This document shows, piece after piece, positions 1-38,576 of a DNA stretch of 38,576 nucleotides. Each line of letters starts with the position of its first letter. Position 1 is the stretch's first letter. The notes beneath the pieces were generated by a model. That model was given only the letters and a program-made list of their open reading frames with translations, did not search any database and was not told the DNA's origin. The position numbers and the translations under genes were made by a program. This DNA comes from Bacilli bacterium (GTDB taxonomy: Bacteria > Bacillota_I > Bacilli_A > RF39 > UBA660): positions 1 through 38,576 of the forward strand of contig JAUNMV010000009.1 in the NCBI GenBank assembly GCA_030531695.1, in the 5' to 3' direction.

Positions 1-1083
1 ATATATAATCTCTTCTTTGTACCATTAGTATCTATTATTATATTTCCCTTATCTTTAATAGTATTATTTATACCAGTATTAACTCCAATATATAATATAT
101 TAACTAGTATATTAGAAAATATATCTATCTTATTAACTAATATAACTATAGGTAAATTTATATTTAAAAGATTAAATATATTTATATATATTCTATTATT
201 TATAATTATCTATATCTTAATAATAATTCTAAATAAACATAAAAAAGACTATTTAAAATACATATTCTTAGTATTAATAATTATCTATATAATCCCACCC
301 TTAATTAGTAGCCCATCATTATATATGATAGATGTTGGCCAAGGGGAATCTATAATACTAGTAGATAAGAATAAAACAATACTAATAGATACAGGAGGAC
401 TAAGTAGTTATAGTGATAATTCATGGAAAAGTACTAGTAAAAGTTACTCTATTGTAAGAAGCAAAACAGTTCCTTTACTTAAATCTTTAGGAGTTAAAAA
501 GATTAATAATATTATTCTCACTCACGGAGATTTCGACCACTTAGGAGAAACTCTAAATCTATTAAAGTATTATAAAGTAGATACTATAGTCATTAATTCA
601 AATTATAAAAATTACTTAGAAAGAAAAATAATAGATAAGCATAAAAATGTAGTTATAGGGTATGAAGGTTATGAAATAAATCTAAATAGTATAAATCTAA
701 TCCAATTAAATGAAGATTTGAATGATGAGAATGATTCGAGTCAAATCTACTATGTAACATATAAAGATAAAAGTATATTACTAACAGGAGATGCATCAAT
801 TAAATCAGAAAAACTGTTACTAGAAAAATATAATATAGGTCATATAGATATCTTAAAGGTAGGGCATCATGGATCAAAAACATCTACTTCAGTTGAACTA
901 TTAGAAAATACTACTCCAAATATTGCATTAATATCATGCGGATTAAATAATAAATTTAATCATCCAAATATTGAAACAATTAATAAATTAAATAAATATA
1001 AAATAAAGTATTATAGAACGGACTTGCAAGGAACAATAAAAGTGAACTTAGAAACATTAGACGTAAAATCTAATATTAAATAA
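1..1083 (+). CDS. comEC: ComEC/Rec2 competence protein, C-terminal part (5' end outside window)
   Basis: ComEC forms the inner-membrane channel that takes up single-stranded DNA during transformation. The reading frame is open from base 1, so the gene enters from upstream, and the ATG at 325 is internal. Bases 1-324 encode hydrophobic membrane helices, including an N-L-F-F-V-P-L-V segment typical of the end of the ComEC competence domain. From about base 325 there is a metallo-beta-lactamase-like domain: M-I-D-V-G-Q-G-E-S, the metal motif T-H-G-D-F-D-H-L-G, L-T-G-D-A and V-G-H-H-G-S. This is the normal ComEC order of channel followed by MBL domain. The family and the order are clear. Whether the cell is naturally transformable cannot be told from this fragment. 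Confidence 0.9.
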   Translation: MYNLFFVPLVSIIIFPLSLIVLFIPVLTPIYNILTSILENISILLTNITIGKFIFKRLNIFIYILLFIIIYILIIILNKHKKDYLKYIFLVLIIIYIIPPLISSPSLYMIDVGQGESIILVDKNKTILIDTGGLSSYSDNSWKSTSKSYSIVRSKTVPLLKSLGVKKINNIILTHGDFDHLGETLNLLKYYKVDTIVINSNYKNYLERKIIDKHKNVVIGYEGYEINLNSINLIQLNEDLNDENDSSQIYYVTYKDKSILLTGDASIKSEKLLLEKYNIGHIDILKVGHHGSKTSTSVELLENTTPNIALISCGLNNKFNHPNIETINKLNKYKIKYYRTDLQGTIKVNLETLDVKSNIK

Positions 1084-1148
1084 AAAAACAATAGAATAAC
1101 CTAATACAATGATATAAAATTAATTTATAAAGAATAGGAGTAATGAGT

Positions 1149-1451
1149 ATGGCAAAGAAAAAAGTAAAAGGTAACGGAACTATAGAAATAATATTAGGAT
1201 TAATACCATTTATTATTATATTACTATTTGCGATATCTACAGGAATAAAAGGAATAGGCTTTGCGCCAGGAGGGGATAGAACATATGGCTTAGAAGCTAT
1301 TTTATTTACGTTGGTAATAGTATTAGTATTTGCCAGAGCTTACCCATATATATCAATTCCAATTTTAGGATTATCAATATTCTTCTTATATAGAGGAATA
1401 AAAAAGAGAAAAGAATTTTATCAAAACAATCCAACAAAAAAACGTTCTTAA
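1149..1451 (+). CDS. Small membrane protein, unknown function
   Basis: A 100-residue protein not recognised as any family. It has a short Lys-rich N-terminus, a hydrophobic helix at about residues 11-32, a loop with G-F-A-P-G-G, one or two more helices at about 45-80, and a basic tail. This suggests an integral membrane protein with both ends in the cytoplasm. I chose ATG 1149 over ATG 1143 because the ribosome site TAGGAG (1135-1140) lies 8 nt before 1149 but only 2 nt before 1143. It lies between comEC and a terminator. No clear promoter is visible in 1084-1148, so it may be read from upstream. Confidence 0.7.
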   Translation: MAKKKVKGNGTIEIILGLIPFIIILLFAISTGIKGIGFAPGGDRTYGLEAILFTLVIVLVFARAYPYISIPILGLSIFFLYRGIKKRKEFYQNNPTKKRS

Positions 1452-1467
1452 TAGAATGTTTTTTTAT
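1437..1467 (+). terminator. Rho-independent terminator after the small membrane protein
   Basis: An 8-bp stem pairs AACGTTCT (1441-1448) with AGAATGTT (1453-1460), with one G-T pair and loop TAAT, followed by a T run. It overlaps the end of the coding region. Confidence 0.8.
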
Positions 1468-1477
1468 TTATATAAAA

Positions 1478-1506
1478 TTGAATTAAATAAAATATTTTGA
1501 TAAAAT
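1478..1506 (+). promoter_or_regulatory. Candidate SigA promoter for the glycine-rich pair
   Basis: TTGAAT (1478-1483) and TAAAAT (1501-1506) are 17 nt apart, just after a terminator and 36 nt before the chosen start codon. The -10 box is one base off consensus. The region is very AT-rich, so chance matches are possible. Confidence 0.5.
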
Positions 1507-1541
1507 TGATAATATAGGATAACTATGAGGAGATGATAAAA

Positions 1542-2930
1542 TTGAGAAAAAGAACTTATAAAAAATCAATTATCATTGTCCTTATTTTGTTTATAACTAT
1601 AGGTTTTGCCTATCTTTCAACAACCTTAAATATAAATGGAGCAGTAACATTTAGAGAAAATAATTGGGATATCCATTTTGAAAATCTTACAATAGTTAGT
1701 GAAGATGTAGAATATACATCATTAGAAATAGATAGTAATAATACAACTACAATTAATGCATCTATTAATTTTAAAGAACCTAGTGAAATATTTGAATATA
1801 CAGTAGATGTAGTTAATGCTGGTGGAGTAGATGCCTTATTTGATTCAATCACAAATAATCTAACTTCTACTAATCAAGAGTATATATCAGTAGATGTAAA
1901 ATACAATGATGGATCAACAATTAATCAAAATGATTTATTACGTATGGGTCAATCTAAAAGAATAAGAGTAAAAATAATTTATAACTATGATATAGATGAT
2001 TTACCAACTATATCACAAACAAGTGTGACAACTACTATAAATTATGTAAATGTTAATTTAAGAAACATATCTTATGATAGAAAAGTATGGAATTATGAAT
2101 TTACCGGATATGAACAAACTTTTATAACTCCCAAAACAGGAACTTACAAAGTTGAACTATGGGGAGCAAACGGTGGATCATATGTTAATTATCCATCGGG
2201 AAAAGGAGCATATGTTAGTGGAAATATAGAATTATCAAAAGGAAACAAGTTTTATGTAGTAGTTGGGAATAAGAGCGCATTTACTACTGGTTCTTGTTAT
2301 GAAACTAATAAAAATGCAACATATAATGGTTCATTATCTGGTGGATGTTCTATAGGCGGAGGGGCCACAGATATAAGAATCGTAAAAGGTAATGTTTGGT
2401 ATGATAGTCAATCACTTGCTTCTAGAATTATAGTGGCAGCTGGTGGTGGCGGAGGATTAAATTATTATAATGAAGAAACAGGAGAACCAGGTTCTGGAGG
2501 CGCTGGTGGTGGAATTAGAGGAATAGATGGAATAGGAAAAAATCCTAATTTAACAAATGCATCTCCAGGAAAAGGTGCAACACAAACAAAATACAAATTT
2601 GGATATTTCCCAAATAATTCAACTAGTACTGGTGGCGGAGGATATTACACAGGACAAGGTGGATATGGTGGAAATGCTGGTGGTGGATCATCATTCATAT
2701 CTGGTTATAAAGGATGTATCGCAATAACTGCAGAAGATGATTTAACCCCAATTTGTGTAGAAGAAACAGATCCTGAAGATCAAGATATATCTTGTTCTTA
2801 TCATTACTCAGGATATAGATTTACTAATGGAGTAATGATTCCTGGTAATGAATCAATGATAGATCCAGATGGCACAACAGTAACAGGACATTCTGGTAAT
2901 GGATATGCAAGAATTACATTAATAGATTAA
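1542..2930 (+). CDS. Secreted TasA-like-module protein with glycine-rich C-terminal domain (paralog 1)
   Basis: About 462 residues. A basic start and hydrophobic stretch end in I-G-F-A-Y-L-S-T-T-L, resembling the SipW-type signals of TasA/camelysin proteins. A beta-rich module follows to about residue 175, with F-E-Y-T-V-D-V-V-N-A-G-G-V-D-A-L matching the core of the other paralogs. From about residue 180 there is a glycine-rich domain like the ALK/LTK-type Gly_rich family: T-Y-K-V-E-L-W-G-A, G-G-G-A-T-D-I-R, R-I-I-V-A-A-G-G-G and G-G-G-S-S-F-I-S-G. There is no LPXTG motif. I prefer the TTG start at 1542: GAGGAG (1527-1532) abuts ATG 1533 but is well spaced for TTG 1542, and the protein then begins M-R-K-R like its paralogs. 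It is probably cotranscribed with the next gene. The fold is inferred from motifs; the ligand is unknown. Confidence 0.75.
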   Translation: MRKRTYKKSIIIVLILFITIGFAYLSTTLNINGAVTFRENNWDIHFENLTIVSEDVEYTSLEIDSNNTTTINASINFKEPSEIFEYTVDVVNAGGVDALFDSITNNLTSTNQEYISVDVKYNDGSTINQNDLLRMGQSKRIRVKIIYNYDIDDLPTISQTSVTTTINYVNVNLRNISYDRKVWNYEFTGYEQTFITPKTGTYKVELWGANGGSYVNYPSGKGAYVSGNIELSKGNKFYVVVGNKSAFTTGSCYETNKNATYNGSLSGGCSIGGGATDIRIVKGNVWYDSQSLASRIIVAAGGGGGLNYYNEETGEPGSGGAGGGIRGIDGIGKNPNLTNASPGKGATQTKYKFGYFPNNSTSTGGGGYYTGQGGYGGNAGGGSSFISGYKGCIAITAEDDLTPICVEETDPEDQDISCSYHYSGYRFTNGVMIPGNESMIDPDGTTVTGHSGNGYARITLID

Positions 2931-2944
2931 TCTAAGGAGAAACC

Positions 2945-4432
2945 ATGAGAAAGAAAAGAAGAACATTTCTTATAATCGCAACTATAATACTATTTATTAG
3001 TATTGGTTTTGCTGTGCTTTCAAGTAGTGTTTCTATTAATGGTTTATTTAATTTTACTAATAACTCTTGGAGTATAGTATTCAAAAATGTAGTAGTAGAT
3101 GATACTAGTGTTACAAAAACTGCTCCTACAATTAATCAAGATGAAGATACTATTACTTTTAGTGCAGAACTTAATAAACCTGATGATTATTATAGTTTTA
3201 ATGTAGATGTAGAAAATAATTCTACATTAGACGCTATGTTAGGTAGTATTACAGTAACTGGTATAACTTCACAATATTCAGATTATTTAGATTGTATAGT
3301 AACTTATTCTAATGGGGTTACTCCACATACTAATGATATTTTATATAAAACAGCAAGAGTTACTTTTAATATTAAATTACTTTATAAAGATATAACAGCT
3401 AGTCAAATACCAGCAAATACTTTAAGCCCTACAGTATCTATCACAATTAATTATAGACAAGCAAATAATAATGCAGTATTTGTAACTGATACAAATCATT
3501 GGAATTTTGATTATACTGGTACTCCACAAACATTTACTCCAATAAGAAATGGTAACTATAAAGTAGAACTATGGGGAGCACAAGGTGGACTAAAAGATAA
3601 TAATGACACTGTTCCAGGAAAAGGAGCTTATGTTTCTGGAAAAATTAATTTATTAAAAACTGATACATATCATGTCTATGTAGGACAAAATAATAATATT
3701 GCTCAAGAACCTTCATTTAATGGATGTATTAGTTCAACAGCTAATGGTACACCTGGAGGCGGAGCAACAGATTTAAGAATGAGTACCTCTACAAACTGGT
3801 ATGATTTTGATTCTCTAAAGACCAGAGTAATAGTAGCTGCTGGAGGCGGAGCGTCAACAAGAGATCATGATTATCCATCAAGCCCAGCAGGTGGATTATA
3901 TGGATATACTCATGCGGGAAGTTCAGGAAAAAGTTTAAAGACTGCAGCTACTCAAATAAGTCCAGGTAGAGATACAGGTTCAACTTATTCACCATTATCA
4001 AATGGTTCCTTTGGTATAGGATCTCCTACAGGAGCAACAGGAGGATCAGGATACTTTGGAGCTGCTGGTGGTAGATGGATAGATGGTGGAGGCGGTGGAG
4101 GTTCTTCCTTCATATCAGGACATGCTGGATGTGTCGCAATAGCTGAGTCATCTACAGAAAACAATATTACTTTTAAAACTGATACAAATGAAGTTGCTTG
4201 TAACAGTAATACTTCAGCTACTTATAATAGTTCAGGGTATAATACAGATCCAAAATGTAGTATTCACTATAGTACCAAAGTATTTACTGATACAGTTATG
4301 ATAGATGGTAAAGGATACAGTTGGACAACTGTAAAGGCATCAACCCCAACTGGTATGCCTAATAAGAATGGTATAGGTACTGTTATGGGTAATACTGGTA
4401 ACGGTTTTGCTAAAATTACATTGATTAGTTAA
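2945..4432 (+). CDS. Secreted TasA-like-module protein with glycine-rich C-terminal domain (paralog 2)
   Basis: A 495-residue sister of the preceding protein, 14 nt downstream with ribosome site AAGGAG. The layout is the same. The signal-like segment reads I-S-I-G-F-A-V-L-S-S-S. The N-terminal module contains N-K-P-D-D-Y-Y-S-F-N-V-D-V-E-N-N-S-T-L-D-A-M and ends near N-Y-R-Q-A-N. A glycine-rich domain from about residue 180 contains Y-K-V-E-L-W-G-A-Q-G-G, G-G-G-A-T-D-L-R, V-I-V-A-A-G-G-G and G-G-G-S-S-F-I-S-G. Both proteins end in G-N-G-[YF]-A-[RK]-I-T-L-I. Several Cys residues in the C-terminal domain could form disulfides. There is no cell-wall sorting signal. Extracellular or surface location is well supported; function is not known. 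Confidence 0.75.
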   Translation: MRKKRRTFLIIATIILFISIGFAVLSSSVSINGLFNFTNNSWSIVFKNVVVDDTSVTKTAPTINQDEDTITFSAELNKPDDYYSFNVDVENNSTLDAMLGSITVTGITSQYSDYLDCIVTYSNGVTPHTNDILYKTARVTFNIKLLYKDITASQIPANTLSPTVSITINYRQANNNAVFVTDTNHWNFDYTGTPQTFTPIRNGNYKVELWGAQGGLKDNNDTVPGKGAYVSGKINLLKTDTYHVYVGQNNNIAQEPSFNGCISSTANGTPGGGATDLRMSTSTNWYDFDSLKTRVIVAAGGGASTRDHDYPSSPAGGLYGYTHAGSSGKSLKTAATQISPGRDTGSTYSPLSNGSFGIGSPTGATGGSGYFGAAGGRWIDGGGGGGSSFISGHAGCVAIAESSTENNITFKTDTNEVACNSNTSATYNSSGYNTDPKCSIHYSTKVFTDTVMIDGKGYSWTTVKASTPTGMPNKNGIGTVMGNTGNGFAKITLIS

Positions 4433-4466
4433 AGAATATGTTGTAGTATAAAACATATTCTTTTTA
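4431..4466 (+). terminator. Rho-independent terminator after the glycine-rich pair
   Basis: A perfect 12-bp stem: AAAGAATATGTT (4431-4442) pairs with AACATATTCTTT (4452-4463), followed by more T. The stem begins inside the stop codon. Confidence 0.9.
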
Positions 4467-4538
4467 TATGTAATTTTTATGTATAGATATGGACTTTTAT
4501 TTATAATTTTGTTACATTATTTTTAGGTGGTGGGAAGA

Positions 4539-5444
4539 ATGGAAAATATTGAAAATGTAATTGATAAAGTAGATGAAACTTCCCTTGCACATTCTTTTTA
4601 TGACGCTTGTAGCGATAAAGTTTTTAAAGATTATATAGACGGTTTAAATATTGAAGAATCCATTCTTATGAAATATACATCTTCCTTACAAGATGCTTTT
4701 TTAGAGTGTAAAAATTGTAAGAAATGTAAAGGATTAGATACTTGCAAAAATGAAAATAAAGGATATGTATATACTCCTAATAAAATGAAAAATACAATTA
4801 ACTTTTCATATGATGCGTGTGAATATGAAAAAGAAAGAATCAAAAGTGATGCATACAAAGACAATCTAGACTTATTTGAAATGCCACTAGATATTCAAAA
4901 TGCAACATTTAAAGATTTATATAAAGGCTCTAGAAGTAGAATACCAATACTTAATTACTGTAAAGAGTTTATGACTAAGTATTTAAAAGGTGAAAGAGTA
5001 AAAGGAATTTACTTAACAGGATCTTTTGGATCCGGAAAAACATACTTAATCGCAGCACTATTTAATGAATTAGCTAAAAAAGATATTAAAAGTGTATCAG
5101 TTTATTTTCCAGACTTTTTAACAAGTCTAAAATCATCATTTAATACAAATTTTGGTGAAAGAATTAATTATATAAAAAAGGTTCCCTTATTACTACTAGA
5201 CGATATAGGAGCAGAGAACTGCAGTAACTGGTCAAGAGATGAAATATTAGGTCCAATACTACAATATAGAATGGACAATCACTTACCAACTTTCTTTACT
5301 TCTAATCTGACACTAGAAGAATTAGAATCAGCCTTATCTATAACATCAAGTGGAGTAGATAAAGTAAAGGCTAGAAGGATAATTGAAAGAATAAAACAAT
5401 TAACCGAGACATTAGAACTAATTAGTGAGAGTAGGAGGGATTAA
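4539..5444 (+). CDS. dnaI: DnaI, replicative helicase loader (AAA+ ATPase)
   Basis: DnaI loads the replicative helicase onto DNA at initiation and restart. The 301-residue length is normal for the family. The N-terminal helicase-binding region has a zinc-type Cys cluster at C57, C60, C63 and C69. The C-terminal AAA+ domain has Walker A G-S-F-G-S-G-K-T (161-168) and Walker B L-L-L-L-D-D (217-222). I chose ATG 4539 because AGGTGG (4525-4530) is 8 nt upstream; the earlier GTGs at 4527 and 4530 lie in that ribosome site. In Bacillus dnaI lies near thrS and after dnaB. Here thrS is near, but dnaB is not in the window; surface-protein genes occupy its usual place. A TATAAT at 4502-4507 may be the -10, without a good -35. 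Confidence 0.93.
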   Translation: MENIENVIDKVDETSLAHSFYDACSDKVFKDYIDGLNIEESILMKYTSSLQDAFLECKNCKKCKGLDTCKNENKGYVYTPNKMKNTINFSYDACEYEKERIKSDAYKDNLDLFEMPLDIQNATFKDLYKGSRSRIPILNYCKEFMTKYLKGERVKGIYLTGSFGSGKTYLIAALFNELAKKDIKSVSVYFPDFLTSLKSSFNTNFGERINYIKKVPLLLLDDIGAENCSNWSRDEILGPILQYRMDNHLPTFFTSNLTLEELESALSITSSGVDKVKARRIIERIKQLTETLELISESRRD

Positions 5445-7369
5445 TGATGGAGTTACTAGAAGATATATTACAAGATTCAATTAAAGGTAAGAGAGATAGA
5501 CTGGGCAATGCCGAGCTATCTTTCTATGCCAAAGATGACTGTAATGTATTTATTAGTACTCTTTTTCATTGTCTACAAGAAATAGTAGAAAAGTATCCAG
5601 ATACATATGATTTATATGATGCTGAATTATTCTTTGATTATGTAAGATTTATAAGAGATAATAATGATGAATTTGATGAAGAAAATTTTAAGAAAAAAGT
5701 GGCAAAAATAAATAAAAAGATAGATTATATAATTAAAGAAAAATTAAAGAATAAAAAGAAACGTATTAAAGAATTAACAATCTTTAAAGAAGAACTAGAT
5801 GAATTTAAAAGTTATATTACAAATAAAGATAATTTAGAAACAGATTTTATTAATTATTTATTAGAGTCTCCTAGAAATATTAAATATATAGATATGGTAT
5901 TTGAAAAAATGCCAGATGTTATGCAGATAAAAGATGAAAGAGGATCATCATTATTTAGTAATATTATTGAAAGATATTTTACTGCTATAGATAAAGAAGA
6001 AGCAAATGATATAGCTTATTATAAAAATTTATTACTATTAATGAATACTAAAAGAGAATTCAAAATATTAGAAAAGGATAAAAAGAGGATTCTTACTGAT
6101 ATTTATAATAAAGTAAATAGTTTAGCTAGTGATAAAAAGAAAGCTAAAAGTAATACAACTAAATTAAAAGCTTTAGAAGATTTAAAAAATATAATTAAGC
6201 CTCAAGTTAGTAAAAAGATAGCTCTAAATGATATAGCAAAAAAATATAACATAGATATTAATTTTAAAAGTAATGTAATTGATACTGTTAAAAATCATAA
6301 GATTGAATTAAATAAAGATAATTATCCCGATAGAAGATTTATTAAAGATTATGTATTATCAATTGATGGAGAAGATTCTATTGAAATAGATGATGCATTG
6401 AGTTGTACTAAGTTATCTAATGGACATTATTTATTAGGCGTACATATAGCATCTATATTAGGTTATTTTGATTATGCTTCCGATGTTGTACAAACAGCAT
6501 TTGATAGAGTTCATTCTATTTACTTACATAATAAAGTAAAAGGTAGTGAAGGGATGATTCCAATATTTCCACTAGACTTTTCAGCAAACTATGGATCTTT
6601 ACTAGAAGGACAAGATAGATTAACAAGAAGTTATTTATTTGAAATAGATAAAAAAGGAAATATTGTTAAAGAAGAATTTGTTAAGTCTATAATTAATAAT
6701 AATAAACAAGCTACTTATGATGAGATAAATGATGTAATAGAAAATGGTAGTAGTAATGAAGAATTAAATAATACAGTTAAAAATCTTAATGAAGTAACGA
6801 AGTTATTAAGAAAAAAATATAAATCAAATGAAATATATGAACTTATTAAAGAGAATAATGATGATTCATCTGAATTAAAAGTTAAAAGAAAAGGTTCTCA
6901 AGAAATAGTTTATAGAGCTATGACTTTAACTGGTAATAGAGTTGCTAATTACTTTGCTGATAATAATTATCCATGTTTATATAGAGTACATAATGTACCT
7001 GAAAAATTAAATGAAAAGATTGAATCATTAGTAAATAGTTTAGTAGATAACTATGGAGGAGATCAAAAAGAAAAACTATATAAACTTGTAACAGAAATAT
7101 ATCCTAAAAGTACATATGATTTAAAAGGATCGCATACAGGTTTAAAATTAGACCATTATTGTCACTGTACATCAGGACTTAGAAGAAGTGCAGATATAAT
7201 GGTAGAACATGCCTTAGAGATATGTCATGATAAAACACCTACAGTAGAAGAATTAGCAGATCTACACATAGAAATATTAGAAAAAAGAGATATTATAAAA
7301 GAAAAAGAAGATGCTCTAGATTGGTTTGTAGGAGATGTTAATAAGTCACTTAGAATGAAGAAGTTCTAA
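5444..7369 (+). CDS. Divergent RNB-family (RNase II/R-like) exoribonuclease
   Basis: About 641 residues, starting inside the dnaI stop codon (ATG 5444; ATG 5447 also fits the AGGAGG site). RNB enzymes degrade RNA 3' to 5' with metal ions held by four acidic residues. The core is seen at D308-G-E-D-S-I-E-I-D-D317, then L-L-G-V-H-I-A, and near the C-terminus T-G-L-K-L-D-H-Y-C-H-C-T-S-G-L-R-R-S-A-D, matching the RNB end motif with its double Arg. Two oddities: the second of the four acidic positions is Glu314 instead of Asp, and the protein has no S1 domain after the catalytic domain and no obvious cold-shock domains before it. Instead there are about 300 charged helical residues. A role in RNA decay is likely; activity and substrate are uncertain. 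Confidence 0.8.
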   Translation: MMELLEDILQDSIKGKRDRLGNAELSFYAKDDCNVFISTLFHCLQEIVEKYPDTYDLYDAELFFDYVRFIRDNNDEFDEENFKKKVAKINKKIDYIIKEKLKNKKKRIKELTIFKEELDEFKSYITNKDNLETDFINYLLESPRNIKYIDMVFEKMPDVMQIKDERGSSLFSNIIERYFTAIDKEEANDIAYYKNLLLLMNTKREFKILEKDKKRILTDIYNKVNSLASDKKKAKSNTTKLKALEDLKNIIKPQVSKKIALNDIAKKYNIDINFKSNVIDTVKNHKIELNKDNYPDRRFIKDYVLSIDGEDSIEIDDALSCTKLSNGHYLLGVHIASILGYFDYASDVVQTAFDRVHSIYLHNKVKGSEGMIPIFPLDFSANYGSLLEGQDRLTRSYLFEIDKKGNIVKEEFVKSIINNNKQATYDEINDVIENGSSNEELNNTVKNLNEVTKLLRKKYKSNEIYELIKENNDDSSELKVKRKGSQEIVYRAMTLTGNRVANYFADNNYPCLYRVHNVPEKLNEKIESLVNSLVDNYGGDQKEKLYKLVTEIYPKSTYDLKGSHTGLKLDHYCHCTSGLRRSADIMVEHALEICHDKTPTVEELADLHIEILEKRDIIKEKEDALDWFVGDVNKSLRMKKF

Positions 7370-7378
7370 GGGCTTTTT
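7349..7378 (+). terminator. Probable terminator after the RNB gene
   Basis: A 7-bp stem of CTTAGAA (7349-7355) and TTCTAAG (7364-7370) with an 8-nt loop, followed by GGC and five T. It overlaps the stop codon and is weaker than the others here. Confidence 0.55.
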
Positions 7379-7380
7379 AT

Positions 7381-7409
7381 TTGACATAAAAACTCAACTA
7401 ATGTATAAT
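7381..7409 (+). promoter_or_regulatory. Perfect-consensus SigA promoter for the M23 peptidase gene
   Basis: TTGACA (7381-7386) and TATAAT (7404-7409) are separated by exactly 17 nt. Transcription should start near 7416, only about 20 nt before the start codon. It is the closest match to consensus in the window. Confidence 0.88.
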
Positions 7410-7435
7410 ATACTCCGTCTTAAGGAGTGATATAC

Positions 7436-8185
7436 GTGAATAAGCGTGAACTTTATGAATTTAAAAGTAAATGCATACTCATGGTTTCAGTAATCTTAAT
7501 ACTAGTATCAGTAGTTTTAACATCAAATAGTGTAATTTCTATTGAGAACTTTGAATTAACTACAATTAACATAAAAGAAATGGCTACTGCTAGTGTTGCA
7601 TTAAAAACTGGAGAAGTCACTGATAAAAAGAAAAAATTAATTGAAGTAACAGATACTGAAGTTGCAAAAGAAGAAAAGAAAGAAACAGAAGTAAGAAATC
7701 TTTCTGCTACTACAAGAACGTGGTATCTACCTACAGAATATGGAACTATTTCACAATATCCAAGCTATTACCATGTAGCTTATGATATTACTTCTCCTAG
7801 AGGAAGTAATGAAGTTGTATATCCTGTAGCTGCAGGTGTCATATCTAGTATATATACAGATAATGCAGGAGCATTAATAGTAACAGTAAGACATAATATT
7901 GATGGATTGGTTTTTACATCTCAATATGTCCATTTATCAAGATATGCAGATATTTATGTAGGACAAGAAGTAACACCATTTACTCCATTAGGATGGATGG
8001 GTACAACAGGATGGTCTACGGGAGTACATCTACATTTAGCATTAATGGATTGTAACTTATTTGGTGGAACAGATATGTGCAGTGATTTAGGTGGATGGAT
8101 CAATTATCAAAAAATAAAATATCAACAAGGATTCACTGGATTAGGTAATGCTATGGATGTACCATATCAGTGGTATAGCCGCTAA
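7436..8185 (+). CDS. Membrane-anchored M23 (LytM/lysostaphin-like) peptidase
   Basis: M23 peptidases cut peptide cross-bridges of peptidoglycan with a zinc ion. About 249 residues: a hydrophobic anchor at about 12-32, a Lys/Glu-rich spacer to about 85, then the peptidase domain. Putative zinc ligands are H113 and D117 (H-V-A-Y-D) and H200 in H198-L-H200, with H166 in Y-V-H-L-S also typical. The usual H-x-G-x-D Gly is Ala here, but all ligands are present, so it is probably active. I prefer GTG 7436: AAGGAG (7422-7427) overlaps the upstream GTG 7427 but is 8 nt from 7436. It has its own strong promoter and acts outside the membrane, probably in wall remodelling. Confidence 0.85.
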   Translation: MNKRELYEFKSKCILMVSVILILVSVVLTSNSVISIENFELTTINIKEMATASVALKTGEVTDKKKKLIEVTDTEVAKEEKKETEVRNLSATTRTWYLPTEYGTISQYPSYYHVAYDITSPRGSNEVVYPVAAGVISSIYTDNAGALIVTVRHNIDGLVFTSQYVHLSRYADIYVGQEVTPFTPLGWMGTTGWSTGVHLHLALMDCNLFGGTDMCSDLGGWINYQKIKYQQGFTGLGNAMDVPYQWYSR

Positions 8186-8196
8186 AATAAAAAATA

Positions 8197-8225
8197 TTTA
8201 CAAAAAACTAACTTAATGATATTAT
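8197..8225 (+). promoter_or_regulatory. Promoter for the thrS T-box leader
   Basis: TTTACA (8197-8202) and TATTAT (8220-8225) have a 17-nt spacer. Transcription would start near 8232, just ahead of the T-box stem I region. Confidence 0.65.
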
Positions 8226-8231
8226 AAGTTT

Positions 8232-8447
8232 GTACAAGAAATGCATAGACAAAGGATACGATTGATAAGGACAATCTTTTAAGAGAATTTGTGGTTGGTG
8301 TAAACAAATAAGACCCTTATGGATTACTACCTTTAGAGCAGAACATAATAGAGTTCCGGCAGTAGCCGTTATCAATAAGTAAGTAAAACCGAGGATGGTA
8401 CCGTGCTTATGCACTCCTATATATTTTTTGTATATGGGAGTTTTTTT
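8232..8447 (+). ncRNA. T-box riboswitch leader (threonyl-tRNA sensing)
   Basis: T-box leaders bind uncharged tRNA and then disrupt a terminator. Hallmarks seen: AAGAGA at 8281-8286, GGTTGGTGTAAAC at 8293-8305 (stem I region), TAAGG pairing with CCTTA in stem I, a CGGC-AGTA-GCCG hairpin (8357-8368), and the T-box core GAGGATGGTACCGTGC (8391-8406), whose TGGT bulge pairs with a tRNA ACCA end. The candidate specifier is ACC at 8329-8331 within ACTACC (8326-8331), followed by TTTAGAG. ACC is a Thr codon and agrees with thrS downstream. The overlapping TAC (Tyr) cannot be excluded from sequence alone. Confidence 0.88.
8413..8447 (+). terminator. T-box regulated terminator
   Basis: ACTCCTATATA (8413-8423) pairs with TATATGGGAGT (8431-8441) with one G-T pair, followed by seven T. 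It sits directly after the T-box core, as expected for transcription attenuation. Confidence 0.88.
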
Positions 8448-8467
8448 GTATAATGGAGGTATTTTTT

Positions 8468-8710
8468 ATGGCAGTAACTGAAAAAAGCAATTTAAACTAT
8501 GATGATATCTTAAGATATCAAGCTCTTAAATATCATGAAATGTTTGAACCGGATCAGGAAAAAAGGAAGGAAATATCTAGATTAGTAAGAACAATTGAAA
8601 CGGAGAAAAACGAATCAAGAAATAAACAAAAAGATTTAGATGAAATGTTCGATAGCAATTCTATATCAAATGATGAAACAGTTGAAATTACAGGAGGAAG
8701 AGTCAAATGA
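8468..8710 (+). CDS. 80-residue protein of unknown function, first gene of the thrS unit
   Basis: Not recognised. A highly charged, mostly helical protein without membrane segment or Cys. The start is ATG 8468, with GGAGG at 8455-8459; the earlier ATG 8453 overlaps that ribosome site. Its stop codon overlaps the thrS start (ATGA at 8707-8710), and the thrS ribosome site GGAGGA (8695-8700) lies inside it, so translation of the two genes is probably coupled. It lies downstream of the T-box terminator and should respond to uncharged tRNA together with thrS. It occupies the place of the TGS domain missing from this ThrRS, but I see no resemblance to TGS. Confidence 0.7.
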   Translation: MAVTEKSNLNYDDILRYQALKYHEMFEPDQEKRKEISRLVRTIETEKNESRNKQKDLDEMFDSNSISNDETVEITGGRVK

Positions 8711-10470
8711 TAAATATAAAAGAAGATGAAAGGTTGGATAAGCTGAATCACTCTTGTGCTCATCTTTTAGCTCAAGCAGTACAACACCTTTATCCACAAG
8801 CAAAATTTTGGGTAGGGCCTTCAATTGAAGAAGGCTTCTATTATGATATTGATTTAGGAGATACAACTCTTACAGAAGAAGATTTACCAACAATTGAAAG
8901 AGAAATGAAAAAATGTTCTAAATCAGCTAAAAATATAATTAGAAGAGAGTTATCAAAAGAAGAAGCTTTAGATATGTTTAAAGATGATCCATATAAGATG
9001 GATTTAATATCTAGAATGGATGAAAATGAAACAGTAATTAGTTGTTATTCACAAGGAGATTTTACTGATTTATGTAGAGGACCTCATGTTGATAATACTA
9101 AAGAAATTAAATACTTTAAATTATTAAAAGTTTCTGGTGCATACTGGAAAGGTGATGCAAAAAATAAGATGCTTCAAAGAATCTATGGTATAGCATTTGA
9201 TAATGAAGAAGATTTAAATGCTCACTTAGAAGCTTTAGAAGAAGCAAAACAAAGAGATCATAGAAAATTAGGAAAAGACTTAGGAATATTCATGTTTGCT
9301 GACTTAGTTGGTAAAGGATTACCTATGTGGTTACCTAATGGATTTATAGTAAGACGTACATTAGTAGATTATATTATGGATAAAGAAATATCTTTAGGAT
9401 ATCTACATGTAATGACTCCATCATTAGGAAATGTTGATTTATATAAAACATCAGGTCACTGGGATCATTATAAAGATGATATGTTCCCAGCAATGGAATT
9501 AGATGATGAAGCCTATGTACTACGTCCAATGAACTGCCCACATCATATGATGATGTTTAAAAATGATCTACATTCTTATAAGGATTTACCTATTAAGATT
9601 GCAGAAATCGCTAATGACTTCAGATATGAAGCAAGTGGAGCAGTATGTGGTATTGAAAGAACTAGAGCATTTACTCAAAATGATTCACATATATTCTGTA
9701 GACCAGATCAAATTAAATCAGAATTTAAATCAGTTATTAATTTAATTCTAGATGTATATAAAGATTTTGGATTTACTGATTATAAGTTTAGATTATCTTT
9801 AAGAGATAAGAATGATACTGAAAAGTATTTTGGTAATGATGAATTATGGGAAAAGAGTGAAAAAGCACTACGTGAAGTATTAGCTGAAGTAGGAGCAGAT
9901 TTCTATGAAGCTGAAGGAGAAGCTGCATTCTATGGACCTAAACTAGATGTACAAGTGAAATCAGCAATAGGACATGATGTAACATTATCTACTGTACAAT
10001 TAGATTATCAATTACCTGAAAGATTTGAATTAACATACATTGATGAAAATGGAGAAAAAGTTCGTCCAGTAGTTATCCATAGAGCAATCTTAGGATCTCT
10101 AGATAGATTTATAGCATTCTTACTAGAAGAAACAAAAGGAGCATTCCCATTATGGTTATCTCCAGTTCAAGTAAAAGTTATTCCAGTAAATGCAGAATAT
10201 CAAGGAGAATATGCTAAAGAAGTATATGAATTATTAAGAAAGAATAATATTAGAGTAGAATTAGATGATAGAAATGAAAAATTAGGATATCGTTTAAGAG
10301 AAGCTCAAACTATGAAAATTCCATATACTTTAGTATTAGGAGATAACGAAAAAGATAATAAAACTATTAGTTATAGATTATTCAGTAGTAAAGACACAAC
10401 AACAGTTTCACAAGATGAATTTATAGAATTACTAAAGAAAGAAATTAGTAGTAAAGAATTAAGAAAGTAG
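8707..10470 (+). CDS. thrS: Threonyl-tRNA synthetase lacking the TGS domain
   Basis: It joins threonine to tRNA-Thr in the cytoplasm. 587 residues, against about 640 in Bacillus. It starts directly at the editing domain (H15-S-C-A-H19 and D-L-C123-R-G-P-H), so the N-terminal TGS domain of about 60 residues is absent. The class II core is complete: zinc ligands C277 (M-N-C-P-H-H), H328 (N-D-S-H-I-F) and H458 (V-I-H-R-A-I), motif 2 at R-Y-E-A-S-G, and motif 3 H-R-A-I-L-G-S-L-D-R-F. An anticodon-binding domain follows from about residue 485. No upstream in-frame extension restores TGS, so the loss looks real. Expression is controlled by the T-box leader. Confidence 0.95.
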   Translation: MINIKEDERLDKLNHSCAHLLAQAVQHLYPQAKFWVGPSIEEGFYYDIDLGDTTLTEEDLPTIEREMKKCSKSAKNIIRRELSKEEALDMFKDDPYKMDLISRMDENETVISCYSQGDFTDLCRGPHVDNTKEIKYFKLLKVSGAYWKGDAKNKMLQRIYGIAFDNEEDLNAHLEALEEAKQRDHRKLGKDLGIFMFADLVGKGLPMWLPNGFIVRRTLVDYIMDKEISLGYLHVMTPSLGNVDLYKTSGHWDHYKDDMFPAMELDDEAYVLRPMNCPHHMMMFKNDLHSYKDLPIKIAEIANDFRYEASGAVCGIERTRAFTQNDSHIFCRPDQIKSEFKSVINLILDVYKDFGFTDYKFRLSLRDKNDTEKYFGNDELWEKSEKALREVLAEVGADFYEAEGEAAFYGPKLDVQVKSAIGHDVTLSTVQLDYQLPERFELTYIDENGEKVRPVVIHRAILGSLDRFIAFLLEETKGAFPLWLSPVQVKVIPVNAEYQGEYAKEVYELLRKNNIRVELDDRNEKLGYRLREAQTMKIPYTLVLGDNEKDNKTISYRLFSSKDTTTVSQDEFIELLKKEISSKELRK

Positions 10471-10489
10471 TAATACTTTCTTTTTTTTT
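10461..10489 (+). terminator. Rho-independent terminator after thrS
   Basis: A 9-bp stem AAGAAAGTA (10461-10469) and TACTTTCTT (10474-10482), loop GTAA, long T run. Confidence 0.9.
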
Positions 10490-10500
10490 ATATAAAATTA

Positions 10501-10509
10501 TGGTATATT
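10501..10509 (+). promoter_or_regulatory. Candidate extended -10 promoter for the prepilin-like gene
   Basis: TGGTATATT gives an extended -10 (TG-n-TATATT). At the -35 distance there is only a T run. It lies 26 nt before the start codon. Confidence 0.4.
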
Positions 10510-10534
10510 TTTTATATGGTAAGGTAGTGATGGT

Positions 10535-13423
10535 ATGAAAAAAAATAAAGGTTTCACAATGGTTGAACTACTAGCTGTAATTGTAATATTAGGAGTGTTA
10601 TCTGTTATTTCAGTAGCAGCTGTTTTAGGTATAATAACAAAAGCTAAAGAAAAGTATTATAAAACACAAGAAAATAATATGGTTATGGCAGCTCAAAGTT
10701 ATTTAAAAAACAATAATAAAGCTCAACCTAAAGTAAGCGGACAATTAGTTAAAATTAATCTAGAAAAACTAAGTTCTGCTAAATATATTGATAAGGTCGT
10801 TGACTATAAAAAAGAAGAATGTAGTGGAACAGATAGTTATGTAAATGCCTTTAAGTATGAGGATAATATTTACTATACTGCTCATTTAAAATGTCCGAAT
10901 TATGAAACTAATGATTCTATATATACTTCAAATTTATCAATCACTGCTTCATTCTTAGGTGATGATGAACATCTTAATGCTTCAGCAGTAGATATTAATA
11001 TAAAAGATACTAAGACAGGTGATGATATACCTGAAGGAATTGTTTCTTATCAATATAAAATATATTTAGATGGAGAATTAAAATATACATCAGATATATT
11101 TAATGCAAAGAGATCAACAGAAGTAAATAAAAATGTAAAATTAACTCCATATGTACCTGGAGTAGTAAAAATATCAATATCAGCAACTAATATGAATGGT
11201 GCTACTTTAACTAAGTCATTTACAAAATCATATGAAGATAATACTGCACCTACATGTACACCATTAAGTGGAGAATCTACAACATGGAGTGAAGGAACTA
11301 GAATTGTAACAGTAAAATGTGATGATGGAAGTGGATCTGGTTGTAAAAGAGATACTTATACATATGAATTTACTGGAGATGTAAAAGTAGGAAAAATAGC
11401 AGTAGAGGATAAAGCAGGAAATAAAGGTAAATGTAATGTTAATGTATATATTGATAATTATCCTCCTGTAATTAAATTAAGAGCTTATAAGAAAAAAGCT
11501 GGTTCACTTCAAGCTGAAGGTGGAGTAGCTAATAATATAGAAACTAAAAAGAAAGAACCAATTAAAGAATTAACAATTACAAAAGATGCAGTAAATGGTT
11601 GGTTAAATAAGGCAAAGTGGCCAAACGGAGTATACTTTGAATTAGATTATTCTGATATAGATAAAGTTACTAAGATAGAGTGGAATTGGAATGCAGTAAA
11701 TCTTCCATCTACTGCTTCTAACTTATATACAGTAAGTAATATCGCAACACAAACTCCAAATGATGCATCAGGTACTGTAAAAGAAAAAGTAGAATATGAT
11801 GGATATAGATATGGTGAGATAATTGCAACTGATAATCTAAATCATAAGTCAGTTATTAAAGTAAGAGTACCACTTGATAGAATTAAACCTGAAATGCCAA
11901 CAGTTGGTGAATCAACAGACTGGATTAAAGGTACAAGAGATTTCACAATTAATTGTTCTGATACAATAAGCGGATGTCAAACTCCTCCAGGAAATCAAAG
12001 TATAAATACAACTACAAAGACTAAATCATATACTGTAAAAGATAATGCTGGTAATGCTTATACAAAAGATGTAAATGTATTTGTAGATAATACAAAACCA
12101 AAATGTGGTAATATAACAGGTCAAGATACAAAATGGTTAAATACAAGTAGATATATCAAAGTAAAATGTAGTGATGATGAAAGTAAATGTTCAAAAGATG
12201 AATTTGATAAAACATTTAATACAACTATTCAAGTTGGACAAATAACAATATCTGATAAAGTAGGAAATACAAGAGACTGTGATGTTAATGCTTATATTGA
12301 TAAAGAGTTACCAGTAGTAACTACAACAGCTAAGAATGCTTCATCTAATAACTTAACAATTAACTTATCAGATAATATTGAATTAGCAGGATATGCCATA
12401 ACAACAACAGAAACAGAACCATCTAGTTGGACATCTTTAACAGGCAAGACATTTACTAAAACATTTACTAAAGATACAGGAACATATTATGTATATGTAA
12501 AAGATAAAGCAGGAAATGTATCACATAAATCACAATATGTATTAAAAATGGATCCACCAACTTGTTCAATTTCACTAACAGGTACAAAGAGTGGAGACTG
12601 GTATACATCAGAAGTAAAAGTAAAGATGACTACATCAGGTACAATAGCTCAAAAAGGATTAGATACAACACAAAATTCTGTAAATAATAAAACAGAAGTT
12701 ACACATACATCAAGTACTTCTTCAGTGACATATTATGGATATGTAAAAAATGCTGCAGGTGATAATTCATGTAGTAAAACATTTAAAGTAGATAGAGGTC
12801 CATCTAAGCCAAGTATTAATCTAAATGGTTATGGTAGTGGAAACTGGACTAATCAAGACGTAACAATATCAGCATCTACTTCATCACACTTTGATATCAA
12901 AACATGGCAATATTCACATGATAAGAATGGATGGAGTACAGGTATCCAAGATTGGGGAGCTCATTATGGTACTGGTCATAAATCAATTAGTTCAAAGATA
13001 ACATGGGATGGACAATGGACATTCTATGTAAGAGCAATAGATGAAAATGGTATAGCTTCACCTGCATCAGATTCATTTGTATTGAGAGTGGATAAAACTC
13101 CTCCAAGATATGTTTCAGTAGCTCCATATTGTGGAAACTACTGGTGCTTAGAGCCTAGACATCATGCTTACGTACATTTATATTTCCAAGATACAGGATC
13201 TGGAATAGCTAGAAGATATGTTGAATGGTGGGATAGTGATTACGTATATAATCATTTAACAAGTGATGCTAATTTCGGAGGAAGTACAGAAGTTCTAGAA
13301 GATGTGCTAGATGCAGTAGGAACTTGGCAAGCATTTGAACATAAACTATGGGATGTTGCAGGAAACTATAATGAATGGATAGATCACAATGTAGCAATTA
13401 ACTGTGGAACATATCCATGTTAA
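10535..13423 (+). CDS. Very large type IV prepilin-like protein with Ig-like repeats
   Basis: 962 residues. It begins with a prepilin-peptidase signal (K-G-F-T-M-V-E-L-L-A-V-I) and a hydrophobic helix to about residue 36, the hallmark of type IV pilins and pseudopilins, which are normally only 100-250 residues. After about 200 residues there are Ig-like beta repeats from about 235 onward, marked by T-x-W-x-x-G/N-[ST]-R, paired Cys and the signature D-[KN]-[AV]-G-N (V-E-D-K-A-G-N, V-K-D-N-A-G-N, I-S-D-K-V-G-N, V-K-D-K-A-G-N), closing with W-D-V-A-G-N. It ends in a Trp- and Tyr-rich region with several Cys. It is most likely held in the membrane or a pilus by the N-terminus, with the repeats outside the cell. 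No prepilin peptidase or pilus ATPase is in the window. Adhesion is plausible but unproven. Confidence 0.82.
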   Translation: MKKNKGFTMVELLAVIVILGVLSVISVAAVLGIITKAKEKYYKTQENNMVMAAQSYLKNNNKAQPKVSGQLVKINLEKLSSAKYIDKVVDYKKEECSGTDSYVNAFKYEDNIYYTAHLKCPNYETNDSIYTSNLSITASFLGDDEHLNASAVDINIKDTKTGDDIPEGIVSYQYKIYLDGELKYTSDIFNAKRSTEVNKNVKLTPYVPGVVKISISATNMNGATLTKSFTKSYEDNTAPTCTPLSGESTTWSEGTRIVTVKCDDGSGSGCKRDTYTYEFTGDVKVGKIAVEDKAGNKGKCNVNVYIDNYPPVIKLRAYKKKAGSLQAEGGVANNIETKKKEPIKELTITKDAVNGWLNKAKWPNGVYFELDYSDIDKVTKIEWNWNAVNLPSTASNLYTVSNIATQTPNDASGTVKEKVEYDGYRYGEIIATDNLNHKSVIKVRVPLDRIKPEMPTVGESTDWIKGTRDFTINCSDTISGCQTPPGNQSINTTTKTKSYTVKDNAGNAYTKDVNVFVDNTKPKCGNITGQDTKWLNTSRYIKVKCSDDESKCSKDEFDKTFNTTIQVGQITISDKVGNTRDCDVNAYIDKELPVVTTTAKNASSNNLTINLSDNIELAGYAITTTETEPSSWTSLTGKTFTKTFTKDTGTYYVYVKDKAGNVSHKSQYVLKMDPPTCSISLTGTKSGDWYTSEVKVKMTTSGTIAQKGLDTTQNSVNNKTEVTHTSSTSSVTYYGYVKNAAGDNSCSKTFKVDRGPSKPSINLNGYGSGNWTNQDVTISASTSSHFDIKTWQYSHDKNGWSTGIQDWGAHYGTGHKSISSKITWDGQWTFYVRAIDENGIASPASDSFVLRVDKTPPRYVSVAPYCGNYWCLEPRHHAYVHLYFQDTGSGIARRYVEWWDSDYVYNHLTSDANFGGSTEVLEDVLDAVGTWQAFEHKLWDVAGNYNEWIDHNVAINCGTYPC

Positions 13424-13436
13424 AAGGATGGTGAAT

Positions 13437-14156
13437 ATGAAAAAAAAGATAATTTTATTGGTCTCAATAATCGCAATACTATTTATTATAGTAGGAATAA
13501 TATTAATGAATGGTAGTCAAAGTAAGAAACCAGAAAAGCAAGTAATAAAAAAGATGGATATCGATGAAGAACAAGTGTTTAAAGATGAAGTAATTCCAAA
13601 AATTTCTTCATTAGATGCCAATCTATATGATAAATATCCAATAGAAGATATAGATAAATTAGATAATGTAACTAAAACTAAATTCTTATTAGATATTTTA
13701 TATTCACCATCAAAAGAAATAACTGTAAAACAAGTAGAAAATGAATCTAAAAAGTATTTTACTAATTATCAAATAGTTAAAAAAGATATAAAAGATGGAA
13801 AAGTAGTAGCTTATAAGTATGAAAATAATAAATATACAAAAGGAACAACAGTAGGTAATAGATGTACTTTAAAAACAAGTATTACTTCTAAAAAGAAAGT
13901 AGATAGTAATTATATAGTTAAAAGTAAATATTACTATATAAGTGGTAAGAAAAATAGTGTTGAAGATTTAGATGCAACAATCAAAATTTTTAAATCTTTA
14001 GAAGATTGTAAACAAGATAAATCTGAAATATTTACTACTACTAGTAAGACTATTGGAATTACAGAAGAAGAATATAAATCAAATGAAGATAAATTTGCTA
14101 CATATACCTATGAAATATCTAAAGACTATAAAATTAAAAGTATTAAGAGTGAGTAA
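13437..14156 (+). CDS. Membrane-anchored extracytoplasmic protein, unknown function
   Basis: About 239 residues, not recognised. Start K-K-K, a hydrophobic segment at about 4-24, then a Lys/Glu-rich, mostly polar region. There is no lipobox Cys, so it is probably a single-pass anchor with the rest outside. I chose ATG 13437 because AAGG (13424-13427) is well spaced and the membrane segment then starts at once. It begins 14 nt after the prepilin-like gene, with a terminator after it, so the two are likely cotranscribed and may work together at the surface. Confidence 0.7.
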   Translation: MKKKIILLVSIIAILFIIVGIILMNGSQSKKPEKQVIKKMDIDEEQVFKDEVIPKISSLDANLYDKYPIEDIDKLDNVTKTKFLLDILYSPSKEITVKQVENESKKYFTNYQIVKKDIKDGKVVAYKYENNKYTKGTTVGNRCTLKTSITSKKKVDSNYIVKSKYYYISGKKNSVEDLDATIKIFKSLEDCKQDKSEIFTTTSKTIGITEEEYKSNEDKFATYTYEISKDYKIKSIKSE

Positions 14157-14172
14157 AATCACTCTTTTTTAT
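14145..14172 (+). terminator. Rho-independent terminator before the division cluster
   Basis: An 8-bp stem AAGAGTGA (14145-14152) and TCACTCTT (14159-14166), loop GTAAAA, then T-rich sequence. It overlaps the end of the preceding gene. Confidence 0.85.
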
Positions 14173-14185
14173 TTTAATTTAGTAA

Positions 14186-14214
14186 TTGTGGAAAAAAATA
14201 AAATAAGTTATAAT
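14186..14214 (+). promoter_or_regulatory. Candidate distal promoter upstream of mraZ
   Basis: TTGTGG (14186-14191) and TATAAT (14209-14214) have a 17-nt spacer. If used, the leader before mraZ would be about 125 nt. It is less certain than the proximal promoter. Confidence 0.4.
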
Positions 14215-14273
14215 ATAGAAATATTTTTTTTGTAAATAAGTTGTAAAAATTGTGGATTTTTCAAAAGACTATA

Positions 14274-14302
14274 TTTACAAGGAATACATATTTAGCTATA
14301 TT
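14274..14302 (+). promoter_or_regulatory. Proximal mraZ promoter
   Basis: TTTACA (14274-14279) and TATATT (14297-14302) have a 17-nt spacer, with an overlapping TATAAT at 14302-14307. Transcription would start about 14309, immediately before the MraZ-type repeats. Confidence 0.6.
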
Positions 14303-14313
14303 ATAATTAAGCA

Positions 14314-14340
14314 GTGGTAAATGATGGTAAAATGTGGGGG
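14314..14340 (+). promoter_or_regulatory. MraZ operator: three TGG repeats at 10-nt spacing
   Basis: Three direct repeats, GTGGTAAAT (14314-14322), GATGGTAAAA (14323-14332) and TGTGGGG, place TGG at 14315, 14325 and 14335, exactly 10 nt apart. MraZ proteins bind tandem TGG-type repeats with about one helical turn spacing before their own gene. The last repeat also supplies the G-rich ribosome site, so binding could affect transcription of the whole cluster. Confidence 0.75.
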
Positions 14341-14346
14341 ATTTAT

Positions 14347-14784
14347 ATGTTTACAGGTGAATATCATCATTCGGTAGATGAAAAAGGTAGATTAGTACTA
14401 CCTTCTAAGTACCGTAATGAATTAGGAGAAAAATTTGTAATTACAAGGGGAATAGAGCATTGTCTATATGTCTATTCTATTGATAGCTGGAATGATATCA
14501 CTAATAAACTTAATTCCTTACCGTTTACTAAAAAAGACGCCAGAGAGTTCACTAGATTTTTTCTATCAGGTGCTACTGTGGCAGAATTTGATTCTCAAGG
14601 TCGTGTAAATATTACCTCCCCACAACTTTCTTATGCAGACATAGAAAAAGAATGCGTAGTAGTAGGCGTAGGAAACAGATTAGAAATCTGGGCCATTGAG
14701 AATTGGAATACTTTTATGGATTCTGCATTTAAGAACATGTCTGATATAGCTGAAAATTTATTTAACGAGAGAGTGATAGAATGA
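14347..14784 (+). CDS. mraZ: MraZ, DNA-binding regulator of the division and cell wall cluster
   Basis: MraZ is a ring-forming DNA-binding protein with two AbrB-like halves that regulates its own cluster. 145 residues, a normal length. It starts M-F-T-G-E-Y with D-E-K-G-R-L in the first half, and the second half has D-S-Q-G-R-V; both are the conserved D-x-x-G-R motifs. I chose ATG 14347 over the in-frame GTG 14314 because it follows GGGGG (14336-14340) and matches the usual MraZ N-terminus. The stop overlaps the rsmH start (ATGA). The three repeats just upstream fit self-regulation. Confidence 0.95.
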   Translation: MFTGEYHHSVDEKGRLVLPSKYRNELGEKFVITRGIEHCLYVYSIDSWNDITNKLNSLPFTKKDAREFTRFFLSGATVAEFDSQGRVNITSPQLSYADIEKECVVVGVGNRLEIWAIENWNTFMDSAFKNMSDIAENLFNERVIE

Positions 14785-15713
14785 AGGAAAAACATATAAG
14801 TGTGCTTCTAGAAGAATCCATTACTTCATTGAATATCAAAGAAGATAGTACTATTGTAGATTGTACTTTAGGTTATGGAGGGCATAGCAGCAAAATATTG
14901 GCAGAAGTTAAGAAGGGGTTCTTATTCGCCTTTGACCAAGATAGTGAAGCAATTCGGCATAGTACCGATCGTTTATCTAAGATCGGTACTAACTTCACTA
15001 TTATTAAGAGCAATTTCGTTCATTTAAAAGAAAGATTAAATGAATTAGGAGTAGAAAAAGTCGATGGTGTATTATTTGATTTAGGTGTATCTTCTCCACA
15101 ACTAGATGATAAAGAAAGAGGATTTTCTTATCATGAATATGCAAGACATGATATGAGAATGGATCAAAGTCAAAAACAAATTGCTTATGAAGTAGTAAAT
15201 AACTATTCAAAAGAGGATTTAGCTAGAATATTTCTAAAATATGGAGAAGACAAATTTTCTAATAATATAGCTAAGAAAATAGTAGAGTATAGAGAACATA
15301 AAAAGATTGAGACAACATTAGAATTAGTTGAAATAATAAAGACAGCTGTACCTATGAAATTTAGAATTGATAAACATCCAGCACGTCAAATATTTCAAGC
15401 TATAAGAATTGAAGTAAATAAAGAATTAGATGTAATAGAACCTGCATTAGAACAAGCTACTAGTATGTTAAATATTGGTGGTAGAGTAGCAGTAATTACA
15501 TTCCATTCTTTAGAAGATAGATTAGTAAAAAATTATTTTAAAGAACTAACAAAAATTGATGACAAAGTAAGAGGGCTTCCTAATATACCCGAAGAATATT
15601 TACCTGATTTTAAATTAGTAGTAAATAAAGCTATTGAGCCATCAGTTGAAGAATTAGAAAATAATCCAAGAGCTAGAAGTGCCAAACTTCGAGTAATTGA
15701 AAGAATAAAATAA
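14781..15713 (+). CDS. rsmH: RsmH (MraW), 16S rRNA C1402 N4-methyltransferase
   Basis: It methylates cytosine 1402 of 16S rRNA using S-adenosylmethionine. 310 residues, the normal length. It starts K-E-K-H-I-S-V-L-L-E-E, has the SAM-binding V-D-C-T-L-G-Y-G-G-H-S near residues 28-38, F-D-Q-D, L-F-D-L-G-V-S-S-P-Q-L-D and I-T-F-H-S-L-E-D-R, and ends in N-N-P-R-A-R-S-A-K-L-R. It overlaps mraZ by four bases and precedes ftsL and the penicillin-binding protein, the classical order. Confidence 0.97.
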   Translation: MKEKHISVLLEESITSLNIKEDSTIVDCTLGYGGHSSKILAEVKKGFLFAFDQDSEAIRHSTDRLSKIGTNFTIIKSNFVHLKERLNELGVEKVDGVLFDLGVSSPQLDDKERGFSYHEYARHDMRMDQSQKQIAYEVVNNYSKEDLARIFLKYGEDKFSNNIAKKIVEYREHKKIETTLELVEIIKTAVPMKFRIDKHPARQIFQAIRIEVNKELDVIEPALEQATSMLNIGGRVAVITFHSLEDRLVKNYFKELTKIDDKVRGLPNIPEEYLPDFKLVVNKAIEPSVEELENNPRARSAKLRVIERIK

Positions 15714-15733
15714 AAAGAAAAAAGGGTGATAAT

Positions 15734-16066
15734 ATGAAAAGAAAAACTAAAGTAAAGAAGAAGATTAAAATGACACCATTTGAAAAAGTACTTTATTTTG
15801 TTGCGGCAGTAGCATTAGTATTATCACCAGTATCACTAGTTTTTTCTAAAGCAACTTTATCTCAAATAAATTTTGAGGTAGAAAAACAAAAGAAAGCAAT
15901 AGCAGAACAAAAGAAAACTAATGAATCTTTAAATATGGCAATTAATGAATTGGCATCACTTTCAAAGATTCAAGAGGTTGCGCAAGAACAAGGTTTAAGC
16001 TATAATAATAGTAATATTAAGACTATAACAGAAGATGAGATAGTTGAAGATAATACTGATAACTAG
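15734..16066 (+). CDS. ftsL: FtsL-like division protein
   Basis: FtsL is a small bitopic protein that works with the divisome penicillin-binding protein. 110 residues: a basic cytoplasmic N-terminus, a membrane helix at about 19-37, then a Lys/Glu/Gln coiled coil at about 42-75, then an acidic tail. FtsL sequences are poorly conserved; the call rests on this layout and on the position between rsmH and the class B PBP. The gap to rsmH is 20 nt, with an AAAGGGTGAT ribosome site. Confidence 0.85.
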   Translation: MKRKTKVKKKIKMTPFEKVLYFVAAVALVLSPVSLVFSKATLSQINFEVEKQKKAIAEQKKTNESLNMAINELASLSKIQEVAQEQGLSYNNSNIKTITEDEIVEDNTDN

Positions 16067-16087
16067 TGACAATAGGGTGTGATTAAA

Positions 16088-18226
16088 TTGAGCAAGAAAA
16101 GAAAAAATAACATTCATTACAGTGTTTTAATAATCTTAATTGCTCTTTTTTTATTTGGTCTAATGATTTTTAGACTATGTGAACTAGCATTATCAGATGA
16201 AATAGATGGAACAAACTTAAAAGAATTAAAAGCTCAAAGAACTACACGTACTAATATAATTCAAGCTAAACGTGGAACAATATATTCTGGTAATAACGAT
16301 ATATTAGTACAAACAGTAACATCATATAAATTAATTGCTCATCTTAATTCAGACAGAACAATAAATCCAAACAATCCTCAACATGTAGTTGATAAAGAAT
16401 ATACTGCGAGAGAATTAGCAACTGTAATAGATATGTCTTATGAAGATATTTTGTATTTATTGAATAAGGATAAAGATGGTATAAAACAAACTGAATTTGG
16501 AAAAGCTGGTAGAGGATTAAGTGAAATAACTAAAAAGAAAATAGAAGAATTAGAACTACCTGGAATAGATTTTGAAGAAAGCTTTAAAAGATATTATCCA
16601 AAAGGAGATTTTGCATCCTATACAATTGGGTATGCTAAAACACAAGATGATGGAACAATAAAAGGTGAGATGGGTATTGAAAAATACTATGATGATTTAT
16701 TATCTGGTGAAGATGGATATTTAAAATATCAAAAAGATTTAAGAGGTTATCAAATAGCTGGAACACCGGTTATTAGAAAAGAAGCTGTTCAAGGAAATGA
16801 TATTTATTTAACTATTGATAGTAATATTCAATTCTATGTAGAACAAGCAATTAAAAAAAGTAATGAAACATATAATTGGGAATGGTTCCATATGACAGTA
16901 GCAGATGCTAAAACAGGAGCAATTCTTGCTACTGCTAACTCTCCATCATTTGATCCTAATTATAGAAATATAACTAATTATTTAGATATATTAGTATCAT
17001 CCCCATATGAACCTGGAAGTACTATGAAGACTTTTACTTATATGGCTGCTATGGAAAATGGAGTCTATAATGGTGATGAAACATATGAGTCTGGTACATT
17101 TGTTACTAGTGATGGTACAGAAATAGGTGACTGGAATCGTAATGGATGGGGTACTTTAACATTTGATAAAGGTTATGCTTATAGTAGTAACGTTGCTGTT
17201 ATAAATATTATTAATAGACATATGAATAGTTTAATGTTAAGACAATATTTAAAACTATTAGGATTTGGTAAAAAGACAAAGATATCACTTCCTAGTGAAA
17301 GTAAGGGTAATCTAGAATTTAAGTATGAAACAGAGATTTATAATGCTGGATTTGGACAAGGTATTACTATAACTCCGATTCAAATGATTCAAGCAATGAC
17401 TTCACTAACTAATGATGGTATGTTACTTAAACCATATATAGTTAGTAAAATAGTTAATCCAGAAACTGGAGAAGTAATATTAGAAAATAAAAGAGAAGAA
17501 ATAGAACGTGTAGCATCAACAGCTACAGTACAAAAAATGATTTCATTAATGGATGATTGTGTTAATGGAATAGGTAATACAGGAGCTAGGTTCAGAACAG
17601 AAGGTGGAGAACTAATAGGTAAGACTGGTACTTCACAAATAGCTGATGAAAAATCAGGTGGTTATATTGCTGGAGAAGAAAATGTAATTACATCATTCTC
17701 TGGAGTATATCCAAAAAGTGATCCTCAAATAATTATCTATGTAGCTGCTAAGAAACCTACTGGAGGAGATCAAAAAGCAATCTCAATTCCGGTAAAAGAA
17801 GTAGTACAAAATGTATCAAAATATTATGGTAATCAAGATACTAAAGCAGCTTTAGTATTAGTAAAAGATTATAAAGTAGATAACTTTATAAATAAAAAAG
17901 TAGATAAAGCTAAAACTACTTTAGAAAGTAATGGAATAAATTACATTTTAATTGGTAATGGAACAAAAGTAATAAAACAAACTCCTGAAGCAAATACAAA
18001 AGTTACAAATAAAGATACAGTTTATTTAATAACTAATGATCCTAATTTAACCATCCCAGATGTTACTGGATTATCTAGTAAAGTAGCTAAGTCTTTATTA
18101 GAACAATTAGGATTAAAAGTAAAATTAGATGGAACAGGTTATGTAACTAGTCAATCTATCGCACCATATACTGCTATTACTACAGGACAAGAGATAATAC
18201 TAGTATTAAATCCTAAGTTTCAATAA
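16088..18226 (+). CDS. pbpB: Class B penicillin-binding protein with PASTA domains (PBP2B/FtsI type)
   Basis: A transpeptidase that cross-links septal peptidoglycan. About 712 residues: a membrane helix near 12-32, an N-terminal dimerisation domain with A-K-R-G-T-I-Y, then the transpeptidase with S311-T-M-K314, S366-S-N368 and K512-T-G514, all catalytic motifs intact. Two PASTA-like repeats follow, about 590-650 and 652-711, the last with I-P-D-V-T-G-L. I prefer the TTG start at 16088: the AGGGTGTGAT ribosome site overlaps the upstream GTG at 16079. Paralogs such as SpoVD have the same layout, but the location after ftsL argues for the vegetative divisome enzyme. Confidence 0.92.
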   Translation: MSKKRKNNIHYSVLIILIALFLFGLMIFRLCELALSDEIDGTNLKELKAQRTTRTNIIQAKRGTIYSGNNDILVQTVTSYKLIAHLNSDRTINPNNPQHVVDKEYTARELATVIDMSYEDILYLLNKDKDGIKQTEFGKAGRGLSEITKKKIEELELPGIDFEESFKRYYPKGDFASYTIGYAKTQDDGTIKGEMGIEKYYDDLLSGEDGYLKYQKDLRGYQIAGTPVIRKEAVQGNDIYLTIDSNIQFYVEQAIKKSNETYNWEWFHMTVADAKTGAILATANSPSFDPNYRNITNYLDILVSSPYEPGSTMKTFTYMAAMENGVYNGDETYESGTFVTSDGTEIGDWNRNGWGTLTFDKGYAYSSNVAVINIINRHMNSLMLRQYLKLLGFGKKTKISLPSESKGNLEFKYETEIYNAGFGQGITITPIQMIQAMTSLTNDGMLLKPYIVSKIVNPETGEVILENKREEIERVASTATVQKMISLMDDCVNGIGNTGARFRTEGGELIGKTGTSQIADEKSGGYIAGEENVITSFSGVYPKSDPQIIIYVAAKKPTGGDQKAISIPVKEVVQNVSKYYGNQDTKAALVLVKDYKVDNFINKKVDKAKTTLESNGINYILIGNGTKVIKQTPEANTKVTNKDTVYLITNDPNLTIPDVTGLSSKVAKSLLEQLGLKVKLDGTGYVTSQSIAPYTAITTGQEIILVLNPKFQ

Positions 18227-18238
18227 TAGGAGGTAATT

Positions 18239-18763
18239 ATGAAAAAGATAAATATTAGAAATTTAATAATTACATTATTATGTATTACAGTAATTATATT
18301 AGCTGTAGGATATAGTGTTCTTGCTATAAAGTTAGATGCTTATAAGAATAGAAAAGATTCTTTTGAAGTGTTAATTACAGATGTATCAGAAGAAGGATCT
18401 GTTAAAGAAGGTAAAGAAGAACCAGAATGTAATACGAGTATTGATGATGATGGTCATACTCTTAATATGAGCTTTATCTTAAATAATCCAGGAGATGAAA
18501 TAGCAGAACAAGTAACTATTAAGAACACTGGTACATTAAAAGCTAAAATAGTAGATATAATATCTACTCCAGACTATATTAATGATAAATCAGTAATTAA
18601 TTCAATTAAACCAGTTACAATAACTAAGACAGATATATCAGGTAAAATTTTAGAACCAGATGAAGAAGTAACATTTAAAGTACTAGCGGTTTATAATAAC
18701 CCATCATCAGGTACCAAAAAAATACCTTATAAGTTATCATTAATAACTTCATCAGTTGAATAA
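18239..18763 (+). CDS. Minimal TasA-like secreted or anchored protein
   Basis: 174 residues with AGGAGG ribosome site, 12 nt after the PBP gene. A hydrophobic N-terminal segment ends V-G-Y-S-V-L, comparable to I-G-F-A-Y-L in the nine large paralogs. Then come D-S-F-E-V-L-I-T-D-V and L-N-N-P-G-D-E, then V-T-I-K-N-T-G-T-L-K-A-K-I, which line up with their K-P-G-D and V-N-x-G-x-x-D-A-M core. There is no C-terminal variable domain, so this is a bare N-terminal module. It closes the division transcription unit where mraY would normally come. Homology to TasA/camelysin is inferred from motif order only. Confidence 0.65.
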   Translation: MKKINIRNLIITLLCITVIILAVGYSVLAIKLDAYKNRKDSFEVLITDVSEEGSVKEGKEEPECNTSIDDDGHTLNMSFILNNPGDEIAEQVTIKNTGTLKAKIVDIISTPDYINDKSVINSIKPVTITKTDISGKILEPDEEVTFKVLAVYNNPSSGTKKIPYKLSLITSSVE

Positions 18764-18792
18764 AATCAAGATAAATTCTTGATTTTTCTTTT
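18762..18792 (+). terminator. Rho-independent terminator ending the division cluster
   Basis: AAATCAAGA (18763-18771) pairs with TCTTGATTT (18777-18785), loop TAAAT, followed by a T-rich run. Confidence 0.85.
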
Positions 18793-18808
18793 GTATATAA
18801 TACTTATT

Positions 18809-18817
18809 TGGTATAAT
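18809..18817 (+). promoter_or_regulatory. Extended -10 promoter for the P/Q-rich protein operon
   Basis: TGGTATAAT is a full extended -10 with perfect TATAAT (18812-18817). A second TATAAT lies at 18796-18801. The -35 region is only T-rich. Confidence 0.6.
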
Positions 18818-18838
18818 AAAGAATAAGGAGTACAAAAT

Positions 18839-20581
18839 ATGGAAGAGAATAAAGATAAGTTGGTTTTTAGTAGTATTAGAAGTGAAAAAAAAGTACAAGA
18901 AACTCCTCCAAGAGAGGCAGTAAATAAAGCATTTCATGATGAATATATTAGACAAACACAAGAAATACCAGTACAACAAATAAAACAAGCCCTACAACAA
19001 AGTGAACAAGTAAAAGTGCAACCACAACCAGTACAACAACCAGTAAGACCACAAGTGGTAAATAATGTTGAGCAACCAGTACAACAACCTAAACCAGTAC
19101 AACAACAGGTAGTACAACAACCAGTAACTCCACAACCACAACAAAATACTACACAAGAAAACAAAAAAGTAATAGAAAAACCTAAAAAAGTAGTAAAAGA
19201 ACCAAAAGTAAAACAAAGACATCGAATGAAGAAAAGTGTAAAAGTAGGCTTAATAGTATTTATAATCACTTTCACAACATTCTTTTCTACTTTAAGAATA
19301 ATGTCTTACTTTGATAACCCTAAAGTTATCACAAAAAGATCATTATTATATTTAGGAGAAGAATTTAAAAATATAATTAATCTTAGTGATGAACCTACAG
19401 TAATAGGTAATAACTTTAATATACAAACTACTATTACTACAAACTTAGATAGCCAAGTATTTAAAGATGAAGCACTAACAGATCCAACTATGTTAGAAAA
19501 CCTATACTTAATAAATAATTTAAATGCTAGTAAAACAACACTATCAATAATACATAATACTAAAGATAAAAAATTCTTCTATAATAGAAAAACTATTAAA
19601 AATGATAAAGTAATCATAAATGATAAATACTTAATAGATAATTCTACTGAATATTATTTTGTACAAGACTTTTTAGACAATTACGTTAATGACGGAAATA
19701 ATACATACTTTGAAACTATTAAAGATGATGTAGATGCAATGGATAATATTAATTATTTATATAAATTAATATTAGAAACAATTCCAGAGTGTATTGATAA
19801 AGATTATTATAATGTAACTGATACTACAACATATATAAATAATAAGACTGAGAGTGTTCAAAAAGTATCTCTAAAATTAGATAATATAAAAATAAGAAAT
19901 ATTGCGAATAAAGTATTAGTAAAACTAAAAAAAGATAAGAGAGCTTTTAATATACTTAATGGAGTAATAGATGATTTTAGTAATTATAGATTTACATCTA
20001 AATATAAATTTATTGATACTAATGAAACTATAACTATTAATTTATATACTAAAGGTACTCTAAATAAGACAAAGAAATATGAATTAGTAAGAATGGGTCC
20101 TAACGGATCTTATGGACTTACTTATGAAGTTAATAATAAAAATATTACTTTATTAAAAGATAATAAAGTAAGATATTACTTAAAATATAAATTAAGTAAT
20201 AATAATACTAATATAAAAATAGAAGTATATAATAAAACTGAAAAGAAATTAGGTAATATAGTATTTGATAATACTGAAACAAGAAAACACTTAACTATAG
20301 AAATAGAAGATGAAGTATATAATACATCTTTAGATATTAATTATAAGATTACTGATAAAAAGAAAACTACTTATAATAGTACAACAAAATCTATAATTAA
20401 TATTAAGAAAGACGGTAAGAACTACTTAAGTGGAACAGTAAATGTAGAAACTAAAGTAAATAATAAAGTTACTATAAATGAAGAAGTAGATGATGTTACA
20501 TTTAGTAGTGAAATTACAGATGAGAAAAAAGAAGAATTAAACAATCTATTTAAAACTAGATTAAAAAAAGAAATTAATTAG
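18839..20581 (+). CDS. Single-pass membrane protein with P/Q-rich cytoplasmic region, unknown function
   Basis: 580 residues, not recognised. Residues 1-40 are charged. Residues about 44-105 are almost all Pro, Gln and Val in irregular P-V-Q-Q repeats, followed by a Lys-rich stretch to about 133. A membrane helix lies at about 135-155. The remaining 420 residues are Lys/Asn/Thr-rich and probably outside the cell, with alternating beta-like segments. There is no signal cleavage site and no sorting motif. The low-complexity part suggests a flexible cytoplasmic arm for protein contacts. Its stop overlaps the beginning of the next gene's ribosome-site region, so it is the first gene of a four-gene operon. 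Confidence 0.75.
   Translation: MEENKDKLVFSSIRSEKKVQETPPREAVNKAFHDEYIRQTQEIPVQQIKQALQQSEQVKVQPQPVQQPVRPQVVNNVEQPVQQPKPVQQQVVQQPVTPQPQQNTTQENKKVIEKPKKVVKEPKVKQRHRMKKSVKVGLIVFIITFTTFFSTLRIMSYFDNPKVITKRSLLYLGEEFKNIINLSDEPTVIGNNFNIQTTITTNLDSQVFKDEALTDPTMLENLYLINNLNASKTTLSIIHNTKDKKFFYNRKTIKNDKVIINDKYLIDNSTEYYFVQDFLDNYVNDGNNTYFETIKDDVDAMDNINYLYKLILETIPECIDKDYYNVTDTTTYINNKTESVQKVSLKLDNIKIRNIANKVLVKLKKDKRAFNILNGVIDDFSNYRFTSKYKFIDTNETITINLYTKGTLNKTKKYELVRMGPNGSYGLTYEVNNKNITLLKDNKVRYYLKYKLSNNNTNIKIEVYNKTEKKLGNIVFDNTETRKHLTIEIEDEVYNTSLDINYKITDKKKTTYNSTTKSIINIKKDGKNYLSGTVNVETKVNNKVTINEEVDDVTFSSEITDEKKEELNNLFKTRLKKEIN
19014..19145 (+). repeat. Low-complexity P-V-Q-Q coding repeat
   Basis: Irregular copies of CCAGTACAACAA encode the Pro/Gln/Val-rich part of the preceding protein. 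Copy number may vary between strains by slippage. Cys-rich frames on the opposite strand are a by-product of this composition. Confidence 0.75.
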
Positions 20582-20592
20582 TGGTGATTATT

Positions 20593-21225
20593 ATGAAAAA
20601 AGATGAATTAAGAGATAAGGATTTCGATCCATTTATAGATAAGAAAAAGAAGAGTGTAAAAGATATTACATTAGAGGATGATGAAGAAAAAGAAGAAAAA
20701 CCTAAAAAGAAAAGAAAAAGTAAAGTAAAAAAAGAAAGAATAATTACTTTTACTAAATTAGACTCAGTAGATACATTATTAATAGTAATATTTGTATGTA
20801 TGTTAGTTTTAACAATCTTTTTAGGATTCAAAGTTGCTAAAGCTAAGAAAGAATTTAAAGATTATAAAAGAGCTAGTATAGTAGTACCTGTACTCGCTAA
20901 AGATACAAATAATAATATAAGTGTAGATATCTCTAATATGAAAAAAGGAGATAGTAAAGAATATACATTTAAAGTATCTAATAATAAGGATAATAATATA
21001 AATCCAGATGAAGTAGTATATGCTCTACAATTAGTAAATACTGATTCAGTAAGTGTAGAAGTATATAAGAATAATAGTAAAGATAATATTCTACCTGGAA
21101 GTAATATCATCTTAGATAATAAATTAAAGAAAGATGAGGAACAAATAGATGTCTTCACATTAAAGATTAAAGCAGTTAAAAAGACATCAGATAAAGAATT
21201 AATCACTATTAAAATAATAAGTTAA
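20593..21225 (+). CDS. Single-pass membrane protein with small beta-rich outer domain
   Basis: About 210 residues. The first 55 are highly charged (Lys/Asp/Glu), a membrane helix lies at about 59-81, and the outer domain contains M-K-K-G-D-S-K-E-Y-T-F-K-V-S-N-N, similar in pattern to the K-P-G-D...F-x-V-D core of the TasA-like paralogs. ATG 20593 is preferred to GTG 20581 because it follows GGTGAT. Like the gene before it, the protein has a long charged cytoplasmic head and an extracellular tail, suggesting a shared complex. Family unknown. Confidence 0.7.
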   Translation: MKKDELRDKDFDPFIDKKKKSVKDITLEDDEEKEEKPKKKRKSKVKKERIITFTKLDSVDTLLIVIFVCMLVLTIFLGFKVAKAKKEFKDYKRASIVVPVLAKDTNNNISVDISNMKKGDSKEYTFKVSNNKDNNINPDEVVYALQLVNTDSVSVEVYKNNSKDNILPGSNIILDNKLKKDEEQIDVFTLKIKAVKKTSDKELITIKIIS

Positions 21226-21238
21226 TGAGGAGTTTACT

Positions 21239-21499
21239 ATGGATCAGGAAAAAATAATAATTTTAAAAGATGGGGAAGAAGTTGAATGTGATGTATTATT
21301 TACTTTTGACTCAGTAGATACAGATAAGTCTTATGTAGGATATAGTGACCATAGTAAAGCTGATAATGGTAGAGTAAATATATATGTATCAAGTTATGAC
21401 CCTGTATTAGGATTAGGTTCATTAGAAGATATTACTGATAAAGAAGAATTAGAAATGGTACATAATGTATTATTAGAAATAGATAAAGAATCAAGATAG
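21239..21499 (+). CDS. DUF1292 (YrzB-like) protein
   Basis: 86 acidic residues, matching the DUF1292 pattern: a start with I-I-I-L-K-D-G-E-E-V-E-C-D-V-L-F-T-F, then Y-V-G-Y-S-D, N-I-Y-V-S-S-Y-D-P and a final E-x-E-x-V. In Bacillus the family member yrzB lies beside yrrK (ruvX) and yrrL (mltG). Here it lies between unknown membrane and coiled-coil genes. Function is unknown. Ribosome site TGAGGAG, 13 nt after the previous gene. Confidence 0.85.
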   Translation: MDQEKIIILKDGEEVECDVLFTFDSVDTDKSYVGYSDHSKADNGRVNIYVSSYDPVLGLGSLEDITDKEELEMVHNVLLEIDKESR

Positions 21500-21510
21500 A
21501 AGGTGAGATT

Positions 21511-23937
21511 ATGTCTACATATTATGATGAACTACAAAGAAAACTAGATGAATATAATAAAAACCTTGATTCATCATTCTTAGAATTAAGATCTTTATAT
21601 GTATCTAGAAGTTCATGGAATGAAGAAGATTATAATAAAGAAGAAGAAAGAATCAAAGAAAATATTAATATCTTAGTAGAGAATATTAATGAAAATAAAG
21701 ATTTACTCGCATCATATACTTTATTAAGTAATTATACAGAAGATATAAAAGCACTAACTAAAATGTATAATGAAGAAACTAATATAAAGATTAAAGATGA
21801 AATAAGTAATGAATTATTAAATAAAAGAGAGTTTATTAATAATAGATTAAGTAATCTACCAATTGATTTATCTAAAGAATTAAGAGAATTTTATTTAGAA
21901 ACTACTTCTAAATTAGAAGATAGTAAAGTAAATGAATTAGAAAGTGAAAAGACTAAGATATTAGAAAGCTTAAATGAAGCAAAGAATATAACTAAAGAGT
22001 CTAAAGATAATATTTTAAATATCTTTAATGAAGAAAGATTCATTATAGAAAATGAAGGCCCATTTAAGACTGAAAAAGAAATAGATGATTTTTATTCAAG
22101 ATATATGAATAAAAAGATAGAAGAAAATAAAAAACTAGAAAAAGCAAAGAAAAGACAAGAAGTATTAGAAAAGAAATTAAGAGTACTAGAAACTAGAATT
22201 GATGATAGAAGAGAGGCAATAAGTACTGCGAATAAACTAAATATTAATCCTGATGACTATGAAAAGATATTAACTAGAATAAAGAAAAGAGATTATGTAA
22301 CCACATTATTTGATTCATTAGGATTAAAGAAACTATCTAGTCTTAGAAAGAAAGCAATCTATCCAACAAAAGAAGAATTAATAAAATATAGAGAACTTAT
22401 AAAAAATAAATTGATAGAAGAAAAAATAAATCAAAGAAAAAGATCTTCTAAAAAAGCATTACCTGCTAATGTAGAAGTTAAAGATGTAACTAGAACTCCA
22501 ATATTAGTAGATGATAAAAGAACACATCTAGAAGTAATAAATAAATTAAAAGAAGGTCTAGATCCAACTAATAATAGAAATATATATACAAACTTAGATA
22601 TAAATAAGAAATTTAAAGAAGAATTACATAATAGAGATAATTTATATAATGTAATACATGTAGCTCCAGAAATAACTAAGATTTCTTCTCCAGTAGTAAG
22701 AAAACTATCTACAAATATTTTAAGTAGAGATAGAGCTAAAGATAAATTAATAATAGTAAAAGAAAGATTAGATAATCTAAGTGAAAGAGAATTATTAATA
22801 CTATATAAACAATATGGTAAACACAATGAAAATGAAAGATTCTCTACAGGAATAAATACTTTAATAAAAGATAGAATTTCTAAGTTCATAAACGATAAAG
22901 AAAAGGAAATAAGTAAAGATTTAGATGATAGATATACTGAAGTATTTAATACTGTAAGAGAGCTAGATACAATAAATATACTTATACATGATAAAAATAT
23001 GACTGATGAAAGAAGACAAGAATTAGAAAACTATAAAGCATCACTAATTCAAGGTAAATCTAATACAGTCTATAATATTAGAAAAGACTATGAAGAAGCT
23101 AAATTACTATTTAATAATGGTTCTACTATTATTAATGAAACAATTAAAAATAGATTTCTTAAAAATCATGAATTAGATGTAGAAGTACTAGATCAGGAAC
23201 AAGCAATAAAAAAAGCAGAACTACAAGCAATTAAAGATGGTAATGATGAAATGTCCCTAAGATGTTTTGTAGAAAGAGAAAAATCATTATATAAAAATAT
23301 ATCCAAAGAAGAAGATATAAATAGTAGTAAATCATCTAATAAAAATTACTATTCTCCTCTTGCTAAAAGATTAGATTATAAAAATGATTACTTAATAAGA
23401 GATATCTATAAAACAATAGTTAATATAGGAACTAACTTAAATAATAATAAATTTATCGATAATAGTAATTATTATAATAATGTAAAAAAAGAAGTATTAG
23501 ATATAACTAATAACTATGCCGCAGGTAAATTATCTAGTAGTGATGTAGTAAAATTAATAGATGAACTAGATCTAAATACTAAAGAAAATATTCGTATTAG
23601 AGAAGAAGAATCGCTAAAAGAAATAGAAAACTACTCTAATAAAGATAAATCATTTAATTTAGATAAGACAACTAATACTATTAATTACCTAATCGATAAT
23701 CCAGAGATAGTATCTAATAATAATATTAAGAAAGAACAATTAAAAGTAATAAATAATATACCTAAAGATATAAGAAATAAAGTTACTGATACAATATCTA
23801 CTATATCTTTAACTAATACATTAAGTAATATAGTAAAAGATAATCAAAATAAAATAAGATATAGTAATAAAATAGATGATGTCTTAAAAGATTATATAGA
23901 TTACCAAGTAGAAAATAATAATAAAAAAATAAGATAA
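21511..23937 (+). CDS. Large cytoplasmic coiled-coil protein, unknown function
   Basis: 808 residues, no membrane segment, no signal, very rich in Glu, Lys, Asn and Ile. Long heptad-like stretches cover about 1-330 and 440-600, with E-K-A-K-K-R-Q-E-V-L-E-K-K around residue 210. No enzymatic motif was found. It is the last gene of the operon with two membrane proteins that have long cytoplasmic arms, so it may be a scaffold or filament that binds them. That is inference only. A strong terminator follows. Confidence 0.8.
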   Translation: MSTYYDELQRKLDEYNKNLDSSFLELRSLYVSRSSWNEEDYNKEEERIKENINILVENINENKDLLASYTLLSNYTEDIKALTKMYNEETNIKIKDEISNELLNKREFINNRLSNLPIDLSKELREFYLETTSKLEDSKVNELESEKTKILESLNEAKNITKESKDNILNIFNEERFIIENEGPFKTEKEIDDFYSRYMNKKIEENKKLEKAKKRQEVLEKKLRVLETRIDDRREAISTANKLNINPDDYEKILTRIKKRDYVTTLFDSLGLKKLSSLRKKAIYPTKEELIKYRELIKNKLIEEKINQRKRSSKKALPANVEVKDVTRTPILVDDKRTHLEVINKLKEGLDPTNNRNIYTNLDINKKFKEELHNRDNLYNVIHVAPEITKISSPVVRKLSTNILSRDRAKDKLIIVKERLDNLSERELLILYKQYGKHNENERFSTGINTLIKDRISKFINDKEKEISKDLDDRYTEVFNTVRELDTINILIHDKNMTDERRQELENYKASLIQGKSNTVYNIRKDYEEAKLLFNNGSTIINETIKNRFLKNHELDVEVLDQEQAIKKAELQAIKDGNDEMSLRCFVEREKSLYKNISKEEDINSSKSSNKNYYSPLAKRLDYKNDYLIRDIYKTIVNIGTNLNNNKFIDNSNYYNNVKKEVLDITNNYAAGKLSSSDVVKLIDELDLNTKENIRIREEESLKEIENYSNKDKSFNLDKTTNTINYLIDNPEIVSNNNIKKEQLKVINNIPKDIRNKVTDTISTISLTNTLSNIVKDNQNKIRYSNKIDDVLKDYIDYQVENNNKKIR

Positions 23938-23966
23938 TACTTAACTTAAAAGTTAAGTATTTTTCT
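23937..23966 (+). terminator. Rho-independent terminator after the coiled-coil gene
   Basis: ATACTTAACTT (23937-23947) can pair with AAGTTAAGTAT (23950-23960), followed by TTTTC. The real loop is likely four or more bases. Confidence 0.85.
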
Positions 23967-23994
23967 TTACAAGAAATCATATTAAAAGTATAAT
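23966..23994 (+). promoter_or_regulatory. SigA promoter for the small membrane protein
   Basis: TTTACA (23966-23971) and TATAAT (23989-23994), spacer 17 nt, immediately after the terminator. Confidence 0.75.
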
Positions 23995-24018
23995 TTAATT
24001 ATAATAGAGGTGTAGTAT

Positions 24019-24267
24019 ATGAAAAGTAAAGAAATAGTATTAAGTAAGAAAAAAGCTATTATATTTGGTATAGTAATAGATATTTTAGTAACCACAATAA
24101 TTTCATATGGAGGATACGACGCAGTAAATGCTTTCTATGGTGAAATAATGCCATTATCTAGAAAATCATTCTTCTTAGTATTATTCCCTCATGTTTTAAT
24201 AATAATAGCTGCTATCATCTTAGCTTTTACATTTATAAGTATTAAATATCAAAAAAAGACTAAATAG
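24019..24267 (+). CDS. Small two-helix membrane protein, unknown function
   Basis: 82 residues with a basic N-terminus, helix 1 at about 13-32, a short loop with Y-G-E-I-M-P-L-S-R-K, helix 2 at about 51-74 and a basic tail. Both ends are probably in the cytoplasm. Not recognised. Ribosome site AGAGGTG. It has its own promoter and a terminator overlapping its stop codon, so it is transcribed alone or with slight read-through into the protease gene. Confidence 0.7.
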   Translation: MKSKEIVLSKKKAIIFGIVIDILVTTIISYGGYDAVNAFYGEIMPLSRKSFFLVLFPHVLIIIAAIILAFTFISIKYQKKTK

Positions 24268-24275
24268 TCTTTTTT
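24252..24275 (+). terminator. Rho-independent terminator
   Basis: AAAAAGACT (24253-24261) pairs with AGTCTTTTT (24266-24274), loop AAAT. It could act in both directions. Confidence 0.75.
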
Positions 24276-24299
24276 ATCTATGTAAAAAGGAGGTTGAAT

Positions 24300-25082
24300 A
24301 TGAAAGTACTATTATTACTATTAGTATCTATATTACCAGTATTAATAGTAGCTAAATATATTTATAATAAAGATAAGAATAAAGAACCTCTAAGACTACT
24401 TATAAGACTATTTATTGGAGGATTTATCTCCGTATTTATAACACTATTTTTAACTACAATTTTAGAGTCAATTAATCCGTTCTTTAAAATAGATTATGAT
24501 AAATTAAATTTATTAGAATTACTAGTATCAGTATTTGTAGGTATAGCCCTAATAGAAGAATCATCTAAATGGATAGTTACTTATATAATTTCTTATCATA
24601 ATAAAGAATTTGATGAATTCTATGACATGATAGTATATAGTGTATTTGTATCATTAGGATTCGCTTTATTTGAAAATATATTATATGTACTCCAAGAGGG
24701 TATAGAAATAGGTATCTTTAGGGCAATACTTTCAGTACCAGCTCATGCATTTATTGGAATATTTATGGGATATTATTTAGGTTTATCTAAAATAGCATCT
24801 TTAAATAATAATAAAAATTTAGAAATAAAAAATAAAGTTTTCTCAATACTAGTACCTATCTTACTACATGGAGTATATGACTACTGTATTCTATCAGGTA
24901 AAGTAGTTTTATATATAGTATTTATAATATTTATGATATCTTTATATGTATTCGCAATAACTAAAGTAAATAAAATATCTACTATTATAGGAAAAATGAA
25001 ATATAAAAATGATTTTTGTCCTAACTGTGGTAATAGAGTAGTATCAGATTATTGTGATAATTGCGGAAATAGGAATGAATAA
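24300..25082 (+). CDS. PrsW-family intramembrane metalloprotease with C-terminal zinc ribbon
   Basis: PrsW proteases cut membrane proteins; in Bacillus PrsW starts release of SigW from its anti-sigma factor. About 260 residues with six or more membrane helices. The family motifs are present: E86-E-S-S-K90, F-E125-N, H149 in P-A-H149-A-F-I-G and H190-G-V-Y-D. An extra C-terminal zinc ribbon (C240-x2-C243 and C252-x2-C255) is added, probably cytoplasmic and perhaps a substrate or regulator contact. ATG 24300 is chosen over TTG 24294 because AAAGGAGG (24286-24293) abuts the latter. No sigma or anti-sigma gene is nearby. It sits just before the large surface-protein array. Confidence 0.85.
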   Translation: MKVLLLLLVSILPVLIVAKYIYNKDKNKEPLRLLIRLFIGGFISVFITLFLTTILESINPFFKIDYDKLNLLELLVSVFVGIALIEESSKWIVTYIISYHNKEFDEFYDMIVYSVFVSLGFALFENILYVLQEGIEIGIFRAILSVPAHAFIGIFMGYYLGLSKIASLNNNKNLEIKNKVFSILVPILLHGVYDYCILSGKVVLYIVFIIFMISLYVFAITKVNKISTIIGKMKYKNDFCPNCGNRVVSDYCDNCGNRNE

Positions 25083-25083
25083 T

Positions 25084-25108
25084 AAAAGACCAATTATGGT
25101 CTTTTTCT
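25084..25108 (+). terminator. Rho-independent terminator after the PrsW gene
   Basis: AAAAGACCA (25084-25092) pairs with TGGTCTTTT (25097-25105), loop ATTA, then more T. Confidence 0.88.
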
Positions 25109-25136
25109 TGTTTAGAAAAATAAAATACTATATAAT
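25108..25136 (+). promoter_or_regulatory. Promoter of the LamG pair
   Basis: TTGTTT (25108-25113) and TATAAT (25131-25136), spacer 17 nt. The -35 begins at the end of the preceding terminator's T tract. Confidence 0.65.
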
Positions 25137-25158
25137 TTATATAGTAGGAGATATGCGT

Positions 25159-27006
25159 ATGAGAAGAAGAAAACATAAGTATTTAATTATCATATTAATA
25201 TTACTATTCATATCAGTAGGATTCGCATATCTTACTAGTACTCTAGATATAGTAGGTATTGGTCATTTAAAGAAAGCATCATGGAATATATACTTTGATA
25301 ATGTAAATATAGTAGAAGGAAATAACTTATCAAGTAATCCTCCAACTACATCTAATCATAATACTACTAGTGTAAGTTATACAGTTAATTTTACTAAACC
25401 AGGAGATACATATAAATTCTATATAGATATAGTTAATAATGGTACTATAGACGCAATGGTAAGTTTAATAGATGAAAATACTATTCTAACTTCAAATCAA
25501 TCTAAATATGCATCATACTCTATATCTTATATAGATGGTACTCCCATACAAGAAAATAACTTCTTAGGAAGACATTCAAAAGAAACACTACAAATAATAA
25601 TTAAGTATAAAAAAGATGTCACATCATCAGATTTGCCAACTTCTCAAATGAATTTATCATTTAATCTTAGATTAACATATAAACAAGCAAAGAATGCAGA
25701 TAATCGTAGAGGAGAATCTACACTAATAACAGATTTATCAGGTAATAATAATCATGGAACACTATATGGTGGAAGAATAAATGCCGATGGAACAGTCTAT
25801 CTAGATGGAGTAGATGACTATATTAATTGCGGTTTAGAAAACTATGACTTTGGTAATTCAATAAGTTATGTATTAAGAATGAAAACAAGTTCAGTAAGTA
25901 ATATGGCACTAATAGCGTTATTTGGGAACTGGAGAGGTGCCGGTGGAGGTTTATATTTTAATAATCAAGGTGCTACACCAAAATACTCATTTCAGATATA
26001 TGGAAAAGACATCAGAAAATATACAAATTTTGTATCAAATACATCAGTAGAACTAGATACATGGAAAACTGTTGTTGGAACATACGATGGTAACTCTTTA
26101 AAAATGTATATAAATGGTACTCAAATACCTAATAATTCTTCTGTTAATAATATGGAGTTAATTGATTCATTAAAAATTAGTGCCAATCCTATAACAATAG
26201 GAGCAATGATTACAAGTGAAAATGCAGTAGTAGAATTTTCTAATATAACAATATCAGATGCATTAGTCTTTGATAGAGCATTAACTTCAGAAGAAATAGC
26301 AACTGATTATGCATCTACAATCAATCCAACAAATACATCTAATATGTTATTAAGATATCAATTCAAAAATACTATAGTAAAAGATTTATCAGGTAATGGA
26401 AATGATGGGACAATATATAGAGATCCAAAAATTAATAGTGATGGTACATTAACAACAGATGGAATAGATGATTATGTCGATTGCGGTTTGAACAATTATA
26501 CTTTTGGTAGTAGCATATCGTTAATAGCAAGAGTAAAGTTTCATTCACTAAATGGAACAGATCCAGCAATATTAGCTAATTTTCAGAATGCAGGATTAGG
26601 CTTATATTTAAAAAATCAATATATATCTTTTACTACTCATAAATCCTCATGGGTTAGATATGTATCAACCATTAAGCCAGAATTAAATAAATGGTATACA
26701 ATCGTTGGTACATACAATGGATCAGTAATGAAATTGTATATTAATGGAAAAGAGTCTCTACTAACAGGTACAGCAAATGTATATCAAGTGTCAAGAACTG
26801 GTAACTTAGAGAATTCAAAACAATTTTTAATAGGTGCAGATCCAAATAATGATGGTAGTAATGGAGAAGATTTCAGCAATATAACAGTATCAGATATACT
26901 TATTTTTGACAGAGCAGTCACAAAAGATGAAGTTATAAATGATTATTCTAAAATAATAAGTCCATCTAATAGAGAAGACTTACTACTTTACTATCACTTT
27001 GGATAA
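25159..27006 (+). CDS. TasA-like-module surface protein with two LamG-like domains (paralog 3)
   Basis: About 615 residues. A basic start, a hydrophobic signal-like segment ending I-S-V-G-F-A-Y-L-T-S-T-L, then the shared module to about residue 185 with K-P-G-D-T-Y-K-F-Y-I-D-I-V-N-N-G and an end at Y-K-Q-A. Two concanavalin/LamG-like domains follow (about 190-400 and 405-615). Each has D-L-S-G-N-x-N-x-G, D-G-x-D-D-Y-[IV]-[ND]-C-G, V-G-T-Y-[DN]-G and F-D-R-A. LamG-like domains often bind glycans or proteins. There is no sorting motif. I chose ATG 25159: AGGAG (25146-25150) is 8 nt before it but only 2 nt before ATG 25153, and the next paralog starts the same way. Confidence 0.8.
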   Translation: MRRRKHKYLIIILILLFISVGFAYLTSTLDIVGIGHLKKASWNIYFDNVNIVEGNNLSSNPPTTSNHNTTSVSYTVNFTKPGDTYKFYIDIVNNGTIDAMVSLIDENTILTSNQSKYASYSISYIDGTPIQENNFLGRHSKETLQIIIKYKKDVTSSDLPTSQMNLSFNLRLTYKQAKNADNRRGESTLITDLSGNNNHGTLYGGRINADGTVYLDGVDDYINCGLENYDFGNSISYVLRMKTSSVSNMALIALFGNWRGAGGGLYFNNQGATPKYSFQIYGKDIRKYTNFVSNTSVELDTWKTVVGTYDGNSLKMYINGTQIPNNSSVNNMELIDSLKISANPITIGAMITSENAVVEFSNITISDALVFDRALTSEEIATDYASTINPTNTSNMLLRYQFKNTIVKDLSGNGNDGTIYRDPKINSDGTLTTDGIDDYVDCGLNNYTFGSSISLIARVKFHSLNGTDPAILANFQNAGLGLYLKNQYISFTTHKSSWVRYVSTIKPELNKWYTIVGTYNGSVMKLYINGKESLLTGTANVYQVSRTGNLENSKQFLIGADPNNDGSNGEDFSNITVSDILIFDRAVTKDEVINDYSKIISPSNREDLLLYYHFG

Positions 27007-27023
27007 TAAGAAAGGAGAGTACT

Positions 27024-28850
27024 ATGAGAAGAAGAAAATATAAGTATTTAATTATCATATTAATATTACTATTCATATCAGTAGGATTCGCATATCTTAC
27101 TAGTACTCTAGATATAGTAGGTATAGGTCATCTAAAGAAAGCTTCATGGAAAATATACTTTGATAATGTAAATATAGTAGAAGGAGAAAACTTATCAAGT
27201 AATCCTCCAACTACCTCTAATCATAATACTACTAGTGTAAGTTATACAGTTAATCTTACTAAACCTGGAGATACATATAAATTCTATATAGATATAGTAA
27301 ATAATGGTACTATAGATGCAATGGTAAGTTTAATAGATGAAAATACTATTCTAACTTCAGATCAATCTAAATATGCATCATACTTTATATCCTATATTGA
27401 TGGAACTCCAATACAAGAAAATAACTTCTTAGGAAGACATTCAAAAGAAACACTACAAATAATAATTAAGTATAAAAAAGATGTCACATCATCAGATTTG
27501 CCAACTTCTCAAATGAATTTATCATTTAATCTTAGATTAACATATAGACAAGCAAAAAATGCAGATTCACGTACAGGAGAATCTACAATTATTACAGATT
27601 TATCAGGTAACGGAAATGATGGGATAATGTATGGTGGAAGAGTAAATGCCGATGGAACAGTCTACCTAGATGGAGTAGATGATTATATCAATTGTGGCTT
27701 AGAAAACTATGACTTTGGAGATGGTGCAACACTAGTAGCAAAAGTAAAAGTCGAGAAAGATGTAACAAGTGCTAGATATATTCTTAATAAACATGAAGGA
27801 GGAGGCTTAGGTATATCACTACATTCAAATAATAATGAAACATATGCGTTATCATCATTTCATATAAATGGTTCTTATCAAACAAATGGATGGAGAAGAA
27901 TCATTATTAATTCATGGTATATATTAGTCGCAACATATGATGGTAATTTATTAAAATTTTATTCAAATGGTACTCAATTCGATAATGGAACAAGCGTAGA
28001 TGGTCCTATTACAACTGTATCAGTACCATTATTAATTGGTGCAAATCCCAAATTGGATGGTACAGCAGAGGGATTTACAAATATAACAATATCAGATGCA
28101 TTGATATTTGATAGAGCTTTAACTGCAGAAGAAATCGCAAGTAACTATGCATCTACAATCAATCCAACAAATACATCTAATATGTTATTAAGATATCAAT
28201 TTAAAAATACTACAGTAAAAGATTTATCAGGTAATGGAAATGATGGAACAATATATGGAGATCCAAAAATTAATAGTGATGGTACTTTAACAACAGATGG
28301 AATAGATGATTATGTTGATTGCGGACTAGTAAATTACAACTTTGGAAATTCAATTACATTAATCGCTAGAGTAAAAGTAAATGAACTAACATCACACAAT
28401 AACTTAGTTATAGGAAACTGGGAAAATGGAGGTGGAGGAATATTTTACGATACCACAAGCCTTCAGTTTGATTATACTAATAGTGCCACATCTGATTATG
28501 TTAGATATTTGACAAGTTTCACTCCAACATTAAACACTTGGTATACAATAGTTGGAACATATGATGGTCAAAAATATAAATTATATCAAAACGGAAAAGA
28601 AGTACCATATAGAAATACTGAAAATAACTATGAAAAAGAAACTACTGGAAATTTAATATCTAATTATAAATTCTTTTTAGCTGCTAATCCTAGCTACAAT
28701 GGTAATCATACAAACTTTTCAAAAATGACATATTCAGATATTTTAATATTTGATAGAGCCGTCACAAAAGATGAAGTTATAAATGATTATTCTAAAATAA
28801 TAAGTCCATCTAATAGAGAAGACTTACTACTTTATTATCATTTTGGATAG
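27024..28850 (+). CDS. TasA-like-module surface protein with two LamG-like domains (paralog 4)
   Basis: 608 residues, 17 nt after the previous gene with ribosome site AAAGGAG. The N-terminal 185 residues are nearly the same as in the previous protein, including a 136-bp stretch identical in DNA. Two LamG-like domains follow. The first differs strongly from its counterpart in its middle part (E-G-G-G-L-G-I-S-L-H), while the frame residues D-L-S-G-N-G-N-D-G and F-D-R-A-L-T are kept. The last 16 residues of both proteins are identical in sequence. The pair shares a promoter and ends at a terminator. Surface location is likely; ligands are unknown. Confidence 0.8.
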   Translation: MRRRKYKYLIIILILLFISVGFAYLTSTLDIVGIGHLKKASWKIYFDNVNIVEGENLSSNPPTTSNHNTTSVSYTVNLTKPGDTYKFYIDIVNNGTIDAMVSLIDENTILTSDQSKYASYFISYIDGTPIQENNFLGRHSKETLQIIIKYKKDVTSSDLPTSQMNLSFNLRLTYRQAKNADSRTGESTIITDLSGNGNDGIMYGGRVNADGTVYLDGVDDYINCGLENYDFGDGATLVAKVKVEKDVTSARYILNKHEGGGLGISLHSNNNETYALSSFHINGSYQTNGWRRIIINSWYILVATYDGNLLKFYSNGTQFDNGTSVDGPITTVSVPLLIGANPKLDGTAEGFTNITISDALIFDRALTAEEIASNYASTINPTNTSNMLLRYQFKNTTVKDLSGNGNDGTIYGDPKINSDGTLTTDGIDDYVDCGLVNYNFGNSITLIARVKVNELTSHNNLVIGNWENGGGGIFYDTTSLQFDYTNSATSDYVRYLTSFTPTLNTWYTIVGTYDGQKYKLYQNGKEVPYRNTENNYEKETTGNLISNYKFFLAANPSYNGNHTNFSKMTYSDILIFDRAVTKDEVINDYSKIISPSNREDLLLYYHFG

Positions 28851-28880
28851 AACTTAACTTGAAGTTCTATCCTTTTTTCT
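28845..28880 (+). terminator. Terminator of the LamG pair, overlapping the next promoter
   Basis: A perfect 11-bp stem GGATAGAACTT (28845-28855) and AAGTTCTATCC (28862-28872), followed by six T. The stem contains the stop codon of the gene, and its loop and 3' arm contain the -35 box of the next promoter. Confidence 0.92.
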
Positions 28881-28887
28881 TTATAAT
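28859..28887 (+). promoter_or_regulatory. Promoter of the InlB-type trio
   Basis: TTGAAG (28859-28864) and TATAAT (28882-28887), spacer 17 nt. The -35 lies in the terminator hairpin. The same arrangement recurs at 32559-32587. Confidence 0.65.
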
Positions 28888-28909
28888 TAATAGTGTAGGA
28901 GAAAGTACT

Positions 28910-30091
28910 ATGAAAAGAAATAATAAAAGTAAATATCTTATAATTGCTTTAGTACTAGTTATTAGTATAGGTTTCGCATTTTTATCTGCTAGATTAGATA
29001 TAAATGGCCTTGCTAATATTAAAAAGATTAAATGGAATATCTATTTTGATAATGTTCAAAATAATTTTGGTCAAGAGTTTGAAGTAAGTACTCCAACTAC
29101 TACAGGTACTGATACAACACAAATATACTTTGAAGTAGCATTAGAAGATCCAGGAGATAGTTATTCATTTGATGTAGATATTGTTAATGATGGAACAATA
29201 GATGCTGTTTATAAGTTAACTTATGATTCGACTACATATGATACAGTTAATCCTGATTTATACATATTTGATGTTAGATATAAAGATGGTATTGAAATAA
29301 CAGAAAATGATTTACTAGCTAAAAATAGTAGAGAAACAATAACAGTTACAGTTACATATAATAAAGATATTGATATTTCATTATTACCTTCAGAAGATAT
29401 ATCAGCAAATTACTATTTAGTACTTAATTATGAACAAGCTAATGTTAATGGAAATACAGCAGTAGAAAGAGAACACAGATATACAATTACATATGATCTA
29501 GATGGAGGAGTTAATAATCCAAATAATCCATCTACATACACAGATAGATCATCAACATTTACATTACAAAATCCAACAAAAGCAGGTTATACATTTACAG
29601 GATGGACAATAGGTAAGAATTTATTTATTTCATACGCGCTTAGTGGAGAAGGTGAAGGAATTAACTATATAAGAAATAATGATCAAAGTATTTCTTTTAG
29701 TGGGACACCACAATATGGTTGGGCTAATATAACAAATTCAAGCGGTCATAAATTATATCCAGGATACTATACAATGTCTATTACAGAACCTAAAATATTC
29801 CACTTATGTATAAAGGGAACTTATCCTGACACAACAATAGTAGAAAGTTGTATTACGAAAAATATATCAACATCTCAAACAATTATGATTAGTCAAAACT
29901 ACACATATTACTTTTTTCTTGCAGGACTAACTCCAAATGAATATTATGATGATTCAGTATATATTCAAGTAGAAGAGGGAAGAAAAGCTACTTCATATGA
30001 ACCATATATATCAACTCCAACAACAAACATAGTAATTAATTCAGGATCGGATGGAAATAGAACATATAAAGCAAATTGGGTAGCTAACTAA
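28910..30091 (+). CDS. TasA-like-module surface protein with InlB-type repeat split by a phage-tail-like domain (paralog 5)
   Basis: About 393 residues. Signal-like segment S-I-G-F-A-F-L-S-A; shared module with D-P-G-D-S-Y-S-F-D-V-D-I-V-N-D-G ending Y-E-Q-A. Then an InlB_B/Listeria-Bacteroides-type repeat starts (I-T-Y-D-L-D-G-G and G-Y-T-F-T-G-W). It is interrupted after the Trp by about 120 residues beginning G-K-N-L-F and ending Q-V-E-E-G-R-K-A-T-S-Y-E-P-Y, a frame known from carbohydrate-binding-like domains of phage tail proteins. The repeat then resumes with N-R-T-Y-K-A-N-W at the C-terminus. ATG 28910 follows TAGGAGA; the in-frame ATG at 28859 lies in the terminator. It is the first gene of a three-gene unit. 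Confidence 0.78.
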   Translation: MKRNNKSKYLIIALVLVISIGFAFLSARLDINGLANIKKIKWNIYFDNVQNNFGQEFEVSTPTTTGTDTTQIYFEVALEDPGDSYSFDVDIVNDGTIDAVYKLTYDSTTYDTVNPDLYIFDVRYKDGIEITENDLLAKNSRETITVTVTYNKDIDISLLPSEDISANYYLVLNYEQANVNGNTAVEREHRYTITYDLDGGVNNPNNPSTYTDRSSTFTLQNPTKAGYTFTGWTIGKNLFISYALSGEGEGINYIRNNDQSISFSGTPQYGWANITNSSGHKLYPGYYTMSITEPKIFHLCIKGTYPDTTIVESCITKNISTSQTIMISQNYTYYFFLAGLTPNEYYDDSVYIQVEEGRKATSYEPYISTPTTNIVINSGSDGNRTYKANWVAN

Positions 30092-30113
30092 TAATTACAA
30101 AGTAGGTGATTAG

Positions 30114-31256
30114 ATGAGAAAAAATAAAAAATTATTAATTGTATTTCTATTAGTATTAATAAGTATAGGTTTTGCCTATCTAACATCTACTTTAGAAATT
30201 AATGGTATTACAGGTATTGGTAGAAATACATGGAATATTTATTTTGATAACGTAGTAAATTTATCTGGAGCAAATCTTGCAACTACCGCTCCAACAACAT
30301 CTGGTACAAATACGAAGAGTATAAGTTACTCAGTTAATTTAAATAAGCCTGGAGATGCTTATAGATTCAATGTAGATATAGTAAATGGTGGTACACTTGA
30401 TGCTATGATTACAGTATTAACAAACACTACATTAACTGCAGAACAAGCTAAATATGTAGAGTATTCTGTTACTTATGCAGATGAAACACCATTAGTAACT
30501 AAAAATAAATTATCTAAAAACTCAAGTGATAAATTATTAGTAAGTGTTATCTATAAAGATAATATTACTGAAGATGATATGCTAGAAGAAGATATAAATA
30601 TAGATATAGATTTATCTATTAAATATGAACAAGCTGATTCAACAGCTCAAGCAAGATCAACAGGTCAATTAAATGTTAAGTTTGATTATAATTATAATAT
30701 GATAAGTGACTTTGATGATAAAAGTTCAACAACAGTACCATTTGGAACATACTATATACAAAATAATAAAATAACATTTACATCTTCAAGAACTGATGGA
30801 TATGCAATATTATCAAAAGAGGTAGATATAGTCAAAAATAATATGTATTATTTTTATTGCGACTCTGATGGAACATGGGGCCTAAATAATGCTGGTGACA
30901 CTGTACAAATCTTCTTTATTAGTAAGCAACAAGAACAATCTGGGCAAATTGGCAATTATGCAATTATGATAAATGATGGGGAATGGTATTTCAATGGCCC
31001 CTATACTGATACATATAAGTTAAGAGTAGATAGTAATCAAAACGGTGCTACTCATTCATTTTGGAATTTATTTTTAACAGAGTATACCCAATCTAATTTT
31101 AATGTAGGAGCTAACTTAGTATTACCAACAGCACCTACAAGAGATGGATATACATTTGATGGATGGTATACTGAAAGAGTTGGTGGTACACAAGTAACTA
31201 CAAGCACTAAAGTTAATTATTCAACTACATATTATGCACATTGGACGGAGGCTTGA
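30114..31256 (+). CDS. TasA-like-module surface protein with InlB-type repeat (paralog 6)
   Basis: 380 residues, start after GTAGGTGAT. Signal-like segment S-I-G-F-A-Y-L-T-S-T-L-E-I-N-G, shared module with N-K-P-G-D-A-Y-R-F-N-V-D-I-V-N-G-G ending Y-E-Q-A. A first InlB-like strand (L-N-V-K-F-D-Y-N-Y-N) is followed by about 120 residues of unknown beta-rich sequence, then the rest of the repeat: L-P-T-A-P-T-R-D-G-Y-T-F-D-G-W-Y-T, T-Q-V and Y-Y-A-H-W at the end. The inserted part is not clearly a known family. It stops with TGA, and the next gene's ribosome site GGAGG lies within its last codons. Confidence 0.78.
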   Translation: MRKNKKLLIVFLLVLISIGFAYLTSTLEINGITGIGRNTWNIYFDNVVNLSGANLATTAPTTSGTNTKSISYSVNLNKPGDAYRFNVDIVNGGTLDAMITVLTNTTLTAEQAKYVEYSVTYADETPLVTKNKLSKNSSDKLLVSVIYKDNITEDDMLEEDINIDIDLSIKYEQADSTAQARSTGQLNVKFDYNYNMISDFDDKSSTTVPFGTYYIQNNKITFTSSRTDGYAILSKEVDIVKNNMYYFYCDSDGTWGLNNAGDTVQIFFISKQQEQSGQIGNYAIMINDGEWYFNGPYTDTYKLRVDSNQNGATHSFWNLFLTEYTQSNFNVGANLVLPTAPTRDGYTFDGWYTERVGGTQVTTSTKVNYSTTYYAHWTEA

Positions 31257-31260
31257 TAAA

Positions 31261-32550
31261 ATGACACATAAACCTAAAAATAAAAGATTAATAACTATAG
31301 CAATATTACTATTATTAATTAGTATAGGTTTTGCTTATTTAACAGCCACTCTAGAAATGGATGGTTTAGCCGGTGTAAAAGGAAATACTTGGAAAATATA
31401 TTTTGATAATGTAGAAATATATAAAGGATCTAATCTTGCCACAACAACACCAACTACTACAGGAACAAATACAACTGATTTAGAGTATAGTGTTACCTTA
31501 AATAAACCTGGTGATGTCTATAAATTCTATGTTGATATAGTAAATGCCGGTAGTTTAGATGCTATGATTAATATTGTTAAAAAAACAGATTTAACAGATG
31601 CACAAAAGAAATATTTAAATTATACAGTTACTTATGCAGATGAAACTCCAATAGAACAATTAAATCTATTGGCTAAGAAAAATGGAGATAATCCTACAAG
31701 AGATACAATAGTAGTAACAATAGAATATAAAAAAGATGTAGCAGAAGAAGATTTACCATCAACAGCTGATGTAACAATAAAAGAAAAACTACATCTAGAT
31801 TATAGACAAGCGAATAGTAGTGCTCAAGCAAGAGTTACAACACAACCAACCATAACGTATGATTGGAATTATAATTATGTAAAAAATGGAGATTTCTCTG
31901 ATGGGTTAGATTACTGGAGTGCTCAAAATGGGTCAACAATTAACATTGATAATACTAAAACCTATAATGGGAAACCTAGTTTACACATTCTAACTAGTTC
32001 ATCAGACTATAGCGGTGTAGGAAATGATTATCAAAGCTTTACAATCAATCAATACCCATATGGTTATGATTACTTATATCACGCTTGCTTTTATAAGGAT
32101 TCAGATGATACAAATGGTGGAGTAACACAACCAATAAGAATGTACATAGGACATATAACTAGTCAAGGTAATCAACACTATATTGGATTTGGGGCTGCAA
32201 ACAATACAGTAAGTTTAATTAAGGATGCCATGAAAGAAAAAGAATGGAGTTGCTTATCGAAAATTTTCAATCTTCCAGATAATGGATTAGATAATAAAAC
32301 AAATAAATCATTAAGAATAGATAATCATATACAAGGAACAGTAAATAATTATTGGGTGGCTGATGTACAGTTAAGAATAGTAAATCAAGTACAATATAAC
32401 TATAACTCTCAAATAACTACATTCCCAACTAATCCTACAAGAGATGGATATACATTTGCAGGATGGTATACTGATCCTTATGGTGGAACTCAAGTAAATA
32501 CATCTCAAGTAGTAAGAGAATCACAAATATTATATGCACATTGGAGTTAG
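31261..32550 (+). CDS. TasA-like-module surface protein with InlB-type repeat and CBM-like insert (paralog 7)
   Basis: About 429 residues. Signal-like S-I-G-F-A-Y-L-T-A-T-L, shared module with N-K-P-G-D-V-Y-K-F-Y-V-D-I-V-N-A-G ending Y-R-Q-A. Then I-T-Y-D-W-N-Y-N, an insert starting V-K-N-G-D-F-S-D-G-L-D-Y-W (typical start of a CBM_4_9-type carbohydrate-binding fold), and the rest of an InlB-type repeat: N-P-T-R-D-G-Y-T-F-A-G-W-Y-T-D, ending L-Y-A-H-W-S. ATG 31261 is used because GGAGG (31247-31251) precedes it. The gap to the previous stop is 4 nt, so translation is probably coupled. Confidence 0.78.
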   Translation: MTHKPKNKRLITIAILLLLISIGFAYLTATLEMDGLAGVKGNTWKIYFDNVEIYKGSNLATTTPTTTGTNTTDLEYSVTLNKPGDVYKFYVDIVNAGSLDAMINIVKKTDLTDAQKKYLNYTVTYADETPIEQLNLLAKKNGDNPTRDTIVVTIEYKKDVAEEDLPSTADVTIKEKLHLDYRQANSSAQARVTTQPTITYDWNYNYVKNGDFSDGLDYWSAQNGSTINIDNTKTYNGKPSLHILTSSSDYSGVGNDYQSFTINQYPYGYDYLYHACFYKDSDDTNGGVTQPIRMYIGHITSQGNQHYIGFGAANNTVSLIKDAMKEKEWSCLSKIFNLPDNGLDNKTNKSLRIDNHIQGTVNNYWVADVQLRIVNQVQYNYNSQITTFPTNPTRDGYTFAGWYTDPYGGTQVNTSQVVRESQILYAHWS

Positions 32551-32580
32551 AACTTTTCTTGAAGTTCTAATTCTTTTTTT
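32547..32580 (+). terminator. Terminator of the InlB-type trio, overlapping the next promoter
   Basis: TTAGAACTT (32547-32555) pairs with AAGTTCTAA (32562-32570), followed by TTC and seven T. It is close in sequence to the terminator at 28845-28880 and again includes the stop codon. Confidence 0.9.
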
Positions 32581-32587
32581 ATATAAT
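32559..32587 (+). promoter_or_regulatory. Promoter of the DUF6273-like pair
   Basis: TTGAAG (32559-32564) and TATAAT (32582-32587), spacer 17 nt. The -35 is inside the terminator hairpin, as at 28859. Confidence 0.65.
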
Positions 32588-32608
32588 TGTTATAGTAGGA
32601 GAGTACTT

Positions 32609-33814
32609 ATGAAAAGAAGAGAAAATAATAAAAAAATTATTATATTACTACTAGTATTCTTAATAAGTGTAGGCTTTGCTTACTTATCAAGTACTCTTAA
32701 TATTACTGGTTTAACTAGAGTAATGGGTAATAATTGGAATATATATTTTGATAATATACAGTATGTACGAGGACAAGACTTTGAAATAACTGCTCCAACT
32801 ACAACAGGTACTACAACCACAAGTGTAAGTTATGAAGTATTCTTACCATCTCCTGGAGATGTATATAAATTTAATATAGATATAGTAAATGCTGGTAGCC
32901 TAGATGCAATGGTAAAAGTAGTTACTGATACGGAGTTGACTGACGCTCAAAAGAAATATGCCTCATACTATGTAACATATAGTGATGGAATAAGTTGTGA
33001 TGATTATCAACTATTACCTAAGAATAGTACAGATACATTATCAGTAATGGTAGCTTATAACAGAGATATATTAGAAGAAGATTTACCAGATACAGATAAA
33101 TCAATAACAGTAACATTTCATATAGAATTTGAACAAGCAACATCTAAAGCTACAGCAAGAAACCATATAACAGTAGTTAATAGAGCAAATAATAATACAT
33201 TAAGTGTAGGAGACGAAATAGCTTTAGGAACCGAACATTTTATAATCATGAATATAAATAATGAAAAAACAACATTACTAACAAAATATGATCTTAATAG
33301 TGGCCCTAGTACTTTAAGTGATATGACTGCAGGATTACAAATGACACAAAATAGAGATTCATCTTCAGGAATGCCTGTATCATCCTTTTCAACTTATAGA
33401 TATTGGATTCAAAACAATCAATTAAAAAGTAAGTATGGAACATCATATCCAGCATATGTAGTTGATGAGGAATATAATCAAGAAACAGGAAATTATTTTA
33501 GTACCTATTATTATGTAGAACAATATATAGGACTACTAAGAGATAGAAATATGATGATTGAAAAAGGAAGATTAATGAGTTTAGAGGATGCTATATCTTT
33601 AGGGTGTACACCAACAAATGATGGAAAATATTCCTGCTCATCAGGTCCATCTTTTTTATGGTTTCCAAATTCATATTGGCTAGGTACAGCTATAGATAAT
33701 AATAATGTTTATAGATTCTATAGAAATGATAGAACTCTTGAAACATTATCTTATGATAAATCTTGGGGTGGTTGTACAAGACCAGTAATAGAAATACCTT
33801 CATTAGATATATAA
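32609..33814 (+). CDS. TasA-like-module surface protein with DUF6273-like C-terminus (paralog 8)
   Basis: About 401 residues. Signal-like S-V-G-F-A-Y-L-S-S-T-L, shared module with S-P-G-D-V-Y-K-F-N-I-D-I-V-N-A-G ending F-E-Q-A. The C-terminal part (about 195-401) starts with V-G-D-E-I-A-L-G-T-E-H-F and ends Y-W-L-G-T-A...R-P-V-I-E-I-P, the frame of DUF6273-type domains. These resemble C-type-lectin-like folds in layout, but I cannot confirm the fold. The coding DNA at 32681-33229 is identical to that of the next gene. ATG 32609 follows TAGGAGA. There is no wall-sorting motif. Confidence 0.75.
   Translation: MKRRENNKKIIILLLVFLISVGFAYLSSTLNITGLTRVMGNNWNIYFDNIQYVRGQDFEITAPTTTGTTTTSVSYEVFLPSPGDVYKFNIDIVNAGSLDAMVKVVTDTELTDAQKKYASYYVTYSDGISCDDYQLLPKNSTDTLSVMVAYNRDILEEDLPDTDKSITVTFHIEFEQATSKATARNHITVVNRANNNTLSVGDEIALGTEHFIIMNINNEKTTLLTKYDLNSGPSTLSDMTAGLQMTQNRDSSSGMPVSSFSTYRYWIQNNQLKSKYGTSYPAYVVDEEYNQETGNYFSTYYYVEQYIGLLRDRNMMIEKGRLMSLEDAISLGCTPTNDGKYSCSSGPSFLWFPNSYWLGTAIDNNNVYRFYRNDRTLETLSYDKSWGGCTRPVIEIPSLDI
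32681..33229 (+). repeat. 549-bp direct repeat, copy 1
   Basis: Identical base for base, as far as I can compare by eye, to 33898-34446. It codes the shared N-terminal module and the first residues of the DUF6273-like domain. The bases just before (signal peptide) and after (C-terminal domain) differ. Confidence 0.9.
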
Positions 33815-33825
33815 AGGAGATTATT

Positions 33826-35022
33826 ATGAATATTAAGAAAAATAAAAAATATATATTTATAGTTATACTAATATTCTTAATAAGTATTGGTTTTGCATAC
33901 TTATCAAGTACTCTTAATATTACTGGTTTAACTAGAGTAATGGGTAATAATTGGAATATATATTTTGATAATATACAGTATGTACGAGGACAAGACTTTG
34001 AAATAACTGCTCCAACTACAACAGGTACTACAACCACAAGTGTAAGTTATGAAGTATTCTTACCATCTCCTGGAGATGTATATAAATTTAATATAGATAT
34101 AGTAAATGCTGGTAGCCTAGATGCAATGGTAAAAGTAGTTACTGATACGGAGTTGACTGACGCTCAAAAGAAATATGCCTCATACTATGTAACATATAGT
34201 GATGGAATAAGTTGTGATGATTATCAACTATTACCTAAGAATAGTACAGATACATTATCAGTAATGGTAGCTTATAACAGAGATATATTAGAAGAAGATT
34301 TACCAGATACAGATAAATCAATAACAGTAACATTTCATATAGAATTTGAACAAGCAACATCTAAAGCTACAGCAAGAAACCATATAACAGTAGTTAATAG
34401 AGCAAATAATAATACATTAAGTGTAGGAGACGAAATAGCTTTAGGAGATGAGCATTTCTTTATACTAGAAACTAATCCAGAATCATATAAGTTAATGACT
34501 AAGTATCTACTTAATACTGATCAAAAAAAACAATCTGGAGCTAGTCCAACAAGAGTAAAATTTTCAAATATAGTTTATTGGTATAACAATAATTCATTTG
34601 GATCATACGGAGTAAATTATTTAAATAACGTAATATATGATAGAAGTAAATCAGCTGAAACAGGAGATAATTATAGTGTGGTTTATCATGTTAATAATTA
34701 TTTAAACACTCTAGATTCTATAGATATGAAATATATAGAAGGGCGTTTACTAACAATAATGGAAGCTTATAAGTACGGATGTGTATATGTATCAGGTGGT
34801 GGAAATTGTTCTGCAGTTCCAGATAACCTAAAATTTATCTATTATAATAATGGTGGAAATTATTGGTTAGGATCATTTTCTGGATCTCTAACTAGCCCTG
34901 GATACGTATGGAATTTAGGTGGTAGTACAACATATTCATATTTAGGAGGAACTGATACATCACTAGAAAACAGAACTCAGTATATCCGTCCAGTAATAGA
35001 AATACCTGCACTTGACATATAG
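33826..35022 (+). CDS. TasA-like-module surface protein with DUF6273-like C-terminus (paralog 9)
   Basis: About 398 residues, 11 nt after the previous gene, with ribosome site AAGGAGA. The first 24 residues differ from the preceding paralog in many places (M-N-I-K-K-N-K-K-Y), residues from A-Y-L-S-S-T-L to D-E-I-A-L-G are identical, and then the proteins diverge again while keeping the frame: E-H-F, T-G-[ND]-[YN], E-[KG]-R-L, Y-W-L-G-[TS] and R-P-V-I-E-I-P. The end is A-L-D-I against S-L-D-I. This mosaic suggests recombination between the two genes. It is the last member of the array. I see no hairpin terminator directly after it. Confidence 0.75.
   Translation: MNIKKNKKYIFIVILIFLISIGFAYLSSTLNITGLTRVMGNNWNIYFDNIQYVRGQDFEITAPTTTGTTTTSVSYEVFLPSPGDVYKFNIDIVNAGSLDAMVKVVTDTELTDAQKKYASYYVTYSDGISCDDYQLLPKNSTDTLSVMVAYNRDILEEDLPDTDKSITVTFHIEFEQATSKATARNHITVVNRANNNTLSVGDEIALGDEHFFILETNPESYKLMTKYLLNTDQKKQSGASPTRVKFSNIVYWYNNNSFGSYGVNYLNNVIYDRSKSAETGDNYSVVYHVNNYLNTLDSIDMKYIEGRLLTIMEAYKYGCVYVSGGGNCSAVPDNLKFIYYNNGGNYWLGSFSGSLTSPGYVWNLGGSTTYSYLGGTDTSLENRTQYIRPVIEIPALDI
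33898..34446 (+). repeat. 549-bp direct repeat, copy 2
   Basis: Second copy of 32681-33229, 1217 bp downstream, same orientation and reading frame. Confidence 0.9.
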
Positions 35023-35024
35023 AT

Positions 35025-35053
35025 TTGATTTATATTGAATAATAATATATAAT
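35025..35053 (+). promoter_or_regulatory. Promoter of the 82-residue protein gene
   Basis: TTGATT (35025-35030) and TATAAT (35048-35053), spacer 17 nt, with a leader of about 40 nt. Confidence 0.65.
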
Positions 35054-35102
35054 ACTAAGCATACTTTCATTAAAAAAATAAATACATTATGGGGGTGACA
35101 TT

Positions 35103-35351
35103 ATGAATAAGGAAAGTTTAGAGAAAGCAAGAAATCTTATTGTTTTTGGATTAGATAGAATTCCAATGGATCAAGTTGATAAAGTAGAGTTAATGAAAAA
35201 TTTATTAACATTCTTAGATGATGATAACTATGAACATGATAGAGACTTGCTACAAAAATATGGAAATCCAAAAGATAAACAAAGACAAGCTGGTCAAGGA
35301 ACACAAAAAGTGTTAAGAAGAACAGTTGGAGATGATAGTGGAGAAAGATAA
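35103..35351 (+). CDS. 82-residue protein of unknown function
   Basis: Not recognised. The N-terminal half is helical and acidic (D-R-I-P-M-D-Q-V-D-K-V-E-L-M), the C-terminal third is basic and Gln/Gly-rich (Q-A-G-Q-G-T-Q-K-V-L-R-R). No membrane segment, so probably cytoplasmic. It is monocistronic: its own promoter, the GGGGGTGA ribosome site and a terminator overlapping its end. The basic tail could touch nucleic acid, but nothing proves it. Confidence 0.7.
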   Translation: MNKESLEKARNLIVFGLDRIPMDQVDKVELMKNLLTFLDDDNYEHDRDLLQKYGNPKDKQRQAGQGTQKVLRRTVGDDSGER

Positions 35352-35371
35352 GAGTGAAATCTTTCTTTTTC
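35342..35371 (+). terminator. Rho-independent terminator
   Basis: AGAAAGAT (35342-35349) pairs with ATCTTTCT (35359-35366), followed by TTTTC. It overlaps the stop codon. Confidence 0.82.
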
Positions 35372-35373
35372 TT

Positions 35374-35382
35374 TGCTATAAT
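35374..35382 (+). promoter_or_regulatory. Extended -10 promoter for the YgjP-trmH-rimM-trmD run
   Basis: TGCTATAAT is a full extended -10 with perfect TATAAT (35377-35382), right after the terminator. No good -35 is seen. Confidence 0.6.
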
Positions 35383-35400
35383 AATAAATAGGTGATCTAG

Positions 35401-36042
35401 ATGAACTTTGAACATGATGGGAAAATATATCCAATAATAGTAGATAGAAAATTTAATCAAAGAAATACCTATATTAGAGTAAAAAAAGACTTATGTGTAC
35501 ACGTTACTACTGGTAAATTAACTTCTAATAGATTCATTCTAAATATGATTAAAGAAAACTCTAATAAGATAGTTAATATGATTAATATACAATTAAAAAA
35601 GAAAGATAATAATGAAGGATTCTTCTACTTAGGTAAAAAATATAACATAGAATATATAGATTCAGATAAGTTATATCTAGAAGGAAATACTGCTTATATT
35701 GGTAAAGATTATGATATATATAAATTTTATAAAAAAGAAGCATCTAAATTATTCTTAGAAAGATTAGAATATCATTATTCAAACTATACAAGAAGAATAC
35801 CTCATCCTAAATTAAGAATAAGAAGAATGACTACTAGATGGGGAGTATGTAATATTAAAACTCATATTATTACTCTTAATCTAGAATTAATGAAAAGGGA
35901 TACAAAATACTTAGATTATGTTATAATACATGAGCTAACACATTTGGTACATCCAGATCATTCTAGAGCTTTTTGGAATACAGTAGAAGAGAATATGCAT
36001 GACTATAAAAAATATAAAGAAGATATGAAGGAGTTCTTATGA
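35401..36042 (+). CDS. YgjP-like (DUF45/M48-type) metallopeptidase
   Basis: 213 residues, cytoplasmic. The zinc-binding motif is H177-E-L-T-H181 with H187 in P-D-H-S as likely third ligand, followed by A-F-W, as in the YgjP family. Other family marks are R-R-M-T-T-R-W-G-V-C before the motif and a DNxK-like Lys/Arg-rich N-terminal half. The cellular substrate of this family is not well known. Its end overlaps the start of the methyltransferase gene (ATGA, 36039-36042), so both are translated from one mRNA. Confidence 0.88.
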   Translation: MNFEHDGKIYPIIVDRKFNQRNTYIRVKKDLCVHVTTGKLTSNRFILNMIKENSNKIVNMINIQLKKKDNNEGFFYLGKKYNIEYIDSDKLYLEGNTAYIGKDYDIYKFYKKEASKLFLERLEYHYSNYTRRIPHPKLRIRRMTTRWGVCNIKTHIITLNLELMKRDTKYLDYVIIHELTHLVHPDHSRAFWNTVEENMHDYKKYKEDMKEFL

Positions 36043-36767
36043 TAATAACAAGTTTAGATAATAAGAAAATAAAAGAATTAGGTAAATTAAAACAAAAAAA
36101 ATACCGTGATTTAACTTCTACATACTTAGTAGAAGGAGAACATCTAATACAAGAAGCAGAAAAAGCTAATGTACTAGAAGAAGTATTAATAATAGATGGT
36201 TATGATATTAATACAAGTAAATCTAAAACTTATGTTACAAGAGAAGTAATGTCTAAACTTACGGACTTAGATACTCCATGTAGTATGATAGGTGTATGTA
36301 AGAAATCTAATAATAATAAAATAATAGGTAATAAAATATTACTATTAGATGATATACAAGATCCTGGTAATTTAGGAACTATAATACGTAGTAGTGTAGC
36401 TTTTAATGTAGATACAATTATACTAAGTAAAAATACAGTAGATTTATATAACTCTAAAGTAATAAGATCTACTCAAGGTATGTTATTTCATATAAATATT
36501 ATTTCTATGGATTTAGAAAATGCTATAGAAGAAATTCATAAAAATAATATTCAAGTATACGCAACAGATGTAGTAGATGGAATAGATGTAAGAACACTTA
36601 CTGATAAAAGTAAATATGCATTAGTTATGGGTAATGAAGGTAATGGAGTAAGTAATAGTATAAAAGAACTATGTGATAAAAATCTTTATATCAAAATGAA
36701 TGATAAAGCAGAAAGCTTAAATGTAGGAGTTGCTACTTCAATACTTCTATATGAATTAGGTGATTAA
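36039..36767 (+). CDS. TrmH/SpoU-family RNA 2'-O-ribose methyltransferase
   Basis: 242 residues. An N-terminal substrate-binding domain (T-S-x-D-N-K-K-I-K, Y-L-V-E-G-E-H-L) is followed by a SPOUT domain with the knot motifs L-L-D-D-I-Q-D-P-G-N-L-G-T-I-I-R, V-M-G-N-E-G-N-G-V-S and L-N-V-G-V-A-T-S-I-L-L-Y. This is the layout of rRNA methyltransferases such as RlmB and Bacillus YsgA. Exact target base is not clear from sequence. It overlaps the previous gene and ends just before rimM. Confidence 0.9.
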   Translation: MIITSLDNKKIKELGKLKQKKYRDLTSTYLVEGEHLIQEAEKANVLEEVLIIDGYDINTSKSKTYVTREVMSKLTDLDTPCSMIGVCKKSNNNKIIGNKILLLDDIQDPGNLGTIIRSSVAFNVDTIILSKNTVDLYNSKVIRSTQGMLFHINIISMDLENAIEEIHKNNIQVYATDVVDGIDVRTLTDKSKYALVMGNEGNGVSNSIKELCDKNLYIKMNDKAESLNVGVATSILLYELGD

Positions 36768-36768
36768 T

Positions 36769-37245
36769 ATGATATATATAGGTAAAATAGTAAGTACTCA
36801 TGGTATTAAAGGAGAACTTAGAATAATAAGTGATTTTGAATATAAAGATAAAGTATTTGTAGTAGGTAATAAATTAATAATAAATGATAATGAATATAAG
36901 ATAAGAAGTTATCGGAAACATAAAAATTTTGATATGGTTACTTTAAATGATTATAAGGATATAAATGAAGTATTATTCTTATTAAAAAATAAAGTATACT
37001 TTAGAGAAGAAGATTTAAAATTAAATGATGATGAAATATTAGATAGTGAATTATTAAAATATACAGTAGAAACTACTGATAATAGAAAAGGTAAAGTAGT
37101 AGAAGTATTCTTTGCTAGTCAAAATAATAAAGTAATTAGAGTCATGCTAGATAAAGAATATTTAATACCATTTAATTCTCCATTGTTAGTTAAAATAGAT
37201 AAAGATAATAAAAAGATTATTGTAGAAATAATTGAAGGAATGTAA
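36769..37245 (+). CDS. rimM: RimM, 30S ribosome maturation factor
   Basis: RimM helps 16S rRNA processing by binding S19 in the 30S head. 158 residues, a little short but with both parts: an N-terminal barrel with I-G-K-I-V-S-T-H-G-I-K-G-E-L-R-I, and a PRC-barrel ending L-I-P-F-N-S-P-L-L-V-K-I-D. ATG 36769 gives the normal start; the upstream GTG 36760 lies in the GGTGAT ribosome site. It is followed by trmD, the usual pair, but rpsP (S16) is not upstream. Confidence 0.92.
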   Translation: MIYIGKIVSTHGIKGELRIISDFEYKDKVFVVGNKLIINDNEYKIRSYRKHKNFDMVTLNDYKDINEVLFLLKNKVYFREEDLKLNDDEILDSELLKYTVETTDNRKGKVVEVFFASQNNKVIRVMLDKEYLIPFNSPLLVKIDKDNKKIIVEIIEGM

Positions 37246-37258
37246 GTAGGTGTTGTGT

Positions 37259-37927
37259 ATGAAAATAGATATCTTAACATTATTCCCAGATATGTTTCAG
37301 GGAGTATTTAGTGAATCTATTATAAAAAGAGCAATTGAAGAAAAAAAAGTAGAAATCAACTTAGTAAACTTTAGAGATTTTACTAAAGATCCACATAATA
37401 AAGTTGATGATACTCCATATGGTGGTGGAGCAGGTATGGTACTTGCACCACAACCAATATTTGATTGTGTAAAAGCATTACGCACTGAAGAAAGTAAAGT
37501 AATACTCCTAACACCAGATGGAGAAGTATATAAACAAAATAGAGCTTATAATCTATCAAAAGAAAAACACCTAATATTAATATGTGGACATTATGAGGGA
37601 TTCGATGAAAGAATTAGAAGTATATGTGATTTAGAATTAAGTATTGGGGACTATGTTCTAACTGGAGGAGAAGTTGCTTCTATGGCAATAGTTGATTCAG
37701 TAGTAAGATTACTTCCTGGAGTAATTACAGAAGAGTCTCATATAAATGATTCATTTAATAATAACTTATTAGATTATCCTACATATACAAAACCTCGAGT
37801 ATATGAAGGAATGGAAGTCCCAGAAGTATTACTTTCTGGAGATCATAAAAAAATAGCCGAATATCGATATAATGAAAGTCTTAAAAGAACAAAAGAAAGA
37901 AGACCGGATTTATTAGATAATCAGTAG
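37259..37927 (+). CDS. trmD: TrmD, tRNA (guanine37-N1)-methyltransferase
   Basis: TrmD methylates G37 next to the tRNA anticodon, preventing frameshifts. 222 residues. Family motifs: [23 protein letters not shown], the SAM-binding knot [10 protein letters not shown] and [11 protein letters not shown], and R-R-P-D-L near the end. ATG 37259 follows AGTAGGTG; GTG 37250 lies in that ribosome site. The gene next downstream is not rplS (L19), which often follows trmD. Confidence 0.96.
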
Positions 37928-37936
37928 GAGGTAAAT

Positions 37937-38374
37937 ATGTATTATTCAAATAAAAAAACTCATTCTAGTATTGATGAAATAAAGCTTATTGATATAGATG
38001 GATTCCTTATGAAATCTAAGAAGGGATACAAAGTAAAAGGTGAAGTTATTAATAATATTAAAGTAGTTAATACTAAATTAGCTAATTTCCCAATAGAGTA
38101 TGAACTTATGAAAAAATACGATAAGTTATGTGAAAAACTAGTTGATTTACTAGCTGATGACGATGATAGTGGAGATAGTTATAGAGAAGCTCTAAATCAA
38201 ATAGAAAGATTTAAATTAGAATTAAAAAATAGATATTTAGCTTACGTAGATAAGAAAATGGCTCAAAACATGAATACTATATTAAAAGAAATGAAATTAA
38301 AAGCCGAAGGAAAACTTTTAGAGATGCAAATTAATTATTATAAAAATGAAATGGAGAATGGAAAATCTAGATAA
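37937..38374 (+). CDS. 145-residue protein of unknown function
   Basis: Not recognised. It has a short beta-like start (I-K-L-I-D-I-D-G-F), an acidic centre with a D-D-D-D run near residue 76, and long amphipathic helices at about 80-140, probably a coiled coil. No membrane segment. AGGAGG ribosome site, 9 nt after trmD, so probably cotranscribed with the rRNA/tRNA modification genes; a link to ribosome or RNA work is only guilt by association. Confidence 0.7.
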   Translation: MYYSNKKTHSSIDEIKLIDIDGFLMKSKKGYKVKGEVINNIKVVNTKLANFPIEYELMKKYDKLCEKLVDLLADDDDSGDSYREALNQIERFKLELKNRYLAYVDKKMAQNMNTILKEMKLKAEGKLLEMQINYYKNEMENGKSR

Positions 38375-38380
38375 AATTAC

Positions 38381-38408
38381 TTGTTAAATTGAAGATTTAT
38401 GGTATAAT
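38381..38408 (+). promoter_or_regulatory. Promoter of the last, partial gene
   Basis: TTGTTA (38381-38386) and TATAAT (38403-38408) with a 16-nt spacer, plus TG one base before the -10 (TGGTATAAT). Confidence 0.65.
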
Positions 38409-38439
38409 TTTTTTAGAATAGGAATAGGAGTTGGATAGT

Positions 38440-38576
38440 ATGGAAGATACTAAGAAAACAAAGAGAACTACAAGTAAGAATAAGAATAAGAATAACCATG
38501 AGCCAAGATGGAAAGCTAAAAAAGAAGGAACAGCTAATAAGACTACAACTACTAAAAAGAAAACTACACCAAAGAA
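38440..38576 (+). CDS. N-terminal fragment of a Lys/Thr-rich protein (3' end outside window)
   Basis: An open frame from ATG 38440 to the end of the window, 45 codons, with ribosome site ATAGGAG and a good promoter. The visible part is highly basic (K-K-T-K-R-T-T-S-K, T-T-T-T-K-K-K) and lacks any domain. Such tails precede the folded part of several RNA- or DNA-handling enzymes in AT-rich Firmicutes, but the identity cannot be determined here. Confidence 0.65.
   Translation, partial: MEDTKKTKRTTSKNKNKNNHEPRWKAKKEGTANKTTTTKKKTTPK

Follow-up and report, generated by a model that had tools for sequence, protein, structure and literature searches.

A run of seven consecutive genes in the window (the 38,576-nucleotide stretch of DNA analyzed here) encodes proteins that join one module, which sequence comparison supports as a remote homologue of TasA/camelysin, to three classes of C-terminal domain. 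We favor, with a probability of roughly 0.55, the reading that these proteins are SipW-processed subunits that would insert into donor-strand-type fibers and there display exchangeable binding domains. In an uncultured bacterium with ~40 surface proteins built on one TasA/SipW-type module that is probably fiber-forming, this region has the appearance of one locus in a kit that spans the genome and presents many binding tips. TasA-type fibers are known as single-domain matrix proteins, and the present system is best judged as a TasA/AbpX-type module made into a multi-copy carrier of exchangeable tips.

The seven array genes occupy 25159–35022 on the forward strand, and each opens with a signal-like hydrophobic stretch followed by the ~180-residue module. 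They are given below with the further members found in the window.

25159–27006, + strand: gene 1, 615 aa; signal-like segment and module (aa 1–183), then two LamG domains
27024–28850, + strand: gene 2, 608 aa; module, then two LamG domains
28910–30091, + strand: gene 3, 393 aa; module, InlB-type repeat (PF09479 positions 1–44), then insert
30114–31256, + strand: gene 4, 380 aa; module, insert, then InlB-type repeat (PF09479 positions 13–65)
31261–32550, + strand: gene 5, 429 aa; module, insert, then InlB-type repeat (PF09479 positions 13–65)
32609–33814, + strand: gene 6, 401 aa; module, then DUF6273-like C-terminus
33826–35022, + strand: gene 7, 398 aa; module, then DUF6273-like C-terminus
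1533–2930, + strand: eighth module gene in the window, with a glycine-rich C-terminus (PF12810, E 6e-45)
2945–4432, + strand: ninth module gene in the window, with a glycine-rich C-terminus (PF12810, E 3e-41)
18239–18763, + strand: very distant stand-alone relative of the module, 174 aa (E 2e-5)

The common architecture had been proposed by a sequence-only reading, and it is borne out here: the open reading frames are confirmed, and BLASTP between array proteins of different units gave E values of ~1e-25 to 1e-50, far beyond chance. The same reading had called the module constant, which holds within the LamG pair and the DUF6273 pair but not across units, where identity is ~38–54%. The module of gene 2 is 33–95% identical to the other modules of the window (nine members), and the residues invariant in all nine (gene 2 numbering) include G21-F22-A23, W42, F46, P81, D90, N93, D98 and A99.

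The proposed C-terminal classes are confirmed by family profiles for genes 1–5. LamG (PF13385, curated cut-off 27.6 bits) was matched by gene 1 (111.8 bits, E 4e-32) and gene 2 (104.5 bits, E 8e-30), and PF09479 (cut-off 27) by genes 3, 4 and 5 with 38.0, 45.6 and 50.6 bits (E 2e-9 to 2e-13), all of these being partial matches in which the family is split by the insert and the missing part lies on its other side. For genes 6 and 7, the label DUF6273-like has an indirect basis: they share a C-terminal domain that has no Pfam match, the DUF6273 (PF19789) cut-off not being reached, but this C-terminus matches paralogue L060 (E 7e-25), which matches PF19789 at E 0.0035, under that family's cut-off; another paralogue, L021, scores above it. 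The structure predicted for this C-terminus from three sequences had a pLDDT of 35, too low for use.

To place the module, a profile of 71 modules was aligned using hhalign with a TasA/camelysin-side profile, built from eight PF12389-matching proteins of the same bacterial class, that itself finds TasA in the PDB (5of1, E 1e-5; 8aur, E 3e-5). The two profiles matched at 94.7% (E 5.7e-8) over 150 columns, compared with 0.2% for a control alignment of C-termini and 2.7% for DUF5305 proteins. Without the signal regions the match falls to 68% (E 5e-5), so part of the score is owed to the SipW-type signal segment. The best PDB sequence match of the 71-module profile was AbpX (E 1.8e-4), over model positions 26–171 with the N-terminal strand region included. 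PF12389 has no match in the host's own genome, and it matched seven of the 71 modules weakly (best E 9e-4), with the family cut-off not reached. The relation to TasA/camelysin that had been read from the sequence is therefore retained as remote homology, to which the SipW linkage described below also speaks, but not as membership of PF12389. The structure model of the module (pLDDT 81.5) comprises a helix (3–30), a poorly placed stretch (30–37) and a beta-sandwich. Foldseek returned nothing under E 1e-3 with this model, and the fold comparison gave the archaeal thread 7pnb as the best match (Z 7.0), with FimG (6.0) and AbpA 7ueg (5.9) also among the matches, all under the level clear of background. 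TasA 8aur (Z 5.6, rmsd 3.3 over 116 residues) fell inside the background range, and the PapG pilin domain was also among the weak matches (Z at most 7).

The genes of SipW-type peptidases (TIGR02228) were located in 17 relatives as well as in the own genome, with proteins of 360–410 residues taken as the long class. A module gene is found no more than 2.5 kb from 21 of the 26 long peptidases (~1.1 expected), compared with 1 of the 33 other TIGR02228 proteins. The usual operon order in the relatives is a stand-alone module (one or two copies), SipW, DUF5305 and a larger module protein, the gene following SipW being DUF5305 in all seven operons tested. Neither the array nor the rest of the window showed a SipW gene, so the array would need service in trans. 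The only apparently intact SipW near a module gene of the own genome is on contig C69, in a row with another exported protein and a module protein.

Further SipW-type loci were noted. At L080 (543–1106, G000:C11), a SipW-like protein beside a stand-alone module reads NDNDMSP at the serine position, the catalytic serine being seemingly lost, and glycosyltransferase-like genes follow downstream. A second, different SipW locus of the own genome (L091, 2339–13999, G000:C20) contains two TIGR02228 peptidases, several proteins with STYAWF-type SipW signals and an AAA-type gene. The locus L092 (1156–3983, G000:C10) encodes a small protein with a TasA-like signal, a SipW-type peptidase and DUF5305, with no module match, and shows the same operon plan with another subunit.

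The signal segments of the modules end in a strongly conserved site. An aromatic residue (F or Y) occupies position 23 in 70 of the 71 modules, and all 71 have A or S at position 24, G-[FY]-[AS] being kept in 66–71 of the 71 at a signal-peptidase-like position; beyond the site come hydrophobic residues at positions 26, 30 and 32 (in at least 97% of the modules) and then G34, present in 58 of the 71. TasA is cut at TWA-AFND, where the tryptophan at P2 hinders ordinary signal peptidase (PMC10269814). Donor-strand exchange builds the fibers of TasA, ABP and ABPx (PMC11952670; for TasA also PMC9674648). On the fiber reading, the seven genes would be locally duplicated members of a large SipW-type exported family, whose precursor segment ending in G-[FY]-[AS] is probably cleaved by a SipW-like signal peptidase with its gene at another place in the genome. 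The freed N-terminus (L-x-S-x-L-x-I-x-G), in which the hydrophobic alternation fits the needs of a donor strand, would then complete the beta-sandwich of a neighboring module as in TasA and AbpX fibers, and the LamG, InlB-type or DUF6273-like domain would be shown on the fiber or cell surface for binding. Signal cleavage, polymerization and a binding role are thus what we infer for the array proteins.

Membrane-anchored adhesins would account for part of the same evidence: the N-terminal helix would stay uncleaved, the module would form a rigid stalk, and the C-terminal domains would bind ligands near the cell, with no fiber. Such anchoring is in keeping with the hydrophobic helix of ~20 residues ahead of the module, with the weak fold match to TasA, and with the seven array tails, in which no C-terminal LPxTG-like sorting signal was found (the genome has five sortases above cut-off). 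It sits poorly, however, with the conservation of G-[FY]-[AS], with the dedicated SipW-type peptidases that adjoin module genes in the relatives, and with the alternating hydrophobic residues directly after the site, and we regard it as rather unlikely. A weak NCBIfam match of the N-terminus to a pilin-like family (E 0.085) could instead point to type IV pilin-like proteins. This is very improbable given the SipW-type peptidase in the relatives' operons, and it was rejected because the conserved, cut-like G-[FY]-[AS] follows the hydrophobic helix rather than preceding it.

Several known systems resemble the proposed fibers in part. TasA/CalY (camelysin, PF12389) with SipW shares remote profile similarity over signal and domain, the PGD...N-x-G core, the SipW-type gene beside stand-alone modules in the relatives, and an aromatic P2 as in TasA. 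TasA and CalY stand alone, however, whereas here ~40 copies of the module carry exchangeable C-terminal domains; the absence of PF12389 from the own genome, the long N-terminal membrane part of the linked SipW and the DUF5305 partner, with no TapA seen, are further differences. Archaeal bundling pili and threads are donor-strand fibers (PMC11952670, PMC9715654) and include the best sequence match (AbpX) and the structural matches 7pnb and 7ueg, but they are archaeal, have single-domain subunits and show low identity to the module, with Z at most 7. The BsaA protein of Clostridium perfringens is likewise a SipW-linked exported protein and forms extracellular filaments (PMC7395162), but its locus is sipW-bsaABCRSD with a two-component system, and no domain-swapped family is reported in that paper. 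Chaperone-usher pili with the tip adhesins FimH and PapG also combine a pilin domain with a binding domain, and the FimG and PapG pilin domains are among the structural matches; their domain order is nevertheless the reverse of that seen here (module first), no sequence homology was seen, and a chaperone and usher are not expected in a monoderm. In a literature search of limited reach, we found no paper describing a TasA-like module with swapped C-termini and none naming the DUF5305 family. If the fiber reading is true, the system would be a sortase-independent, chaperone-usher-free route to adhesive surfaces, in which a matrix scaffold has been turned into a receptor repertoire through the fusion of dozens of binding domains to a TasA/AbpX-type module, and it would show tips being exchanged in nature on a plug that stays constant. 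The SipW-type peptidase, DUF5305 protein, stand-alone module and decorated modules make up a named partner set for direct testing.

The array is one part of a much larger family, whose scale the sequence-only reading had missed, along with the two module genes at 1533–4432. The draft genome (1.46 Mb in 84 contigs, 80.9% complete and 5.6% contaminated) contains 41 module matches, three of them module-only proteins, and its other C-termini include glycine-rich domains, DUF6273-like and InlB domains combined, repeat tails that are beta-helix-like by reading, and tails with a PSPNPxYPQ motif that we take to be the one familiar from phage tail proteins. In the earlier proposal of a modular, domain-swapping fiber or adhesin system, the domain swapping is therefore supported genome-wide, while the fiber is the part that we infer. 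Module matches were found in 24 of 60 relatives' genomes, all of one family with the host, and in 18 genomes of a class-wide draw of 247, 15 of which belong to the host's family (own genome included). On viral contigs, none of 89 pattern matches was a module relative, so there is no sign of a phage origin for the module. Among individual loci of relatives, a module opens a 5479-residue open frame, a giant fused protein (L106, 2–5149, G024:C24), and a collagen-like GPTGPT protein adjoins a glycine-rich module gene (L109, 17044–17928).

The history of the array was approached through synteny and a module tree. The site lies before metal-hydrolase-like, TrmH-type methylase, RimM and TrmD genes (named by eye from their sequences), and relatives carry two LamG-type module genes (G002) or one (G003, its domain scoring just under the LamG cut-off) at the same site. 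The seven array modules and these three syntenic genes form one clade with a support of 100, so that a single local lineage of the module bears three C-terminal classes; elsewhere in the own genome, distant modules too carry InlB or DUF6273-like tails. From the syntenic genes and the single clade, the LamG unit probably occupied the site first, and the InlB and DUF6273-like classes were probably joined later to the local lineage. The array would have grown as the module already on site was duplicated in tandem, C-termini were exchanged and module DNA underwent gene conversion.

The class boundaries within the array coincide with putative regulatory elements, as follows.

25108–25136, + strand: promoter-like TTGTTT-17-TATAAT of unit 1; weak −35, under the scan threshold and read by eye
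28845–28872, + strand: terminator-like hairpin at the LamG/InlB boundary; overlaps the next site
28859–28887, + strand: promoter-like TTGAAG-17-TATAAT of unit 2
32543–32574, + strand: terminator-like hairpin at the InlB/DUF6273 boundary; overlaps the next site
32559–32587, + strand: promoter-like TTGAAG-17-TATAAT of unit 3

Terminators had been reported at 28845 and 32547, and both are recovered (the latter now at 32543) exactly where the class changes, among seven terminator-like sites found versus 2.0 ± 1.8 in shuffles. The two boundary elements, each a terminator with a promoter, are closely alike, and the boundary pattern AGAACTTNNCTTGAAGTTCT was absent from the other loci compared, a subset of the genome. 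Two terminators among six gaps would mark both class boundaries by chance in 1 of 15 cases, so the coincidence alone is no strong evidence of design. The further proposal of a partner set for each unit, with one binding class per set, was not established, as tandem duplication also yields same-class neighbors. We think it probable that one class per transcription unit is a mere by-product of such duplication and that the units are not functional partner sets: tandem pairs elsewhere in the genome (C15, C16, C17 and C45) also share a class, and the class labels track the module tree, with 14 changes versus 38.6 in shuffles. The similar element at each boundary is the point on the other side, since it may allow separate control of the units.

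Module DNA bears the marks of recombination, as in genes 6 and 7:

32681–33229, + strand: 549-bp segment of gene 6, identical to 33898–34446 (+) in gene 7; module and junction, with divergent DNA on both sides

After this segment identity drops to ~50%. Between genes 1 and 2, the module DNA is 95.8% identical, and blocks of 93–100% alternate with LamG cores of 32–65%; for the genes on contigs C33 and C7, identity is 99.6% between the modules and 64% between the C-termini. Four paralogue pairs, including two whose members lie on different contigs, have module DNA that is 95–100% identical and C-termini that are 61–73% identical. The lack of any synonymous change over ~180 codons beside a saturated tail requires recombination, protein-level selection alone being insufficient. 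An assembly artefact could mimic the 549-bp identity within one contig, as short reads resolve long exact repeats poorly and strain mixing is possible in a contaminated, fragmented metagenome draft, but this is improbable, because the same pattern across contigs C33 and C7 is less easily mimicked and a milder form is seen in genes 1 and 2. The contrast between module DNA and C-termini, together with LamG cores that have diverged between conserved linkers, would also suit an antigenic or receptor variation device, in which tips diversify by recombination in constant module DNA and only some copies are used at once. We find this doubtful: the seven genes look intact and have three promoter-like sites, unlike one expression site with silent cassettes; no match to a reverse transcriptase (PF00078) of a diversity-generating retroelement was found in the 81%-complete draft; and ordinary gene conversion yields the same pattern. 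Returning to the fiber reading, an extended form of it can be put forward tentatively, as possible but with the balance against it: a combinatorial kit, run by one bacterium with a small genome, in which one SipW-processed donor-strand plug is fused to ~40 exchangeable binding tips, constant module DNA acts as a handle for recombination, so that the plugs stay compatible as the tips diversify, and locus-wise units such as this array add tip classes.

Two other proteins of the window are of separate note. That encoded at 20581–21225 (214 aa) has a single membrane helix and an end that is Ig-like by eye, with no BLASTP match to other module proteins. At 10535–13423, a 962-aa protein joins a prepilin-like N-terminus (KGFTMVELLAVIVILGVLS) to a long repeat region and is unusually large for a pilin-like protein.
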